Assembly (NCBI RefSeq): GCF_001262505.1
Contig: NZ_KQ410731.1
Span: 1 to 64,000 of the forward strand
Length of the DNA stretch: 64,000 bases
Origin: Shinella sp. SUS2
GTDB taxonomy: Bacteria > Pseudomonadota > Alphaproteobacteria > Rhizobiales > Rhizobiaceae
Direction of reading: 5' to 3'
This document shows, piece by piece, positions 1 through 64,000 of the stretch. Position numbers and translations under genes: made by a program. The notes beneath the pieces were generated by a model. That model searched no databases. It was given only the letters and a program-made list of their open reading frames with translations, and had not been told where the DNA came from. Every line of letters begins with the position of its first letter. Within the stretch, counting starts at the first letter, position 1.

Positions 1-180
1 GAGATGGCCTCGCGCATGCTGGCGCGGGGCGTCTATGTGATCGGCTTTTCCTTCCCGGTCGTGCCGCGCGGCCAGGCGCGCATCCGCACCCAGATGTCGG
101 CGGCGCACGGCGAGGCGGATGTCCGCAAGGCCATCGACGTCTTCGCAGAGGTCGGGCGTGAGCTCGGCGTGATCGGATAA
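1..180 (+). CDS. kbl: 2-amino-3-ketobutyrate CoA ligase (glycine C-acetyltransferase), C-terminal fragment
   Basis: Only the last 59 codons are inside the window; the gene starts upstream of base 1. The readable tail runs [20 protein letters not shown] to a TAA stop and contains the [12 protein letters not shown] stretch typical of the C-terminal domain of Kbl, a PLP-dependent alpha-oxoamine synthase. The family cleaves 2-amino-3-ketobutyrate with CoA to glycine and acetyl-CoA. The next gene on the same strand is threonine 3-dehydrogenase, which makes that substrate, so the pair forms the usual kbl-tdh threonine degradation operon. The catalytic lysine lies outside the window and cannot be checked. 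Confidence 0.9.
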
Positions 181-190
181 ACGGCAGGTT

Positions 191-228
191 GCCGGCAGCC
201 GCCTTCCGGAAGCGGCGGTGCTGCCGGC
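191..228. repeat. Stem-loop between kbl and tdh
   Basis: GCCGGCAGC (191-199) pairs with GCTGCCGGC (220-228). The inner CGCC (200-203) can pair with GGCG (214-217), giving a long GC-rich hairpin with a two-base bulge. No T-run follows, so it is unlikely to be a full terminator. It may protect or process the kbl-tdh transcript. Confidence 0.6.
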
Positions 229-294
229 CCATTCTGAAACAGATACGGCCCCGTTTGCGGGGCGGCGTGAGCCACGAAGGGCTGAGACGAACAC

Positions 295-1329
295 ATGTCG
301 AACACAATGCGAGCGCTGGTGAAGGCGAAGTCCGAGCCGGGAATCTGGATGGAGGAGGTTCCCGTTCCGGACATCGGCCCGAACGACGTCCTGATCAAGA
401 TCCGGAAGACCGCGATCTGCGGGACCGATGTCCACATCTACAACTGGGACCAGTGGGCGCAGAAGACCGTTCCGGTCCAGATGGTGACGGGCCACGAATT
501 CGTCGGCACGATCGCGGATTTCGGGTCGGCTGTCACGCAGTACAAGGTCGGGCAACGGGTTTCGGGCGAGGGGCACATCGTCTGCGGCCATTGCCGCAAC
601 TGCCGTGCGGGCCGGGGGCACCTGTGCCGCAACACGCTGGGCGTCGGCGTCAACCGGCCGGGCGCCTTTGCCGAATATCTTGCGATACCGCAGGAGAATG
701 TCGTGCCGATCCCGGATGACGTTCCGGATGAGATCGCCGCGATCTTCGATCCGCTCGGCAATGCCGTGCACACCGCGCTGTCCTTCGATCTCGTCGGCGA
801 GGACGTGCTCGTCACCGGTGCAGGGCCGATCGGCATCATGGGGGCGTTGGTCGCCCAATGTGCCGGTGCGCGGAAGGTCGTCATCACCGATATCAATCCG
901 GTCCGCCTGGAACTCGCCCGCAAGATGGGCGTGCGCTACGTCGTCGATGCGTCGCGGGAAAAGCTCAAGGACGTGATGCCGACCATCGGCATGACGGAAG
1001 GTTTCGACGTCGGCCTCGAGATGTCGGGCGCGGCACCGGCCTTCCGCGACATGATCGACGCGATGAACAATGGCGGCAAGATCGCCATTCTCGGCATCGC
1101 CCCGACCGGATTCGAGATCGACTGGAACAAGGTCATCTTCAAGATGCTGCACCTCAAGGGCATCTACGGCCGCGAGATGTACGAGACCTGGTACAAGATG
1201 ATCGCCCTGGTTCAGGGGCCGCTGGATGTTTCCGGCCTGATCACCCACCGGATTGCCATCGATGACTATCAGGCGGGGTTCGAGGCGATGCGCACGGGCA
1301 GTTCGGGCAAGGTCGTCATGGATTGGTAA
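295..1329 (+). CDS. tdh: L-threonine 3-dehydrogenase
   Basis: A 344-aa zinc-dependent medium-chain dehydrogenase, the usual Tdh length. It oxidises L-threonine with NAD+ to 2-amino-3-ketobutyrate, which Kbl (the gene upstream) cleaves to glycine and acetyl-CoA. Visible signatures are the catalytic zinc region [11 protein letters not shown] near residue 40, GHEFVG near 65, the structural zinc cluster [15 protein letters not shown] near residues 95-110, and the Rossmann motif GAGPIGIMG near 175. The residues [11 protein letters not shown] near the C-terminus are typical of Tdh rather than generic alcohol dehydrogenases. The start [14 protein letters not shown] gives a normal N-terminus. Confidence 0.95.
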
Positions 1330-1442
1330 GCGCGGAAAACCGTGCCGGCGGGCCGGATCGGAAACGCCGGCACACGAAATTGCGATGACATCAGGTCAGG
1401 CGGACGCGGCCGCTGTTTGGTTTCCGCCGGGGCCTTCGAACA

Positions 1443-2765
1443 ATGAACATTCCGTTACCTGTCGACCAACACGAAAACTGGAACCGCCGGATGCTCACCC
1501 TGGCGCTTCCCATCATTCTGGCCAATCTGGCGCAGCCGGTATTGTCGCTGGTCGATACGATGGTGGCGGGGCATCTTCCCGGGCCGTGGTTCCTGGGCGG
1601 CGTGGCGCTGGGCGGGGTGCTGTTCAATTTCCTCTTCTGGAGCTTCAGCTTCCTGCGGATGGCGACGACCGGTCTGGTCGCCCAGGCCTGGGGCGCGGAT
1701 GACAGCGCCCTCGTGCGCAAGCACCTGCTGCGGGCCCTTCTCGTCGCCGCGGCCGGTGGCGGGGCCATCGTCCTGTTGCAGAAGCCGATCATCGAGACCG
1801 GGCTTGCCCTTCTCGGTGGAAGCGAGGCGGTCTACGAGAGTGCCGCCGCATATGCCTTTGCCCGAATCTGGTCGGCGCCTGCATCTCTTGGGAACTTCGT
1901 CCTGCTCGGTTATCTCCTCGGTCGCCAGCGCGTGATGGTTTCGCTTGCCCTTCAGATCGCCCTCAACGTGATCAACCTGGCCGCGACGCTGGCGCTCGTC
2001 CTCGTCTTCGACTGGGGCGTTGCCGGTATCGGCGCCGGCACCGCTCTTGCCGAGTGGGCAGCCTTCATCATCGGTCTGGCTATCGTTCGGCCATTCAGGG
2101 CAAATCCTGCGCTGGCGTGGCGGGACCTGCTGGATGGAGCCGCCTTTCGCCGGCTGGTCGCGGTCAATCGCGACATATTCCTGCGCAGTCTGCTTCTCCT
2201 GATCTGCTTCGGCTGGTTCGCCCGCAGCGGCGCTGCGGAAGGCGATGCCATCCTGGCCGCCAACGCGGTTCTCCTGAACCTCCACGGCATCACGTCCTAC
2301 GGTCTCGACGGCTTCGCGCATGCCACGGAAACGCTCGTCGGCTCGGCGATCGGCGCCCGCCGCCGGGAAGCGCTGCGCCGGGTGATCAGGGCCGCATTCC
2401 TTTGGTCGGGGCTGGTCGCCCTCCTGTTTTCGCTTTGCTATGCCGTGGCGGGCTCGCAGATCATCGCACTTCTGACCAATCAGGAGGACGTGCGCGCCAC
2501 AGCTACCCAGTTCCTGCCCTACGTCATCGCCCTGCCTCTCATCTCGGTTTTCGGCTACATGCTCGACGGCGTGTTCATCGGTGCGATCCGCACGCGGGAC
2601 CTGCGCAACAGCATGTTCATTTCGACAGCCATCTTCCTCGTGTCGGCCTATGGTCTCCAGCAAATCTGGGGCAACCACGGTCTTTGGATGGGGATGATCG
2701 TGCTGATGGTCGCGCGGACCGTGACGCTGGGGCGGAACCTGAAGCACATTTTTTCCGAAATGTAG
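1443..2765 (+). CDS. MATE family efflux transporter, DinF-like
   Basis: A 440-aa, very hydrophobic protein of the size and pattern of 12-TM MATE antiporters, which export cationic or toxic compounds using H+ or Na+ gradients. Near the N-terminus it reads ALPIILANLAQPVLSLVDT, and the first MatE repeat is followed by a second after about residue 230 (GLDGFAHATETLVGSAIG). These sequences resemble the DinF subgroup. It follows tdh by 113 bp on the same strand and may be transcribed with it, but no functional link to threonine degradation is evident. The substrate cannot be predicted. Confidence 0.88.
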   Translation: MNIPLPVDQHENWNRRMLTLALPIILANLAQPVLSLVDTMVAGHLPGPWFLGGVALGGVLFNFLFWSFSFLRMATTGLVAQAWGADDSALVRKHLLRALLVAAAGGGAIVLLQKPIIETGLALLGGSEAVYESAAAYAFARIWSAPASLGNFVLLGYLLGRQRVMVSLALQIALNVINLAATLALVLVFDWGVAGIGAGTALAEWAAFIIGLAIVRPFRANPALAWRDLLDGAAFRRLVAVNRDIFLRSLLLLICFGWFARSGAAEGDAILAANAVLLNLHGITSYGLDGFAHATETLVGSAIGARRREALRRVIRAAFLWSGLVALLFSLCYAVAGSQIIALLTNQEDVRATATQFLPYVIALPLISVFGYMLDGVFIGAIRTRDLRNSMFISTAIFLVSAYGLQQIWGNHGLWMGMIVLMVARTVTLGRNLKHIFSEM

Positions 2766-2884
2766 ACGAAGGCGGTCGACCTCCACCGGCGGCGCCCTGC
2801 GAGATCCGTTTCCTGCTGCCGGCCGCGAGCGCAAACCCATGGAGGGAACTGGCCTGCGAACCGGCTCTGGGCACAAATCGGCAC

Positions 2885-4159
2885 TCAGCCAAAGCGGTCG
2901 ATCAGATAGGGCGCCAGTTGCGGCTTCGAACGACGGTCCGTCATGCCGTCGCGCACCAGTTCCGCCGTGCGTGCGGCCATCGTCAATCCGAGATGGCCAT
3001 GGCCGAATGCATAGAAAACATCGGGGTTGCGAGGTGACGGGCCGATCACGGGCAGCGAGTCCGGTGTGGATGGCCGGAAACCCATCCACTCGGTCACGGG
3101 CATTCTGTCTTTCAAGGCGGGAAGAGCGCTTCTGGCCGACGGGATGAGTGCCCGTATCCGGGAATAGTTCGGCGGCGCCTTCAGCCCGGCGAGTTCATCG
3201 CCGCTTACCAGGCGAACCCCGTCGTGCATCGGCGAAAGCACCAGCGACAAGCGTGGGATGACCACCGGACCGCGCAGCAGCCGGCCCGTCTCTTCTCCGA
3301 ATGCGATGTGGTATCCGCGCTCGGTATCCAGGCTTACGCGGTCGCCGACCTGCCGCACCAAATTGGCCGACCAGGCCCCTGCCGCAATGACCAAACGATC
3401 GAAACTGCGCACCCCGTCCTCGGCATGGACTGTGGCGCCCGCTTGAGGCCCGCGTGCAACGCCTTTGACATGCCGGCGCAAATGCACGGCACCCAATCGC
3501 GACGCGCCTTCAAGATAGGCGTTGGCCAAGGCCCCGGGGTTGCGCACGAAGCCGCTCTCGAATTGATGAAGCCCGAAAAGGCAAAGGGAAGGGTCGAGGT
3601 TTGGCTCCAGATCGGTCAGGGCCTTGCGGTCGAGGATCGTGTAGCGAACCCCAAAACGATCCATCAGACGGCGATCCAGCGCGGTGGCCTCGAACTCCTG
3701 TTGCGAGCCATAGACCTTCAACCAACCCTCCTGGCCAATCAACGACTGGGCACCGCATCGCGACGCGAGGGTTTGATGCGCGGCAAGGGACTGCGAGACG
3801 AGCGGATGGAGTGCCGCCGAGATCCGATCGACCTCGGCCGGCCTGGCGGCGCGGATGAAGCGCACAAGCCAAGGCAGCACGCGAATTGAATGGCGCATGC
3901 GAAGGACCGCGGGGGAAGACCGATCCAGCAGATAGGACGGAAGGGCACGCAGGACATCCGGCGTCGCAGTCGGCGTCACGGAGCCGGTAACAATGCCGCC
4001 TGCATTGCCGGAGGAGGTGCCGGCTCCCGGCAGGTCAGGATCGAACACTGTCACCTTGTGGCCGTCGAGGGCCAGGGCGAAAGCGGTCGCGCATCCCACG
4101 ATGCCCGCGCCAACGATGGCAATCGCCAAAGGCGCAGTTTCATTCACACGCGTTTGCAT
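2885..4159 (-). CDS. FAD-dependent oxidoreductase, D-amino-acid dehydrogenase (DadA)-like
   Basis: About 424 aa. The N-terminal dinucleotide fold IAIVGAGIVGCATAFAL binds FAD, and the DAO family pattern continues to a C-terminal GPSPRNPDVFYAFGHGHLG segment. Members oxidatively deaminate D-amino acids, or related imino or secondary amino acids, and pass electrons to the respiratory chain. I prefer the ATG at 4159 to the in-frame GTG at 4171 because a GGTGGG element sits a good distance upstream. It is the last gene of a minus-strand unit: its start lies 34 bp from the end of the ABC ATPase, so it probably acts on the imported amino acid. An opine or hydroxyproline oxidase role is an alternative. 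Confidence 0.85.
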   Translation of the reverse strand: MQTRVNETAPLAIAIVGAGIVGCATAFALALDGHKVTVFDPDLPGAGTSSGNAGGIVTGSVTPTATPDVLRALPSYLLDRSSPAVLRMRHSIRVLPWLVRFIRAARPAEVDRISAALHPLVSQSLAAHQTLASRCGAQSLIGQEGWLKVYGSQQEFEATALDRRLMDRFGVRYTILDRKALTDLEPNLDPSLCLFGLHQFESGFVRNPGALANAYLEGASRLGAVHLRRHVKGVARGPQAGATVHAEDGVRSFDRLVIAAGAWSANLVRQVGDRVSLDTERGYHIAFGEETGRLLRGPVVIPRLSLVLSPMHDGVRLVSGDELAGLKAPPNYSRIRALIPSARSALPALKDRMPVTEWMGFRPSTPDSLPVIGPSPRNPDVFYAFGHGHLGLTMAARTAELVRDGMTDRRSKPQLAPYLIDRFG

Positions 4160-4193
4160 GGAACATCCCACCCGAATTGACAGGGTTTCGACC

Positions 4194-4922
4194 CTAGTGC
4201 TGCAGGATCTTGCCGAGGAAATCCCGCGTCCGGTCGTTTTGCGGCGCGGTGAAGAATATCTCTGGTTTTGCAGCTTCGACGATGGCGCCGCGATCCATGA
4301 AGATAACCCGATCGGCCACCCGCCGGGCGAAACCCATTTCGTGAGTCACGACCATCATCGTCATGCCTTCCCGCGCGAGCGACACCATCACATCCAGCAC
4401 TTCATTGATCATCTCGGGGTCCAGCGCAGAGGTCGGCTCATCGAACAGCATGATTTTGGGCTGCATTGCCAGCGACCTGACGATAGCGACCCGTTGCTGC
4501 TGGCCGCCGGAGAGCTGATGGGGATAGTTGCCCATCTTGTCGCCGAGGTCGACCTTTTCCAGCAGGGCCCGGCCGCGCGCCTCCGCCTCGGCTCTGGGAA
4601 GCTTGCGCACGTGGACCGGCGCGAGGACCACATTCTCCAGGGCAGTTTTGTGCGGATACAGGTTGAACTGCTGGAACACGAAACCGACCTCCATCCGCAG
4701 ATTGCGCAACCGCGTTTCAGGGGTGCCGAGCCTTGCGCCATCGACGGTCAAGCCGCCCTTCTGAAACGTCTCCAGGCCATTGACGCATCTGATCAGCGTG
4801 CTTTTACCCGAACCGGACGGGCCACAGACCACGACGACCTCCCCCTTGCCAACGCTGAGATTGACATCGTTCAGGACGTGCAGGGGGCCATACCATTTGT
4901 TGAGAGATTGAAACTCGATCAT
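4194..4922 (-). CDS. Polar amino-acid ABC transporter, ATP-binding protein
   Basis: A 242-aa ATPase of the GlnQ/HisP class. Walker A is GPSGSGKS at residues 34-41, the signature is LSGGQQQR near 138, Walker B is IMLFDEPTS near 160, and the switch histidine lies in VVTHEMGFA. The opening [17 protein letters not shown] is typical of polar amino-acid importers. It powers uptake through the two permeases encoded immediately upstream in the transcript (4971-5633 and 5647-6315). The gene order suggests one operon with the binding protein and the DadA-like oxidoreductase. Confidence 0.95.
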
Positions 4923-4970
4923 GGGGTGATATCCAGTGGGAACAAGGTCGTGACAGTCATGGCATTCCCG

Positions 4971-5633
4971 TCACAGGGCCGTGGGCTGGCCCTGGCCTTC
5001 CATACGGCGCGCCAGATAGATCAGCGGGTAGCAGATCACGAAGTACGACAGGCCCACGATCGCGAAGACGAGAAGGCCGTTGGGGATCGACTGCACCATC
5101 ACCCAGCCCACCCGCGTCAGATCCAGCAGGCCGATGGCGGAGACGACGGACGAATCCTTGATCAACAGCACGAACTGCCCGACGAGGGACGGGGTCACAA
5201 TCCGGGTGGCCTGCGGCAGGATGACGTGGCGCATCTGCTGGGTGCGGGTCAGACCCGAGGCCGCCGCCGCTTCCGATTGCCCCGGCGGTACGGCTTTGAT
5301 GCCTGATGCGACGATCTCTCCGATGAAGCAGGCGGCGGCATTCGACAGGGCGACCACGCCCGCCCAGAAGGCGCTCAATTCTATTCCCGTTTCGGGCAGA
5401 ATGAAAAAGACGAGGAACACCTGGACGAGGAACGGCGTGCCTCTAAAGAAATCCACATAGAGACCCACCAGCTGCGAAAGCCAGCGTTGCGATCCCGCGC
5501 GAACGATGCCGAATGCGAAGCCGACGGCAACGCCTATGACAAGGCTCAGCGCGGATAGCGACACCGTCATGCCGATGCCCTTCAGCAAAACGGGCCAGTA
5601 GCCGATTGCCTGGTCAATCTGGAACCATACCAT
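4971..5633 (-). CDS. Amino-acid ABC transporter permease (HisM/GlnP type), subunit 1
   Basis: A 220-aa inner-membrane permease with the BPD_transp_1 fold. The N-terminal helix region YWPVLLKGIGMTVSLSALSL precedes the EAA loop, read as EAAAASGLTRTQQMRHVILPQ near residue 135, which contacts the ATPase. It ends 13 bp from the second permease, and the two probably form a heterodimer. Length and motif match three-component polar amino-acid importers. Confidence 0.93.
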   Translation of the reverse strand: MVWFQIDQAIGYWPVLLKGIGMTVSLSALSLVIGVAVGFAFGIVRAGSQRWLSQLVGLYVDFFRGTPFLVQVFLVFFILPETGIELSAFWAGVVALSNAAACFIGEIVASGIKAVPPGQSEAAAASGLTRTQQMRHVILPQATRIVTPSLVGQFVLLIKDSSVVSAIGLLDLTRVGWVMVQSIPNGLLVFAIVGLSYFVICYPLIYLARRMEGQGQPTAL

Positions 5634-5646
5634 CTCCGCTCCTCCC

Positions 5647-6315
5647 TCAGGCCTTGCCGGGATGCTGGCTCTGGTGTGCCCAAAGGCCCGCCAGTGCTTT
5701 CAGGGTGTAGTACAAAACGAGATAGGCAAGTGCCGTTGCAACGAGGCCTTCGACCGGCATGAAGCGATCGATGGCGATCATCTGCCCGGCGCGCGTCAGC
5801 TCCACCACCGAGATGAGCGACAGCAGGGATGAGTCCTTGACCAGCACGATGGCCTGGCCGATCAGTGGCGATACCGTGGGCCGCACGGCTTGCGGAAGGA
5901 CAATCAACCGCATGCGCTGCAGATAGGTTAGCCCGGTGCTCATCGCCGCCTCGATCTGCCCGCGCTGGATCGAGAGAATCCCCGAGCGGACAATTTCGGC
6001 GACGTAGGCACCGGAGTTCAAGGACAGCGCGATGACCCCGATCACGATTTCCGGCACCAGAATGCCGAGGCGGGGCAATCCGAAATACAGAAAGTAGAGC
6101 TGCGCCAACAACGGTGTCGCGCGAATTGCATCGACATAGGCCACGGCAGGCCATTTGAGCCAGCGCAGCGGCTGGATGCTGAGAGTGCAGGCAATGATGC
6201 CGAGAACAATGGCCCCGGCAAAACCGGCAGCCGACAACAGGAGCGTCGCGAGAAAACCCTGCCAGATGTCCGGCAGATATTCCAGCATCACACGCGTATT
6301 CAGGTTTCCAAACAT
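5647..6315 (-). CDS. Amino-acid ABC transporter permease, subunit 2
   Basis: 222 aa from the ATG at 6315 (MFGNLNTRVMLEYLPDIWQG). The open frame extends another 137 codons upstream, but that stretch is not hydrophobic in permease fashion and overlaps the binding-protein gene, so I reject the longer start. The EAA loop reads EAAMSTGLTYLQRMRLIVLPQ. Like its partner it has about five membrane helices. The 173-bp gap to the upstream binding-protein gene holds a hairpin, which suggests transcript-level stoichiometry control. Confidence 0.92.
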   Translation of the reverse strand: MFGNLNTRVMLEYLPDIWQGFLATLLLSAAGFAGAIVLGIIACTLSIQPLRWLKWPAVAYVDAIRATPLLAQLYFLYFGLPRLGILVPEIVIGVIALSLNSGAYVAEIVRSGILSIQRGQIEAAMSTGLTYLQRMRLIVLPQAVRPTVSPLIGQAIVLVKDSSLLSLISVVELTRAGQMIAIDRFMPVEGLVATALAYLVLYYTLKALAGLWAHQSQHPGKA

Positions 6316-6349
6316 GGCACCGATTTTCAAGGCAGGATGCGGCGCGCGA

Positions 6350-6373
6350 TCACGGGCAGTCATCCGCCCGTGA
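6350..6373 (-). repeat. Hairpin between binding-protein and permease genes
   Basis: TCACGGGC (6350-6357) and GCCCGTGA (6366-6373) form a perfect 8-bp stem with an 8-nt loop. It lies downstream of the binding-protein gene on the minus strand. Such hairpins commonly stabilise or partly terminate the highly expressed binding-protein message. That role is inferred. Confidence 0.6.
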
Positions 6374-6488
6374 TGTCGGCGCTCGGAACGAGAGTTTGTC
6401 AGGGAAAAGTGGAATCCGGCTTGCCCGAGAAGACAAACGAAAACAAAGAACGCTGAAGCTGTCAGATTCAGTACGACGCTGACGGACT

Positions 6489-7292
6489 CTAGTGCTCGGC
6501 TTTCCACTTGTCCGAGTTTACCCAATAGTTGAGGTTTTCCTGAAGCCGCCCGTCGAGCGTGGTGTTGTCGATGAACAGGTTTGCCCAGGTAAGGAGATCC
6601 ATCGAGTCGTATCGCACGGCATAGGCCAGCGGTTCCTTGGAAAGGAGGTCCGGAAAAACCGTGAACGTGCCGGCACCGTATGTGGCCGTTTGCGCCGCGA
6701 CGGCCGAGCTGTCGTTCAGTCCGCAATCAGCCTGGCCTGAAGCGACCGCGTCCAGGAGCAGGGTACCCGAGCCCTTGAACGATTTGACCTGGCCTTGCGG
6801 GAATGCCACCGGAGCGAGTTTCTCGCCGGTCGAACCGAGGAGCACCGCGATCGTCGTGCCGGGCGCCCTGCAATCCTCGACGGTCTTGAACGCACCGTCG
6901 CCCTTGCTGAAGGCGACAGCGCCAACATACATGAAAGGCTTGGTAAAACCGACTTTGGTTGCGCGCGCCAGCGTCGGCGTCATGTCTGCAGCGAGAATGT
7001 CTGCCTTGCCGGACATCAGCGCCGGCAGCAGGCCGTCCCAGTCGAAGTCGAGATAAACGACCTTGACGCCCATCTCCTTTGCCATCAGCGTTGTCAGATC
7101 GATGGCGCTGCCGGTCCTGTTGCCGCTCTTGTCCATGAACGAGAAGGGAGGCCCCTGGGTTTGCACTGCGACGCGCAATTCGCCGCGTGCAATGATGTCG
7201 TCCAGCGTGCCGGCATTGACCGAAGTTGCACCTGCGGCCTGTGTCATGACGGCAAGCGTCGCCGTCAGAACAAACGCATTGAGTTTGCTCAT
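6489..7292 (-). CDS. Amino-acid ABC transporter substrate-binding protein
   Basis: 267 aa with an N-terminal signal peptide (MSKLNAFVLTATLAVMTQAA, cleavage probably near ATSVNA). The mature part begins TLDDIIARGELRVAV, the classic start of SBP_bac_3 family proteins. A conserved ligand-cleft stretch DWDGLLPALMSGKADILAADM follows. The protein captures a polar amino acid in the periplasm and delivers it to the two permeases encoded downstream. Its neighbours, an Lrp regulator and a DadA-like oxidoreductase, suggest an amino acid used as a carbon or nitrogen source. The exact ligand is unknown. Confidence 0.93.
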   Translation of the reverse strand: MSKLNAFVLTATLAVMTQAAGATSVNAGTLDDIIARGELRVAVQTQGPPFSFMDKSGNRTGSAIDLTTLMAKEMGVKVVYLDFDWDGLLPALMSGKADILAADMTPTLARATKVGFTKPFMYVGAVAFSKGDGAFKTVEDCRAPGTTIAVLLGSTGEKLAPVAFPQGQVKSFKGSGTLLLDAVASGQADCGLNDSSAVAAQTATYGAGTFTVFPDLLSKEPLAYAVRYDSMDLLTWANLFIDNTTLDGRLQENLNYWVNSDKWKAEH

Positions 7293-7354
7293 TCATCCTC
7301 TCCCATTTATTGAAATACCGGACCTCCCGGCCTTTGCTTCCTACAGGCCGCCCA

Positions 7355-7879
7355 TCACTCCCGGCCCGGATCTGCAGCGAGGTCGTCTCTGCCGATTTCG
7401 TCGTCCCAGACGCCTTTCGGCAAGCTGAGCCATTTGTTGTGTGATTTCATCACCACGAAGGTTTCGCTGCTGCGGATCACGCCTGGTTCCTCCAGGCCGG
7501 GCAGCAGCTCGCTGGTAACCCGGTAGAGTTCGTCCATGTCCCCTTCGAACAGCACTTCGGCAATGATGTCGTAGCGGCCGGTCACGAGGCTGACGGAGGC
7601 CACATAGGGCAATTCGGAAATCTTTTTGGCAATCTCGTTCAGCCGGCCATGGCCATTTGCGCGGATGCCAACCATCGCGCACACGAGTTCGGGCCGCTCC
7701 GATATGTTCAGCACGCCGACGATCTTCAGCAGGTTCCGCTCGATCAAGGATTTCAGGCGCGCCCGCACGGTCGGGGGGCTGAGGCCCAGACGCTCCGCCA
7801 AATCATTGACCCCGTCACGACCGTCGTCCGACAGCAGTTTCGTGAGGTGCCTGTCTATCCGGTCCAATACAGCGCGCAT
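7355..7879 (-). CDS. Lrp/AsnC family transcriptional regulator
   Basis: 174 aa from the ATG at 7879 (MRAVLDRIDRHLTKLLSDDG). The longer open frame upstream is AT-rich and not Lrp-like. The N-terminal winged HTH reads GVNDLAERLGLSPPTVRARL (about residues 23-42), and the C-terminal RAM/effector domain contains SLVTGRYDIIAEVLF. Family members bind amino acids and regulate their metabolism. It is the first gene of a minus-strand unit, 62 bp before the binding protein, so it most likely controls the transporter and DadA-like enzyme and perhaps itself. Confidence 0.92.
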   Translation of the reverse strand: MRAVLDRIDRHLTKLLSDDGRDGVNDLAERLGLSPPTVRARLKSLIERNLLKIVGVLNISERPELVCAMVGIRANGHGRLNEIAKKISELPYVASVSLVTGRYDIIAEVLFEGDMDELYRVTSELLPGLEEPGVIRSSETFVVMKSHNKWLSLPKGVWDDEIGRDDLAADPGRE

Positions 7880-8614
7880 TCTGTCCTTCTTGTATGGCTG
7901 GCTCGATGAGGGGAGAATAGGAATTAGGAAAAAAATAGCAACACATTTTTTCCTTTTAGAAAAATTAAGCGATGCTTTCTTTCCATTTATGCTGGCTTCG
8001 TGTGTGAAGAGGCCTGCGAGCACACCCAGTACGATTATAACACTCCGCAAGCGAGTGCTCCCAGGGCCTCATCAAGACGCACCATGGCATTTGGATTGCG
8101 CACAGGGGTAGCCTTGCGCGCGCAACCGACGCATCGCCATCGCCGGGCTTACCGGCGCGGTGTTTGTCAAGAATGGCGCGGGCCGTGGCGAAATCCTGCC
8201 GGCCCGTTTGCTTGACGGAGGCAGCGGTCCGCCGCGCTGTAGCGCAAACAAAGAGAACCCGCCGTGGCCGCAAACCACCGAAGCGTGGCTCCGGAGGAGG
8301 GCACTTGCGGGACCAGTTCAGCGCTTCGCCTGTCGTTTCAGAAAAAATCAGAAAATTTCAGAAAGCTGGGGCGGCCGTATCAGGACCTTCGCTGGCGGCG
8401 GGATTATCTATGTCGCGCACGGGAATGGGGAACGGCATTCGTGCCTTGGCCGAGGGCGGCGGCCGACGAATGTCGATAGCGACAGCGTGGTTTCGAGCGC
8501 CCGCCCGCGGGACGCTTTGGTTGCCAACACGACGCCACGGCAGCGGGGACACGATTTCCGGCATCGGGACTGGCGCCGCCCGTTGTGCAGGGGAATGACA
8601 TTTTGGGGAACGTT
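7880..8614. other. Intergenic region with AT-rich lrp promoter zone
   Basis: 735 bp separating two divergent genes. Bases 7915-7990 are clearly AT-rich (runs of A and T around AGAAAAATTAAG) and probably hold the lrp-operon promoter. Bases 8335-8365 contain another A-rich patch. Bases 8060-8330 and 8380-8600 are GC-rich with overlapping short frames that look like no known protein and lack good ribosome sites. I see no RNA gene in it. The final 10 bp before 8615 carry the GGGGAA ribosome site of the RTX gene. Confidence 0.5.
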
Positions 8615-11600
8615 ATGTTTGGAAGTACGACGGAAAGCCGGATCAACACCACGACCGGCGGGAACCAGACCGCGCAGAGCGTCACGGCACTCTCCAATGG
8701 CGGCTGGGTGGTGACCTGGCAGCAGGGCCATGACATCTACCAGCAGGCCTATGACGCCCATGGTGAGCCGGCCGGGTCCGAGACGCGGGTCAGTCCGGAT
8801 CTCGGGTCGGCCGTAAATTTCGAGGCGCCGCAGGTCGTTGCGCTCACCGACGGCGGCTGGGTGACGATGTGGGGTATCTCCTATCAAAGCCTTCAGGCGC
8901 AAATCTTTCAGGCTGATGGAACGGCAGGCCCCAGCCTGGTGATTGCCGTTCAATTCGGCAGGCCGCAGGATGCGCAGATCGTCGCCCTACCGGATGGCGG
9001 CTGGGCGGCTATCTGGTCGACCGATTATTTTATCTCGAAAGGCGTTCACGTCGCGACATTCGACGCCGACGGCAACCCGGTCATGCCGGCAATGCGCGTC
9101 GATACCCAGACGTCGAGCCTTTTCTGGGAGAACGCCAAGGTCACACCACTCGCAAACGGCGGCTTCGTCGCGACATGGGTGGCAAGCGACTACAATCTCT
9201 ACCAGCAGGTCTTTGACGAGCATGGTGCGCTGGTCGGTTCCAACGAGGGCGTGAACACGGGCGGGTCGACGCTCAACGGTCCGTACTATGAAGTCATCGT
9301 CCGCCCTGGCGGAGGCTGGATTGTCGCCTGGAGCGCGGGAAGCGGGCTCAACAGCGAGGTCTATCAGCGGGTCTATGATGAAAATGGCAACGCTGGCACC
9401 GTCACGCAGATCAATCGCGGCAGTGACGGTCCGCAGAACTTCGTGCAGATAGCGCTTCTGGAAGGCGGCGGTTGGGTCGTGTCGTGGGTCGGCGACGACG
9501 ACACCAGCGCGGGGACGAGCAACGGCCTTTTCCAGAGGGTCTACGACGCCAACGGCGATGCGCTTGGCCCGGAAACGATGGTCAATACGACCGTCGAGGG
9601 CTGGCAATATGTTCACTCCGTCGTCGCGCTGACGGGCGGCGGCTGGGTCGTGACCTGGGAGTCGACCAATCAGGATGGCAGCGGCTTGGGTGTCTACCAG
9701 CAGGTCTATGGTGCCAACGGGCAGCCGGTCGGCGGCGAGACGCGGGTCAACGGCGAAACGGAGGGCGACCAGAAGGTCATCAAGGTCACCGCCCTGCCGG
9801 ACGGCGGCTGGGTCGTGACCTGGCAATCCGCCGGGCAGGACGGCGACGGGCTCGGCCTCTACCAGCGCACCTTTTGGGTCGGCAACGACGCGCCGACCGT
9901 CGGCAACACGATCGCGGCGCAGCAGGCGACGGAGGACAGCGCCTTCAGCTTCACCTTCGCCGCAAACACCTTCTCCGATGCCGACGCGCTCGATCGGCTG
10001 ACCTTTACGGCAACGCTCGCCAATGGCGACGACCTGCCGGCCTGGCTGGAATTCGATCCCGAGACCCGAACCTTCTCCGGCACGCCCGAGAACGGCGATG
10101 TCGGGGAGATCAGCATCCGCGTCATCGCGACCGATGGGGGCGGCGAAAGCGTTTCCGTCGATTTCACGCTGACGGTCGACAATGTCAACGATCCGCCGGA
10201 GCCGAACGGGACGATCGCTGCTCAGGTGGCGAGCGAGGATACGGCGTTCAGCCTCACCCTTCCCGCCAATACGTTCATCGATGTCGATGCCGGCGACACG
10301 ATGACCTATGCCGCGTCTCTGACGAACCATGACCCGCTTCCGGCCTGGCTCACCTTCGATCCCGCGACACGGACCTTTTCCGGCACGCCCGACAATGACG
10401 ATGTCGGGGAGGTCACCATTCGCCTGTTTGCGATCGACGAAGACCGGACGGTCGGTTTCATCGATTTCACCCTGACGGTGCAGAACGTCAACGATGCGCC
10501 AACGGTGGTGGGCATGATCGCGGCGCAGCAGGCGACGGAGGACCGGGCCTTCAGCTACACCGTGCCGGCCAACACCTTTGCGGATGCCGATGCCGGCGAC
10601 ACGCTCAGCTATTCGGCAAAGCTCTCCAACGGCAATGCCCTGCCGAGCTGGCTGGTGTTCAATCCGGCGACGCGGACCTTTTCCGGAACGCCGCCGACGG
10701 GCGATGCGAGCGGCATCACCGTGCGCGTGACCGCGACGGACGGGAGCGCCAGAACCGCCTTCGTCGATTTCATGCTTACCGTCACCGCCGTCAACGACGA
10801 TCCGGAGCTGCCCTCCAACGGCACGGCCGCGACGGCCGAAGACAAGAAACTGACCGTCGATGTGCTGGCCGCCGCACGGGACGAGGAGGGCGATGCGCTG
10901 AGCCTCGTTTCCGCCTCCGTGCGCTCGGGCTTCGGTTCCGTCTCGATCGAGAACGGTCGTCTGGTCTACGACCCGACGAGCGCGCCGAACCAGAACCTTG
11001 CCGAAGGGGAGAGCCGTACGGTCGTCATCCGCTACACCGTGTCTGACGGCCACGGCGGCACGGCCACGGCCGACCTCAAGGTCACCGTCCGCGGCGTCTC
11101 GCCCGATGTGGTCAAGGGCACGGACGGCAACGACAGGCTGGACGGCAGCAAGGGGGCCGATGTTCTCTATGGCTATGCCGGAAAGGACGTGCTTGACGGC
11201 AAGGGTGGCGCGGACCGCCTGGTCGGCGGCGAGGGCAACGACACCTATATCGTCGGAAAGGGCGATGTCGTCGTCGAGAAGGCGGATGAGGGTATCGACC
11301 TCGTCAAGTCCGCCGTCAGCCACGCGCTGTCCAGCCATGTCGAGAACCTGACGCTGGAGGGCAGGGACAACATCAACGGAACCGGCAACAGCCTTGCCAA
11401 CACGCTGACCGGCAATGCCGGCCGGAACACGCTTGATGGCGGGGCGGGCAACGACAAGCTGAACGGCGGCGCTGGAAACGACAGGCTCTATGGCGGGCAG
11501 GGCGCGGACAAACTATCGGGGGGCTCCGGTGCGGATACGTTCGTCTTCAAGTCCATCATGGAAACAACGGTTGCCTCCTCGGGCCGCGACACGATCCTCG

Positions 11601-11848
11601 ATTTCAGCCGCAGCCAGGGCGACAAGATCGACCTGAAGGCTATCGATGCCAGCACGAAGAGTTCTGCGAACCAGTCCTTCGATTTCATCGGCGATGAAAA
11701 GTTCCACAAGAAGGCCGGGGAACTGCGCTACGAGACGAAGGCGGGCAACACGTATATCCATGGTGACGTCAACGGAGACGGCAAGGCCGATTTCACCATC
11801 GTTCTCGACAGGGTGATCGACCTCAAAGCCAGCGATTTCATCCTCTAG
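8615..11848 (+). CDS. Large RTX calcium-binding protein with GGWVVTW propeller repeats and Ig/cadherin-like domains
   Basis: 1077 aa from the ATG at 8615, which has GGGGAA just upstream; there is no classical signal peptide. Three parts are visible. Residues 1-420 hold eight repeats of about 50 aa, each with a GGWVVTW-like core followed by YQQxYDxxG, probably a beta-propeller. Residues 425-830 hold three cadherin/Ig-like repeats (each with AAQxATEDxAFS and TFSGTP) and one VCBS/tandem-type domain ending YTVSDGHGGTA. The C-terminus carries RTX nonapeptides (GGAGNDKLNGGAGNDRLYGG) and a serralysin-type end with DTILDF and HGDVNGDGKADF. RTX proteins are exported by type I secretion and fold on Ca2+, so this is probably a surface or matrix adhesin. 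No secretion ABC/MFP genes are nearby. Confidence 0.9.
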   Translation: MFGSTTESRINTTTGGNQTAQSVTALSNGGWVVTWQQGHDIYQQAYDAHGEPAGSETRVSPDLGSAVNFEAPQVVALTDGGWVTMWGISYQSLQAQIFQADGTAGPSLVIAVQFGRPQDAQIVALPDGGWAAIWSTDYFISKGVHVATFDADGNPVMPAMRVDTQTSSLFWENAKVTPLANGGFVATWVASDYNLYQQVFDEHGALVGSNEGVNTGGSTLNGPYYEVIVRPGGGWIVAWSAGSGLNSEVYQRVYDENGNAGTVTQINRGSDGPQNFVQIALLEGGGWVVSWVGDDDTSAGTSNGLFQRVYDANGDALGPETMVNTTVEGWQYVHSVVALTGGGWVVTWESTNQDGSGLGVYQQVYGANGQPVGGETRVNGETEGDQKVIKVTALPDGGWVVTWQSAGQDGDGLGLYQRTFWVGNDAPTVGNTIAAQQATEDSAFSFTFAANTFSDADALDRLTFTATLANGDDLPAWLEFDPETRTFSGTPENGDVGEISIRVIATDGGGESVSVDFTLTVDNVNDPPEPNGTIAAQVASEDTAFSLTLPANTFIDVDAGDTMTYAASLTNHDPLPAWLTFDPATRTFSGTPDNDDVGEVTIRLFAIDEDRTVGFIDFTLTVQNVNDAPTVVGMIAAQQATEDRAFSYTVPANTFADADAGDTLSYSAKLSNGNALPSWLVFNPATRTFSGTPPTGDASGITVRVTATDGSARTAFVDFMLTVTAVNDDPELPSNGTAATAEDKKLTVDVLAAARDEEGDALSLVSASVRSGFGSVSIENGRLVYDPTSAPNQNLAEGESRTVVIRYTVSDGHGGTATADLKVTVRGVSPDVVKGTDGNDRLDGSKGADVLYGYAGKDVLDGKGGADRLVGGEGNDTYIVGKGDVVVEKADEGIDLVKSAVSHALSSHVENLTLEGRDNINGTGNSLANTLTGNAGRNTLDGGAGNDKLNGGAGNDRLYGGQGADKLSGGSGADTFVFKSIMETTVASSGRDTILDFSRSQGDKIDLKAIDASTKSSANQSFDFIGDEKFHKKAGELRYETKAGNTYIHGDVNGDGKADFTIVLDRVIDLKASDFIL

Positions 11849-12097
11849 ACGTTGCGGTATCAGCTTTGACGGCATCGGCCGGGAAGCGACCACGGCGTGG
11901 AAGAGATGGTTGCCATGCCATGTGGTCGTCCAGTGGCTGCCCGGGCGGGGCGTGCTGACGGTCGTGGTATCCCCCCGTCGGCCGATGGGGATGTTGCCCG
12001 CCGGCAGGCACAAGCGATCCGAAAACGGCTCAGCTGCGGTCCCGATCGCCTGTTTTCGAAGAGGCGTTTTTGCCTCGGAATGTATGCGTGTGTGGCC

Positions 12098-14284
12098 TCA
12101 TGGAATTTCGGTGTAGGCGAGGGCGCCGGCTTTGGCCTCGTTCTTTTGTTCGGCCGTCAGCCGCGCGCGTGCGGCGTCCGCGACGGTAAGGCCATCCGGC
12201 GGCTGCCACCACACGTCATGCGTCAGCGTCGACATGTCGTTGTCGAGGAGGATGTAGTCGGCAAACTTCTCCCCATGTTCGCGAAACGCCGCCGGTACGG
12301 TGTAGGCATAGTCGGCCATCTCCTGGACGCGCCTGCCATCCTTTGCCGAAAAGATGGCGGCGCCTGTCTGGCCAACGACGGAATAGAGATCGCCCGCCGG
12401 CGAGAAGGAGGCGTAGAGACCCTTCTCCACCTTTCCGATCTGTTGTCCGGTCTGTGTATCGAACAGGAGGATTTCATAGGATCCGCCGTTGTCGAGTTGC
12501 GTGGCGACCATCCGCGTCCCATCCGCACTGAAGCCGAAGGCTATCGGATAGAGCTCCTTCGAAACCGGAACGACCCCAGAACCGACCAGGCTGTTCTGCA
12601 CGAGCGACCAGTGCCCGAAGACGAGCAGCTTGGGCACATTGGTAGAGGTGTTCGTGCAGACGAACGAAAGGGAGGCGCCGTCGGCACTCAGGACCGCAAA
12701 GCCCCGGGTCAATGCCCAACCCGCCGTATTGGCCAGTCCGTTGCATTTCGTTCCAAGGTCGAACTCAAACCGCTTGGCGCCGCTGTTCACGTCCCAGCCC
12801 TGCACCAGGGCGAGACCCTGTTTGTGGAGCGTTCCGACAAGAACGGCGCCATCCGGGCTGAACACCAGGACGGGGGGATTGAAGCCACCATAGGCCGGGC
12901 CCAGATGGTCTGCGGAAAGCTTGATGGTGGAGATGGTCTTGCCCGTCGCCGCATCGGCGACCTTGGTGATCCCCTTGCCGAGATAGGCGGCAACGCGGGA
13001 TCCGTCCGCCGAGAATTTTACGCTGGGGACCGCGGTTCCCACCTCGCCCAGAATGCCGATCACCGTCTTCGTGCCGGTGTCCCAGATCTCCAGCGTGCCT
13101 TTTCCGACGCCACGATATTCGCGGTCGACGGAGGCGACGACGGCCCGGTCGCCACCCACATTGGCGACCACGACGTGGATGTTGTTCGCGGGAACGGGAA
13201 GGACGATGCTGCTCGAGCGCGTGGCCGCCGTCAGCGCCTGATAGGCAAAGGGAAACTGTTCCGCGGTCCTGTCGTCGATGCTCTGCGGAAGGCCCCGGAA
13301 AGCCTCCACGATCGCGCCCTCGACATCGCCCCTCCCGAGAAGCCGTTTCGATGCTCCCGCGTGGTTTTCGGAGGCCGACTGCGCGTCCTCGAATGTCATC
13401 GTGCCGTTCAGCAGGATTTCGGCGGTGAGCGACGATTTTATCCATGGTGTCTGGGACCAGTCCGTCGCTTCGCCGACGCTTCGGGAGACCTCGCTGAGGG
13501 CGCGTTGGACGGAAAAACCGGGCGTCTTGACGGCCGTGACAAAGGCTGTTGTGAACGGGCTCAGGTCTCCCTCGCCATCCGAGGCCGTCGCGTTGGGCGA
13601 CGTGGAGTAGGCGACGAAAATCCCGCGCGCCTCCTGTCTCGCGCCCGGCGTGTTGGCATCCACCTTTGCCAGCCCCCGCGCGAGGCTGCGGCCGGTTGAT
13701 GCCGACAGGCCCTGGGCGTCCTCGCGCGCGAACGGATTGTTGCGACAGGCGTCAAGGAAAACGAGGATGGAGGCGGACTTCGCCTTCACGCCATCGATGA
13801 TCTCGTCGATATAGACGAAGGCATCGGAAAGGGCGCCGCCGGCCTCGGCATCCGTCGCGACGATGTAGTTGCGGTCATCGATCTGTATGCCGTGTCCGGA
13901 ATAGTAGACCAGGGCGATATCGTCGGGCGACAGGGCGGATTGCATGCGCAACACACAGTCGCGGATGGTCGCACCGCGGGCGTCCAGCGCCACGAAGACG
14001 GTGAAGTTCAGTTTTTGCAGCACATCCGTCACCGCGGCGGCATCCCGGGCCGGATTGCGCAGCGGTGCGATGCCGCCGCCATAGGCCGCGTTACCGATCA
14101 CCAGCGCCAGCCTGCCAACCTTGCCTTCCGGTGCGCTGTCGAGAGGTTGGGAGCCGCCGGCCGCCATCTCCTGACAGGTATCGGCGGGGATCGTCTGCGT
14201 CGTGGTGGATGCGCTGGCGGAGGCGCATGAAAGGCACAGGCCGAGCGCCAGCGTTGCGTACGCGAGCAAAGTTTTCACGAGCAT
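12098..14284 (-). CDS. Caspase-like (peptidase C14) protein with C-terminal WD40-like repeats
   Basis: 728 aa. An N-terminal secretion signal (MLVKTLLAYATLALGLCLSC, cleavage probably after ASASA) precedes a caspase p20-like domain at about residues 57-290. This opens LALVIGNAAYGGGIAPLRNPARDA, carries the catalytic His131 in YYSGHG and the catalytic Cys180 in FLDACRNNPF, and retains a p10-like SPFTTAFVTAV segment. The remaining 400 residues contain repeated segments such as SADGSRVA, SPDGAVLV and SADGTRMV, which suggest a beta-propeller. Bacterial orthocaspases of this type cleave after basic residues. With a signal peptide it should act in the periplasm or outside the cell. It converges on the RTX gene at 8615. 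The target is unknown. Confidence 0.88.
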   Translation of the reverse strand: MLVKTLLAYATLALGLCLSCASASASTTTQTIPADTCQEMAAGGSQPLDSAPEGKVGRLALVIGNAAYGGGIAPLRNPARDAAAVTDVLQKLNFTVFVALDARGATIRDCVLRMQSALSPDDIALVYYSGHGIQIDDRNYIVATDAEAGGALSDAFVYIDEIIDGVKAKSASILVFLDACRNNPFAREDAQGLSASTGRSLARGLAKVDANTPGARQEARGIFVAYSTSPNATASDGEGDLSPFTTAFVTAVKTPGFSVQRALSEVSRSVGEATDWSQTPWIKSSLTAEILLNGTMTFEDAQSASENHAGASKRLLGRGDVEGAIVEAFRGLPQSIDDRTAEQFPFAYQALTAATRSSSIVLPVPANNIHVVVANVGGDRAVVASVDREYRGVGKGTLEIWDTGTKTVIGILGEVGTAVPSVKFSADGSRVAAYLGKGITKVADAATGKTISTIKLSADHLGPAYGGFNPPVLVFSPDGAVLVGTLHKQGLALVQGWDVNSGAKRFEFDLGTKCNGLANTAGWALTRGFAVLSADGASLSFVCTNTSTNVPKLLVFGHWSLVQNSLVGSGVVPVSKELYPIAFGFSADGTRMVATQLDNGGSYEILLFDTQTGQQIGKVEKGLYASFSPAGDLYSVVGQTGAAIFSAKDGRRVQEMADYAYTVPAAFREHGEKFADYILLDNDMSTLTHDVWWQPPDGLTVADAARARLTAEQKNEAKAGALAYTEIP

Positions 14285-14450
14285 GACCAGTTCCTCGAGG
14301 GAAAGACCAACGGTGAATGTGCTGCAGTGCCTGAAATGAAGGCGTCACAGTAGCAGCTTCATTAGGAGGCGTAAATATTATTGCCGTCTGAACACTGCAT
14401 CGCGCGGACGGCTGAGGTTTGCAGGAGGCAGGCCGGATGATGGGGGGAAG

Positions 14451-14474
14451 CAACGCCTTCCGGGGAAGGCGTTG
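14451..14474 (-). terminator. Hairpin downstream of cupredoxin gene
   Basis: CAACGCCTTC (14451-14460) and GAAGGCGTTG (14465-14474) form a perfect 10-bp stem with a CGGG loop. It lies 56 bp past the stop of the minus-strand cupredoxin gene. There is no clear U-tract, so terminator function is only probable. Confidence 0.5.
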
Positions 14475-14530
14475 CCCTGCTGCAAATGTCGGCCGGGTAT
14501 GCCTTGTGTTCGCACCCGGCGCGCAGGGTG

Positions 14531-14863
14531 TCAGGCAATGATGGTGATCGTTCCCTTCATGTTGGGGTGGAAGCGGCAGTAGTAGGCGACGCTGTCGTCA
14601 GCGGTGGCAACGTGCGTGATCGTCTTGCCGGGTGGGATCAGGATGTCCCAGCCGCCCTTGACGGTGGCGGTGTGGGAAAAAGGATCCCGGTTGGTCCATT
14701 CGATGGTCTCGCCGGCCTTGACCTTTATGTCGGCGGGCAGGAAGGCGAGTTTTTCGATGGCGACGTGCACGGTGCCGTTATGGGCGCGGGCAAGCGCATG
14801 GCTGGCGAGGACGGCTGCGCCTGTCGCAAGGAGCTGCCGCCGGTTGAGGGAGGGCAGGGTCAT
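14531..14863 (-). CDS. Cupredoxin-domain protein (plastocyanin/amicyanin-like), Tat-exported
   Basis: 110 aa. The N-terminus NRRQLLATGAAVLASHALA is a twin-arginine-type signal. The mature type-1 copper domain contains the expected ligands His64 (FSHTATVKGG), Cys96, His99 and Met102 (AYYCRFHPNMKG). It should be a small periplasmic blue-copper electron carrier or copper-binding protein. Its start codon overlaps the stop of the DUF4142 gene by 4 bp (ATGA), so the two are translationally coupled and share the ECF-type promoter described at 15430-15459. The electron-transfer partner is unknown. Confidence 0.93.
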   Translation of the reverse strand: MTLPSLNRRQLLATGAAVLASHALARAHNGTVHVAIEKLAFLPADIKVKAGETIEWTNRDPFSHTATVKGGWDILIPPGKTITHVATADDSVAYYCRFHPNMKGTITIIA

Positions 14864-15381
14864 TTCAGGGCGGCCGCGACATGTTCGGCGTGCTGCTGGT
14901 GGCCTTGGAAGAGTTTCAGGCCGGTTTCGAGCAGGCTCTTCAGCTCGGCATTTTCCGCGGAGGGGATGAGCAGGGCTTCCAGCGCCTTGTTGACCTCGCC
15001 GTGATAGGCGACCTCGTTGTTGATATAGGCCTTGTCGAAGGCCGCGCCGTCGAGCTTGGCGAGTTCGGCGCGCTTGTCCTCGGCGGCCCTGGCAAGGGCC
15101 TGGCTGGTGGCGTTGTCCTGCGGCGTCACGTTCAGCTTCTTGACGAGGGCAAGGGCCATGTCGTTGACGGCCTCGTGGTCCTTCTGCATCGACTGGGCGA
15201 AGGCGAGCACATCGGCATTCTTCGTCTTCGACAAAGCGAGCTTGGCGGCCTCCACGTCGATGAGCCCGGCGCTATAGGCGATATGGGCGATCTCGGGATC
15301 GGTCGGCTTGTCGGCAGCGCCGGCGAGGGAGGCGGCAAGGGCAAGGCAGGCGGCGCCGAGCGTGGTCATGAGGGTCTTCAT
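14860..15381 (-). CDS. DUF4142 family exported protein
   Basis: 173 aa from the ATG at 15381, which has AAGGAG at proper spacing; the longer frame to 15486 overlaps the promoter and is rejected. A signal peptide (MKTLMTTLGAACLALAASLAGA) is followed by a four-helix, ferritin-like bundle. Its characteristic features are SMQKDHEAVNDMALAL and a C-terminal LFQGHQQHAEHVAAAL. The histidines of these helices could bind metal. DUF4142 proteins are periplasmic stress-associated proteins of unclear biochemistry. It is coupled to the cupredoxin gene and lies behind the sigma gene, so it is likely a target of that sigma factor. Confidence 0.9.
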   Translation of the reverse strand: MKTLMTTLGAACLALAASLAGAADKPTDPEIAHIAYSAGLIDVEAAKLALSKTKNADVLAFAQSMQKDHEAVNDMALALVKKLNVTPQDNATSQALARAAEDKRAELAKLDGAAFDKAYINNEVAYHGEVNKALEALLIPSAENAELKSLLETGLKLFQGHQQHAEHVAAALK

Positions 15382-15429
15382 CGGGTTTCTCCTTGGCCGG
15401 CGGTGCCGGTCCTGTTTCGGTAACGCAGC

Positions 15430-15459
15430 ATTGGATGCCGCATCGCCGCCGGGGTTCCC
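15430..15459 (-). promoter_or_regulatory. ECF-type promoter for DUF4142-cupredoxin
   Basis: Read on the minus strand: GGGAACC, 13 nt, then GGCATCCAAT. The same two blocks with exactly the same 13-nt spacing precede the sigma gene (16174-16203). GGGAAC is a typical ECF -35 element, so the second block is taken as the -10 region. The element begins 1 bp after the sigma gene stop and sits 48 bp upstream of the DUF4142 ATG. Confidence 0.75.
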
Positions 15460-15460
15460 G

Positions 15461-16150
15461 TCAGCCTGCAAGGCCGAGTTTTGCAATGACGGCCTCCGTC
15501 AACCGGTCGCAGCGCGCGCCGGCAAAGGGGAAGGCGTCGATCAGCACCGGGCCGATCTGCGCCTCAAGCCGTGCCCGGATCAGCTTGCGGGCGCGGTGAA
15601 GCCGTGTCTTGACGGTGGCCGGCGGCAGGTCGAGCAGCGCGGCGGCCTCTTCGACGCTGAGGCCCTCGATGACACGGGCGACGAAGACGAGGCGGAAAGC
15701 TTCGGGAAGCGCGTCGGTCGCCTCCTCGACGAGGTGCAGGAGTTGTCGCTGGGCCATGAGGCGCTCCGGGTCCTCGATGGAGGAGGCAAGCGGGAAGGGG
15801 ATGATCTCGGCCTGTGTCGGGCCGGCCGGGGGCGCGGCGCGCTTCAGCCGTTTCTCGGCGCGAAGGCGCATTAGGGCGGTGTTGAGGGCGATGCGCGACA
15901 GCCAGGTCGACAGCGAGGCCTCGCCGTTGAAGCCCTGAAGATGGGCGAAGGCCTTCAGATAGGCCTCCTGCAGCACATCCTCCGCATCTGCATTGTTGCG
16001 GATGACGGCCCGCACGAGACGGTAGAGGCGCTGGTTGTGGTGCTTGATGATGCGGCGGACCGCATCGGCGTCGCCAGCGGCCGCGCGCGCGACGAGGCGA
16101 GCTTCGTCCTCGATGGCGGCGGCGGGGGTGGCATTGGACAAGACGGGCAT
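15461..16150 (-). CDS. ECF-type RNA polymerase sigma factor
   Basis: 229 aa. The region 2 core reads YRLVRAVIRNNADAEDVLQE followed by YLKAFAHLQGF and STWLSRIALNTALM, which covers -10 recognition. Region 4 reads LPEAFRLVFVARVIEGLSVEEAAALLDLPPATVKTRLHRAR, the -35-binding HTH. About 40 residues after region 4 (including a lone Cys in GARCDRL) exceed the minimal ECF length and may be regulatory. No anti-sigma gene is adjacent. It is followed by DUF4142 and cupredoxin genes under an identical promoter, so it probably autoregulates and drives a periplasmic copper or redox response. Confidence 0.94.
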   Translation of the reverse strand: MPVLSNATPAAAIEDEARLVARAAAGDADAVRRIIKHHNQRLYRLVRAVIRNNADAEDVLQEAYLKAFAHLQGFNGEASLSTWLSRIALNTALMRLRAEKRLKRAAPPAGPTQAEIIPFPLASSIEDPERLMAQRQLLHLVEEATDALPEAFRLVFVARVIEGLSVEEAAALLDLPPATVKTRLHRARKLIRARLEAQIGPVLIDAFPFAGARCDRLTEAVIAKLGLAG

Positions 16151-16173
16151 GCTTGTTCTCCTTCCGGGACCAT

Positions 16174-16203
16174 ATTGGATGCCGGCGGTGCCGCAAGGTT
16201 CCC
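16174..16203 (-). promoter_or_regulatory. ECF-type autoregulatory promoter for the sigma gene
   Basis: Minus strand: GGGAACC at 16197-16203, 13 nt, GGCATCCAAT at 16174-16183, then 23 bp to the ATG at 16150. Both blocks and their spacing match the promoter at 15430-15459. The flanks and spacer differ, so this is not a simple sequence duplication. Confidence 0.75.
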
Positions 16204-16333
16204 GGAAAAATCCGCCTGTATCGCGACGTGCGGGGTCGGCGAAGGACGGCTGACAGATGGCGGGAACCGGCTATAGTCGCCGGCGGCTCGCAATGCCTGT
16301 GGTGGCGGCGCGACACGACATGGAGACTGAAAG

Positions 16334-17194
16334 ATGAAGCCCACCCCCATCACGGCGGCGCCCGGCGACGCCGCCGCCCGCAAGGCGATCAAGCCGGTGA
16401 TCTGCTATCCGGTCGAGACCCTGCCGCGTCCCGACCTTGCGGCCTATCGCGCGCTCCGGGACGACCTGACGCTTGTCGAAACGGTCGTCATACCGCCGCG
16501 CGAGGCCGCCACCTGGTCGGTGCCGGCCGGACATTTCTGCCGTCTTGTCTGCAGCGAGGGGCCGCAGGTGGGCGACCTCAACCTCTTCAATGCGCAGGAT
16601 CTGAAGGAACGGCTCTACACGGGCAAGACACGCGCGCTCGCCGGCACCCATGTCGGCCTCGGCGACCAGCTCTTTTCCAATTTTCCCTATCTGCGCCCCA
16701 TCGCGACGATCACGCACGACACGCTCGACTGGTACGGCTTCGACGCGTTCGGCGGCGCAGTGCATGACGTGATCGGCACGCGCTGCGACCCCTATACGCA
16801 CAACCTGCTCAGCCACGGCGGGCAGTATCACCATTGCTGCCACTCGAACCTCACCCGCGCCTTTGCGGCGAAGACCGGCATGGCGCTGCGCGAGGCGGAA
16901 ACCTATGTGCACGACGTGCTGAACGTCTTCATGTGCACCGGCTTCACGCGCGATACCGGCCAGTATTTCATGAAGGCGAGCCCGGTGCGGCCGGACGACT
17001 ATCTGGAGTTTTTCGCCGAGATCGATCTTCTCGGCTGCATGTCGGCCTGCCCGGGTGGGGATTGCTCTGCGCAGCACTCGTCCGACACGGCGGCGTGTTA
17101 CCCCATGGTCGTCGAAATCTACAAGCCGAAAACCCTGCCGGCCGGCTGGGCGCCGCCGCCGGTCAACGGCTACGATGGTAGCCATGGTCTCTAG
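16334..17194 (+). CDS. Urea carboxylase-associated / DUF1989 family protein
   Basis: 286 aa, matching the DUF1989 (urea amidolyase-associated protein) family. Diagnostic segments are the central GDQLFSNFPYLRPIATITHDT, LLSHGGQYHHCCHSNL, and the metal-binding-looking CMSACPGGDCSAQHSSD near the C-terminus. Members are co-encoded with urea carboxylase or guanidine degradation enzymes and with their ABC transporters; one lineage was shown to act on carboxyguanidine. Here no urea carboxylase or allophanate hydrolase is nearby, so it is an orphan copy. An AGACTGAAAG sequence precedes the ATG. Confidence 0.85.
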   Translation: MKPTPITAAPGDAAARKAIKPVICYPVETLPRPDLAAYRALRDDLTLVETVVIPPREAATWSVPAGHFCRLVCSEGPQVGDLNLFNAQDLKERLYTGKTRALAGTHVGLGDQLFSNFPYLRPIATITHDTLDWYGFDAFGGAVHDVIGTRCDPYTHNLLSHGGQYHHCCHSNLTRAFAAKTGMALREAETYVHDVLNVFMCTGFTRDTGQYFMKASPVRPDDYLEFFAEIDLLGCMSACPGGDCSAQHSSDTAACYPMVVEIYKPKTLPAGWAPPPVNGYDGSHGL

Positions 17195-17201
17195 GGGATT
17201 T

Positions 17202-17231
17202 CCGAGCCGAAGCGGTGACGCTTCGGCTCGG
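17202..17231. terminator. Bidirectional hairpin between convergent genes
   Basis: CCGAGCCGAAGCG (17202-17214) and CGCTTCGGCTCGG (17219-17231) form a perfect 13-bp stem with a GTGA loop, 7 bp after the DUF1989 stop and 43 bp before the end of the convergent RTX gene. Its core GCCGAAGCG-N4-CGCTTCGGC recurs at 62460-62481. It has no strong T-run but the right position for a shared terminator. Confidence 0.65.
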
Positions 17232-17274
17232 GCGCTATCGTAGAACAACAGCTGCGCCGGCTGCCCGCTCGACC

Positions 17275-19518
17275 CTAGAGAATGAAGTCATCTCTGTTGA
17301 GGCTTTTCTGGCCTTCCAGCGTGACCTGGATTCCATTGATCGAGACGACCACGCCTGACGCTGTCGTCTGGATATTGATGTCGTTGAAATCCAGCGGGTT
17401 CGTGCGGGTCGAAAAGGCCGAGAGGTCGATCTTGTCCTGACCGCGGGTGAAATCCATGATGCGGTCCTTGCCGGTCTTCTCCCGGAAGATGAAGATGTCG
17501 TTGCCGGCTCCACCCCAGAGCTCGTCGTTGCCGGGACCGCCATGAATCCGGTCATCGCCGGTGCCGCCATAAATCTGGTCGCTCCCCGCGCCTCCATAGA
17601 GGATGTCGTTGCCGCTGCCGCCACCGAGAAGGTCGTCGCCGGCGCCGCCGCCCAGGGTGTCGTCGTCATCGCCGCCATACAGCTTGTCGTTGCCGCCGCC
17701 GCCCCAGAGCTTGTCCTTGCCGTCGCCGCCGTAGAGCCTGTCGGCGCCGCTATCCTTTCCGCCATAGAGCTTGTCGTCGCCACCACCGCCGAAAAGCGTG
17801 TCGGCGCCCGGGCCGCCGCCGAGAATGTCGTTGCCGCTGCCGCCCTTCAGCAGGTCGTCGTCTTCCCCGCCCCACAATGTATCGTTGCCAGCGCCACCGT
17901 CGAGATGGTCGTCTCCGCCCTTGCCGGAGAGCAGGTCCGCCCAGTTCGTTCCGGTGAACCGGTCGTCGCCATCGCCTCCGATGAGGATCTTGCCCTTGTC
18001 CGTGTCGGGTGTCGTCGGCGTCGGTGTCACGTTGAAGGTGATAACGCGCTCGGTCTGGTCGATATCCCTGCCGTTGTGATCGGTGCCCCCGTCGTCAATG
18101 ACCTTGAAGCCGATCGTCGTCAGGGCGGTGCCGTCCTCGCCCGCCGGGGGCTCCCAGGTCAATTTCCCGGCGGTGATATCTGCAACCGCGATCGTCTGCC
18201 CTGCCGTGATGGCAATGCCGTTCAGAAGGACAGTGCCCTTCGTCGGGAGCGTCGTTATTTTTACACCGGACAGGCTGTTGCCGTTGGTATCGGAAAAGCC
18301 GAAATCGGCGACCTTGAAACTATAGGCCGTGTTTTCCTTCGCCGTGAGGGTTGCATTGGTCCCGGTGGGGGCGTCGTTGACGCCGAAGTAGGTCTTCTGG
18401 ACGATGTTCTGGAATTCTCCAGGCACACCCATTTTGAAACTCTGCCAGGTGACCACCCAGCCGCCACCCGGTAGCGCCGTTACGGACGGGAATTCCTGAT
18501 CGCTCGCCGTTATGTCGTTTACGAGGACCTCGCTTCCGACTGCCGTGCCGCTCGAATTATAGTGGCGTAGGTAAATGTCGTTGGCGCTTTGCCAGGCGAC
18601 CACCCATCCGCCATCGGTCAGGGCGGTGATGGACGCATTTTTCTGATCGCCTGTCGAGGTCGTGTTGACCTGCGTTTCCCCTGACCCCAGGGCGTTGCCG
18701 TCCTTGTCGTATCTTTGCTGGTAGATGCCGGTTCCATTTGTATCGGGTGATTGCCAGGCGACGACCCAGCCGCCGTCCTTCAACCCCGTGACGATGGCAT
18801 TGGCCTGTGCGCCCGCCGTAAGGCTGTTGACAGGCGTTTCCACGCCTTCCTGGGTGCCGTCGGCCTTAAAACGCTGCTGGTAGATGCCGGTTCCGTCGGC
18901 GTCGGGTGACTGCCAGGTAACGATCCACCCGCCGTCCTCCAGCACGGCGACGGAAGGCTTGGTTTGGTTTCCGGCAAGTGTGGTGTGGACACGAACTTGT
19001 GCGAGCGTGGTCGGATCGCCATTTGCATCATACTGTTGCTGGAAGATGCCGTGGCCATTGCCGGCGCCATCGTTCCGAGATGCCCACACGACGACCCAGC
19101 CACCATTGGGCAACGCGGTCACGGTGGGCATTTCCTGTACGCTGCCCACGTCCGTATTGATGACCTCTCCCACGGCGGTCGTCGCAGTGCCGTCTGCATC
19201 GTAGCGCCGCTGGTAGATTTCCGGGCCGCCTGCTTCATCGCCGACCCACGTCACAAGCCAGCCGCCGTCTTTGAGGGCGGTTATCGCAGGTTGATACTGC
19301 GATTCGGCGGTCGTCGTGTTTACCAGCACTTCGACGCCGTCTGGCGTTCCATCCGGTTTGTAGCGTTGTTGGTAGACGCCGTCGTTCGAGCCGTCCTGTC
19401 CCCAGGATTGCCATGTCACCACCCAGCCGCCGTCCTTGAGCATTGCAACGGATGGCTCCAGCTGCTGGCCCGGCAAGTGTGTGTTGACCATGGTTTCGGT
19501 GCCTACCAGGATAGTCAT
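17275..19518 (-). CDS. RTX calcium-binding protein with GGWVVTW propeller repeats
   Basis: 747 aa from the ATG at 19518 (MTILVGTETMVNTHLPGQ), which has AGGGAAGAA upstream; the longer frame is rejected. Seven repeats of about 50 aa carry a GGWVVTWQS-type core plus IYQQRYDxDG (residues 10-390). One cadherin-like domain starting NDAPTGTNATL follows (about 395-500). About ten RTX units (GGDGDDRFTG, GGAGNDTLWGG and similar) cover 520-690, and a C-terminal DRIMDFTRGQDKIDLSAF tail follows. The plan parallels the 8615-11848 protein, with fewer Ig-like repeats and more RTX repeats. A type I-secreted, Ca2+-folded adhesin or matrix protein is likely. No secretion genes are adjacent. Confidence 0.9.
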   Translation of the reverse strand: MTILVGTETMVNTHLPGQQLEPSVAMLKDGGWVVTWQSWGQDGSNDGVYQQRYKPDGTPDGVEVLVNTTTAESQYQPAITALKDGGWLVTWVGDEAGGPEIYQRRYDADGTATTAVGEVINTDVGSVQEMPTVTALPNGGWVVVWASRNDGAGNGHGIFQQQYDANGDPTTLAQVRVHTTLAGNQTKPSVAVLEDGGWIVTWQSPDADGTGIYQQRFKADGTQEGVETPVNSLTAGAQANAIVTGLKDGGWVVAWQSPDTNGTGIYQQRYDKDGNALGSGETQVNTTSTGDQKNASITALTDGGWVVAWQSANDIYLRHYNSSGTAVGSEVLVNDITASDQEFPSVTALPGGGWVVTWQSFKMGVPGEFQNIVQKTYFGVNDAPTGTNATLTAKENTAYSFKVADFGFSDTNGNSLSGVKITTLPTKGTVLLNGIAITAGQTIAVADITAGKLTWEPPAGEDGTALTTIGFKVIDDGGTDHNGRDIDQTERVITFNVTPTPTTPDTDKGKILIGGDGDDRFTGTNWADLLSGKGGDDHLDGGAGNDTLWGGEDDDLLKGGSGNDILGGGPGADTLFGGGGDDKLYGGKDSGADRLYGGDGKDKLWGGGGNDKLYGGDDDDTLGGGAGDDLLGGGSGNDILYGGAGSDQIYGGTGDDRIHGGPGNDELWGGAGNDIFIFREKTGKDRIMDFTRGQDKIDLSAFSTRTNPLDFNDINIQTTASGVVVSINGIQVTLEGQKSLNRDDFIL

Positions 19519-19825
19519 GGCGGTTCTTCCCTGTTTGTGGCGCATCTTGGACGATGGCCATTTTTGGTTGAATTCCCTTAAAAGTAGAGGAGTATGAGGT
19601 TGAGCTCGCGATGGCAAGTGTCGGATGGGTTGTAGCGAAAAGAATTCTCCGGTTTCACGGGGGCGGGAAATGCAGGCCGTGTTTTTTGGCCTCGTGAGGC
19701 GGCTGTCCGCTCGATCAACGGGCGTATCCTGTGCTCCACGCCGCGCCGGGCTATCGGTGCCGCCACGCCTTCAGAAGGATGGCGGCACCCGTGTTCGTTG
19801 CATTGCCAGCCGCGTCCGGCATCCG
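19519..19825. other. Intergenic region upstream of the second RTX gene
   Basis: 307 bp between the RTX start and the end of the next minus-strand gene. Bases 19555-19640 are relatively AT-rich (CCTTAAAAGTAG, AAAAGAATTC) and probably hold the RTX promoter. Nothing else is recognised. Confidence 0.4.
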
Positions 19826-20458
19826 TCAGCGCGGGCGGCGGATGGCGCGGATCTTTCCGCTGTTGCCGCCGCCGCAGAAGAAGCGGTCGGCGCCGTCGGA
19901 TTCGAGGCCGGAGACACCGATGCCGGCGGGCATGGTGATGGTGTCGAGCACGGCGCCGGTTTTTGGGTCGAGGCGACGCAGGTCGCTTTCCTCGCCCTCC
20001 CAGGTGCCGTGCCAGAGCTCGCCGTCCACCCAGGTGACGCCCGTCACCATGCGGTTGCTCTCGATGGTGCGTCGCACGGCGCCGGTTTCCGGGTCGATTT
20101 CGTGGATCTGCCGGCTGCGGTACTCGCCGACCCAGAGCGAGCCTTCCGCCCAGGTGAGGCCGGAATCGCCGCCGTTGCCGGGGGCGGGGATGGTGGAGAC
20201 GATGGCGCCGGAGGCCGGGTCGATCTTGTGGATGCGGTCCTCGGCGATCTGGAAGAGATGGCGGCCGTCATAGGCGGTGCCGGCATGGGCGGAAAGGTCG
20301 ATCGCGCGCAGCACGCGGCCGTCGTCCGGATCGAGCGCGTTGACCTTGTCGCCCGAGGCGAACCAGACGGCCTTGCCGTCGAAGGTGACGCCGTGGACCT
20401 GGTCCACGCCGGGGAAGGGGCCGTATTCGCGCAGAATGTCTGCTTTGGACGTGGTCAT
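19826..20458 (-). CDS. Beta-propeller protein, glutaminyl-cyclase/YncE-like
   Basis: 210 aa from the ATG at 20458 (MTTSKADILREYGPFPGVDQ), which has AAGGAG upstream. It consists of about five repeats of 40 aa with pattern G-x-LW-hG-[E/D]-h...hDPxTGxVhxTI, for example LTWAEGSLWVGEYRSRQIHEIDPETG and VTWVDGELWHGTW. This resembles PF05096 glutamine cyclotransferase-like or YncE-type propellers. There is no signal peptide, so it is probably cytoplasmic. The start sits 139 bp downstream of the end of the HTH regulator on the same strand. Enzyme activity cannot be claimed from the sequence. Confidence 0.75.
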   Translation of the reverse strand: MTTSKADILREYGPFPGVDQVHGVTFDGKAVWFASGDKVNALDPDDGRVLRAIDLSAHAGTAYDGRHLFQIAEDRIHKIDPASGAIVSTIPAPGNGGDSGLTWAEGSLWVGEYRSRQIHEIDPETGAVRRTIESNRMVTGVTWVDGELWHGTWEGEESDLRRLDPKTGAVLDTITMPAGIGVSGLESDGADRFFCGGGNSGKIRAIRRPR

Positions 20459-20596
20459 GCTTGTCTCCTTTGAACCGTTGATGCGGTGGTCCCGTCGTGT
20501 CGGGGCGATTGCCGGGATCGGCGCCGTGTGCTTCAGCCCCTGGTCTTGCGCATGTCGCCGCCGCAAGACTGCCGCGAACTGGTGCGCGTTCCGTTT

Positions 20597-21817
20597 CTAG
20601 CTGCCGGGCAGCGGACCCGGGAGTAACAAGAGTGTCGAGAAAGCGCCGGGCACCGGCGTCAGCCAGCGCCGGCTGCGGCTGCGGCCGACAGCCTGCACCT
20701 TGCCGGCGGCGGAAAGCTGTTCGAGTGCGCGCTGCACGGTGCGGGCGCTCGTGCCGAGCGCGATGGCGAGTGCGGAGCTCGACCAGGCCTCGCCATCGGC
20801 AAAGAGGGCCAGCACATCGGCATGCGGTTCGTCATGCGGCGGCGCCAGCACGGCAACGGCCCGCCCGCCACGGGGCAGCAGCCGGAAACCGTCCTTCGTG
20901 GCGGTGGCCCCGGCAAGCGGCTCGAGCTCGGCCCGCAGCCGGCCCATTTCGACGCGCAGGCGTACCCGGTGGGATTCGTCGGCATGCCGGGCCCGGAAGG
21001 CGCGGAGCAACAGGTGTTCCCGGCTGGCATCGGCGGGAAAGGCCTCGGCGAGCGTGCGCAGCAGCGCAAACAGGATCGGCCGCGTGGCCAGCGAGATGCG
21101 GGTCTCGCCGCAGCGCACGACATGGCGGCAGGCATCGACCACCAGTCTGTCGGTTGCCAGCAGCGCTTCGACCTCGGCGGGCAGCAGAAGGCGCTCCTCG
21201 CCATCCGCGATCGCGCGGGCGGTCGGTCTTTGCAGGATCGCGGCCGCGTCCTCCACCTCCTGAACAAGGGCGGGAATGCCGGCGTGCCGGGCGGCCTCCG
21301 CGGCGCGTGCAAAGGCCTCGCGGGCTGTTGCCGTGCGCAGGCGGCGGGTCGCGATGCCGGCAGCGGCGAGGGCATGCGCGGCCCGAAGCGGCGGGGTCAA
21401 TGCTGCGGGATCGAGCGTGGCGAGCTGCGCTGCGGCGTCGTCGAGCCGGCCGATCAGGAGCAGGCGGCGGATGGCGAGTGTCCGGGCATGGGCGGCGTTG
21501 GGCCGGTCGCCATGGGCCGCAAGCGTCGCCTCGGCAGCGGCGAGCGCCTTCACCGGCCAGGCAAGGTCGCGCGAGACGAGGGCGATCTCGGCTTGCGCGA
21601 CGACGCAGCGCGCCCGCGCCATCGGCTCGCGCGGCCCGAAGGCGCGAGCGGCGTTCTTCAGCAGCGCCTTCGCGCGCTCGAGATCGCCGAGCTGCGCCAT
21701 GGCGATGCCGCGCAGGGCCAGGGCCGGTGCGTCGTCACGCAGCGCGACGCGGCTCAACGCGCCGAGCGGATCGCCGGTTGCGAGCGCCCGGGCGGCGGCG
21801 ATGATCATCGAGTCCAT
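20597..21817 (-). CDS. TPR-type helical protein with C-terminal helix-turn-helix (putative transcriptional regulator)
   Basis: 406 aa, extremely Ala/Leu/Arg-rich. The first 200 residues are helical repeats (ALALRGIAMAQLGDLERAKALL and similar) like TPR or SARP/LuxR-associated domains. Residues about 220-320 contain RPILFALLRTLAEAFPADASREHLLLRAF, with VRLRVEMGRLRAELEPL resembling an OmpR/SARP-like winged helix. The last 60 residues include a second HTH, WSSSALAIALGTSARTVQRALEQLSAAG. It lies divergent to the DUF899 gene (86-bp gap), which it might regulate. The target is inferred only from adjacency. Confidence 0.7.
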   Translation of the reverse strand: MDSMIIAAARALATGDPLGALSRVALRDDAPALALRGIAMAQLGDLERAKALLKNAARAFGPREPMARARCVVAQAEIALVSRDLAWPVKALAAAEATLAAHGDRPNAAHARTLAIRRLLLIGRLDDAAAQLATLDPAALTPPLRAAHALAAAGIATRRLRTATAREAFARAAEAARHAGIPALVQEVEDAAAILQRPTARAIADGEERLLLPAEVEALLATDRLVVDACRHVVRCGETRISLATRPILFALLRTLAEAFPADASREHLLLRAFRARHADESHRVRLRVEMGRLRAELEPLAGATATKDGFRLLPRGGRAVAVLAPPHDEPHADVLALFADGEAWSSSALAIALGTSARTVQRALEQLSAAGKVQAVGRSRSRRWLTPVPGAFSTLLLLPGPLPGS

Positions 21818-21903
21818 GCAATTCCCGTCACACTTGTAACTCCCGCTTCGCGGCGACCACCCCTTACGTTTGGTGCATCGCTAGAGAAGAAAGGCGTTTC
21901 ACG

Positions 21904-22602
21904 ATGCGCAATCAAGTCGTTTCACATGAGGACTGGCTGAAGGCCCGGCTGGCGCTGCTCGCCGCGGAAAAGGAATTCACCCGCCAGCGCGAGGCGCTGA
22001 CCCGCCAACGGATGGCGATGCCCTGGGAGCGGGTGGAGAAGGCTTACCGCTTCGACGGGCCGGAGGGCGTCCTGACGCTGGAGGACCTTTTCGCCGGGCG
22101 CTCGCAGCTCCTCGTCTATCACTTCATGCTGGGGCCGGACTGGCAGGAGGGCTGCAAGTCCTGTTCCTTCTGGGCCGACAATTTCAACGGCATTCCGGTT
22201 CATCTCGCCCAGCGCGACGTGACCTTCACGGCGATCTCGCGCGCGCCGCTGGAAAAGATCGATGCCTACCGGCGGCGCATGGGCTGGAGCTTTCCGTGGG
22301 TCTCCTCGGGCGGCAGCGACTTCAACTTCGACTATCAGGCGTCCGCGACACCGCAGGAACAGGCGGCGGGGCGCGCCTATTACAATTTCGAGATTTGTTC
22401 GAACACCATGTCGGAAATGGTCGGCGTCAGCGTCTTTTACAGGAGCGGGCCGGGCGAGGTGTACCACACCTACTCCTGCTACGCGCGCGGCGTCGAGATG
22501 GTGAACGGTGCCTATCACTTCCTCGACCTCGTGCCGAAAGGCCGCGACGAGGACGGCCTTCGCTATCCGATGGAATGGGTAAGGCGGCACGATCAATACT
22601 GA
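21904..22602 (+). CDS. DUF899 family thioredoxin-like protein
   Basis: 232 aa. The opening VVSHEDWLKARLALLAAEKEFTR and the core YHFMLGPDWQEGCKSCSFWADNF identify DUF899. The family has a thioredoxin-like fold, and the CKSC motif near residue 85 supplies two cysteines in a CXXC arrangement. The function is unknown, probably redox or detoxification. It starts with the ribosome-site-like AGAGAAGAAAGG upstream and is divergent from the TPR/HTH gene. An MFS gene follows 48 bp downstream and may be cotranscribed. Confidence 0.88.
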   Translation: MRNQVVSHEDWLKARLALLAAEKEFTRQREALTRQRMAMPWERVEKAYRFDGPEGVLTLEDLFAGRSQLLVYHFMLGPDWQEGCKSCSFWADNFNGIPVHLAQRDVTFTAISRAPLEKIDAYRRRMGWSFPWVSSGGSDFNFDYQASATPQEQAAGRAYYNFEICSNTMSEMVGVSVFYRSGPGEVYHTYSCYARGVEMVNGAYHFLDLVPKGRDEDGLRYPMEWVRRHDQY

Positions 22603-22650
22603 TTTGGGCGCGGCCCCGGCCAGAAGCTGGCGGCCGCAGAGGAGATGACA

Positions 22651-23865
22651 ATGATCCATACGCATTATCGCTGGGTGATCGTCGCCGCAGGCGGCCTTCT
22701 CGGCTGTATCGCCATCGGCGCGATGTTCTCGCTGCCGGTCTTCCTGCTGCCGATCGCCAAGGACACCGGCTGGTCGGTGACCGGCATTTCCACCGCCATG
22801 ACCATCGGCTTTCTCGCCATGGCCTTCGCGAGCATGTTTTGGGGCAGCCTTTCGGATCGCTGGGGGCCGCGGCCCGTCGTGCTGGCGGGCTCGGTGCTTC
22901 TGGCGGCAAGCCTGATGGCTGCGAGCGTCGCCACCTCGCTTCTCGCCTTCCAGTTCGTCTTCGGGCTGGTCGTCGGTGTGGCGGTCGCTGCCGTCTTCGC
23001 GCCGATGATGGCCTGCGTCACCGGCTGGTTCGACACGCACAGGAGCCTTGCTGTCTCGCTCGTCTCGGCCGGCATGGGCATGGCGCCGATGACCATGTCG
23101 CCCTTTGCCGCCTGGCTGGTCACCTTCAACGACTGGCGCGCCTCGATGCAGATCATCGCGCTTCTCGTCGCCGTCGTGATGATCTCGGCCGCCCTTCTGG
23201 TGCGGCGTGCGCCGGGGCTGGAGGCGGGCGGCGATGAGCTTGCGGCGGCCGACGAGCCGCAGGCCGGCATGACAACGCGCGATGTCCTGAAGACACCGCA
23301 GTTCATCATCCTGTGCCTGACGAACTTCTTCTGCTGCGCCACCCATTCCGGGCCGATCTTCCACACGGTGAGCTATGCCATCACCTGCGGCATTCCGATG
23401 ATCGCCGCCGTCTCGATCTACAGCATCGAAGGCCTTGCCGGCATGGGCGGCCGGGTCGCCTTCGGCCTGCTCGGCGACCGGTTCGGCGCCAAGCATATCC
23501 TGGTGCTCGGCCTCTTCGCGCAGGCCTTCGGGGCGCTCGCCTATGTCTTTACCGGCGGGCTGGCCTCCTTCTATGTCGTGGCGGGCCTGTTCGGCTTCAT
23601 CTATGCCGGCGTCATGCCGCTCTATGCGGTGATCGCCCGGGAAAACTTCCCGCTGCGCATGATGGGCACCGTCATCGGCGGAACGGCCATGGCCGGCAGC
23701 CTCGGCATGGCGCTGGGGCCGGTGGCGGGCGGGCTGATCTACGACACCTTCGCCAGCTATACCTGGCTCTATGTCGGCTCGTGGGGCATCGGCCTCGGCG
23801 CTTTCCTGATCGCCATGACCTTCCGACCGGTGCCGAAGGCGCGCGAGGCGCTGGCGGCGGCATAA
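22651..23865 (+). CDS. MFS transporter
   Basis: 404 aa from the ATG at 22651, spaced about 7 bp from AGAGGAG; the ATG at 22645 is too close to it. Twelve hydrophobic segments are split by a loop near residues 190-210 (RRAPGLEAGGDELAAADEPQ). The MFS A-motif appears as GSLSDRWGPRPVV near residue 67. The sequence resembles monocarboxylate or OFA-like MFS members. The substrate is unknown. It may form a unit with the preceding DUF899 gene. Confidence 0.9.
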   Translation: MIHTHYRWVIVAAGGLLGCIAIGAMFSLPVFLLPIAKDTGWSVTGISTAMTIGFLAMAFASMFWGSLSDRWGPRPVVLAGSVLLAASLMAASVATSLLAFQFVFGLVVGVAVAAVFAPMMACVTGWFDTHRSLAVSLVSAGMGMAPMTMSPFAAWLVTFNDWRASMQIIALLVAVVMISAALLVRRAPGLEAGGDELAAADEPQAGMTTRDVLKTPQFIILCLTNFFCCATHSGPIFHTVSYAITCGIPMIAAVSIYSIEGLAGMGGRVAFGLLGDRFGAKHILVLGLFAQAFGALAYVFTGGLASFYVVAGLFGFIYAGVMPLYAVIARENFPLRMMGTVIGGTAMAGSLGMALGPVAGGLIYDTFASYTWLYVGSWGIGLGAFLIAMTFRPVPKAREALAAA

Positions 23866-23879
23866 CCGCGAACAATCGA

Positions 23880-23907
23880 CCCGCCGTCCATTCGGGCGGC
23901 GGGGTTT
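23880..23907 (+). terminator. Terminator after MFS gene
   Basis: CCCGCCGTCC (23880-23889) pairs with GGGCGGCGGG (23894-23903) around an ATTC loop, with one T-G wobble, followed by GTTT. It lies 15 bp past the MFS stop. Confidence 0.65.
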
Positions 23908-23928
23908 CTGGAGAGAAGGCAGCGGTCT

Positions 23929-24111
23929 TCAGGCCGCGCCTGCGGGATCGCCGATCGGCATCAGCGCCGGTTTCGTCGCCTGTTCGCGCCTGGTCTTCTC
24001 GGCTTCGGTCTCGGGCTCGGCGGTGGTATCGCCGGGCTCGACATCGTTCCGGGGCTTGTGTTCGTCGGGGGAGGGGCGCTTCGGGTCGCCTTGTGCTTTC
24101 GGGCTCGTCAT
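23929..24111 (-). CDS. Small hydrophilic hypothetical protein (60 aa)
   Basis: 60 aa, rich in Pro, Glu, Lys and Asp and probably disordered (MTSPKAQGDPKRPSPDEHKP). AAGGAG lies 6 bp before the ATG and overlaps the stop of the neighbouring 65-aa gene upstream, so the two look cotranscribed. I do not recognise a family. Codon use matches the neighbours, which argues for a real gene. Confidence 0.6.
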   Translation of the reverse strand: MTSPKAQGDPKRPSPDEHKPRNDVEPGDTTAEPETEAEKTRREQATKPALMPIGDPAGAA

Positions 24112-24121
24112 GTCCGTCTCC

Positions 24122-24319
24122 TTAGAAATTCAGGAATTGCGCCGGGTTCTGGCGGGCGCGCATCAACAGGTCCAGCTCCCGCTTGGACGGGCCGAACTTG
24201 TCGTAGAGGCGCTTGGCCTCTTGCGCCGGCAGATCGTAGGCCGTGCGAAAGGTTTCTATCGTGTAGCGTTCTCCCGACAGCCTTCGGTGGTCGGGAAAGA
24301 GCTTGGACTGGTCCGGCAT
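24122..24319 (-). CDS. Small hypothetical protein, DUF3606-like (65 aa)
   Basis: 65 aa: MPDQSKLFPDHRRLSGERYT, then an alpha-helical ETFRTAYDLPAQEAKRLYDKFG and SKRELDLLMRARQ. The size and the single helical-hairpin core resemble DUF3606 proteins common in Rhizobiales, but the match is by eye. It lies 10 bp upstream of the 60-aa gene on the same strand. The function is unknown. Confidence 0.65.
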   Translation of the reverse strand: MPDQSKLFPDHRRLSGERYTIETFRTAYDLPAQEAKRLYDKFGPSKRELDLLMRARQNPAQFLNF

Positions 24320-24743
24320 CGAGCATCACGCCTCATTGTCAAGGGCATGACCTCAACCGGTAACCGTGCCGATTGTTCCCGCAGGCATACGGGAAAAATT
24401 CGGGTGCTTTGCAGCCAGCGGACGGGCCTGTGCCATGCCGGTGAAAACCCGCCGCGTGCGGTTGCCGATAGTCGTGGCAGATGTCCCGCCACGCCTGCGC
24501 GACGGAAGGCCGCGCATTTGCGATGCCAAGGGCGGGACAGCGACGAGGCCGGAGCATTCGCGTTCCAGCCTCGTCGCCTGGGAGAAATTCTGGCCGGAAA
24601 CCTCACCTCGGCTGTCCGACGACAATTGTATAATCAAATATCCGGGAAACTGTATGGCCTGATAAATTTATCAATATGCATAAACCTTCCAGCGCATCAG
24701 TTGCGCCTTCGAAGGTGTGCAGAATAACAGTTAATGTCTAATA

Positions 24744-24773
24744 TACATGGCTTCATGCTCATTGTACATGGCT
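24744..24773 (+). promoter_or_regulatory. Direct repeat TACATGGCT, 21 bp apart
   Basis: TACATGGCT occurs at 24744-24752 and 24765-24773, start to start 21 bp, that is two helical turns on the same face. Spacing and AT-rich context suggest regulator binding sites for the downstream operon. The cognate protein is unknown. Confidence 0.45.
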
Positions 24774-24830
24774 GATTTTGTGGGATTGTCGACATTCCAT
24801 ATCTGGAACTGTTGATGATGCGCTTTTTGC

Positions 24831-24842
24831 ATTGTACACAAT
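24831..24842 (+). promoter_or_regulatory. Operator-like inverted repeat ATTGTACACAAT
   Basis: ATTGT and ACAAT are perfect 5-bp arms around AC, 89 bp upstream of the binding-protein ATG. ATTGTACAT at 24761-24769 shares the left arm. The form suits a GntR-type or similar dimeric regulator, but none is adjacent. Confidence 0.45.
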
Positions 24843-24930
24843 AATTGCGATCTAAGAGATCGCGATGGAGCGGTGTCGCTGGAGGGCGGTGCGTCGGCTC
24901 TATCCAACAACACCCAATGGGAGGGGAAGC

Positions 24931-25950
24931 ATGAAGCAGGCACTTCTTTCGATCTGCGCGGCCGCGCTCGGGCTCACGATGGCCGGTCAGGCCTCGGCAG
25001 CCGGCACGCTCGAAACCGTCAAGGCGCGCGGCAAGCTGGTCTGCGGCGTCTCGCTGGCAACGCCGGGTTTTGCGGCGCCCGACGACAAGGGCCGCATGCA
25101 GGGCTTCGATGCCGATATCTGCCGGTCGATCGCCGCCGCGGTCTTCGGCGACGGCGACAAGGTCGATTTCGTTCCGACCAACATCAACACGCGCTTCCAG
25201 GCGCTGCAGTCCGGCGAGATCGACGTCCTGTCGCGCCAGACGACCCACACCTTCTCGCGCGATGCCTCGCTCGGCCTCGATTTCGGCCCGACGGTCTTTT
25301 ACGACGGCCAGGGCCTGATGGTGGCCAAGTCGCTCGGCGTTTCCAGCGCCAAGGAGCTGACGGAAGCTGCGATCTGCACCCTGCCGGGCACCACGACGGC
25401 GCAGAACATCTCCGACTTCTTCCGCGCGATCAACGGCAAGTTCGAGCTCGTCGTCTTCGAAAGCCCGGACGAGAATCGCGCGGCCTTCTATTCCGGCCGT
25501 TGCGAGGCGATCACCTCCGACCGGTCCGACCTTGCCTCGATCCGCGCCGTCGCCAACAATCCGGACGACTATATCGTTCTGCCGGAGACCATCTCCAAGG
25601 AGCCGCTGGCGCCGGCCTTCCGCCAGAACGATTCCAACTGGGGTGACATCGTTTCCTGGTCGGTCTGGCTGCTGATGGCCGCCGAGGAGAAGGGCATCAC
25701 CCAGGCGAATGTCGACGAGAAGCTGAAGAGCGAGGATCCGGACGTGCAGCGCATGCTCGGCGCCACGGAAGAGCTAGGCAAGATGCTCGGCCTTGACAAC
25801 AAGTGGGGCTACAACATCATCAAGAGCGTCGGCAACTATGGCGAAGTGTTCGAGCGCAATCTCGGTGAGGGCACCAAGCTCGGCCTGACGCGTGGCCCCA
25901 ACGCGCTGTGGAACGCCGGCGGCATGATCTACTCGCCGCCGATCCGCTGA
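24931..25950 (+). CDS. Amino-acid ABC transporter substrate-binding protein, AapJ/BztA-like
   Basis: 339 aa from the ATG at 24931, preceded by GAGGGGAAG. A signal peptide (MKQALLSICAAALGLTMAG, cleavage after QASA) is followed by TLETVKARGKLVCGVSLATPGF, typical of AapJ/BztA binding proteins for general L-amino acids. Further family signs are FDADICRSIAAAVFGD and LWNAGGMIYSPPIR at the end. It is the first gene of an operon with two Aap-type permeases and an amidohydrolase. The ligand may be an amino acid or a related N-compound that the hydrolase processes. Confidence 0.92.
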   Translation: MKQALLSICAAALGLTMAGQASAAGTLETVKARGKLVCGVSLATPGFAAPDDKGRMQGFDADICRSIAAAVFGDGDKVDFVPTNINTRFQALQSGEIDVLSRQTTHTFSRDASLGLDFGPTVFYDGQGLMVAKSLGVSSAKELTEAAICTLPGTTTAQNISDFFRAINGKFELVVFESPDENRAAFYSGRCEAITSDRSDLASIRAVANNPDDYIVLPETISKEPLAPAFRQNDSNWGDIVSWSVWLLMAAEEKGITQANVDEKLKSEDPDVQRMLGATEELGKMLGLDNKWGYNIIKSVGNYGEVFERNLGEGTKLGLTRGPNALWNAGGMIYSPPIR

Positions 25951-25970
25951 TCGCTTCCGAGCGATCGTCC

Positions 25971-25998
25971 GGGCGCGCGCATGGCGGTGCGCGCGCCC
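25971..25998 (+). repeat. GC-rich hairpin between binding-protein and permease genes
   Basis: GGGCGCGCGC (25971-25980) and GCGCGCGCCC (25989-25998) pair perfectly around ATGGCGGT, followed by ATCCCCTTTT. It is in the position where ABC operons often carry a partial terminator or stabiliser that keeps binding protein in excess over permease. Confidence 0.65.
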
Positions 25999-26029
25999 AT
26001 CCCCTTTTGGTCTTTTGCGGTGGGGATAC

Positions 26030-27178
26030 ATGGCTTTCCTGCATGACATGCGCTTTCGCGCCTACTTTTACCAGGTCGTCGCGATCTGCGCCGTGATCCT
26101 CGTCGGCTGGACGATGTTTTCCACCGCGAGCGGCAATCTCGCCAAACAGAACATCGCGACCGGCTTCGATTTCCTGAACCGGCCCGCCGGCTTCGTCATC
26201 ACCGAATCCGCCATTGCCTTCGAGGCGACCGATACGGTCGGACGGGCCATCCTCGTCGGCATCGCCAACACCGTGAAGGTGTCGCTGCTGGCCGCCATCT
26301 TCGGCACGCTCATCGGCCTTGCCGTGGGCATTGCGCGCATGTCGCGCAATCCGCTGCTGGCGCGCCTTGCGCTCGTCTATGTCGAGCTTCTGCGCAATGT
26401 GCCGCTGCTGCTCTATCTCTTCCTCTGGTATTCGCTGATCATCCTCATCCTGCCGCCGGTCAAGCAGGCGCTGAACCTCCTGCCGGGCGTCTATCTCTCC
26501 AACAGCGGCCTCGTCGTGCCGGCGGCCCTCATCGAAAGCGGCGGTGCGGCGCTTCTCGCCTGTCTCTTCGGCGGCGCGGTGGCGGCATTCGTCATTCGCC
26601 GGGTCTCCACGCAGAAGCGCGTTGCGACCGGCCGCTCGAACCACGGTGGGCTCATCGCCACGGCTGCCTTCGTGCTGCCGGCCCTGCTGCTCTGGCTTTC
26701 CGGCGGCTTCAGCATCGACTGGGATTTCCCCACGGCCGGAAAGTTCCGCCTGACGGGCGGGTTGCATGTCCGGCCGGAATTCGTGGCGCTGCTCTTCGGC
26801 CTTGCGCTCAGCGTCTCGGCCACTGTCGCGGAGATCGTGCGTGCCGGCATCCAGGCGGTCGACAAGGGGCAGTGGGAGGCGGCCGCCGCGCTCGGCCTTG
26901 CGCGTGGCAAGACCATGCGGCTCGTCGTGCTGCCGCAGGCGCTACGCATCATCATCCCGCCGCTCACCAACACCTACCTTACCGTCTTCAAGAACAGCTC
27001 GCTCGCCATCGCCATCGGCTATCCGGACCTTGTCATGGTCTCCAACACGGTGATGAACCAGACGGGCCAGGCGATAGAGACGATTGCGATCTTCATGGGC
27101 GTCTACCTTGCCCTCTCGATCACCATTTCGCTCGTGATGAACTGGTACAATGCGCATGTCGCGCTGAAGGAGCGTTGA
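26030..27178 (+). CDS. Amino-acid ABC transporter permease, AapQ/BztB-like
   Basis: 382 aa from the ATG at 26030, the long permease form of the general L-amino-acid family (usual GlnP-type permeases are about 220 aa). The N-terminus has one early helix (YFYQVVAICAVILVGWTMF), then NTVKVSLLAAIFGTLIGL. A large insertion with extra helices follows at about 150-250, and a C-terminal EAA loop reads EAAAALGLARGKTMRLVVLPQ. Its stop is 1 bp from the start of the second permease. Confidence 0.92.
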   Translation: MAFLHDMRFRAYFYQVVAICAVILVGWTMFSTASGNLAKQNIATGFDFLNRPAGFVITESAIAFEATDTVGRAILVGIANTVKVSLLAAIFGTLIGLAVGIARMSRNPLLARLALVYVELLRNVPLLLYLFLWYSLIILILPPVKQALNLLPGVYLSNSGLVVPAALIESGGAALLACLFGGAVAAFVIRRVSTQKRVATGRSNHGGLIATAAFVLPALLLWLSGGFSIDWDFPTAGKFRLTGGLHVRPEFVALLFGLALSVSATVAEIVRAGIQAVDKGQWEAAAALGLARGKTMRLVVLPQALRIIIPPLTNTYLTVFKNSSLAIAIGYPDLVMVSNTVMNQTGQAIETIAIFMGVYLALSITISLVMNWYNAHVALKER

Positions 27179-27179
27179 T

Positions 27180-28274
27180 ATGGCCGACGTCCAGACCCTT
27201 GTCCTCGCGCCGCCGCAGCCGGCGCCGAGCGCCCCGCGCCTCGGCAGGTTCTCCGCTTATTTCGGCACGCCCGGCAACACGCTCGTCAGTATCTTGTCCA
27301 TTGCCGCCATCTTCTTCGTCGCCAAGCTCGCCTTCGGCTGGCTGGTGGCCGATGCGGTGTTTTCCGGCGGTGGCGAGACCTGCAAGGCGGCAAGCGGCGC
27401 CTGCTGGCCGTTCGTCGCGCAGAAACTGCGCTACATGCTGTTCGGCTTCTATCCCTATGACGAACAGTGGCGGCCGATGCTGGCGCTAGCGCTGCTCTTC
27501 GGCGCCTTCCTCTTTTCCATGATGCCACGCTTCTGGAGCCGGGGTCTGCTTCTTGCCTGGATCCTCGTCGTCCTGCCGGTGCTCTACATCCTGATGGCAG
27601 GCGGCATTTTCGGTCTGACGCCCGTCGCGACGACGAGCTGGGGCGGCCTGCCGCTCTCCTTCATGCTCTCCTTCGTCGGGCTGACGCTCGCCATGCCGCT
27701 CGGCATCGTGCTGGCGCTGGCGCGTGCCTCCAACCTGCCGGCGATCCGCATTCTCGCCGTGGGCTTCATCGAGATCGTGCGCGGCGTGCCGCTGATCAGC
27801 ATCCTCTTCATGGCGACGGTCATGCTGCCGCTGTTCATGCCCGAGGGCGTCACCATCGACAAACTGCTGCGCGCGCAGGTGGCGATCATCCTCTTCGCCT
27901 CCGCCTATATCGCCGAGATCGTGCGCGGCGGCCTGCAGGATGTGCCCGCGGGGCAATACGAGGCCGGATCCTCGCTCGGGCTGCACTACTGGCAGGTCAT
28001 GCGCAAGATCGTGCTGCCGCAGGCGCTCAAGAAGGTCATTCCGCCGATGGTGAGCCTGTTCATCGGCTTCTTCCAGGATACGACGCTCGTCACCATCGTC
28101 GGCCTCGTCGACTTTCTCGATACGGTGCGCTCGGCCATCCGCGATCCGGAATGGCAGGGCATTGCCGTGCTCGAAGGCTATCTCGTCGCTGCCGCCGTCT
28201 ACTTCACCTTCAGTGCCCTGATGGGCGCCTATAGCCGTTTCCTCGAAAAGCATTTCCGGACGACCCATGCCTGA
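27180..28274 (+). CDS. Amino-acid ABC transporter permease, AapM/BztC-like
   Basis: 364 aa. Like AapM it has an extended N-terminal half with additional hydrophobic segments (VSILSIAAIFFVAKLAFGWL; LLLAWILVVLPVLYILMAGG). The EAA loop YEAGSSLGLHYWQVMRKIVLPQ lies near residue 260, followed by FFQDTTLVTIVGLVDFLDTV. It forms the membrane channel with the preceding permease. Its last 8 bp overlap the amidohydrolase start. In known aap operons an ATPase gene (aapP) occupies that place. Confidence 0.92.
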   Translation: MADVQTLVLAPPQPAPSAPRLGRFSAYFGTPGNTLVSILSIAAIFFVAKLAFGWLVADAVFSGGGETCKAASGACWPFVAQKLRYMLFGFYPYDEQWRPMLALALLFGAFLFSMMPRFWSRGLLLAWILVVLPVLYILMAGGIFGLTPVATTSWGGLPLSFMLSFVGLTLAMPLGIVLALARASNLPAIRILAVGFIEIVRGVPLISILFMATVMLPLFMPEGVTIDKLLRAQVAIILFASAYIAEIVRGGLQDVPAGQYEAGSSLGLHYWQVMRKIVLPQALKKVIPPMVSLFIGFFQDTTLVTIVGLVDFLDTVRSAIRDPEWQGIAVLEGYLVAAAVYFTFSALMGAYSRFLEKHFRTTHA

Positions 28275-29709
28275 TACCGTCACCGTCATCCGCAACGCCC
28301 ATACCGTTATCGCATACGATGCGGCGTGCGGCGGCCATGCCTATCTTCACGATGCGGACGTCGCCTTCGACGCGGCCGGCTTCGTTCATGTCGGCGGGCG
28401 CTACGAAGGCCCGTTTGCGGAGGAGATTTCCGGCCGCGACCGCATGGTCATGCCGGGCCTCGTCAACGTGCACTGCCATTCCGGCGAGGAACCAGTCTCG
28501 AAAAGCCTGTTCGAGGACGCCGGCACGGCGGCCCTCTGGGGGCAGGCGATGTACGAATATTCGACGTTGATCGAGATTGGCGACGACGCGGTCGAGGCGG
28601 CGCTCACCGTCATGCTCGGCGATCTACTGCGCAGCGGCGTCACCACCTTCGTCGACATTGCCGGCCCGCATGCCTGCTGGCTGCCGACATTGGCCAAGAG
28701 CGGTGCGCGCGCCTATGTCGCGCCGGGGTTCCGCGAGGCGGCCTGGCATGTCGAGGACAGCCACAGGCTGGATTTCCGCTGGGACGGCGCGCGGGGCAGG
28801 GAGGCCTTCGCCCGGGCGCTGGAGACGGTCGATGCTGCCCGCGCGCATCCCTCGGGCCGGCTCGGCGGCATCGTCGCCCCGGCACAGGTCGAGACCTGCT
28901 CTGCGGCATTGCTGCAGGAGGCTGCGGAGGCAGCGCGCAGCCGCGGCGTGCCGATCACCATCCATGCCGCGCAGACCATGGCCGAGCACGAGGAACTGAT
29001 GCGCCGCCACGGCCTCACCGCCGTCGCCTATCTCGAAAGCCTCGACCTTCTCGGGCCGGACCTCATCCTCGGGCATTGCATCTTCGTCGACAGCCATGAC
29101 TGGACGCGCCAGCGCACGGCGGCGGATCTTGAGCGGCTCGCTTCCAGCAGGACGAGCGTCGCCCATTGCCCGGTCACCTTCTCGCGCAGCGGCATGGTGC
29201 TGCAGTCGCTCGGCCGCTACCGGCAGGCGGGCGTCAACGTGGCGATCGGCACGGACAGCTATCCGTTCAACATGCTGGAAGAGATGCGCATGGCGATGAT
29301 CTGCGCCCGCATCGCCGGCGGCTCGGTGTTCGACGTCGATACGGCCGCGGTCTTCGAGGCGGCCACGCTGTCGGGCGCCAAGGCCCTGGGACGCAGCGAT
29401 ATCGGCCGCATCGCCCGTGGCGCGAAGGCGGATTTTTCGCTTGTGGACCTCAAGCATCCCGGCATGCAGCCGCTCTACGACCCCCTGCGCAACCTCCTGC
29501 ACTGCGCCGCCGAGCGCGCCGTCGTCGGCGTCTATGTCGATGGCACCTGCGTCATGCGGGACGACCGCCCGACACTGGTGGATTACGACGGAGCGCTGGC
29601 GGAACTGCAGGCGGTACAGGATTTTGCGGTGCGTCGCCTCCAGGCGAACGATTCGCATGGCCGGCCCGCCGCGGTGCTTGCGCCGCTGTCGCTGCCGGTC
29701 CTGTCCTGA
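28267..29709 (+). CDS. Amidohydrolase family protein (AtzA/TrzN/cytosine deaminase-like)
   Basis: 480 aa with the metal-dependent hydrolase TIM barrel. Ligands in the expected order are His69 and His71 in NVHCHS, His233 in ITIHAAQT, His270 in ILGHCIF and Asp330 in AIGTDSYPFN. The family deaminates or dechlorinates N-heterocycles (s-triazines, guanine, cytosine, S-adenosylhomocysteine) or related compounds. The gene overlaps the second permease by 8 bp (ATGCCTGA), so uptake and hydrolysis are probably coupled. The substrate is unknown. The Cys between the two histidines (HCH) is unusual against the common HTH or HNH. Confidence 0.88.
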   Translation: MPDTVTVIRNAHTVIAYDAACGGHAYLHDADVAFDAAGFVHVGGRYEGPFAEEISGRDRMVMPGLVNVHCHSGEEPVSKSLFEDAGTAALWGQAMYEYSTLIEIGDDAVEAALTVMLGDLLRSGVTTFVDIAGPHACWLPTLAKSGARAYVAPGFREAAWHVEDSHRLDFRWDGARGREAFARALETVDAARAHPSGRLGGIVAPAQVETCSAALLQEAAEAARSRGVPITIHAAQTMAEHEELMRRHGLTAVAYLESLDLLGPDLILGHCIFVDSHDWTRQRTAADLERLASSRTSVAHCPVTFSRSGMVLQSLGRYRQAGVNVAIGTDSYPFNMLEEMRMAMICARIAGGSVFDVDTAAVFEAATLSGAKALGRSDIGRIARGAKADFSLVDLKHPGMQPLYDPLRNLLHCAAERAVVGVYVDGTCVMRDDRPTLVDYDGALAELQAVQDFAVRRLQANDSHGRPAAVLAPLSLPVLS

Positions 29710-29790
29710 CGCAAGCCGGGCCCGGATCGCCGGCAGGTTCCAGGCCGATATCCGTGGTGCTGCGGATCGCCAAGGCACCGGGGAGGCCCT

Positions 29791-31419
29791 ATGATGGTCT
29801 TCCCGATCCCTGACGCGGCTTCATTCCGGATGCGTGCACGCCTGACCTTTCTTCGTTCCTCGGCCGCCCTTGCCGGCGGCTGGTTGCTGTTGCTTGCCGC
29901 CTTCGGCCTCTATTCGGCTTGGAGCCACCGGCAGGCGCTGGAACTTGAAGTCTCCGAGAGCGGCCGCACGCTGCAAAGGGTGATCTCACAGCGCGTCGCG
30001 CAGCACGACGCACACCTGACGAGCCTCAGTGCCCTCGGGCTTGCGCAGGCGCAGCCGTCGGAGGATTTCGATCTCGTCGCAAAATCCATCCTGCGCTTTT
30101 ATCCGCGCATCGTCGCGATCGACCTCGTCGATCTGAGGGCGGGTGAGGGGGCGGGCATCGTGAGTTCGGCGACATCCGCCGATGGCGCGACGGCAAGTCC
30201 GGAAGCGGTTTCGCAGGCCGTGGAGGCGCTTACCCCCGGGAAGGCTGCCTTCGGTGCGGATGCGCGGCCCGGCCACTATCGCCTGATGAAGCGCATGAAC
30301 GACACCATGGCCGTCAGCCTCGATATCGACGGGGCAAAGCTCGTCGAGGGCGAGGAGCTGCCGCGCTGGGCCACGCTCCGGCTGGCGATGGGCGAGGGCA
30401 CGGTGCTGGAGACGGGGGTGGCGCAGCCCGCGGATTCGGGTTTCCTGGCTCGCACCATCCGTTTCGAGGCGCCGATCGCCAGTGCCACGCAGCCCCTCAG
30501 GCTTTCGCTGCAGCGGCATGTCACGCTGGCGGCGCTGCTTCCGCCGCTGCCGCTCGCGCTCTTCGCTGTCCTCTCGCTTGCCGGGCTCGTGCTCGTGCGC
30601 TCGCTTTTGCGCCACCGGCAGGAGGCGGCGCTGGCACGGGAGGCGGTGGAGGCGGCTGCGCGGCGCGAAGCGCTGCGCCAGCACGAGACGAAGCTCGCCC
30701 ATGCCCTGCGCATCAACAGCATGGGCGAAATGGCCTCGGGCATTGCCCATGAATTGACCCAGCCGCTGACGGCGCTGCTCAGCCAGAGCCAGGCAGGCCG
30801 GCGCATTGCCGCCGCCGCCGGTCTCGCGGATACGCCAATCGACAGCGTGCTTGCCGCCAATGTGCTGCAGGCCAAGCGTGCGGCCGATATTCTGGTGCGC
30901 TTGCGCGCCTATGTCGGCAAGAGCGCATTGGAGGCCGGCCTGCACGACCTTTCCCGCCACGTCGCCGATATCGTTGCCCTGTCGCGCATCGACCTCGACC
31001 GGCGCGGCATCGCGCTCGATGTCGATCTGCCGGAAGCCCCGGCGCTGGCGCGGGTCGATCCGGTGGAGATCGAGCAGGTCATCCACAACCTCATCCGCAA
31101 CGCGGCCGATGCGGTGGGCGAGGCAGGGCGGTCGGACGGACGGGTGCGTGTGGCACTCACGCCGGAGGCGGCGGGTTACGCGATCCGCGTCTTCGACAAC
31201 GGCATCGGCATCGCGCCGGATATCCAGCCCCGGCTGTTCGAACCGTTCTTCTCGAGCAAGCCTGACGGCATGGGGCTGGGGCTCAGCCTGTGCGAAAGCA
31301 TCGTCGAGCGTTTCGACGGCAGCATTTCGGCGGAAAACGGGGCGGCTGGCGGCGCTGTCTTCACCGTAAGGCTCCCGGCGGTAGAGGACGTGCAGAAACG
31401 GGAAGAGGCAGCGGAATGA
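29791..31419 (+). CDS. Sensor histidine kinase, membrane-bound
   Basis: 542 aa. One N-terminal helix (ALAGGWLLLLAAFGLYSAW), then a periplasmic sensing domain at about residues 45-235, then a second helix (LLPPLPLALFAVLSLAGLVLV). The DHp domain has the phospho-acceptor His320 in GIAHELTQPLTALLSQ, and the ATPase has an N-box near IRNAADAVGEAG and DNGIGIAPD plus GMGLGLSL G-boxes. It is a class that pairs with FixJ/NarL regulators, and the next gene is exactly such a regulator, overlapping by 4 bp. The signal is unknown; the nearby ABC-amidohydrolase operon or the secreted GlcG-like protein could be linked. Confidence 0.93.
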   Translation: MMVFPIPDAASFRMRARLTFLRSSAALAGGWLLLLAAFGLYSAWSHRQALELEVSESGRTLQRVISQRVAQHDAHLTSLSALGLAQAQPSEDFDLVAKSILRFYPRIVAIDLVDLRAGEGAGIVSSATSADGATASPEAVSQAVEALTPGKAAFGADARPGHYRLMKRMNDTMAVSLDIDGAKLVEGEELPRWATLRLAMGEGTVLETGVAQPADSGFLARTIRFEAPIASATQPLRLSLQRHVTLAALLPPLPLALFAVLSLAGLVLVRSLLRHRQEAALAREAVEAAARREALRQHETKLAHALRINSMGEMASGIAHELTQPLTALLSQSQAGRRIAAAAGLADTPIDSVLAANVLQAKRAADILVRLRAYVGKSALEAGLHDLSRHVADIVALSRIDLDRRGIALDVDLPEAPALARVDPVEIEQVIHNLIRNAADAVGEAGRSDGRVRVALTPEAAGYAIRVFDNGIGIAPDIQPRLFEPFFSSKPDGMGLGLSLCESIVERFDGSISAENGAAGGAVFTVRLPAVEDVQKREEAAE

Positions 31420-32012
31420 CGATGGCGCCGGTCTATCTGGTCGATGACGACGAGGGCGTGCGCAGCGCACTCTCGCTTTTGCTCGGCACCTACGGCATCC
31501 GCATCGAGACCTTCGGAGATCCTACCGCCTTTCTCGCCCGCGCGCCGAAACTCAGGCCCGGCGTTCTGCTGCTCGACCTGCGCATGCCAGCGATCACGGG
31601 CCTGCAACTGCACGAGAAGCTTGCGGCCATCGGCTGCGACTGGCCGACGATCATCTGCACCGGCCATGGCGATGTGCATGCCTGCCGGCGCGCCTTCAAG
31701 GCCGGGGTCGTCGATTTCCTCACCAAGCCCATCGACGAGCAGGTGCTGGTCGAGGCGCTGCAACAGGCCTCCGGCGCGCTGGATGTGCATGCCGAGCGGG
31801 CCGAGGCGGCAAAACTGGTGGCGCAGCTCACCGACCGGGAGCGCGAGGTGCTGGACATGGTCGGGCGCGGCTGGTCGACAAAGGAGATCGCCGAAGCCCT
31901 GCAGCTGTCGCCCCGCACGGTCGATACGCATCGGGCCAACATCGCCCAGAAGCTCGGCACGACCTCGGTCGCGGAGTTCGCGCGCCTTTCCCTGATCGGG
32001 CAGGCTCCGTAG
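31416..32012 (+). CDS. Response regulator, FixJ/LuxR type
   Basis: 198 aa from the ATG at 31416, overlapping the kinase stop (ATGA). The receiver begins APVYLVDDDEGVRSALSLLL and carries the phospho-acceptor Asp54 in LLLDLRMP, with the conserved Lys in FLTKPID near residue 108. The LuxR-type HTH at the C-terminus reads LTDREREVLDMVGRGWSTKEIAEALQLSPRTVDTHRANI. It is the cognate output of the preceding kinase and should bind DNA as a dimer when phosphorylated. Confidence 0.95.
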   Translation: MTMAPVYLVDDDEGVRSALSLLLGTYGIRIETFGDPTAFLARAPKLRPGVLLLDLRMPAITGLQLHEKLAAIGCDWPTIICTGHGDVHACRRAFKAGVVDFLTKPIDEQVLVEALQQASGALDVHAERAEAAKLVAQLTDREREVLDMVGRGWSTKEIAEALQLSPRTVDTHRANIAQKLGTTSVAEFARLSLIGQAP

Positions 32013-32119
32013 TCCTACGGACCCCGCTCCGTCCGTTCACCGATACCGTCCGGGCCGGAAATCTCCGAAAAGAGGGGCGTCGCCGCCAGCAAGACCGAGC
32101 GGCCCAGATGGAGATAGAC

Positions 32120-32605
32120 ATGAAGACCTTCGTTGCTGCCGCTTTTGCCGCTCTCACGCTTGCCGGCGCTGCCCAGGCGGAAATCCTCACCGAGCGCAAC
32201 ATGCCGCTCGACATCGCCGTTGAGGCCGCCGATGCCGCTGTGAAGGCCTGCGCTGCCAAGAAATTCAACGTATCGGTTGCCGTCGTCGATCGCGCCGGCG
32301 TCACCCGCGCCGTCCTGCGTGCCGATCGTGCCGGCCCGCACACCCTCGACAGCGCCGTCCGCAAGGCTTTCACCGCCGCCTCGATGCGCACGCCGACCCA
32401 GAAGATCGCCGAAAATGTCGGCAAGAACCCGGCTGCTGCCCAGCTCGTTTCGATCGAGGGCCTGCTGGTGCTGGCCGGCGGCGTGCCGGTCAAGGCTGGT
32501 GAAGAGACGATCGGCGGCATCGGCGTCGGCGGCGCTCCGAGCGGCGACATCGACGACGAATGCGCCCGCGCCGGCATCGAGGCTGTCAGCGCCAAGCTGA
32601 AGTAA
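32120..32605 (+). CDS. GlcG/HbpS-like heme-binding family protein, secreted
   Basis: 161 aa from the ATG at 32120, chosen because GGAGA sits 6 bp upstream; the ATG at 32108 is less likely. A signal peptide (MKTFVAAAFAALTLAGAAQA) precedes the GlcG/HbpS domain. This is seen in DIAVEAADAAVKACAAKKFNVSVAVVDRAG, RADRAGPHTLDSAVRKAFTAAS, GGVPVKAGEETIGGIGVGGAP and DDECARAGIEAV. HbpS of Streptomyces binds heme outside the cell and acts on a sensor kinase. Here the gene lies 107 bp after a two-component system and ends at a strong terminator. Confidence 0.9.
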   Translation: MKTFVAAAFAALTLAGAAQAEILTERNMPLDIAVEAADAAVKACAAKKFNVSVAVVDRAGVTRAVLRADRAGPHTLDSAVRKAFTAASMRTPTQKIAENVGKNPAAAQLVSIEGLLVLAGGVPVKAGEETIGGIGVGGAPSGDIDDECARAGIEAVSAKLK

Positions 32606-32621
32606 GATATTAATCGACAGG

Positions 32622-32656
32622 AAAGCCCCGGCATCGTGCGGATGCCGGGGCTTTTT
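32622..32656 (+). terminator. Rho-independent terminator after the GlcG/HbpS-like gene
   Basis: AAAGCCCCGGCATC (32622-32635) pairs perfectly with GATGCCGGGGCTTT (32641-32654) around GTGCG, running into a T-tract to 32656, 17 bp after the stop. Confidence 0.9.
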
Positions 32657-32760
32657 GCCGTCTGGATGCCTCCAGGTTCCGCCTGCTTGAAGCGGATCCC
32701 GGGGGCATGTGGCGGGAAATGGGGATTCCTATTCGCGTCCGGGCGAAATATGAGTGCTGC

Positions 32761-33732
32761 ATGGATGATTCGGCGGCGATTCGTTTTTCCGGTCGTGGCG
32801 GCGGGGTGTTCCAGGGGAGCGTCCTGCTTGCGACCTGCGCGGCAGCAGTGCTGGCCGCCGGCTGCGCAGCGCGGCCGGGTCCCGGTGTTGCGACCCTTTC
32901 CACGACCGTTCCGGCGTCGAGCGCTCTGGTGCTGCCGGCTCCCGGCACGCTTTCGATCGTCAGCGTGATCCAGCGGCAATATACCAATGCGATCGAACAG
33001 CAGATCGCGCTTTCCACCTCTGCGGCGACATCCGGCCAGAACTTCATCAGCATCCAGGCCTTCGGTCCGGCTGAGACGGTGGCGATGCCTGGTGGCACGC
33101 TCGCCTTCAAGCCGGTGCAGCATTCGGCGATCCGCGGCGAGATGCGCGCGGCACTGCCCGGCCGTGCTCTCGCGATCTCGTCGAATTTCGTGCGCAACGG
33201 TTATGGCCCGTTCGGCTACGCCTACGGGCGGGGTGCCGGCGACGATGGCTGCCTCTATGGCTGGCAGCAGATCCGCGCGGACGAGACGGATCGCAGCAAG
33301 CTCAACAGCAACGGTTCGATCCAGATCCGCCTGCGCGTCTGCCAGTCCGGCGCCGGCGAGAAGGAGCTGGTCGAGATGATGTACGGCTATACCGTCGTCG
33401 GCGGCTTTTCCGGGGCGACCTGGAACCCCTACGGCACACCGCCTTCTGTCGACAGCGGGATCGGCGGCGGGGAGCCGCTGCGGGTTGCGATCGAGGAGCG
33501 CAAAGCGCCGGCAAAGGTTGTCGTGGAGAGCGAGGCGCGCGTGCCGGCGGTCCGCCGCCAGACGACGGAAAGGAAGCCCGTGCTGCGGCGTACGGATACG
33601 CTCGACAGGGGCGATACCGTCATCGTGCCGTCGCCAACGGGTGGTGCCGTCTCGGAAACCGAGGGAGAGGCCGTGGTGGTGCCGTCGCCCGTTTGTGTTA
33701 CGTCGGCTTCAGGATCTGCAACTTGTAATTGA
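32761..33732 (+). CDS. bcsN: Cellulose biosynthesis protein BcsN (lipoprotein)
   Basis: 323 aa from the ATG at 32761; 18 additional codons upstream have no ribosome site. The N-terminus ends in a lipobox LAAGC with the lipidation Cys35, so it is probably an outer-membrane-associated lipoprotein. The mid-part (IQRQYTNAIEQQIALST, GYGPFGYAYGRGAGDDGCLYGWQQIR) matches the BcsN family of Rhizobiaceae, encoded just before bcsA, as here. The C-terminal 90 residues are Pro/Arg/Val-rich and low-complexity. Its function is unclear; it belongs to the Agrobacterium-type (type III) cellulose operons. Confidence 0.85.
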   Translation: MDDSAAIRFSGRGGGVFQGSVLLATCAAAVLAAGCAARPGPGVATLSTTVPASSALVLPAPGTLSIVSVIQRQYTNAIEQQIALSTSAATSGQNFISIQAFGPAETVAMPGGTLAFKPVQHSAIRGEMRAALPGRALAISSNFVRNGYGPFGYAYGRGAGDDGCLYGWQQIRADETDRSKLNSNGSIQIRLRVCQSGAGEKELVEMMYGYTVVGGFSGATWNPYGTPPSVDSGIGGGEPLRVAIEERKAPAKVVVESEARVPAVRRQTTERKPVLRRTDTLDRGDTVIVPSPTGGAVSETEGEAVVVPSPVCVTSASGSATCN

Positions 33733-33821
33733 TGGAAGGGTTGTGCTGCCTAATTTCTCCTTAACAAAATGGTGCGTAAGGTTTTCTCGAATGAGCGCGC
33801 TATGATGGCGAAGGACGGCGT

Positions 33822-35993
33822 ATGAGACATATCGGCACGATTCTCCTGTGGGCGCTGGTCTCTGCCCTGGTGATGCTCGTTATCACCCTGCCCATCAATC
33901 TGCAGACGCAACTTATCGCCAGCATCGCTGTCGTCACCTTCATGACGGTTATCAAGGTGCTGCGCGCCGAGGGCATCTGGCGGCTGATCGCGCTCGCCTT
34001 CGGCACGGCCGTGGTGCTGCGCTACGTCTACTGGCGCACCACAAGCACGCTGCCGCCCCTGAACCAGCTGGAAAACTTCATTCCGGGCTTCCTGCTCTAT
34101 CTGGCGGAAATGTACAGCGTGATGATGCTGGCGCTCAGCCTCTTCGTCGTGGCGATGCCCCTGCCGCCGCGCAAGAGCCGGCTGGCGGAGGAGGGCAGGC
34201 TGCCCTCCGTCGACGTCTTCGTGCCGAGTTATAACGAGGATATCGGCCTTCTCGCCAACACGCTCGCCGCCGCCAAGGCGATGGACTATCCGGCGGACAA
34301 GCTCACCGTGTGGCTGCTCGACGATGGCGGCACGGAGCAGAAGCGCAATGCCGCGGCGGTGATCGAGGCGCAGACGGCCGAGGCCCGCCACCGCGAGCTT
34401 CAGACGCTCTGCCGCGATCTCGGCGTCAACTATCTGACCCGCGCCCGCAACGAGCATGCCAAGGCCGGCAACATGAACAACGGCATGCAGCACTCGACCG
34501 GCGAGCTGATCGCCGTTTTCGATGCGGACCACGCACCCGCCCGCGATTTCCTGCGCGAGACCGTCGGCTATTTTGCGGACGACCCGAAACTCTTCCTCGT
34601 CCAGACCCCGCACTTCTTCCTCAATCCGGATCCGCTGGAGCGGAACCTGCGCACCTTCGAGACGATGCCGAGCGAGAACGAGATGTTCTACGGCATCATC
34701 CAGCGCGGCCTCGACAAGTGGAACGCCGCCTTCTTCTGCGGCTCGGCCGCGGTGCTGCGGCGCATAGCGCTCAACGAGGCGGGAGGCTTCTCCGGCCTCT
34801 CGATCACCGAGGACTGCGAGACGGCGCTGGCGCTGCATTCGCGCGGCTGGAACAGCGTCTATGTCGACAAGCCGCTGATCGCCGGGCTGCAGCCCGCCAC
34901 CTTCGCCAGCTTCATCGGCCAGCGCAGCCGCTGGGCGCAGGGCATGATGCAGATCCTGCGATTCCGTTTCCCGCTGTTCAAGCGCGGGCTCTCGCTGGCG
35001 CAGCGGCTCTGCTACATGTCGTCCATGCTGTTCTGGCTGTTCCCGTTCCCGCGAACCATCTTCCTCTTCGCGCCGCTCTTCTACCTGTTCTTCGATCTGG
35101 AAATCTTCACGGCCTCCGGCGGCGAATTCCTCGGCTATACGCTCGCCTACATGCTCGTGAACCTGATGATGCAGAACTACCTCTACGGTTCGTTCCGCTG
35201 GCCCTGGATTTCCGAGCTCTACGAATATGTGCAGAGCGTGCATCTCCTGCCCGCCGTCGTCTCGGTCATGCTCAACCCGACCAAGCCGACCTTCAAGGTG
35301 ACGGCAAAGGACGAGTCGATCCGCGAATCGCGGCTTTCGGAGATCAGCCGGCCGTTCTTCGTCATCTTCGCCGTGCTGTTCGTCGCCTTCCTCATGAGCA
35401 TCTACCGCTTCTATTCGGAGCCCTACAAGGCGGACGTCACCTTCGTCGTCGGCGGTTGGAACCTGCTTAACCTCATCATCGCGGGCTGCGCGCTCGGCGT
35501 CGTGTCGGAACGCAGCGAGCGGGCGGCGAGCCGGCGTGTGACGGTCAAGCGGCGCTGCACGTTCATCATCGACGGCCGCGAATATCCCTCGACGCTGGAA
35601 AATGTCTCGGCCAACGGCGCGCGGGTGCAGGTCTTCGGGCTGGAGCCGGATCTGGCGACGGGGGCGCGCTGCCAGCTGCGTTTCACGCCTTACGGCGCGC
35701 ACTACGAGGAGGCCCTGCCGGTCGACGTGCGCAATGTCGAAAACCTCGGTAGCGTGAGCGCCGTCGGCTGCCGCTTCATGCCGGAAGTGGCGCGGCACCA
35801 TTCGCTCGTCGCCGACCTGATCTTCGCCAATTCCAACCAGTGGAGCGACTTCCAGGTCTCGCGCCGCTACAATCCCGGCCTCTTCCGCGGGACCCTCTGG
35901 TTCCTCGGCATCGCCCTTTACCAAACGAGCCGCGGGCTTCTCTATTTCGCGCGCAGCCTCGGCGGCGCTCGCAAGGGGGAGACGACATCGTGA
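33822..35993 (+). CDS. bcsA: Cellulose synthase catalytic subunit, UDP-forming
   Basis: 723 aa, inner membrane, polymerises glucose from UDP-glucose. GT2 motifs are visible in order: DDGG near residue 167, DADH with Asp234/Asp236, FFCGSAAVLRR, TED at 329-331 and QRSRW (Gln367, Arg370, Trp371). Membrane helices lie at 5-110 and in several segments after 390. A PilZ domain at about 565-680 has both c-di-GMP motifs, RAASR (Arg567-Arg571) and NVSANG (Asn594-Gly599), so activation by c-di-GMP is expected. The bcsB start overlaps its stop (GTGA). Confidence 0.97.
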   Translation: MRHIGTILLWALVSALVMLVITLPINLQTQLIASIAVVTFMTVIKVLRAEGIWRLIALAFGTAVVLRYVYWRTTSTLPPLNQLENFIPGFLLYLAEMYSVMMLALSLFVVAMPLPPRKSRLAEEGRLPSVDVFVPSYNEDIGLLANTLAAAKAMDYPADKLTVWLLDDGGTEQKRNAAAVIEAQTAEARHRELQTLCRDLGVNYLTRARNEHAKAGNMNNGMQHSTGELIAVFDADHAPARDFLRETVGYFADDPKLFLVQTPHFFLNPDPLERNLRTFETMPSENEMFYGIIQRGLDKWNAAFFCGSAAVLRRIALNEAGGFSGLSITEDCETALALHSRGWNSVYVDKPLIAGLQPATFASFIGQRSRWAQGMMQILRFRFPLFKRGLSLAQRLCYMSSMLFWLFPFPRTIFLFAPLFYLFFDLEIFTASGGEFLGYTLAYMLVNLMMQNYLYGSFRWPWISELYEYVQSVHLLPAVVSVMLNPTKPTFKVTAKDESIRESRLSEISRPFFVIFAVLFVAFLMSIYRFYSEPYKADVTFVVGGWNLLNLIIAGCALGVVSERSERAASRRVTVKRRCTFIIDGREYPSTLENVSANGARVQVFGLEPDLATGARCQLRFTPYGAHYEEALPVDVRNVENLGSVSAVGCRFMPEVARHHSLVADLIFANSNQWSDFQVSRRYNPGLFRGTLWFLGIALYQTSRGLLYFARSLGGARKGETTS

Positions 35994-38341
35994 GCGTCCT
36001 CACCGTCAAGGCCGTCTTTGCCGGCCTCGCCTTCGCCCTGTCCGCATCCGTCGCCCTGGCGCAGGATACGTCCGTTCCTTTCGACATGTCCGGCGAACGC
36101 GGTCCGACCATCGAAAAGACGCCCACGGTGGAGGGCAGCACGCCCACCGCGCGGGAAACGAAGCAGCCGGAGAAGAAGGCCGCGACGCCGGATCTCGGTC
36201 TCCGGCGCTACATCATTTCCGCGAAATCGCTGCTTCTGGAAGGGGAGGTCGCAAGCCATTCCTTCCCGCTTTTCCTGACCCCGCAGCAAGCGGGCAGCGC
36301 GACGACGATCAATCTCGGCTACTCCAATGCCGTCGTGGTGGCCCCGGAAATCTCGCGGCTCAGCGTTATCGTCAACGATGCGGTCGTCGGCGAGGTTCCG
36401 GTCCAGTCGGCGGAGGGCGTCAAGGACGTGCGCTTCGACCTGCCGGCGGGCCTGCTTCGCCCCGGCATCAACCGGGTGACCTTCAACGCGGTGCACCGGC
36501 ACCGGACGGATTGCACGATCCGCTCGACCTATGACCTTTGGACGTCGCTCGACCCGTCCCGCACCTATCTGACGGTGCCGCGCGACACGAGTGGCCGCCT
36601 GCTGACAACCGACGACATCGCCGCCATCGGCCTCGGGCCGACGGGGCAGACGAAGTTCGTCATGGTCGTGCCGGAAATGGGCCAGCCCGTTGCCACCAAC
36701 GCGTTGATGCGACTTAGCCAGGGCCTTGCGCTGATGGCGAAGATGCCCAACCAGACATTCGATCTTACGGACACGCTGCCGGCGACGGCGGGTGCCGGTG
36801 AGCTGACGGTGCTGGTCGGCACGGCCGGCGATCTCGCGCCGCTGTTGCCGGGCGTGCCGGCGACGGCGCGCTCCTCTGCTGTCGCCACCTTCGTCGACGC
36901 GCCGGCCGGCGATCGCAAGGTCTTCGTCGTCAGCGGTCCGGACTGGCCGTCGATCGAGGGGGCCGTGGAAGGCATGGTCTCGCCCATCGACCGGCCGCTC
37001 GGCGTGACGCGCGAGGCGCTCAGCGTGCGTCAGCGCAACGGCACCGACATGCCGCTCCTGTCCGGCGAGACGTCTCTCAGCTTTTCCGCGCTCGGCGTGC
37101 GCACCGGCGAGTTCAGCGGCCGGCGCTATCGTACCGGCTTCGACATCGGCATCCCCCCGGATTTCTACGCGGATGCCTACGGCGAGGCGACGTTGCTGCT
37201 CGATGCCGCCTATTCGCCGGAAGTGCTGCCCGGCAGCCATATCGACATCTATGTGAACGGCAACATCGCAACGACCGTGCCGATCACCAACCGCAACGGC
37301 GGTATCTTCCGCCACCTGCCGATCCGCGTCACCATGCGGCATTTCCGGCCGGGACCGAACCGCATCGACATCGAGACCGCGCTCCTGACGGAGGCGGACA
37401 AGATCTGCGCCCCGGGCGCGAGCGCCAGTGACGAGCCGCGCTTTGCGTTGTTCGATTCCTCGGAGTTCCGCATGCCGCGTTTTGCCCGCGTCGCGCAGTT
37501 GCCCAATCTTGCCGCGCTCTCGGGCACGGGGTTCCCCTATAACGGTCAGGTCGACCCGATGGCGCTCTACCTTGATCGCCTGGATGCGGACACGCTGTCG
37601 ACGAGTGCCACCTTCCTCGGCAAGATGGCAGTCTCGAGCGGGCGGGCGCTGCAGGTGCGACCGGAATCCTCGGCGCTCGCCATCGGTGAGCGCAATGCCA
37701 TCCTCGTCGGCACGATCTCGCAGCTTCCCCCGCTCGTGCTCGGACAGACGCATATCGCAGCCGAAAGCGCCTCCGCCTGGGGCGGGCCGGTCGATGGCGG
37801 CGGACAGCACGGCGCGACGCAGGAAGCCTTCGACGAATGGCAATCACGCGTGCGCGGCGGTTCGTGGCGCGGCCAGATTTCCGCGTTCGAGGCCTGGCTG
37901 CAGGAGACCTTCGACATCCCGCTCTCCTCGCTTCGCCTGCTGCCGGGAGCGGAGTCGCTCGTGGCGCCCGGCGATACGGCGCGCTTCCTGGTGGCGCAGG
38001 GCAACAGCCCCGATGAAAGCGCGACCTGGACCGTGCTTTCCGCACCGACGGGGGCCGATCTCAAGGCAGGGATGGTGGCGGTCGCGGAGAACGATCGCTG
38101 GCAGCAGCTTGACGGCTATGTCAGCCTGGACAGCAAGGATGTGGACGCGCTCGACACACGCCCGGTCAGCCGAACGCGCTTCGTGGCGACGCAGCCCTGG
38201 ACCTTCTCCAACATGCGGCTGGTCGCGGCGAACTGGCTGTCTTCCAATATCCTCGCCTATGCGGTGGTGTTCTGCGTGCTGTCTATCCTGCTCGGCATTG
38301 CCACATCCGGCCTTCTGCGCCGCTTCGGTAGGGAAGTCTGA
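35990..38341 (+). CDS. bcsB: Cellulose synthase regulatory/periplasmic subunit BcsB
   Basis: 783 aa from a GTG at 35990 (translated MSVLTVKAVFAGLAFALSAS), which overlaps the bcsA TGA and has AAGGGGGA upstream. A signal peptide ending near VALA is followed by a long periplasmic domain beginning RRYIISAKSLLLEGEVASHSF. It includes DCTIRSTYDLWTSLD and ends in a single C-terminal helix (SSNILAYAVVFCVLSILLGI). BcsB guides the nascent glucan through the periplasm and is needed for BcsA activity. No bcsZ follows, unlike in related operons. Confidence 0.95.
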   Translation: MSVLTVKAVFAGLAFALSASVALAQDTSVPFDMSGERGPTIEKTPTVEGSTPTARETKQPEKKAATPDLGLRRYIISAKSLLLEGEVASHSFPLFLTPQQAGSATTINLGYSNAVVVAPEISRLSVIVNDAVVGEVPVQSAEGVKDVRFDLPAGLLRPGINRVTFNAVHRHRTDCTIRSTYDLWTSLDPSRTYLTVPRDTSGRLLTTDDIAAIGLGPTGQTKFVMVVPEMGQPVATNALMRLSQGLALMAKMPNQTFDLTDTLPATAGAGELTVLVGTAGDLAPLLPGVPATARSSAVATFVDAPAGDRKVFVVSGPDWPSIEGAVEGMVSPIDRPLGVTREALSVRQRNGTDMPLLSGETSLSFSALGVRTGEFSGRRYRTGFDIGIPPDFYADAYGEATLLLDAAYSPEVLPGSHIDIYVNGNIATTVPITNRNGGIFRHLPIRVTMRHFRPGPNRIDIETALLTEADKICAPGASASDEPRFALFDSSEFRMPRFARVAQLPNLAALSGTGFPYNGQVDPMALYLDRLDADTLSTSATFLGKMAVSSGRALQVRPESSALAIGERNAILVGTISQLPPLVLGQTHIAAESASAWGGPVDGGGQHGATQEAFDEWQSRVRGGSWRGQISAFEAWLQETFDIPLSSLRLLPGAESLVAPGDTARFLVAQGNSPDESATWTVLSAPTGADLKAGMVAVAENDRWQQLDGYVSLDSKDVDALDTRPVSRTRFVATQPWTFSNMRLVAANWLSSNILAYAVVFCVLSILLGIATSGLLRRFGREV

Positions 38342-38548
38342 GGGCGCGTGTTTACCGTCGGTTAACCCTATCGGGGTTTTATCACGATTGGTTGGCTCAT
38401 CCGGGGGACAGAACGACATGTCCCATCGTTCATGGCGCATGGTGTCGCTGTGGACCGTCCGGGCCGACTGAAGTGTTGCAGCGTCCCTCGTGCGTCATGA
38501 CTGATGCTTGGCGCTGTGGTGGCAGTGATGGACCGAAGGAAATTCGGG

Positions 38549-40720
38549 ATGAAGTCGATCCTCGTGGCGTTCGTCCTCGTCTCCGCCGGCGCAGCCAGCG
38601 TCGCAGGCGTATCCTTTGGCGTGCCCGCCGGTCTGGTGAAGGGCCTGCCGCACCTCGGCGCGGGCACCGACGAGGTTACCACGAACAGCCTGGATGAAGC
38701 GTCCTCCGCCCTGACCAAGCAGTCGCGCGTGGAAATCGCGCAGGCGCAGCAGGCCGGGCAGACGGCCGGGACCGGTACGGAGCCGACGGCCGTCGTGGAG
38801 CCCGTCGAGAACAAGCCGGTGGTCGACGAAAGCGCGCTGCGCTATTTCGCGGCGCGCGGCGATACGGCCCGGCTGAATGCGGAAATCGCCCGTCTGCGCA
38901 CGCTCTATCCGACCTGGATACCGCCGGAAAATCCGCTTGCCGTGCCGGTCAACGAAGACCGCCAGCTCGAGGCGATGTGGGCGCTCTACGCCCAGTCGCG
39001 GTATGCCGACGTGCGCGCGGCGATCGCCAAGCGCCAGCAGGACGACCCGCAATGGACGCCGCCCGCCGATCTTGTCGATCGTCTCGACGTGGCGGAAAAG
39101 CGTGCCGAACTGGTGGCGGCTTCCAATGCCGGGCGCAGCGAGGATGTCGTGCGTCTTGGGGCGGAAACACCCAGCCTGCTCACCTGCTCGGATGCCGATG
39201 TGCTCTGGCGCGTTGCCGAAGCCTTCGTGAAGACCGAGCGCGTGCAGCGCGCCAAGGATGCCTACGGCTACATGCTCGACAATTGCTCTGACGGGCCGAT
39301 CCGTATCGCGACCGTGCAGAAGGCCTCGACCCTGCTCGGCTATGCGGACATGCAGGACCTCGTCGCCCGTGAGCGGACCGGCGCCGATGGCGTCAAGGAA
39401 TTCGACGTGATCCGCAACGATCTTGCCCGTCGCTTCGTCGGCGAGGGCGACGAGGATGCGACGATCACCGTGGCGCCGGCCTATCTGAAGCTCGTCGAAA
39501 AGCTGGTGACGGACGAGGGGCTCGCCTCCGACGCGCTGCTCCTCGGCTGGTATCATCTGCGGCGCGATCAGAATGCGCAGGCCGAACCCTTCTTCCGCAA
39601 GGCACGCGCCGTCGAGGATTCCGCCTCGGCTTCCCAGGGCCTCGCCCTCATCCTCCTGGCGCGCAAGATGCCCGTCGAGGCGGAGGATGTGATGTATGCC
39701 TGGCGCACGACCTCCGACCAGGCGATGCAGACCTATCTCGCGGCCACCGCCAACCTGCTGGCGCTCGATCCGCCGCCGAAGCTCGATGCCAAGGTGCTCG
39801 GTCGCATCGCGCAGGTGACGCTGGAGGAAAAACATCCCGAGACCGGCGAACAGTTCGGCTGGTATGCGCTCGCCATGGATCAGCCGGAAACGGCGGAGGA
39901 ATGGTTTTCGCAGGTGCTGAAATGGAAGGCCGACTATGAGCCTGCCGCCTACGGCCTTGGCGTCGCACGGCTGAGATTGGAGGACCGCGCCGGTCTTGCC
40001 GCCGTCAAGCAGGCCTGGGCGGAGCGGTCCGAGCGCATCGCGCTGCTTGGCGAGCGCGACACGAGCGAAGAGGCTGCTCCGGTGCTGCGCGACCGGCAGG
40101 CACGGATCGCTCGCACCGAGCGCCGGGTGCCGCTGCGCGAAGTGGTCGAGGAGGTTGCGCTGAAGCCGCAGCGCGGCGCCCGCACGGTGCGCCGGATGGA
40201 GGGCGCCGTGGATTGCCGCAGCACGCGCGATCCCAGCGGTCTTTCGGCAGCAGGCGCGCTTTCGCTCGGCTGGTGCCTGATGGAAGTCAACCGGCCGCTG
40301 GAGGCCGCGCAGGCCTTCGAAGCGGCGCTGGCGGGCGAGGGGCGCACGCGCAGCGACGCCGCCTATGGCCAGAGCCTTGCCTATCTGCGGGCCGGACTGA
40401 CGAGTGATGCCGCGGTCTCTGCCACCAAGGCCAGGCTCGAACAGGGCCGGGTTGCCGAATTGCAGACGGCGATCCTCGGCGATCGAGCCGTCAGCAGCTT
40501 TCGTGCGCAGCGCTATCGCGAAACGCTGGTGTTCCTGGACCAGCGCCGCCAGTACCATGCGGAGCCGGCGGACCTGATGGTGCTGCGTGCCTATGCCTAC
40601 AAGAACCTCGGCATGCGCGTGGATGCCATGCGGCTGTTCGAAGCGCTGGGCGAGACCGGGCGGCAGGATGCCATCCGTGCGCTGGCCGAAATGCGCCGCG
40701 AGCGGGATGGCCGCAAGTAA
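38549..40720 (+). CDS. Cellulose operon TPR-repeat protein (BcsK-like candidate)
   Basis: 723 aa from the ATG at 38549, with AAGGAA 7 bp upstream. An N-terminal hydrophobic segment (ILVAFVLVSAGAASVAGVSF) indicates export or membrane anchoring. Helical TPR/Sel1-like repeats follow: LRYFAARGDTARLNAEIARLR, LWRVAEAFVKTERVQRAKDAYGYML, LGWYHLRRDQNAQAEPFFRKA, GWYALAMDQPETAEEWFSQVLKW, LGWCLMEVNRPLEAAQAFEAALAG. No BcsC-type C-terminal beta-barrel is visible. It lies 207 bp after bcsB and matches the TPR genes of Agrobacterium-type cellulose clusters, where such proteins probably scaffold export. Confidence 0.85.
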   Translation: MKSILVAFVLVSAGAASVAGVSFGVPAGLVKGLPHLGAGTDEVTTNSLDEASSALTKQSRVEIAQAQQAGQTAGTGTEPTAVVEPVENKPVVDESALRYFAARGDTARLNAEIARLRTLYPTWIPPENPLAVPVNEDRQLEAMWALYAQSRYADVRAAIAKRQQDDPQWTPPADLVDRLDVAEKRAELVAASNAGRSEDVVRLGAETPSLLTCSDADVLWRVAEAFVKTERVQRAKDAYGYMLDNCSDGPIRIATVQKASTLLGYADMQDLVARERTGADGVKEFDVIRNDLARRFVGEGDEDATITVAPAYLKLVEKLVTDEGLASDALLLGWYHLRRDQNAQAEPFFRKARAVEDSASASQGLALILLARKMPVEAEDVMYAWRTTSDQAMQTYLAATANLLALDPPPKLDAKVLGRIAQVTLEEKHPETGEQFGWYALAMDQPETAEEWFSQVLKWKADYEPAAYGLGVARLRLEDRAGLAAVKQAWAERSERIALLGERDTSEEAAPVLRDRQARIARTERRVPLREVVEEVALKPQRGARTVRRMEGAVDCRSTRDPSGLSAAGALSLGWCLMEVNRPLEAAQAFEAALAGEGRTRSDAAYGQSLAYLRAGLTSDAAVSATKARLEQGRVAELQTAILGDRAVSSFRAQRYRETLVFLDQRRQYHAEPADLMVLRAYAYKNLGMRVDAMRLFEALGETGRQDAIRALAEMRRERDGRK

Positions 40721-40755
40721 CGCGCTTTGGCCGTAACTCCGAGGGAGGATGATGC

Positions 40756-41133
40756 ATGCGCCTTCGTGCCCTTGTGGTGGTTGCCTTTCCGCTGTTCGCC
40801 TCTCCGCTCGCTGCCGCCGAGGGGCGTTATGTCGTCTGCGACAACGGCCTTCGCTGCGTGGAGGCGCCTTGCCCGTCCTCGACCGCCCGCAATGTCGACA
40901 GCGGCGAGGAGCTTCGCAGTGTCTCTCCCGATATCGGCGGGCTTGCCGAGGTGGACCAGCAGCGCATCCGCGAGACGGACGCGCTCTATTACGGCCGGCT
41001 TGTGCTGCGCGGCCATGTCGAGGACCGTGACCACGAGATTGTCGGCAGGCGCCAGACCCTGCCGATCCTCGTCATCACCGGCATCGAGGGCGAGGCTTCG
41101 GCCGATGAGCGGCGGCATTGCCGGGCCGGCTAG
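40756..41133 (+). CDS. Small exported hypothetical protein
   Basis: 125 aa with a signal peptide (MRLRALVVVAFPLFASPLAAA). The mature part opens with two close cysteines in VVCDNGLRCVEAPCPSS, likely a disulphide, and is otherwise hydrophilic. GGAGGATG precedes the ATG. It lies 35 bp after the TPR gene and may belong to the cellulose transcript. I do not recognise a domain. Its periplasmic location fits a role at the cellulose exporter, but this is only position-based. Confidence 0.65.
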   Translation: MRLRALVVVAFPLFASPLAAAEGRYVVCDNGLRCVEAPCPSSTARNVDSGEELRSVSPDIGGLAEVDQQRIRETDALYYGRLVLRGHVEDRDHEIVGRRQTLPILVITGIEGEASADERRHCRAG

Positions 41134-41161
41134 CCGCTGGGCGGAAGCCCATGAATTTTCC

Positions 41162-41821
41162 CTAGTCGCGATCGGGTGCCCCGAGCGGAAAGAATTTCCG
41201 GAAGGGGCGGGCTTCGTCCACGGCGCGGGCGAAGGAGGGGCGGGCGAGCAGGCGCCGGCGATAGGCGTGCACATGGGCGAAGGCCGGGTCGATGGCGTGT
41301 GTCCAGTCCGCATAGAACAGGAAGGGGGCGGCGGCGCAGTCGGCCAGCGTGAAGCGGTCGCCCGAAGCCCAGATCCGGCCATCCATATGTGTGTCGAGCC
41401 AGGCATAGGCACGTTCCAGCATGTCGCGCGCCTGCGCAACGCCGTAGGGATCGCGCTCGTCCTCCGACCGGATGGCGTTGAAGACGATCGTCTGTTGCGG
41501 TGTCGAGACGTAGTTGTCGAAGAAGCGGTCGAGCATGCGCACGTCAATCGCCGCTTTCGGATCGTCCGGGATGAGCTTGACCGGGCCAGGGTGATGGAGC
41601 CCGAGATATTCGATGATGATGCTCGCTTCGAGGATCGTGCGGTGGCCGTCAACGAGGATCGGGAACCGTTTTATCGGCCAGCGCCTCTCGAAATCGGCAA
41701 GCGTATCGGGATCGGTGTGGTCGAGCAGGCGGTAGTCGAAGTCGGTGCCGTTTTCATAAAGCGCCGTCAGCGCCTTCTGGCAGTAGCTGGAAAAGGGATG
41801 GGCATAGAGAACGGGTTTCAT
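41162..41821 (-). CDS. Glutathione S-transferase family protein
   Basis: 219 aa from the ATG at 41821 (MKPVLYAHPFSSYCQKALTALYEN). The N-terminal thioredoxin-like half contains Ser/Tyr/Cys around HPFSSYCQK and the cis-Pro motif KRFPILVD near residue 55, with the glutathione-binding EASIIIEYL following. The helical C-terminal domain has the N-capping motif region FTLADCAAAPFLFYADW. It is convergent with the preceding gene. Cytosolic conjugation or detoxification is likely; the substrate is unknown. Confidence 0.92.
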   Translation of the reverse strand: MKPVLYAHPFSSYCQKALTALYENGTDFDYRLLDHTDPDTLADFERRWPIKRFPILVDGHRTILEASIIIEYLGLHHPGPVKLIPDDPKAAIDVRMLDRFFDNYVSTPQQTIVFNAIRSEDERDPYGVAQARDMLERAYAWLDTHMDGRIWASGDRFTLADCAAAPFLFYADWTHAIDPAFAHVHAYRRRLLARPSFARAVDEARPFRKFFPLGAPDRD

Positions 41822-41884
41822 GGCAACCTCCGCAGCTGCGGATGTTGTCGCAAATCCGATTGCAAAGCACAATCGGTTTCTCCT

Positions 41885-42028
41885 TCAGCCTGCGCGCAGC
41901 AGCAGCACCTGACGCACGTCCTGGCCGTGCGGCCTTGAAAATTGCATCTGGGCGAGGGGGATCGCCAGAACCATGAAAACCAGGGCTGTCCCGAACAGCA
42001 TGCCCGGGTGCAGCAGTCTCGATTTCAC
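41885..42028 (-). CDS. 47-aa single-pass membrane protein (short ORF)
   Basis: A GTG-initiated 47-aa frame on the minus strand, read as VKSRLLHPGMLFGTALVFMV followed by LAIPLAQMQFSRPHGQDVRQ and VLLLRAG, then TGA. GAGGTG lies 6 bp before the GTG. One membrane helix (residues 9-28) is flanked by positive ends, a typical small membrane protein. It is divergent to eptA (161 bp apart) and upstream of the GST gene on the same strand. It is too short for routine calling. Translation is supported by the ribosome site and hydrophobic pattern; the function is unknown. Confidence 0.6.
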   Translation of the reverse strand: MKSRLLHPGMLFGTALVFMVLAIPLAQMQFSRPHGQDVRQVLLLRAG

Positions 42029-42189
42029 GCATCACCTCATACACGACTGTGCGTCTTATCCGCTGCCAAGCTGACGCTGCGCTGAACGCGGTTGCCGGCG
42101 TCGTTCAGGCGGCTGTCAGTTTCGCGGGGCAGGGAGGGCGCGGGATGGCGGCCCGCGTGCTGCCGGAGACGCTTTCGAAAGGACATCCG

Positions 42190-43836
42190 ATGCGCGAAAC
42201 AACCGGCAAGGCCGGCTTCCCCGCCTTCTGGCGGCCGCAACTCGGCAGCATCGCCGTCAGCATCCTGACGGCGCTCTACTTGCTCGCTTTGACCAACCGC
42301 AGCTTCTGGTCGAAAGGCTGGCTCTACCTCGACGGCCGGCCGACCACGTTCTTCTCCATCGCCGTCGGCATCGCCTGCCTCTACATTGCGCTCTGTGTCG
42401 CGGTCTCCGTGAAATATGCGATGAAGCCGATCTTCATCCTGCTCATCCTGGCAAGCGCCGCGGGCGCCTGGTTCATGGATCGGTATGGCGTGATCATCGA
42501 CATGGAGATGATCCGCAATGCGGCCGAGACGAACAGCGCGGAGGCCGGGCACCTCATCACCCCGGGTTTCGTCCTGCACATGCTGGTCTATGGCGTGCTG
42601 CCCTCGGCGCTCCTCATTTGGGTCAAGGTCCGCCACAACACCTTCTTCTGGAAGCTGCGGGCCAATCTTGCGGTCATCCTGCCCGCGCTGGTCATCGCGC
42701 TGGTCGCCGGCCTTTCCCATGCCCGCGTCTATGCCGCCACCGTCCGGTCGCATCACGACTGGTTCGAGACGCTGAACCCCATCGTGCCGCTCGTCACGGC
42801 CGTGCAGTTCGCCGCCGGCCAATCGGCGGATCGCAACGTGGTGGCCGCTCCGCTGGGGACGGATGCCCGCGTCGTCGATGGTCCCTTCACCGAGCGCAAG
42901 CCGCGGCTGATGGTCGTCGTTGCCGGCGAGACGGCTCGTGCCGCCAATTTCTCGCTCGGCGGCTATGAACGTGAGACCAATCCCGAGCTGAAGACGAAGG
43001 ACATCCGCTACTTCGGCGATACGACGAGCTGCGGCACGGCGACCGCGGTCTCGCTGCCCTGCATGTTCTCCGTCTACACCCGCGCCGACTATTCGCACCG
43101 CAAGGGGCTGGAGACCGAGAACCTGCTCGACGTGCTCTCCCGTGCCGGCGTCGATGTCGAATGGTGGGACAACAATACCGGCAGCAAGAAGATCGCCGCG
43201 CGCGTGAAGGAACGTTCGCTGATCGCGGGCGGCAACCCGCGTTATTGTTCGGGCGGCGAGTGCCAGGACCAGGTGCTGCTCGACAATCTCGACGCCTGGA
43301 TCGGCTCGGTGAAGAAGGACACGGTGCTCGTGCTGCATCAGATCGGCAGTCACGGCCCGTCCTATTGGCTGCGGTATCCCGAGGAATACCGCCGCTTCAA
43401 GCCGGATTGCCGCAGCGCCGAGTTTTCCGATTGCACACGCGAGGAGATCGTCAACGCCTATGACAACACCATCGCCTATACCGACCATGTCCTTGCCGGC
43501 GTGATCGACCGGCTGCAGAAGGCGGAGGGCAGCCTCGACGTCTCCATGCTCTACATGTCCGATCACGGCGAATCGCTCGGCGAGCTCGGCCTCTATCTGC
43601 ATGGTGCGCCTTACATGATCGCGCCGGGCGAGCAGACCCATGTGCCCTTCGTGCTCTGGCTCGGCAAGGATGCCAAGGCCGCCTATTCCGAAGCCTGTCT
43701 CGATGCGGAAACGCTGAAGCCGCAATCGCATGACAAGCTCTTCCATACCGTTCTGGGCATGATGCGCGTGGAAACCAAGGTGCGCGACCCCGCGCTCGAC
43801 CTCATGTCATCCTGCCGGCTCGGCGCCGTTTCCTGA
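42190..43836 (+). CDS. eptA: Lipid A phosphoethanolamine transferase (EptA/PmrC family)
   Basis: 548 aa from the ATG at 42190, with AAAGGA 7 bp upstream. Five N-terminal helices (to about residue 180) precede a periplasmic sulfatase-like catalytic domain. Signatures are VVAGETARAANFSLGGYERETNP, the nucleophile Thr283 in SCGTATAVSLPCMFS, the disulphide-rich CRSAEFSDCTREEI, and the zinc-binding DHGESLGE near residue 458. The enzyme adds phosphoethanolamine to lipid A phosphates, lowering the negative charge and polymyxin sensitivity. It is followed by its likely regulators, a response regulator and kinase, in the order of enterobacterial pmrCAB. Confidence 0.93.
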   Translation: MRETTGKAGFPAFWRPQLGSIAVSILTALYLLALTNRSFWSKGWLYLDGRPTTFFSIAVGIACLYIALCVAVSVKYAMKPIFILLILASAAGAWFMDRYGVIIDMEMIRNAAETNSAEAGHLITPGFVLHMLVYGVLPSALLIWVKVRHNTFFWKLRANLAVILPALVIALVAGLSHARVYAATVRSHHDWFETLNPIVPLVTAVQFAAGQSADRNVVAAPLGTDARVVDGPFTERKPRLMVVVAGETARAANFSLGGYERETNPELKTKDIRYFGDTTSCGTATAVSLPCMFSVYTRADYSHRKGLETENLLDVLSRAGVDVEWWDNNTGSKKIAARVKERSLIAGGNPRYCSGGECQDQVLLDNLDAWIGSVKKDTVLVLHQIGSHGPSYWLRYPEEYRRFKPDCRSAEFSDCTREEIVNAYDNTIAYTDHVLAGVIDRLQKAEGSLDVSMLYMSDHGESLGELGLYLHGAPYMIAPGEQTHVPFVLWLGKDAKAAYSEACLDAETLKPQSHDKLFHTVLGMMRVETKVRDPALDLMSSCRLGAVS

Positions 43837-43944
43837 CCGGGATGGGCGATGGCAAGCCCGGCTTCTCCCGTGTATTCTCCGGATTCGGAAGGTGGCGTGC
43901 AGGCCTGTCGGCGTGCTGCTGCCGGTATGCGGAGAGACGGGCAC

Positions 43945-44601
43945 TTGCGGGTTCTGCTGATCGAGGATGATGCCGTTCTGGGCGAGGCGGTGCGCGACTA
44001 TGTGGCCGGGCTCGGCCATGCGGTCGATTGGATGCAGACGCTCGAGGACGGCCGCATGGCGGCCGAGGCGGTCGGCTACGAGCTGGTTCTCCTGGACCTG
44101 CGCCTGCCCGACGGCAGCGGCCTCTCGCTGCTGAAGAACCTTCGCCGTGCCGGTGCCACTGTGCCCGTCATCATCCTCACCGCGCATGACCAGATTTCCG
44201 ACCGCATCGAGGGCCTGAATAGCGGCGCGGATGACTATCTCGTCAAACCGTTCAACCTCGGTGAACTCGGCGCCCGCATGCTCGCCGTCGCGCGGCGCTA
44301 TTCGGCGTCGCCTCTGCCGGTGCTGGAATCCGGCTCGCTGGCGATCGAGCTGGCCGACCGCCGGGTCCTGCGCGATGGCGCGCCGATCGATCTGTCAGGC
44401 CGCGAATGGGCGGTGCTGGCGCGCCTTGCCACGCGGCCCAACGCCGTCGTCTCCAAGGGGGAGATCGAGGAGGCGCTCTATGCCTTCGGGGCGGAGATCG
44501 AGAGCAACACGGTCGAGGTCTATGTCAGCCGGTTGCGCAAGAAGCTCGGCAAGGATTGCGTCGAGACCCTGCGCGGTATCGGCTACAGGCTTGGCCGATG
44601 A
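43945..44601 (+). CDS. Response regulator, OmpR family (PmrA/BasR-like)
   Basis: 218 aa if translation begins at the TTG at 43945 (MRVLLIEDDAVLGEAVRDYV), which has GGAGAG 8 bp upstream; an ATG at 43927 is the alternative. The receiver has Asp51 in LLDLRLPDGSG and the conserved Lys in DYLVKPFNLGE near residue 100. A winged-helix DNA-binding domain contains LSGREWAVLARLATRPNAVV and SNTVEVYVSRLRKKLG. Its gene lies between eptA and a sensor kinase, so it probably activates lipid A modification. Confidence 0.93.
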   Translation: MRVLLIEDDAVLGEAVRDYVAGLGHAVDWMQTLEDGRMAAEAVGYELVLLDLRLPDGSGLSLLKNLRRAGATVPVIILTAHDQISDRIEGLNSGADDYLVKPFNLGELGARMLAVARRYSASPLPVLESGSLAIELADRRVLRDGAPIDLSGREWAVLARLATRPNAVVSKGEIEEALYAFGAEIESNTVEVYVSRLRKKLGKDCVETLRGIGYRLGR

Positions 44602-45971
44602 CGGAGAGCAGGGAACCGCGTGCAAGCGCCTTCCGGCCGAAGAGCCTTGCCGGCCAGCTCATGCTGTGGATCACCGTGATCACCACCTGCCTCTGGCTCG
44701 TCGCGGTGGGGTTCGGCGCGCTCGTCATGCAGGATGAGTTCGGCGAGATCTTCGACAGTTCCCTGCAGGAGACCGCCGAGCGCCTCGTGCCGCTCGTCAT
44801 CGACGACCTCAACCGCAGCGACGACCTGAATGTCCCCCGGCGCATCGAGCGCTCGCCGTCGCAGCCCGGCGAGGAGTACCTGACCTATCAGGTGCGCGAC
44901 CGCGAGGGCCGGGTGCTGCTGCATTCGCATACCGCTTCGGCGGAGCCGTTCGACGGGCCGTTGAAGGTGGGTTTTAGGGATGGCGAGCGGGGCCGGATCT
45001 ACACCGCCGCGACGGCGGACGGCTCCATCTTCGTACAGGTGCAGGATTCGGCCGAGGAGCGACGGGAGGCCATGGTCGAGGGCTCGCTGGCGCTGCTGCT
45101 GCCGGTCCTGCTCATCGTGCCGGTCACGGTGCTGGCCGTCTGGATCGTCGTGCGCCGCGTGCTCCTGCCGGTCGAGACGCTCCGGGCGGCGATCGGTGAG
45201 AAGGATGGCGGCAATCTTGCGGCAATCGCGGCGGTGGATCTGCCGCAGGAGCTGCAGCCGATCCTGCGCTCCGTCAACCTCCTGCTTGCGCGGCTGCGCG
45301 CCGTGCTGGCGGCGGAACGGGAATTCACCTCCAACAGCGCCCATGAACTGCGCACGCCGATCGCCGGTGCGCTGGCGCAGACGCAGCTGCTCATGGCCGA
45401 GTTGAAGGATGCCCCGACCCGCGCGCGCGCCCAGCAGATCGAAGCTTCCCTGCAGAAGCTGACGAAGCTCACCGAAAAGCTGCTCCAGCTTGCCCGCGCC
45501 GAAGCGGGGATCGGCGTCAGCGAGACCACCTTCGACCTCGTTGATGTGCTCGGTGTCGTCGTCACGGACTTCCAGCGCGCATCGGATGAGGCCAGCCGCA
45601 TCCGCTTCCGGAACGATCTTGCAGGACCGGCCCTGCGCGAAGGCACGGCCGACGCCTTCGCCATCGTGCTGCGCAACCTCGTCGAAAACGCGTTGCTGCA
45701 TGGGCGGGCGGACGAGCCGATCGAGATCCTCCTCACCGAAACGGGCGCGGTCAGCATCCGCAACGGCGCTCCGGCCATGAGCGAGGCGGAGCTCGTCGCA
45801 GTGCGCAAGCGCTTTTCCCGTGGCAGAACGCTTGCCGCGGGCTCCGGTCTCGGGCTTTCCATTGCGGACCGGTTGCTGGCGCAGATGCGTGCCAGCCTCG
45901 TTCTCACATCGCCCATTGCCGGGCGTGTTGACGGTTTCCAGGCAGACATCGTGTTTCCGCCCGCACGCTGA
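44598..45971 (+). CDS. Sensor histidine kinase (PmrB/BasS-like position)
   Basis: 457 aa from the ATG at 44598, overlapping the regulator stop (ATGA). TM1 is WITVITTCLWLVAVGFGALV; a periplasmic domain of about 120 aa follows with DRGREGRVLL-type Cache-like features. TM2 is LALLLPVLLIVPVTVLAVWIVV, then HAMP, then the phospho-acceptor His249 in SNSAHELRTPIAGALAQTQ. The ATPase domain retains LRNLVENALLHG and GSGLGLSIADRL. It should phosphorylate the preceding OmpR-type regulator. In pmrB, cationic peptides, iron or low pH are the signals; here this is unknown. Confidence 0.92.
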   Translation: MTESREPRASAFRPKSLAGQLMLWITVITTCLWLVAVGFGALVMQDEFGEIFDSSLQETAERLVPLVIDDLNRSDDLNVPRRIERSPSQPGEEYLTYQVRDREGRVLLHSHTASAEPFDGPLKVGFRDGERGRIYTAATADGSIFVQVQDSAEERREAMVEGSLALLLPVLLIVPVTVLAVWIVVRRVLLPVETLRAAIGEKDGGNLAAIAAVDLPQELQPILRSVNLLLARLRAVLAAEREFTSNSAHELRTPIAGALAQTQLLMAELKDAPTRARAQQIEASLQKLTKLTEKLLQLARAEAGIGVSETTFDLVDVLGVVVTDFQRASDEASRIRFRNDLAGPALREGTADAFAIVLRNLVENALLHGRADEPIEILLTETGAVSIRNGAPAMSEAELVAVRKRFSRGRTLAAGSGLGLSIADRLLAQMRASLVLTSPIAGRVDGFQADIVFPPAR

Positions 45972-46078
45972 CGCCCGCCCGGCACTTTCCCTGCCTCATT
46001 TCTGAACAGTCTCGTTTTCCGGCGTTTCTGCGTGGAGGGCCGCGCGGATATGCCCACAATTTTTTCCATTAGCATGTG

Positions 46079-46122
46079 AGAAAACTGTGGCTTTTTGCCT
46101 CATTGTGTGGTTTTCTGTGGCT
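46079..46122 (+). promoter_or_regulatory. Repeats upstream of the 73-aa gene
   Basis: CTGTGGCT occurs at 46085-46092 and 46115-46122, 30 bp apart, overlapping an inverted repeat AGAAAAC (46079-46085) / GTTTTCT (46110-46116). The stretch is AT-rich and ends 23 bp before the start codon, so it probably covers the promoter or operator. Confidence 0.4.
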
Positions 46123-46144
46123 CTAATCAGAAAAGGTGGGGAAC

Positions 46145-46366
46145 ATGGGTCGCAAACCGGAAGACTATGCGCGGCTGCTCGCCAGCGCGCTTTGCAAACT
46201 GCATGCAGCGGAGTGCCAGGGGGCATCGCCGCTCATCTCTGAAGACAGTGTGCGTGTGATCAGCGAAACCATCGCCGCGGCGATGGAGGATGCCCGGAAA
46301 ATTCATATCGAACAGGAACTTGCGGCGATGCGTGAGCGCCGTGAGCGCATTCATCTCCATTCCTGA
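46145..46366 (+). CDS. Small helical hypothetical protein (73 aa)
   Basis: 73 aa from the ATG at 46145, with AAGGTGGGGA immediately upstream. MGRKPEDYARLLASALCKLH begins a helical protein with charged helices, ending IEQELAAMRERRERIHLHS. No membrane segment or known domain was recognised. It lies 150 bp before an NtrC-type regulator on the same strand, behind an AT-rich segment with repeats. The function is unknown. Confidence 0.65.
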   Translation: MGRKPEDYARLLASALCKLHAAECQGASPLISEDSVRVISETIAAAMEDARKIHIEQELAAMRERRERIHLHS

Positions 46367-46515
46367 CAATTCCTCCCGGCCCGCCGCCGCGCTCGCCTTG
46401 TGCTCGCGGCGGCGGCTTTCTATGGTAGGTGTTCAAGCCGTCCGGGCAAAAGCGTGCAGTGCTGCTGCATTCGGGCGGGCAAAGCTGAAGCGCCTGACCA
46501 TCGGGAGGAGATGCG

Positions 46516-47910
46516 GTGCCGACTGAAGCCGTGCGCGTGCTGCGCGACACGTCCGCTGACCCGGAATTCGGGCCGTGGCTGGCGCAGGCCTCGATCCTCG
46601 TCGTCGACGACGAGCCGGGCATGCGCAACTTCCTGATGCGTACGCTCGGGCCGCGCTGCCGTCAGCTGGAACTGGCGGCCGATACGGACGAGGCCACGCG
46701 CAAGCTCGACCAGAATCATTTCGACGTGGTCATTCTCGACAACATCATGCCGAAGAAGAACGGCGTGGAATGGCTTGCCGAACAGCGCGCCATCGGCTTC
46801 TTCGCCGATGCCATTCTGATGACCGCCTATGCCGATCTCGAAACCGCCATCCAGGCGCTGCGGGCCGGCGCGGTCGATTTCATCCTGAAGCCCTTCCGCT
46901 CCAACCAGTTGCTCAACGCCGTCGCACGCTGCCTCGACCGTATCCGCCTGCAGCGCGAAAACTACGTGCTGCGCTACGAGTTGAAGGCGACCTCCGACCA
47001 TATCCTCCTGCGCGACCGGCTGATCGGCGAATCCTCGGCCATCGCCCGCGTGCGCGACACCATCGCCCGCGTCGCGCCGCTGCCGACCTCCGTTCTGCTC
47101 ACCGGCCAGTCCGGCACCGGCAAGGAGGTGGCGGCGCGCTCGCTGCACACGCTGTCCGACCGCGCGGCCAAACCCTTCGTGCCGGTCAATTGCGGGGCGA
47201 TCCCGCCCGACATGATCGAAAGCGAGCTGTTCGGCCACCTGAAGGGCGCTTTCACCGGTGCCGAGCGGGCGCGCGAAGGCCTGTTCCTGCATGCGCAGGG
47301 TGGCACGCTGTTTCTCGACGAGATCAGCGAGATGCCGCCGGCCACGCAAAGCAAGCTGTTGCGCGTGCTGGAGGACCGCAAGGTGCGGCCCGTCGGCTCC
47401 GAGCGTGAGGTGCCGGTCGACCTGCGCTTCGTCTTCGCCACCAATGCGGAGCTGGAAAAGGAGGTGCAGGCGGGGCGCTTCCGGGCCGATCTGTTCTTCC
47501 GTATCAATGTCATGCAGATCCATCTTCCGCCGCTGAAGGACCGCGACGGCGATGCGGTGGAACTGGCCGCTCTGTTCATGAAGAAGCTTTCGGCGCAGCT
47601 GGCCATGCCCGCCGTGCCGATCGACGAAGCGACCCGGCGGGCATTGTCGGCCTATGGCTGGCCGGGCAATGTGCGCGAGCTGCGCAACCTCATCGAGCGC
47701 ACGCTGATCCTCGGCCGTTTCCCGGATGGGTTCGGGCAGGGGCCGGCGTCGGCGCCGGCCGGCGGAGAGGGCGGGTCGCTTGCCGATGTCGAGCGGCGCC
47801 ATATCCTCTCGGTGCTTGCCGCCTGCCATGGCGGGCGCGACGAGGCGGCGCGCCAGCTCGGCATTTCCCGCAAGACGATCGACCGCAAGCTGGCGGCCTG
47901 GGATGGCTGA
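46516..47910 (+). CDS. Sigma-54-dependent response regulator (NtrC/DctD family)
   Basis: 464 aa from a GTG at 46516, preceded by GGAGGAG. The receiver contains ILVVDDEPGM and the phospho-acceptor Asp75 in VVILDNIMPKKNG. The AAA+ domain has Walker A GQSGTGKE near residue 197, the sigma-54 contact loop GAFTGA at 244-249, Walker B LFLDEISEMP and the R-finger region FRADLFFRINV. The Fis-type HTH at the end reads GGRDEAARQLGISRKTIDRKL. Its gene overlaps the sensor kinase by 8 bp. The likely target is the sigma-54 promoter before the OFA transporter 2 kb downstream. Confidence 0.95.
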   Translation: MPTEAVRVLRDTSADPEFGPWLAQASILVVDDEPGMRNFLMRTLGPRCRQLELAADTDEATRKLDQNHFDVVILDNIMPKKNGVEWLAEQRAIGFFADAILMTAYADLETAIQALRAGAVDFILKPFRSNQLLNAVARCLDRIRLQRENYVLRYELKATSDHILLRDRLIGESSAIARVRDTIARVAPLPTSVLLTGQSGTGKEVAARSLHTLSDRAAKPFVPVNCGAIPPDMIESELFGHLKGAFTGAERAREGLFLHAQGGTLFLDEISEMPPATQSKLLRVLEDRKVRPVGSEREVPVDLRFVFATNAELEKEVQAGRFRADLFFRINVMQIHLPPLKDRDGDAVELAALFMKKLSAQLAMPAVPIDEATRRALSAYGWPGNVRELRNLIERTLILGRFPDGFGQGPASAPAGGEGGSLADVERRHILSVLAACHGGRDEAARQLGISRKTIDRKLAAWDG

Positions 47911-49915
47911 CGGCAGGCAGGGCGTCATCCGGCCGGCGCGCTCGGTGCGCTACCGGCTGCTGGCCATCGCGCTTCTGCCGATGCTGGTGATCCTGCCGCT
48001 GCTGCTCGGCATCACCGTCTACCGCTGGAACGAGAAGTTCGACGCGACGCTGATCTCCAAGGTCAACGGCGACCTCACCATCGCACACCAGTATCTCGCC
48101 CATATCCTCGACAATACCGGCGAGCATGTCACCGCGCTCGGCGGCTCCGTGCGGTTTCGCGACAGCGCCGGCGACAACGGCGCGCTGAAGACGTTGCTTG
48201 ATGAGGCGCGGGCGCGGCTGGAGCTCGATTTCCTCTATGTCGTCACGCCGGACGGCAGGCTCGTCGTCTCCGTGACCGCGACCACCGCCGAGACGCTGCG
48301 CACCGACTGGCCGGTCATCCGCGACGCGCTGGCCGGCAAACCGGCGACGGGCGTGGACATTTTCGAGAACGCCGACCTCGAGCGGCTCTCGCCCGATCTT
48401 GCCGCCCGCGCGCGCCTGCCGCTCGTCTCGACGACGAATGCGGTGCCGACCGAACGCACGGAGGAGACGCGCGGCATGGTCGTGCAGAGCGCGAGCCCCG
48501 TCACGCTCGGCGACGGGCGCAAGGCGGTACTCGTCGGCGGCATCCTGCTCAACCAGAACCTCGTCTTCATCGATACGATCAACGACCTCGTCTACCGCGA
48601 GGCGAGCCTGCCGGAGGGCAGCCAGGGAACGGCGACGCTGTTCCTGGACGATGTGCGCATCAGCACCAATGTGCGCCTGTTCGAAGGGCGCCGCGCGCTC
48701 GGCACGCGCGTTTCGGCTGCCGTGCGCTCGGCCGTGCTCGGCGAGGGGCGCACCTGGCTCGACAGCGCCTTCGTCGTCAATGACTGGTACATTTCCGCCT
48801 ATGAACCGATCACCGACAGTCACGGCCAGCGCGTCGGCATGCTCTATGTCGGTTTCCTCGAGGCGCCGTTCACGGCGGCAAAGTACCAGACGGTTCTCAC
48901 CATCGTCGCCGCCTTCTTCGCCATCACGGCGGCCAGCGTGCCGATCTTCCTGCGCTGGGCGCGCGGCATCTTCGAGCCTCTGGAGCGGGTGGACGCCACC
49001 ATCGCGCGGGTGGAAAGCGGCGATCTTGGCGCGCGCACCGGCCCGGTCGACAGCCAGGACGAGATCGGCCGCGTCGCCGTACATCTCGATGATCTCCTGA
49101 ACAAGCTAGAACAGAACGACCTGGAGCTGCGCCGCTGGAACGAGGAGCTGAACGCGCGCGTCGACGAGCGCACCCGGGAGCTGCAGCTCGCCAATCGCCG
49201 ACTGGAGGCGACGACGAAACAGCTCATCCTGTCGGAAAAGCTTGCCGCGATCGGCGAAATCACCGCCGGTGTCGCCCATGAGATCAACAATCCCATCGCC
49301 GTCATGCAGGGCAACCTGGAGGTCATCCGCTCCGTGGTCGGCGACCGGGCGGAGCTGGCGAAGGTGGAGTTCCAGCTTCTCGACGAGCAGATCCAGCGCG
49401 TCAGCCAGATCGTCACGAAGCTCCTGCAGTTCGCCAAGCCCGAGGAATTCGCCGGTTTCGTCGATCGCCACGCGCCGGGCATGGCGGTGGCCGATTGCCT
49501 GCCGCTCGTCCAGCACCTGCTTGCCAAGGCGGCGATCGAGGTTCGGCTGGAGGACACGGCCGAACGGCTGGTGCTGATGAACCGCACCGAGCTCCAGCAG
49601 GTCGTCGTCAATCTCGTCGTCAATGCCATTCACGCCATGCCCGATGGCGGCAGGCTGAGCATCGTCACCCGGGACAGCGACCGTGGCGGGCGCCTGGGCG
49701 TGGAGATCGTCGTCAGCGATACCGGCGTCGGCATGGCGCCCGATCTCGTCGCAAAGGTCTTCGACCCGTTCTTCACCACCAAGCGGCAGGAGGGTACGGG
49801 CCTTGGCCTTTCCATCAGCCAGACGCTGGTGACGCGGCAGGGCGGCGCCATCGCGGTCACGAGCCGCCCGGGCGAGGGTGCCACCTTCACCATCTGGCTG
49901 CCCGAGGCGGCCTGA
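47903..49915 (+). CDS. Sensor histidine kinase with periplasmic double-Cache domain (DctB-like)
   Basis: 670 aa from the ATG at 47903, overlapping the regulator stop by 8 bp. TM1 is YRLLAIALLPMLVILPLLLG. A large periplasmic domain of about 290 aa follows, with RARLELDFLYVVTPDGRLVVSV, of the double-Cache (dCACHE) kind used to sense small carboxylates. TM2 is TVLTIVAAFFAITAASVPIFL, then HAMP, a coiled coil, and a DHp domain with His459 in GVAHEINNPIAVMQGNLEV. The C-terminal ATPase contains VNAIHAMPDGG and GTGLGLSISQTL. The ligand is probably the substrate of the OFA transporter. Confidence 0.93.
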   Translation: MADGRQGVIRPARSVRYRLLAIALLPMLVILPLLLGITVYRWNEKFDATLISKVNGDLTIAHQYLAHILDNTGEHVTALGGSVRFRDSAGDNGALKTLLDEARARLELDFLYVVTPDGRLVVSVTATTAETLRTDWPVIRDALAGKPATGVDIFENADLERLSPDLAARARLPLVSTTNAVPTERTEETRGMVVQSASPVTLGDGRKAVLVGGILLNQNLVFIDTINDLVYREASLPEGSQGTATLFLDDVRISTNVRLFEGRRALGTRVSAAVRSAVLGEGRTWLDSAFVVNDWYISAYEPITDSHGQRVGMLYVGFLEAPFTAAKYQTVLTIVAAFFAITAASVPIFLRWARGIFEPLERVDATIARVESGDLGARTGPVDSQDEIGRVAVHLDDLLNKLEQNDLELRRWNEELNARVDERTRELQLANRRLEATTKQLILSEKLAAIGEITAGVAHEINNPIAVMQGNLEVIRSVVGDRAELAKVEFQLLDEQIQRVSQIVTKLLQFAKPEEFAGFVDRHAPGMAVADCLPLVQHLLAKAAIEVRLEDTAERLVLMNRTELQQVVVNLVVNAIHAMPDGGRLSIVTRDSDRGGRLGVEIVVSDTGVGMAPDLVAKVFDPFFTTKRQEGTGLGLSISQTLVTRQGGAIAVTSRPGEGATFTIWLPEAA

Positions 49916-49917
49916 CC

Positions 49918-49952
49918 GGACAGTTTGTCCGGCGTTTACGGACAAACTGTCC
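49918..49952 (+). promoter_or_regulatory. Enhancer-like inverted repeat for the NtrC-type regulator
   Basis: GGACAGTTTGTCC (49918-49930) and GGACAAACTGTCC (49940-49952) are exact reverse complements, 9 nt apart, and each is itself a near-palindrome with GGACA/TGTCC ends. They lie about 53-87 bp upstream of the -24 element, the normal distance for two dimer sites of a sigma-54 activator. A terminator role for the kinase gene is possible too, but no clear T-run follows. Confidence 0.75.
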
Positions 49953-50004
49953 ATTTTGATTCCGCTCTCTTCTCCAAGCTGTTGATTTAAAACGAAATCC
50001 GCTT

Positions 50005-50020
50005 TGGCATGCACCTTGCA
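50005..50020 (+). promoter_or_regulatory. Sigma-54 (-24/-12) promoter of the OFA transporter
   Basis: TGGCATGCACCTTGCA matches the consensus TGGCAC-N5-TTGCA, with GG at 50006-50007 and GC at 50018-50019, ten bases between them. It is 135 bp upstream of the transporter ATG and downstream of the palindromic pair. Confidence 0.85.
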
Positions 50021-50154
50021 GAGCTCCGCGCGGGAGGTTCGGCTTCCGGCCGTCTGCAAGAGGGATGCAGGCATCCGGGTGTCGAAGGGCGGCGTTCGCC
50101 GGCTCCCCATCACGAAAATCTTCGCACCGAGGGGTGCGTCGCGGAGGAGACCCA

Positions 50155-51804
50155 ATGACTGCATCGACCGAGACCTATGCCGGCGACTATTCCGGCAGCA
50201 TCCTCGACCGGGAGCGTATCATCGCCAAACCCGGCTTCAACCGCTGGCTCGTTCCGCCGGCTGCGCTTGCCATTCACCTTTGCATCGGCATGGCCTACGG
50301 TTTCAGCGTGTTCTGGCTGCCTTTGTCCAAGGCCATTCCGGTAACGGATCCGGCTTGCGCCGATCTCAACCTCGTCTCTGCGCTCTTTACCACGAGCTGC
50401 AACTGGCGCGTCGCCGATCTCGGCTGGATCTATACGCTGTTCTTCGTGCTGCTCGGCTGTTCGGCGGCCATCTGGGGCGGCTGGCTGGAGCGCGTCGGCC
50501 CGCGCAAGGCGGGCTTCGTTTCGGCCTGCTGCTGGTGCGGCGGCATCGTCGTTGCGGCGCTTGGCGTGATGAGCCATCAATTGTGGCTGATGTGGCTCGG
50601 GGCGGGCGTCATCGGCGGCATCGGCCTCGGCCTTGGCTACATCTCCCCGGTCTCTACCCTGATCAAATGGTTCCCGGACCGGCGCGGCATGGCGACCGGC
50701 ATGGCGATCATGGGCTTCGGCGGCGGCGCGATGATCGGCGCTCCTCTGGCGAACCTCCTGATGAACACCTTCAAGACCGATGTGACGGCCGGGGTCTGGC
50801 AGACCTTTCTCGTGATGGCCGCTATCTACTTCTGCTTCATGATGGGTGGGGCTTTCGGCTACCGCATTCCGCCGGCCGGCTGGCGCCCGGAAGGCTGGAC
50901 GCCACCGGCCTCCAAGTCGACGATGATCACCACGAAACACGTGCACCTGCGTGATGCGCACAAGACGACGCAGTTCTGGCTGATCTGGCTGGTGCTCTGC
51001 CTCAACGTCTCGGCCGGCATCGGCGTCATCGGCATGGCCTCGCCGATGCTGCAGGAGATCTTCGGCGGGCGCCTCATCGGCCAGCCGGAGCTGAGCTTCG
51101 GTCAGCTCGACACCGAGCAGAAGGCGGCCATCGCGGCGATTGCCGCCGGCTTTACCGGCCTGCTCTCGCTGTTCAACATCGGCGGGCGCTTCGTCTGGGC
51201 CTCGCTCTCCGACAAAATCGGCCGCAAGAACACCTACTACACCTTCTTCATCCTCGGCATCGTGCTCTACGCGCTCGCCCCGACCCTGGCGGATATGGGC
51301 AGCAAGGCGCTCTTCGTGCTCGCCTTCGGCATCATCCTGTCGATGTATGGCGGGGGCTTTGCCACCGTCCCGGCCTATCTTGCGGATATTTTCGGCACGC
51401 AGTTCGTGGGCGCGATTCATGGCCGCCTGCTGACGGCCTGGGCGACCGCCGGCATCGTCGGTCCTGTCGTGGTCAACTATATCCGGGAGGCGCAGATCGC
51501 AGCGGGTGTCGAGCCGGGGCCGGCGCTCTATACCGGCACGATGTACATCCTTGCCGGCATGCTGGCCCTCGGCCTCATCGCGAACCTGTTCGTCCGGCCG
51601 CTCGCCGACAAGTGGTTCATGTCGGACGAGGAAGTCGCCTCCCTGCAGGCGAAGACGGCAGCGGCCAATGCCGGCCCGACCGGGTCCTTCGGCATCGGCA
51701 AGGGTGGGCTCGATGCCAGGGCGGTGCTCGCCTGGGCCATCGTCGGCCTTCCGCTCCTCTGGGGCATCTGGGTGACGCTGAAGAGCACCGCCGCGCTGTT
51801 CTGA
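50155..51804 (+). CDS. OFA family MFS transporter (oxalate/formate/monocarboxylate type)
   Basis: 549 aa from the ATG at 50155, behind GGAGGAGA. Twelve or more hydrophobic helices: the first pair region reads [20 protein letters not shown], then motif A near EFxxRxGPRKAG, and [18 protein letters not shown] in the second half. This matches OFA-family proteins (TC 2.A.1.11), which import or exchange oxalate, formate, lactate or related acids. An inserted loop after residue 55 ([20 protein letters not shown]) and a long C-terminal tail with an extra helix are present. It is controlled by an upstream sigma-54 promoter and a kinase/NtrC pair. Confidence 0.93.
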
Positions 51805-51827
51805 GATCCTCCGCAGACGACGCGGCG

Positions 51828-51856
51828 AAGTCCCCGGCTTATGCCGGGGACTTTTT
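51828..51856 (+). terminator. Rho-independent terminator after the OFA transporter gene
   Basis: AAGTCCCCGGC (51828-51838) pairs with GCCGGGGACTT (51843-51853) around TTAT, followed by TTT, 24 bp past the stop. Confidence 0.9.
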
Positions 51857-51923
51857 CATGATCCCTTGCAGCGGGTGTCCTTTTCGCGCAAACCGAAGGG
51901 ACGCGCCAAAGGAGGAGGACGAC

Positions 51924-52700
51924 ATGACCGAATGGGGACGGACCGGCACAGGCAAGATCGCACTGGTGACCGGCGGCGGCACGGGCATCGGCCTTGCCAT
52001 CGCCAGGAGCCTCAGCGCCGAGGGCTATGCGGTCGTCATTACCGGGCGCCGGGCCGCGGTGCTGGAGGAGGCTGCCGCCCTCATTACCGGCGAAACGGGC
52101 AACCCGGTGCGCGCCATCCCCTGCAATGTCGGCGATGCCGCCGAGGTCGCTGCAGCTTTTGCGGCGGTCCGGCGTGATTTCGGCCGGCTCGACGTGCTCG
52201 TCAATAATGCCGGCTCCAACGTCTCCCCGGCGCTGCTGGAGGACATTCCCTTCGAGGAGTGGAGCAGCATTCTCGCAGCGAACCTGACGGGTGCCTTCCT
52301 CTGCACCCAGCAGGCCTTCAAACTGATGAAGGACCAGACCCCGCGCGGCGGGCGCATCATCAACAACGGCTCGATTTCCGCCACCACGCCGCGTCCGAAT
52401 TCCGCGCCCTATACGGCGACGAAACACGCCATCACCGGCCTCACCAAGTCGACGGCGCTCGACGGGCGCAAATACGACATCGCCTGCGGCCAGATCGATA
52501 TCGGCAATGCCGCGACCGATATGACGAAGCGCATGAGCGCCGGCATCCTCCAGCCGAACGGCGACACCGTCAGCGAGCCGACCATGTCGGTCAAACACGT
52601 CGCCGATGCCGTGGTCTACATGGCCAGCCTGCCGCTCGACGCCAATGTCTTGAACATGACGGTCATGGCGACGGCGATGCCGTTCGTCGGGCGGGGATAA
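51924..52700 (+). CDS. Short-chain dehydrogenase/reductase (SDR)
   Basis: 258 aa from the ATG at 51924, with GGAGGAGGA upstream. The classical SDR pattern TGGGTGIG near residue 17 binds NAD(P), NNAG is near 95, catalytic Ser is in [22 protein letters not shown] with the Tyr-Lys pair YTATK near residue 160, and the C-terminus is PFVGRG. It oxidises or reduces an unknown alcohol or keto substrate. The terminator between the transporter and this gene implies separate transcription. Confidence 0.92.
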
Positions 52701-52735
52701 TTCGGTCCGAGAGGCGGCGGCGCGAGGGTAGGCCC

Positions 52736-52990
52736 CTACCGCCGCGGCTCGCCGCCTTCGGCATAGGCGGACTTCTGCCGGAACTTGAAGACATGGCCGC
52801 AACGGCAGCGGATCATGTGTTTGTCGGGATGTTTCGAGGCGCGCTCCGTGGCAAAGCCGTGCGGCAGCGAATCAACCGTGAAATCGGGATGCGCCCGGCT
52901 CGGCATGTCGTCTTCGGAAACCTCGGCATAGCCGGAATGGCCGCACATGGCGCATTCGAGTTTGCGCGAATAGCGGTCGCGGGCGGCCAT
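52736..52990 (-). CDS. Small zinc-ribbon-like protein (84 aa)
   Basis: 84 aa with two cysteine pairs, Cys13/Cys16 (CAMCGHSG) and Cys62/Cys64 (CRCGH), which would bind one zinc as a ribbon. It begins with AAGGGAA ahead of the ATG. It starts 15 bp from the end of the LysR gene and is likely cotranscribed with it. No enzyme domain is visible; such small ribbon proteins often bind nucleic acid or protein partners. The unusual CxC second pair is noteworthy. Confidence 0.75.
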   Translation of the reverse strand: MAARDRYSRKLECAMCGHSGYAEVSEDDMPSRAHPDFTVDSLPHGFATERASKHPDKHMIRCRCGHVFKFRQKSAYAEGGEPRR

Positions 52991-53005
52991 GAACGATTCC
53001 CTTCG

Positions 53006-53890
53006 TCAGATGCGGTCCGGCCGTTCATAGGCATGTGACCGCCCGGTTTCAAGCAGCGCCTGAAGGGTGGCGATGATGCGCCGGTGCTGGTGGGCGTGGC
53101 GCGTGCGCACGTTGACGGCGGCATAGACGGCCTGCGCGATCGGTTCTGCCCCCGCCACGCGGCTGACCGCGCCGGTGCGCAGCAACCGCTTGGCATCGGC
53201 TTCCGTCACGAAGGCCGAGCCGCCGAGTTTCTGCATCAGCGCGAGGATGGCGGTCGTCTCGCCGCTGGCGATCGGCGCGGTCGAAAGCTCGGGATGGGCC
53301 TGCCGGTGCAGCCGGTCGAAGGCGGGGGAATAGACGGCCTGGATATAGTCTTCAGCCTTCACGTCCTCGATGCGGCTGACCTTGTTGCTCACCATCTCGT
53401 AATGCACCTCGCCGATGCGCTCGTAATGCAGGTCCGGCAGGTAATGCGGCGTGAAGAGGATGGCGAGGTCAAGGTCGCCGGCGCCGAGGTCGCGGTTCAT
53501 CTGGCCGGAATAGTCGACCTCCAGATAGATCGAGGTGGCCGGCAATTCCCTGCGCACCGCCGCCAGCCAGTCGCCGGCATAGTGGGCGGCAAGATCGTGT
53601 TGCAGGCCGATGCGCATGGAGCGCTCATAGGCGCCGGCCGTCTCCACCGCGCGCGTCGCCTCATGCCATTGATGTTGCAAAGCTTTTGCATGATCGAGGA
53701 AGCGCAGGCCGGCGGCCGTCGGCTGTGTGCCGCCCTTGTTCCGCGCGAAGAGTTTTCGCGCGAACATCGCCTCGAGCGCGTTGATGCGGTGCGTCACCGT
53801 CGATTGCGTGATGTTCAGCCGCTCCGCCGTGCGGTTGAAATTGCGGGTTTCCATCAGGTCCAGAAATGTCTCGATCAGGATGATTTGCAT
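53006..53890 (-). CDS. LysR-family transcriptional regulator
   Basis: 294 aa. The N-terminal HTH reads FLDLMETRNFNRTAERLNITQSTVTHRINALEAMFARKLFAR, the C-terminal effector-binding domain follows, and the overall length is typical. The gene is divergent from the demethylation operon at 54019, with a 128-bp promoter region and an inverted repeat between them. In such layouts LysR proteins activate the divergent operon in response to its substrate or intermediate. Confidence 0.94.
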   Translation of the reverse strand: MQIILIETFLDLMETRNFNRTAERLNITQSTVTHRINALEAMFARKLFARNKGGTQPTAAGLRFLDHAKALQHQWHEATRAVETAGAYERSMRIGLQHDLAAHYAGDWLAAVRRELPATSIYLEVDYSGQMNRDLGAGDLDLAILFTPHYLPDLHYERIGEVHYEMVSNKVSRIEDVKAEDYIQAVYSPAFDRLHRQAHPELSTAPIASGETTAILALMQKLGGSAFVTEADAKRLLRTGAVSRVAGAEPIAQAVYAAVNVRTRHAHQHRRIIATLQALLETGRSHAYERPDRI

Positions 53891-53926
53891 GAATGCGCCG
53901 CATTTCCCAAATGTTTTGCGGCAGTC

Positions 53927-53945
53927 TAATCGAAATCATCGATTA
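53927..53945. promoter_or_regulatory. LysR-type operator candidate
   Basis: TAATCG (53927-53932), N7, CGATTA (53940-53945): perfect 6-bp arms, 19 bp in total, in the divergent region. This fits the T-N11-A style of LysR sites. It lies 37 bp from the LysR ATG and 74 bp from the oxidoreductase ATG. Confidence 0.6.
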
Positions 53946-54018
53946 ATAAACCCACTTCATCCGCTTGCCGCCCGGCGCTTTGGTTGCCACAAATCCGGGG
54001 CAAACGAGGGGAACGAGA

Positions 54019-56469
54019 ATGTCCGCACTGCCAAGCCATGCCCGGGTCGTCATCATCGGCGGGGGCGCCGTCGGAGCATCCGCGCTCTATCATCTGGCGA
54101 AGGCCGGCTGGACGGATTGCGTTCTGCTTGAAAAGAACGAGCTGACCGCCGGCTCCACCTGGCACGCCGCCGGCAACGTGCCGACCTTTTCCTCCTCCTG
54201 GTCGATCATGAACATGCAGCGCTACTCCGCTTCGCTCTACCGGGAGCTGGGTGCGCTGGTCGATTACCCCATGAACTACCATGTGACGGGCTCGATCCGC
54301 CTCGGCCATTCGAAGGAGCGTTTGCAGGAGTTCAAGCGCGTCGTCGGCATGGGCCGCTATCAGGGCATGGACCTCGATATCCTCTCGCCCGACGAGATGC
54401 GCGGGAAATACCCTTTCCTCGAAACGCACGATCTTTCCGGCGCGCTCTACGACCCCTATGACGGCGACATCGACCCCGCGCAGTTGACGCAGGCCTTGGC
54501 GAAAGGCGCGCGCGACATGGGTGCGAAAATCTTCCGTTTCTGTCCGGCGACCGGCGCGCGCCGCGAGGGCGACGAATGGGTGATTTCCACACCGCAGGGC
54601 GAGATCCGCTGCGAGAAGGTCGTCAACGCCGCCGGTTATTATGCGCGGGAAGTCGGAAAATGGTTCGGCCGCGATGTGCCGATGATGGTGATGAGCCATC
54701 AATACATGCTGTTCGAGGAAATCCCGGAACTGGCCGCCTGGTCGCGCGAAGCCGGGCACAAGCTGCCGCTGCTGCGCGACGTCGACAGTTCCTATTATCT
54801 GCGTCAGGAAAAGACCGGCATGAACCTCGGCCCCTACGAGCGCAATTGCAAGGCGCATTGGGTGACGCCTGACGATCCGATGCCGGACGATTTTTCCTTC
54901 CAGCTCTTTCCGGACGATCTCGACCGCCTCGAATGGTATCTCAACGACGCCGTCGAGCGCGTGCCGATCCTCGGCACCGCCGGCCTGTCGCGCATGATCA
55001 ACGGTCCGATCCCTTACGCGCCGGATGGCAACCCGCTGCTCGGCCCGATGCCCGGCGTGCCGAACGCCTTTGAGGCCTGCGTCTTCACCTTCGGCATCTG
55101 CCAGGCTGGCGGCGCCGGCAAGGTTCTTGCCGAATGGGTGACGGAAGGCGAGACGGAGTGGGACATGTGGTCCTGCGATCCGCGCCGCTACACCGCCTTT
55201 GCCGCCGACAAGGACTATTGCGTCGCCAAGGGCATGGAAATTTACGGCCACGAATATGCCATGCACTTCCCCAAACACGCCTGGCCGGCCGGGCGAAACC
55301 AAAAGCTCTCGCCGATCCACGACCGTATCGCGGCGCTCGGCGCGCAGTTCAAGCCCTACAACGGCTGGGAGCGCGCCAACTGGTATGCCGGGGACGGTGA
55401 CGACACATCGGAAGCCTCGACCCAGACCTGGAACCGCGAAGGGCCGTGGCGGGCGCGCATCGAGGCGGAATGCCGCGCCGTCACCGAGGCCGCCGGCATC
55501 CTCGACCTTCCCGGCTTCTCGCGCTTCCGCGTGAAGGGCGAGGGCGCGACGGCGTGGCTTTCCTCGCTCATCACCGGCCGCGTGCCGAAACCCGGCCGTA
55601 TCGGCCTTGCCTATTTCTCCGACGACAAGGGCCGCATCGTCACGGAAATGTCCGTCATGATGCTGGCAGAGGACTTTTTCTTCCTCATCACCGCCGCGAC
55701 GGCGCAATGGCACGATTTCGAATGGCTGCAAAAGCACCTGCCAAAGAATCCGGTCTTCACGCTGGAGGATGTCACGGAGACCTTTTCGTGCCAGATTCTC
55801 TCCGGCCCGAACTCCCGCGCCATCCTCGCCGATGTCTGCAAGGCGGACCTCACCATGCCCTGGCTCACCCACCAGCCGGTGGAGATCGCCGGCCGCTGGT
55901 GCCAGCTCGTGCGCGTCTCCTTCGCCGGCGAACTCGGCTGGGAAATCCACACGAAGGTGGAGGACACCGCCGTGATCTTCGACGCCGTCTGGGCGGCGGG
56001 GCAGAAGCATGGGCTAAAACCCTTCGGCATGGAGGCGCTCGACAGCCTGCGCATCGAAAAGGGCTATCGCGCCTGGAAGGGCGATCTTTCGACCGACTAC
56101 ACGATCCTGCAAGGTGGCCTCGACCGCTTCGTCGACTGGACGAAGCCCGCCTTCAAGGGCAAGGCCGCGCTGGAGCGCGAGAAGCTTGAGGGTGTGACGA
56201 AACGCTTCGTGACGCTGACCGTGGACGCCGGCGACTGCGATGCGCCCTACATGTCGACGCTGTGGCACGGCGGCAAGGTGGTCGGCGAGACGACCTCCGG
56301 CAACTGGGGTTATCGCACCGGCAAATCCATCGCGCTCGGCATGCTGAAGGCCGATCTCGCGACACCCGGCACGGAAATCGAGGTGGAAATCTACGGCGAG
56401 CGTTTCAAGGCGGTTGTTCAGCCGGACGGGCCGCTCTTCGACCCCAACAATGAAAGACTGCGCGCATGA
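54019..56469 (+). CDS. FAD-dependent demethylating dehydrogenase with GcvT domain (dimethylglycine/sarcosine dehydrogenase-like), copy 1
   Basis: 816 aa from the ATG at 54019, with GAGGGGAACG upstream. The N-terminus VVIIGGGAVGASALYHLAKAG binds FAD (DAO domain, about residues 8-380) and GSTWHAAGNVPTF is a conserved FAD-binding segment. A middle FAO_M domain and C-terminal GcvT domains follow, including DALRIEKGYRAWKGDLSTDYT-like sequence. Such enzymes oxidise N-methyl groups of dimethylglycine, sarcosine or betaine derivatives, and the GcvT part transfers formaldehyde-level carbon to tetrahydrofolate. It overlaps the next gene by 4 bp. Confidence 0.93.
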   Translation: MSALPSHARVVIIGGGAVGASALYHLAKAGWTDCVLLEKNELTAGSTWHAAGNVPTFSSSWSIMNMQRYSASLYRELGALVDYPMNYHVTGSIRLGHSKERLQEFKRVVGMGRYQGMDLDILSPDEMRGKYPFLETHDLSGALYDPYDGDIDPAQLTQALAKGARDMGAKIFRFCPATGARREGDEWVISTPQGEIRCEKVVNAAGYYAREVGKWFGRDVPMMVMSHQYMLFEEIPELAAWSREAGHKLPLLRDVDSSYYLRQEKTGMNLGPYERNCKAHWVTPDDPMPDDFSFQLFPDDLDRLEWYLNDAVERVPILGTAGLSRMINGPIPYAPDGNPLLGPMPGVPNAFEACVFTFGICQAGGAGKVLAEWVTEGETEWDMWSCDPRRYTAFAADKDYCVAKGMEIYGHEYAMHFPKHAWPAGRNQKLSPIHDRIAALGAQFKPYNGWERANWYAGDGDDTSEASTQTWNREGPWRARIEAECRAVTEAAGILDLPGFSRFRVKGEGATAWLSSLITGRVPKPGRIGLAYFSDDKGRIVTEMSVMMLAEDFFFLITAATAQWHDFEWLQKHLPKNPVFTLEDVTETFSCQILSGPNSRAILADVCKADLTMPWLTHQPVEIAGRWCQLVRVSFAGELGWEIHTKVEDTAVIFDAVWAAGQKHGLKPFGMEALDSLRIEKGYRAWKGDLSTDYTILQGGLDRFVDWTKPAFKGKAALEREKLEGVTKRFVTLTVDAGDCDAPYMSTLWHGGKVVGETTSGNWGYRTGKSIALGMLKADLATPGTEIEVEIYGERFKAVVQPDGPLFDPNNERLRA

Positions 56470-58913
56470 GCAAACCCATTCCTCAGAAGGCGAGAGCCGT
56501 CATCATCGGCGGCGGCGTTTCCGGCTGCTCGGTCGCCTATCACCTCGCCAAACTCGGCTGGACAGATGTGGTGCTGCTGGAGCGCAAGCAGCTCACGTGC
56601 GGCACCACATGGCATGCCGCCGGGCTCATCGGCCAGCTCCGCGCCTCGCAGAACATGACGCGCCTCGCAAAGTATTCCGCCGACCTTTACGTCAAGCTTG
56701 AAGCCGAGACGGGCATCGGCACCGGCATGCGCCAGTGCGGCTCGATGACGGTGGCGCTGACGGAGGAGCGCAAGGAAGAGATTTACCGCCAGGCGTCGCT
56801 CGCCCGCGCCTTCGATATCGACGTGCGCGAAATCACCGTCGACGAGGTGAAGGCGATGTATCCGCATCTCAACACGGCGGATGTGAAGGCCGCCGTGCAT
56901 CTGCCGCTCGACGGTCAGTGCGATCCGGCGAACATCGCGATGGCCTTGGCGAAGGGCGCGCGGCAGAACGGGGCGACGGTCATTGAGGGTGTAAAAGTCA
57001 CCTCCGTCCTCACCAGGGATGGCCGCGTGACGGGCGTCACCTGCGAGCAAAACGGCGAGACCTTCACCATCGAGACGGAAAACGTCGTCAACGCGGCCGG
57101 CATGTGGGGGCGCACGCTTGCCGATATGTCGGGCGTCACCCTGCCGCTGCACGCCTGCGAGCATTTCTACATCGTCACGGAGCCGATCCCGAACCTTCAG
57201 CGCCTGCCGGTGCTGCGCGTGCCGGATGAATGCACGTACTACAAGGAAGATGCCGGCAAGATGCTGATCGGCGCCTTCGAACTGAAGGCAAAGCCATGGG
57301 GCATGGACGGCATCTCGGAAGATTTTTGCTTTGACCAGCTCCCGGAGGATTTCGACCACTTCCAGCCGATCCTCGAAAACGCCATCAACCGCATGCCGAT
57401 GCTGGAGACGGCCGGCATCCACACCTTCTTCAACGGCCCCGAAAGCTTTACGCCCGACGACCGCTACTATCTCGGCGAAGCGCCGCAACTGAAGGGCTAC
57501 TGGGTCGCCGCCGGCTACAATTCCATCGGCATCGTCTCCTCCGGCGGGGCGGGCATGGCGCTTGCCCAGTGGATGAACGACGGCGAAGCGCCTTTCGATC
57601 TCTGGGAGGTGGATATCCGCCGCGCGCAACCCTTCCAGCGCAATCGAGCCTACCTGAAGGACCGCGTCTCCGAGACGCTCGGCCTGCTTTATGCCGACCA
57701 TTTCCCCTACCGCCAGATGGCGACGGCCCGCGGCGTGCGCCGCTCGCCGCTGCATGAGCACCTGAAGGCGCGCGGCGCGGTGTTTGGCGAAGTGGCGGGC
57801 TGGGAGCGCGCCAACTGGTTCGCCAAAGAGGGGCAGGAGCGGGAATACCGCTATAGCTGGAAGCGGCAGAACTGGTTCGAGAACCAGAAGGACGAGCACC
57901 TTGCCGTGCGCAATGGCGTCGGTCTTTTCGACATGACGTCCTTCGGAAAAATCCGCGTCGAGGGCCGCGATGCGCTGGCCTTCCTGCAAAAACTCTGCGC
58001 CAACCAGATGGACGTCGCCCCCGGCAGGATCGTCTATACCCAGATGCTCAACGAACGCGGCGGCATCGAGAGCGACCTGACGGTGACGCGCCTTTCGGAG
58101 ACGGCGTTCTTCCTCGTCGTGCCCGGCGCGACGTTGCAGCGCGATCTCGCGTGGTTGCGAAAGCACCTGAAGGACGAGTTCGTCGTCATCACCGATGTGA
58201 CGGCTGCCGAAAGCGTGCTCTGCATCATGGGGCCGAAGGCGCGCGATCTCATGCGGAAGGTCAGCCCGAACGACTTTTCCAATGCGGCGCATCCCTTCGC
58301 CACGGCGCGGGAGATCGAGATCGGCATGGGTCTCGCCCGCGCACACCGCGTCACCTATGTCGGCGAACTCGGCTGGGAGCTTTACGTCTCCACCGACCAG
58401 ACGGCCCATGTCTTCGAGGCGCTGGAGGCGACGGGGGCGGACGTTGGCCTGAAACTCTGCGGCCTGCACACGCTCGATTCGTGCCGCATCGAAAAGGCGT
58501 TCCGCCATTTCGGCCATGATATCACCGACGAGGACCATGTGCTCGAGGCCGGCCTCGGCTTTGCGGTGCGCACGAAGAAGGGTGATTTCATCGGCCGCGA
58601 CGCGGTGCTGCGCAGGCTGGAGTCCGGCCTTAAGCGCCGCATGGTGCAGTTCAAGCTCACCGATCCCGAGCCGCTGCTCTTCCACAACGAGGCGCTGGTG
58701 CGTGACGGCAAGATCGTCTCGACCATCACCTCGGGCAATTACGGCCACTTCCTCGGCGGCGCGATCGGCATGGGCTATGTGCCCTCGGCCGGCGAGAGCG
58801 AGGCGGATGTGCTCGCCTCGAACTACGAGATCGAAATCGCCGGTGTCCGCGTGAAGGCGGAAGCCTCGCTTCAACCCATGTACGATCCGAAAGCCGAAAG
58901 GGTGCGCGCATGA
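56466..58913 (+). CDS. FAD-dependent demethylating dehydrogenase with GcvT domain, copy 2
   Basis: 815 aa with the same architecture as copy 1: FAD motif AVIIGGGVSGCSVAYHLAKLG, then CGTTWHAAGLIGQLRASQNM, FAO_M and GcvT domains with GLCGLHTLDSCRIEKAFRHFG-like sequence. It is related to but clearly different from copy 1, so the two are paralogues, not a recent duplication. The start overlaps the copy 1 stop (ATGA), and the stop overlaps the start of the next gene by 4 bp. The two may act successively on dimethyl and monomethyl intermediates. Confidence 0.93.
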   Translation: MSKPIPQKARAVIIGGGVSGCSVAYHLAKLGWTDVVLLERKQLTCGTTWHAAGLIGQLRASQNMTRLAKYSADLYVKLEAETGIGTGMRQCGSMTVALTEERKEEIYRQASLARAFDIDVREITVDEVKAMYPHLNTADVKAAVHLPLDGQCDPANIAMALAKGARQNGATVIEGVKVTSVLTRDGRVTGVTCEQNGETFTIETENVVNAAGMWGRTLADMSGVTLPLHACEHFYIVTEPIPNLQRLPVLRVPDECTYYKEDAGKMLIGAFELKAKPWGMDGISEDFCFDQLPEDFDHFQPILENAINRMPMLETAGIHTFFNGPESFTPDDRYYLGEAPQLKGYWVAAGYNSIGIVSSGGAGMALAQWMNDGEAPFDLWEVDIRRAQPFQRNRAYLKDRVSETLGLLYADHFPYRQMATARGVRRSPLHEHLKARGAVFGEVAGWERANWFAKEGQEREYRYSWKRQNWFENQKDEHLAVRNGVGLFDMTSFGKIRVEGRDALAFLQKLCANQMDVAPGRIVYTQMLNERGGIESDLTVTRLSETAFFLVVPGATLQRDLAWLRKHLKDEFVVITDVTAAESVLCIMGPKARDLMRKVSPNDFSNAAHPFATAREIEIGMGLARAHRVTYVGELGWELYVSTDQTAHVFEALEATGADVGLKLCGLHTLDSCRIEKAFRHFGHDITDEDHVLEAGLGFAVRTKKGDFIGRDAVLRRLESGLKRRMVQFKLTDPEPLLFHNEALVRDGKIVSTITSGNYGHFLGGAIGMGYVPSAGESEADVLASNYEIEIAGVRVKAEASLQPMYDPKAERVRA

Positions 58914-59755
58914 AAAACCTTGCCGACCGTCACCAGCGATTTTTCGATCTGCACCAGTCGGGCTGCTTCGTCATCCCCAATCCCTGGGACATGGGCTCCG
59001 CCCGCATGATGGCCGCCTCCGGCGCCGTGGCGCTTGCGACCACCTCCGCCGGCTTCGCCTTCACGCTCGGGCGTCCCGACATGGGCCGCGTGACGCGCGA
59101 GGAAGCGCTGAAGCACGCGGAGGACCTGGTGCGTGCCACGCCGCTGCCGGTCTCCGGTGATTTCGAGAACGGCTTTGCCGATGCGCCCGAGGGCGTCGCC
59201 GAGACGATCCGGCTCGCCGCCGAGGTCGGGCTTTCCGGCTGCTCGATCGAAGACACGCAGATGGTGGACGGCAATCCTGCCTATGCGTTCGATCTCGCCG
59301 TGGACCGTATCCGCGCCGCGGCGGACGCCGCCCGGTCGCTCGGCCGGCCCTTCATCCTCTGCGCCCGGGCCGACGGCGTGATGAACGGCGTCTACGATCT
59401 CGACGAGGCGATCCGGCGCATCCAGGCTTACGAGAAGGCCGGCGCGGACCTCGTCTACGTGCCCGTGCCGCCGGGCGAGGCGGAACTGCGCCGTGTCGTG
59501 CAGTCCGTCTCAAAGCCGGTCAATGCGCTCGCCGCCGGGCCGCTGCGCCAGCTCACCGTGCCGCAGCTCGCCGCTATCGGCGTGCGCCGCATCTCGCTCG
59601 GCTCGATGATCGCCCGCGTCACCCACGCCGCCATCGCCGAGCAGATGGACGCCATCGTCAAGGATGGCAGTTTTGCAAAATTGTCCGCCGCTGCGTCGGG
59701 GGACCTTATCAACAGAATGCTGGCCGCCGGTGCGGGGGAGACGGATCATGAGTGA
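58910..59755 (+). CDS. Isocitrate lyase/PEP mutase superfamily protein
   Basis: 281 aa, (beta/alpha)8-barrel of the PEP mutase/ICL family. Signs are FVIPNPWDMGSARMMAASG, LPVSGDFENGFADAPEG (metal-binding DxE-like segment), SIEDTQ and CARADG near residue 150. The catalytic KKCGH loop of isocitrate and methylisocitrate lyases is not seen, so an oxaloacetate decarboxylase-like or carboxy-phosphonoenolpyruvate-type activity is more probable. Because it is translationally coupled to both flavoproteins and the methyltransferase, it probably handles the carbon skeleton left by demethylation. The substrate is unknown. Confidence 0.88.
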   Translation: MKNLADRHQRFFDLHQSGCFVIPNPWDMGSARMMAASGAVALATTSAGFAFTLGRPDMGRVTREEALKHAEDLVRATPLPVSGDFENGFADAPEGVAETIRLAAEVGLSGCSIEDTQMVDGNPAYAFDLAVDRIRAAADAARSLGRPFILCARADGVMNGVYDLDEAIRRIQAYEKAGADLVYVPVPPGEAELRRVVQSVSKPVNALAAGPLRQLTVPQLAAIGVRRISLGSMIARVTHAAIAEQMDAIVKDGSFAKLSAAASGDLINRMLAAGAGETDHE

Positions 59756-61286
59756 ACAGGCAGTTTTGTCCCGGCGGTCCGGTGGGCGTGCGGCGCGCGT
59801 TGCGATGCGCGCGGCGCCGCTTGCGGAAAATGTCCGGCCGGTGCGACCGGGGCTTCCGGGCGGCCAGTACAAGCCGCTGACGGAGGCCGGCGTGCGCCGC
59901 ATCCACGAGGCGGCGCTGGATGCGCTCGAAAATATCGGTCTCGCCAATGCGCCGAAATCCGGCATCGAGATCATGACGGGCGCGGGCGCCATCCTCGGCG
60001 AGGACGGGCGTTTGCGCTTCCCGCGCGCGCTGGTGGAGGACATGCTGGCCCTCGCCGCGCGCGACATCACGCTCTACGGCCGCGATCCGAAATACGATCT
60101 CGAACTGTCGGGCACCCGCGTCTATTACGGCACGGCGGGCGCGGCGGTGCATATCGTCGATGTGGAGAAGCGCGAATACCGCGAATCGACCGCGAAAGAC
60201 CTCTTCAACGCCGCCCAGCTCGTCCATCACCTCGACAACGTGCATTTCTTCCAGCGGGCGATGGTCTGCCGCGATGTCGCGGACAATTTCCTGATGGACA
60301 TCAACACGCTCTACGGCTGCTGCGCCGGCACCTCCAAGCACGTCGGCACCAGCTTCTCCGATCCCTCCCATGTCGCCGGCTGCTTCGACCTCATCCACAT
60401 GATGGCCGGCGGCGAGGACAAGTGGCGGGCGCGGCCCTTCGTGTCGAATTCCAACTGCTTCGTCGTGCCGCCGATGAAATTCGCGGAAGAGAGCTGCATC
60501 ACCATGGAGGCCTGCATCCGGGCCGGCATGCCGATCCTGTTGCTCTCGGCCGGGCAGGCCGGCGCGACGGCCCCCGCTCCGCTCGCCACCGCCATCGTGC
60601 AGGCGGTCGCCGAATGCCTTGCCGGCGTCGTCTACGTCAATGCCATGGCCCCCGGCCACCCGGCAATCTTCGGCACATGGCCCTTCGTTTCGGACCTGCG
60701 CACCGGCGCGATGTCCGGCGGCTCCGGCGAGCAGGCATTGCTGACGGCCGGCTGCGCGCAGATGCACCAGTTCTACCGGCTCCCCGGCGGCGCGGCGGCG
60801 GGCATTGCCGATTCCAAGCTGCCGGATATGCAGGCGGGCTGGGAACAAGCGATCTCGAATGTCATGGCGGGTCTCTCCGGCCTCAACATGGTCTATGAGG
60901 CCGTCGGCATGCATGCCTCGCTGCTCGGCTTCTGCCTTGAAAGCCTCGTGCTCGGCGACGACCTTTTGGGCCAGGTGCAGCGCTGCGTGCGCGGCATCGA
61001 CGTGACGGAGGATTCCGTCTCGCTGGAGACGATGCGCTCGGTCTGCCTCGAAGGCCCCGGCCATTATCTCGGCGATCCGCAGACGCTGTCGCTGATGCAG
61101 ACGGAGTATATCTACCCCGCCGTCGCCGACCGCACGAGCCCCAAGGAATGGGCCGAGATCGGCCGGCCGGACCTTGTGCAGAAGGCGATCGAGCGCAAGA
61201 ACCGCATTCTCTCGGAGGCCGGCGGCCCGCTCTTCGATTTTGCGACGGACCAGGCGGTGCGGGAGAAGTTCAAGATCTACTTCTGA
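59748..61286 (+). CDS. MttB-family (COG5598) trimethylamine/betaine methyltransferase-like protein, non-pyrrolysine
   Basis: 512 aa from the ATG at 59748, overlapping the previous gene by 8 bp. The family signature begins KPLTEAGVRRIHEAALDALENIG, then YYGTAGAAVHIVD and GMHASLLGFCLESLVLGDDLLGQ. No in-frame TAG is present, so it is a non-pyrrolysine member like glycine-betaine methyltransferase MtgB. Such enzymes move a methyl group from a quaternary amine to a corrinoid protein. No corrinoid (MtbC/MtgC-like) or reactivase gene is visible in the window, so the acceptor must be elsewhere or different. Downstream flavoprotein demethylation would finish the degradation. Confidence 0.9.
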   Translation: MSEQAVLSRRSGGRAARVAMRAAPLAENVRPVRPGLPGGQYKPLTEAGVRRIHEAALDALENIGLANAPKSGIEIMTGAGAILGEDGRLRFPRALVEDMLALAARDITLYGRDPKYDLELSGTRVYYGTAGAAVHIVDVEKREYRESTAKDLFNAAQLVHHLDNVHFFQRAMVCRDVADNFLMDINTLYGCCAGTSKHVGTSFSDPSHVAGCFDLIHMMAGGEDKWRARPFVSNSNCFVVPPMKFAEESCITMEACIRAGMPILLLSAGQAGATAPAPLATAIVQAVAECLAGVVYVNAMAPGHPAIFGTWPFVSDLRTGAMSGGSGEQALLTAGCAQMHQFYRLPGGAAAGIADSKLPDMQAGWEQAISNVMAGLSGLNMVYEAVGMHASLLGFCLESLVLGDDLLGQVQRCVRGIDVTEDSVSLETMRSVCLEGPGHYLGDPQTLSLMQTEYIYPAVADRTSPKEWAEIGRPDLVQKAIERKNRILSEAGGPLFDFATDQAVREKFKIYF

Positions 61287-61317
61287 AGCAAGTCCACTAA
61301 ATGCTGGGATTAAACGC

Positions 61318-61761
61318 CTAGACTCTGCGATCAAAATGGGTGCGCAGCGAGACGTGCGTCTGCACGGTCGCGATGCCGGGCGTCGTCGCGATCTGGCGGC
61401 GCACGGTGTCGAGCTCGCCGTTCGAGGCGCATTCGACGAGCAGCATCAGGTCCGTCGGTCCGGCGAGCGACCAGCAGGTCACGACGTTCGGAATGCCGGT
61501 GAGATGCGGCACGATATGGTCGCAGTTGCGGCCCTGCTGGAAGCCGACGGCGATCAGCGCCTCGACGCCCGGCCGCTCCCGGTCGACACCGAGTTTCACG
61601 GTATAGCCGGCAATGACGCCCTTCGCCTCCAGCCGCCGGATGCGCTCATGCACCGCGCTTCGGGAAAGCCCCGTGTGGCGCGCAAGCTCCACGAGACTTT
61701 GGCGCGCGTCGGCGCGCAGCGCCGCGAGCAGCAGCCTGTCCTTCTCGTCCAGTTCGTTCAT
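61318..61761 (-). CDS. Lrp/AsnC family transcriptional regulator
   Basis: 147 aa. The HTH LVELARHTGLSRSAVHERIRRLEAKGVIAGY and the RAM domain GIPNVVTCWSLAGPTDLMLLVECAS are typical of Lrp. It is convergent with the methyltransferase gene and divergent from the hydrolase at 61872. A perfect 18-bp palindrome lies 19 bp upstream of its start. It probably regulates itself and the hydrolase. Confidence 0.93.
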   Translation of the reverse strand: MNELDEKDRLLLAALRADARQSLVELARHTGLSRSAVHERIRRLEAKGVIAGYTVKLGVDRERPGVEALIAVGFQQGRNCDHIVPHLTGIPNVVTCWSLAGPTDLMLLVECASNGELDTVRRQIATTPGIATVQTHVSLRTHFDRRV

Positions 61762-61780
61762 CCGGAAAAACCTCCACCCG

Positions 61781-61798
61781 GCCGGACGATCGTCCGGC
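61781..61798. promoter_or_regulatory. 18-bp perfect palindrome between Lrp gene and hydrolase
   Basis: GCCGGACGATCGTCCGGC is an exact palindrome 20 bp from the Lrp ATG and 73 bp from the hydrolase ATG. Position and symmetry suggest the autoregulatory operator of the Lrp protein. Confidence 0.65.
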
Positions 61799-61871
61799 GC
61801 TCCGGCTCCTTGCTGCGCGAAACCGGACGGAAAAGCAACTATTCGTCGGTCATCGCTTCATGGAGAAACCG

Positions 61872-62432
61872 ATGCCGACCCTACCCGACAACGCCGTCCT
61901 GATCCCGATCGACATGCAGCAGGCTTTCGACGCCGCGCCCTGGCCGCGGCGCTGGAACGAGAAGCTGGACGACAACGGCCTTGCGCTCCTCGCCGCCTGG
62001 CGGGCGGCCGGGCGGCCGATCATCCATGTGCGCCACGACAGCGTGGAGCCGGGCTCCACGCTGCGCCCGGAGGCGCCGGGCAACGCGCATCGCCCCGGCT
62101 TTGCGCCGCAGGCGGGCGAGCCGCTGGTGACGAAGAGCGTCAACGCCGCCTTCATCGGCACGGATCTCGACTTGCGCCTGCGCCGGCTCGGCGCGGAGAC
62201 GGTCGTGCTGTTCGGCGTTTCCACGGATATGTGCGTATCGACCAGCGTGCGCGTCGGAGCGAACATGGGCTACCGGGTGATCCTCGTCGAGGATGCCTGC
62301 GACTGCTTCGACCTGCCGGACGGCGAGGGCGGCACGATCGCCGCACGCGACGTGCACCGCGCCCATGTCGCGACGCTGCGCCATGAATTTGCGACGGTGC
62401 TCAGTACGGCCGATGTCGTCGCCGCGCTCTGA
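61872..62432 (+). CDS. Cysteine hydrolase, isochorismatase family
   Basis: 186 aa from the ATG at 61872, with GGAGAAA before it; the ATG at 61860 is less likely. The catalytic triad Asp14 (LIPIDMQQ), Lys88 (VTKSVNAAF) and Cys121 (VSTDMCVST) is complete. The family includes nicotinamidase, isochorismatase, N-carbamoylsarcosine amidase and ureidoacrylate hydrolases. The nearby dimethylglycine-type operon makes an N-carbamoyl-sarcosine-like or amide substrate plausible, but this is inference. It is divergent from the Lrp regulator. Confidence 0.9.
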   Translation: MPTLPDNAVLIPIDMQQAFDAAPWPRRWNEKLDDNGLALLAAWRAAGRPIIHVRHDSVEPGSTLRPEAPGNAHRPGFAPQAGEPLVTKSVNAAFIGTDLDLRLRRLGAETVVLFGVSTDMCVSTSVRVGANMGYRVILVEDACDCFDLPDGEGGTIAARDVHRAHVATLRHEFATVLSTADVVAAL

Positions 62433-62459
62433 TTTCTCGACTTTGGCGCATTCTCCCAC

Positions 62460-62481
62460 GCCGAAGCGATACCGCTTCGGC
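62460..62481. terminator. Hairpin shared by convergent genes
   Basis: GCCGAAGCG (62460-62468) and CGCTTCGGC (62473-62481) form a perfect 9-bp stem with an ATAC loop, between the hydrolase stop and the stop of the convergent hypothetical gene. The arms are the same as the core of the hairpin at 17202-17231. Confidence 0.6.
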
Positions 62482-62491
62482 TGGAAACGTG

Positions 62492-63007
62492 TCAGCGGGT
62501 CACGGCCCTGACGTCGCGCACGCCAAAATCCCATTCGGGGGCGGTGACGGGGTTGAGATCGATGCCGGGGAAGACGGCGAAGGTCGAGAACGCGGCGCTT
62601 TCGCCCGGCTGGACGCGCAGCACGATCAGCGCGCTGTCGCGGCCGACCTCGCGGCAGGTGCCGCCGGGGCAGTCGGAGAGAACCACGTCGAGGCGGAAAG
62701 ACTGCATCGGCACGGGGCCCTTGTTGGCGATGCTGCCGGTCACGCGAAAGCTCGTCTTCGTCTGGCCGGCGCTGGCCTGCATTTCGGCAAGCACGACCGT
62801 CTCTTCCGAAAGCACCGGCGTGGTTGCGTTGGGGGTGACGGGGGTTCCGGAGGGCGCGCGTTCGTCGACGAACCAGATGAGGAGCGCGCTTGCTAGGCCG
62901 ATGGCCACCACGATGGTGAGGACGGGTTCGACCCAGCTTTGGAAGCGCCGGAAGCGCAGTGCGAGATAGAGTGTGGCCGCTGCCGCGACTGCGAATGCCC
63001 AGATCAT
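62492..63007 (-). CDS. Hypothetical membrane protein
   Basis: 171 aa. Two N-terminal helices (MIWAFAVAAAATLYLALRF; VEPVLTIVVAIGLASALLIWF) precede an exported or periplasmic domain with FRVTGSIANKGPVPMQSFRLDVVLSDC, a beta-rich pattern reminiscent of FxLYD-like domains. A pair of cysteines in CPGGTC could form a disulphide. I do not recognise a family. It starts 58 bp after the iron-binding protein gene on the same strand. Confidence 0.7.
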   Translation of the reverse strand: MIWAFAVAAAATLYLALRFRRFQSWVEPVLTIVVAIGLASALLIWFVDERAPSGTPVTPNATTPVLSEETVVLAEMQASAGQTKTSFRVTGSIANKGPVPMQSFRLDVVLSDCPGGTCREVGRDSALIVLRVQPGESAAFSTFAVFPGIDLNPVTAPEWDFGVRDVRAVTR

Positions 63008-63065
63008 TCAGGTCCTCCTGGGCATGATATAGCCTGCGGGAGAAGGGACCGAAAGGCCGGTCCCC

Positions 63066-64000
63066 TCACTTTGCCTTGAGGCTGATCCAATAGGCGCCGT
63101 CGAAAGGCACGGCGGCGAAACGTTCGTTGATTTCCTTCAATGTCGCATCCGGGTCGATGTCGGCAAAGATGTCCGGGCGCAGCCAGTGCGCGAAGGCCTC
63201 GGCGGCGAGCACGTTGAGCGGGACGGTGTTGAAGAAGTTCCACAGGCCGTGCACGCGGCCGTCCTTCACCGCCTTCAGGTCGGAGAGGATCGGCGCCTTG
63301 ACGGCGCGGGCGAGCGTTTCGCGCGCCTCTTCAGAGGCGACGCCGGGACCGACCGAGAACGAGCTGTAGGTGCCGCCCGGCGATGCGGTCGCGATGTAGA
63401 CGTCGGGATTGGCCGCGATGATGAACTCCGAACTGACGATGCCGCCCTGCGCCGGCAGGCTTTCGGCGATGTTGCGGCTGCCGGTGATGGCGATGAAGGC
63501 GCCGAGACCGCCCGTGCCATAGGCGTAGCAGCATTTTTCCGGGTTGGGGAAGGCGTCCATCAGCACGGTCGGACCCGGCTCGGGGTGCTGGGCGACCCGG
63601 TCGCGGATACGCTTGACGCGGGCGTCATAGAAGTCGGCGAAGGCGTTGGCCTGTTCCTCGCGGTTCAGCACCTTGCCGAGCAGGCGCATGGTCCCGGCGG
63701 TGTTCTTCAGCGCGTTGCTGTTGAAGTCGACGACGACGACGGGCACGCCCATCTTTTCCAGGTAGTCGATCGCCTGTTTGCCGAGTTCGGTATCGGCCTG
63801 CCAGTTGGCGAGGATGGCAAGGTCCGCCTTCAGCGACAGCATGGTCTCGAAGGAGAGCGCGCCGTTTGCGCCGATGACCGGGACGTTGACGATTTCAGGG
63901 AACTTTTCCTTGAACCGTGCATAGATCTCCGGATTGTCGCCCTGCATGTCGCTCGACCAGCCGGCGAGGATGCTGACCGGGTTCGGATGGATCAGCGAGA
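63066..64000 (-). CDS. Iron/siderophore ABC transporter substrate-binding protein, 5' end outside the window
   Basis: At least 310 aa; the reading frame continues to the window edge (LIHPNPVSILAGWSSD before the first internal Met at 63947), so the start lies beyond base 64000. It has a TroA/FecB-like pattern: VPVVVVDFNSNALKNTAGTMRLLGKVLNREEQA in the helical linker and NPDVYIATASPGGTYSSFS in the C-terminal lobe, ending WISLKAK. It would bind a ferric siderophore, heme or cobalamin in the periplasm. The permease and ATPase genes must lie outside the window. Confidence 0.88.
   Translation of the reverse strand, partial: SLIHPNPVSILAGWSSDMQGDNPEIYARFKEKFPEIVNVPVIGANGALSFETMLSLKADLAILANWQADTELGKQAIDYLEKMGVPVVVVDFNSNALKNTAGTMRLLGKVLNREEQANAFADFYDARVKRIRDRVAQHPEPGPTVLMDAFPNPEKCCYAYGTGGLGAFIAITGSRNIAESLPAQGGIVSSEFIIAANPDVYIATASPGGTYSSFSVGPGVASEEARETLARAVKAPILSDLKAVKDGRVHGLWNFFNTVPLNVLAAEAFAHWLRPDIFADIDPDATLKEINERFAAVPFDGAYWISLKAK

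Follow-up and report, generated by a model that had tools for sequence, protein, structure and literature searches.

A probably LysR-controlled operon of Shinella sp. SUS2, predicted to demethylate a quaternary amine, and its candidate corrinoid partners encoded elsewhere in the genome

Which substrate does an operon serve that joins an MttB-superfamily methyltransferase to two flavoproteins, and from where would the methyltransferase obtain its corrinoid partner? The question is raised by a 64,000-nucleotide stretch of Shinella sp. SUS2 DNA (hereafter the window), in which a preliminary description had recognized a divergent LysR regulator and four overlapping genes forming one unit. Coordinates and Pfam matches bear out this layout:

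53006..53890, minus strand: LysR-family regulator, 294 aa (PF00126 and PF03466), divergent from the operon.
53927..53945, no strand assigned: candidate LysR operator, inverted repeat TAATCGA-N5-TCGATTA (pattern scan and intergenic alignment).
54016..56469, plus strand: FOX1, DMGDH-like flavoprotein with GcvT-type folate domains, 817 aa (Pfam, solved relatives).
56466..58913, plus strand: FOX2, second DMGDH/DMGO-like flavoprotein with folate domains, 815 aa (Pfam, solved relatives).
58910..59755, plus strand: PEP-mutase/ICL-fold protein, optional accessory (PF13714; nearest solved relative 4lsb; no K[KR]CGH).
59748..61286, plus strand: MttB-superfamily methyltransferase, pyrrolysine-free, type II branch, 512 aa (PF06253, tree, active-site columns).

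The four plus-strand genes overlap by 4, 4 and 8 bp, and a gap of 125 bp separates the LysR gene from FOX1. We examined 120 loci, which are partly redundant (L058/L072 and L059/L073 are duplicates) and therefore not all independent, 16 of them being shorter than 12 kb. FOX1, FOX2 and MttB follow one another in identical order and on the same strand in 69/69 loci that hold all three, a constancy which argues that the gene set is more than a chance assembly. A LysR gene accompanies FOX1 or MttB in 70 of the 120 loci. The 23-nt operator pattern, with up to two mismatches allowed, has a single match in the window and none in 100 shuffles; its core is kept across aligned intergenic regions (20 rows including the window) and lies within 400 nt of the LysR gene in 42 of the 70 LysR loci. 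The inverted repeat at 53927..53945 is, judging from these patterns, probably the LysR operator. Conserved operon order and the candidate operator together lend support to the earlier proposal that the genes would act as one regulated unit in quaternary-then-tertiary amine demethylation.

Both flavoproteins carry the DAO, FAO_M, GCV_T and GCV_T_C domains, all four above the Pfam cut-off. The best solved relatives of FOX1 are dimethylglycine dehydrogenases (575 bits), while FOX2 matches DMGDH at 449 bits and DMG oxidase at 395 bits. In an alignment read by eye, the TWHAAG stretch and the aligned His and Tyr of DMG oxidase are found in both proteins; in that enzyme these residues are the flavin-linking His and the catalytic His/Tyr. 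The folate-domain Asp column, likewise read by eye, holds Asp in FOX2 and Glu, as in DMGDH, in FOX1.

The window MttB homologue matches PF06253 (MTTB) over its full length (residues 11-507; 352 bits vs a cut-off of 25) and the solved structure 2qne with E=7e-52. Its reading frame is uninterrupted by any in-frame stop, and Ile354 (numbered from 59745) occupies the alignment column of the pyrrolysine in Methanosarcina MttB. A pyrrolysine-type trimethylamine methyltransferase was rejected on this residue, on the lack of an in-frame amber codon and on the TIGR02369 score (332 bits vs 525). The protein is 28% identical to both D. hafniense MtgB and Methanosarcina barkeri MttB, and 25-27% identical to three MttB paralogues of its own genome. 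The MtgB-like proteins of this genome are instead the paralogues on contigs C3 and C4, with 44% identity to D. hafniense MtgB. In the tree, a quick one with long branches, D. hafniense MtgB groups with the genome's own C3, C4 and C7 paralogues and with 4yyc, the window protein and M. barkeri MttB falling on the opposite side (SH-aLRT 100), so that membership in the MtgB group was also rejected. We name the branch of the window protein type II. The tree leaves out nine nearly identical rows from the genus, which the active-site column counts include. In these columns the window protein retains the superfamily-wide invariant residues, and the type II branch has retained a Gly and a Tyr which assist pyrrolysine in the trimethylamine enzyme, while the pyrrolysine site itself is taken by Ile or Met. 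An AlphaFold2 model built from a 9-sequence alignment (A1) had a mean pLDDT of 41.5 and was set aside. The kept Gly/Tyr pair, the Ile/Met replacement and the side of the tree shared with Methanosarcina MttB could be taken to mark type II as a functionally distinct MttB class, activating its methyl donor in a manner unlike MtgB and possibly acting on a protonated tertiary or small quaternary amine; we regard this as improbable. If true, type II would allow aerobic bacteria to demethylate by way of a corrinoid, with no need of pyrrolysine or oxygen. The distinctive part of the operon is this MttB branch, and the underlying chemistry is already known.

The preliminary description had remarked that the window holds no corrinoid protein or activator, and indeed neither PF02607 nor PF14574 was found there; both are present elsewhere in the genome. 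The genome search for MtgC and RamA that it had proposed was positive outside the window, with matches to the two domains on contigs C3 and C13 only. These domains identify a single stand-alone corrinoid protein and a single RACo in the genome. The two belong to a C3 cluster that comprises a further MttB, the MtgC-like corrinoid protein, a folate methyltransferase resembling MtgD (MeTr), MetF, DUF1638 and the RACo/RamA activator; the further corrinoid-domain match sits in a 1286-aa, MetH-sized frame. With genomes treated as independent, RACo occurred in 33/33 genomes with a window-type MttB vs 32/68 without among the relatives (Fisher 8e-9), and in 32/32 vs 38/257 in the class sample (Fisher 2e-23), in which the 32 genomes span 17 families. 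A stand-alone corrinoid protein, judged by frame lengths, is also found in all 33 window-type genomes of the relatives set. The hypothesis that a corrinoid partner is lacking was rejected on the C3 cluster and the strict co-occurrence of RACo.

A related explanation, in which MttB would have some other role without corrinoid and the flavoproteins alone would demethylate tertiary and secondary amines, draws on the absence of corrinoid genes from operon and window and on the 25-28% identity of the protein to the compared characterized MttB proteins and to its own paralogues. We consider it very unlikely, given the RACo co-occurrence and the invariant residues present in the window MttB; moreover, PMC8604678 describes methyltransferase and corrinoid protein as likewise encoded apart in E. 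limosum.

The operon is most readily interpreted as a substrate module attached to a shared Mtg system, whose corrinoid core, encoded at C3, would serve the methyl step. We propose, with somewhat better than even confidence, a LysR-controlled quaternary-amine demethylation operon that uses this core and has glycine betaine as its likeliest substrate. In the first step, the MttB homologue would move one methyl group from the quaternary amine to Co(I) of the C3 corrinoid protein; the MtgD-like protein would then hand it to tetrahydrofolate, MetF would oxidise methyl-H4F, and the RACo protein would re-reduce stray Co(II). In the second and third steps, by analogy with their family, FOX1 and FOX2 would oxidatively strip the other two methyl groups onto tetrahydrofolate, from dimethylglycine through sarcosine to glycine. 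We counted in favour of this proposal the C3 core, the RACo co-occurrence, the 69/69 synteny, the betaine-related neighbours and the precedents in PMC12478193 and PMC8604678. Counted against it were the assignment of MtgB-likeness to the C3 and C4 paralogues and the neighbourhood observations that follow.

As raw counts without a background rate, the 120 loci include neighbours encoding choline-sulfatase (3), carnitine dehydrogenase (2), homocysteine methyltransferase (8) and a Rieske N-demethylase-like protein (6). In one of them (L036), choline-sulfatase, ChoX and ChoW, all above NCBIfam cut-offs, adjoin MttB-FOX2-FOX1. Genes of these four kinds, present beside a minority of orthologues, tilt the reading towards glycine betaine but are no proof of it. 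A search of the Shinella-type loci (L052-L063) yielded no gene of choline or carnitine metabolism, for homocysteine methyltransferase or for a glycine betaine transporter, and among them only L063 has a Rieske gene. The Rieske neighbours are closest to 3n0q, 4qup and 3vca, and proline betaine therefore fits too; 4qup and 3vca are stachydrine demethylases.

The corrinoid mechanism could thus be unchanged and the substrate be proline betaine, a hydroxylated betaine, carnitine itself or the like, with the MtgB-like type I paralogues taking glycine betaine. Each of the 32 class-sample genomes with a window-type MttB has a type I MttB as well, so that glycine betaine may already be handled there; the six Rieske loci, and the lack of FOX2 at L058/L072 and L063, two loci of Shinella, point the same way. 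So do a nearby aldehyde dehydrogenase (35 loci) and beta-hydroxyacid dehydrogenase (52 of the 80 named loci); both are found in many Rhodobacteraceae loci, and glycine betaine leaves the latter unexplained. However, the choline-sulfatase, choline-transport and carnitine-dehydrogenase neighbours would feed glycine betaine, and a pair of flavoproteins suits a three-methyl substrate. We hold this alternative to be possible but less likely than not, and retain glycine betaine as the preferred substrate. The unusual betaine suggested earlier is not supported, since the neighbourhoods of some orthologues suggest glycine betaine formed from choline or carnitine, although proline betaine or another betaine may also be the substrate. 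Overall, the preliminary description is upheld in part: it stands as to the demethylation unit, its remark on corrinoid genes is amended by those found outside the window, and its unusual betaine lacks support.

The product of 58910..59755 matches PF13714 (PEP_mutase, 242 bits), and its nearest solved relative is 4lsb (219 bits). KKCGH is the catalytic loop of isocitrate/methylisocitrate lyase; K[KR]CGH was not found in any of 26 aligned sequences (the window protein, 23 locus matches and two PDB relatives), in agreement with the earlier remark that the loop is missing. An identity as isocitrate/methylisocitrate lyase was rejected on this ground and on the prpB score (82 bits vs the 354 cut-off). 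That this enzyme is the core, degrading an unusual carbon skeleton for which demethylation is preparatory, would accord with the conserved acidic residues of the fold, which the alignment shows to be kept, and with the position of its gene, which is flanked by FOX2 and MttB in 20 of the 23 loci carrying it. Yet the gene was not found in 97 of the 120 loci (short loci included), among them the Sinorhizobium/Ensifer loci L076-L084, and we give this idea hardly any weight. Recurring yet missing from so many loci, the gene is an optional accessory and hardly part of the core chemistry.

Among the best 80 loci, orthologues in Sinorhizobium/Ensifer are 87-91% identical, and one lies on pSymB of S. 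meliloti Ak57; the operon may accordingly bear on glycine betaine use by S. meliloti, a topic taken up in PMC12478193, where this use is attributed to the mtgBCD cluster. Alphaproteobacteria carry many pyrrolysine-free MttB genes, 12 of them in one genome, and the substrate is known for few. The operon gives a widespread MttB branch a testable setting, with named follow-up enzymes, a regulator with a candidate operator, and named corrinoid partners to be expected in trans.

Among known systems, a homarine operon was considered as a parallel and dropped. FOX1 and FOX2 match dimethylglycine dehydrogenase/oxidase over nearly their full length and share the TWHAAG stretch with DMGDH, but here two distinct paralogues lie within one operon, and their role on the substrate is predicted from sequence. 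The window protein shares its superfamily with M. barkeri MttB, whose Gly110 and Tyr364 (PMC9842639) align with window Gly132 and Tyr384; it differs in having Ile354 instead of pyrrolysine and in its low overall identity. According to PMC12478193, MtgB-MtgC-MtgD demethylates glycine betaine in Ruegeria pomeroyi and Phaeobacter, a shared-core arrangement is proposed for Ruegeria, and such bacteria have up to seven pfam06253 ORFs, often with dimethylglycine and sarcosine demethylation genes near mtgBCD. For the R. pomeroyi proteins SPO2108 and SPO2134, with a published induction on glycine betaine, this paper was the only literature found, with thin coverage of subscription journals making the absence of other reports weak. 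The Shinella system resembles Mtg in the superfamily of the window protein and in the MtgC-, MtgD-, MetF-, DUF1638- and RamA-like genes at C3, whereas the window MttB belongs to a separate branch and has its own LysR operon on a contig other than that of mtgC. In Eubacterium limosum, according to PMC8604678, MtpB, MtcB and MtyB share MtqC-MtqA-RamQ, so that several substrate-specific MttB homologues, encoded apart, feed one corrinoid protein and one activator; E. limosum, however, is an acetogen, whereas in Shinella the flavoprotein follow-up steps share the operon.

The operon lies at 53006-61286 of contig C9 (whose positions 1-64000 form the window) in a genome of 7.0 Mb and 109 contigs, and its anatomy is as the preliminary description had it; the domains were confirmed by Pfam and NCBIfam.

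53006-53890, minus strand: LysR regulator, 125 bp gap before FOX1
54016-56469, plus strand: FOX1, DMGDH-GcvT flavoprotein
56466-58913, plus strand: FOX2, second DMGDH-GcvT flavoprotein, 4 bp overlap with FOX1
58910-59755, plus strand: PEP-mutase-fold gene, 4 bp overlap with FOX2
59748-61286, plus strand: MttB, pyrrolysine-free methyltransferase, 8 bp overlap with the PEP-mutase-fold gene

The best PDB relative of FOX1 is dimethylglycine dehydrogenase (575 bits), and those of FOX2 are dimethylglycine dehydrogenase (449 bits) and dimethylglycine oxidase (395 bits). Both retain TWHAAG and the aligned His and Tyr, which we take to be the catalytic residues. The genome encodes seven PF16350 flavoproteins and so has others besides this pair. 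After MttB lie an AsnC/Lrp regulator (61318-61761) and an isochorismatase-family hydrolase (61860-62432), which stay beside MttB in many Shinella and Sinorhizobium/Ensifer loci and may be functional members or mere co-travellers of the locus. Elsewhere in the window are a caspase-domain (Peptidase_C14) protein of 728 aa (12098-14284), two large proteins that carry calcium-binding RTX repeats (8585-11848, also bearing Ig/cadherin-like domains, and 17275-19617) and an EptA/EptB-family phosphoethanolamine transferase (42148-43836).

The nearest named orthologues of the window MttB are from Shinella (97-98% identity), and the genome encodes four MttB proteins in all. The window protein shares 25-27% identity with the other three, 28% with D. 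hafniense MtgB (2qne) and 28% with M. barkeri MttB (MbMttB), while the paralogue on contig C3 is 44% identical to MtgB and 91% to 4yyc, presumably an S. meliloti protein. In a 49-row tree, one side held MtgB, 4yyc, the paralogues from contigs C3, C4 and C7 and two further distant rows, and the opposite side MbMttB and every row of the window-type branch, which we call type II (SH-aLRT 100, by a quick method and with a very long MbMttB branch). The MtgB-like paralogues are here termed type I. The active-site alignment comprised 58 rows (7 type I, 50 type II and MbMttB), the PDB rows being aligned segments only. At the place of MbMttB Gly110, Gly occurs in 50/50 type II and 0/7 type I rows, and at that of Tyr364, Tyr occurs in 49/50 and 0/7, respectively; the roles of both residues in MbMttB come from excerpts of PMC9842639. 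The pyrrolysine place holds Ile in 26 type II rows and Met in 24. The sole type II row without Tyr, with Thr instead, is an R. pomeroyi megaplasmid protein (L153, record 339974-350270). This 45% MttB relative neighbours LysR, a class III aminotransferase, two FAD oxidoreductases and a thiamine-pyrophosphate enzyme, and the locus looks like a sister module tuned to another N-methylated amine. Two genomes of one genus have MttB sets that are large for alphaproteobacteria: G579 has 12 matches, and G634, which is 75% complete, has 14, part of which are fragments.

The genome search for MtgC- and RamA-like genes that had been proposed as a check was run, and it found a small corrinoid protein and the genome's single RACo (RamA-like corrinoid activator) within about 8 kb of each other on C3. 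The two PF02607 matches in the genome lie in a 1286-aa (MetH-sized) and a 299-aa frame. The C3 cluster also holds another MttB, DUF1638, a formyltransferase-like gene, MetF parts and a pterin-binding methyltransferase, and this set matches the mtgBCD, metF2, ramA and DUF1638 genes in excerpts of PMC12478193. The C3 MeTr passed its NCBIfam cut-off (398 vs 259 bits); those for MtgC (212 vs 370 bits) and AcsV (387 vs 800 bits) were not reached at C3, and these two C3 proteins are therefore homologues, not certified equivalogs.

Among 101 relatives, own genome included, window-type MttB (E<=1e-50) occurred in 33 and RACo in 65, with all 33 within the 65, and for all 33 the matches listed included PF02607 in a 232-434-aa frame. 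In a class sample of 289 genomes, window-type MttB (E<=1e-150) was present in 32, from 17 families, all of them within the 70 with RACo. Type I, searched there with the C3 paralogue at E<=1e-75, was found in 64 genomes, including all 32, and 63 of the 64 carried RACo; seven RACo-positive genomes lacked type I at this threshold. P values for these co-occurrences are descriptive, since genomes are not independent. Because type II was never found without type I and RACo in sampled genomes, while type I does occur without type II, type II appears to be an add-on substrate module for an existing Mtg system.

Our neighbourhood sample held 120 loci (80 of them named, the best 80 listed; some duplicates, 16 shorter than 12 kb). 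FOX1, FOX2 and MttB were all present in 69 by our own thresholds, with identical order and strand in 69/69; the operon is real, conserved and interpretable. PEP-mutase orthologues occurred in 23 of the 120, in 20 of these between FOX2 and MttB, and none was seen in Sinorhizobium/Ensifer loci L076-L084; we treat this gene as an optional accessory. The KKCGH lyase loop, whose lack in the window protein had been pointed out, appeared in 0/26 aligned sequences. In L038-L041 and L051, MttB adjoins a regulator-like gene of ~497-523 aa in place of LysR and the FOX genes; its MocR type (GntR plus aminotransferase domain) was seen for L038 only. At the end of the MttB cluster in L133, L139, L150 and L094, a choline-dehydrogenase-like GMC gene is followed by one that groups by sequence clustering with the L133 hydantoinase/oxoprolinase.

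LysR was found in 70/120 loci. A candidate operator repeat, TAATCGAAATCATCGATTA, lies at 53927-53945 of the window, and its core, TAATC-N8-CGAT-N-AAT, occurs within 400 nt of LysR in 42 of the 70; in the other 28, mostly Rhodobacteraceae or Rhodobacterales, it was not found within that distance, and in one (L139) it lies farther away. The 23-nt operator pattern was absent from every shuffled sequence. In Yoonia L097, L107 and L130 and Rhodobacteraceae L112, the same candidate site directly precedes MttB, no FOX gene being listed alongside.

As to substrate, neighbours were tallied within about 10 kb, as raw counts uncorrected for background. Choline-sulfatase lies near MttB in L034, L036 and L109, carnitine dehydrogenase in L089 and L109, and ChoX, BetB-like and ChoW genes in L036 (ChoW also in L065, at 40%); the L036 and L109 sulfatases, L036 ChoX and ChoW and the L089 carnitine 3-dehydrogenase passed curated cut-offs. 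Eight loci have a homocysteine S-methyltransferase gene, which in L087, L090 and L091 separates FOX1 from FOX2, and in L065 and L154 distant MttB relatives (43-44%) adjoin glycine betaine transporter genes. A Rieske oxygenase gene, whose product is a relative of glycine betaine monooxygenase (267 bits against a cut-off of 670; closest PDB entries 3n0q, 4qup and 3vca), is found in six loci (L063 of genome G006, L075, L077, L083, L084 and L085). In L063 it replaces FOX2 and the PEP-mutase gene in position, which suggests that the first demethylation may have an alternative, oxygen-dependent route. These neighbours converge on glycine betaine, towards which, within a mechanism that we hold likely, we lean slightly as the substrate. 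Against it we count that type I, always co-present with type II, is the MtgB-like form; that aldehyde dehydrogenase (35/80 named loci) and beta-hydroxyacid dehydrogenase (52/80) neighbours are unaccounted for; that neither the S. pollutisoli locus nor L063 has FOX2; and that no choline or carnitine gene was found in L052-L063, nor any of these betaine genes in most of the 120 loci.

Our search of a limited literature collection found no type II branch with the Gly/Tyr signature, no type II operon pairing two flavoproteins with a defined operator candidate, and no confinement of type II, as in our sampled genomes, to carriers of the Mtg core (MtgC-, MtgD-, MetF- and RACo-like genes, in the own genome at C3). 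In E. limosum, according to excerpts of PMC8604678, several separately encoded MttB homologues share one corrinoid protein and one activator, and the same shared-corrinoid logic is suggested in excerpts of PMC12478193 for the up to seven pfam06253 ORFs of aerobic marine bacteria. On the strength of these excerpts, the window operon is an instance of a known scheme: we read it as a substrate module of an established type whose first enzyme is distinct.
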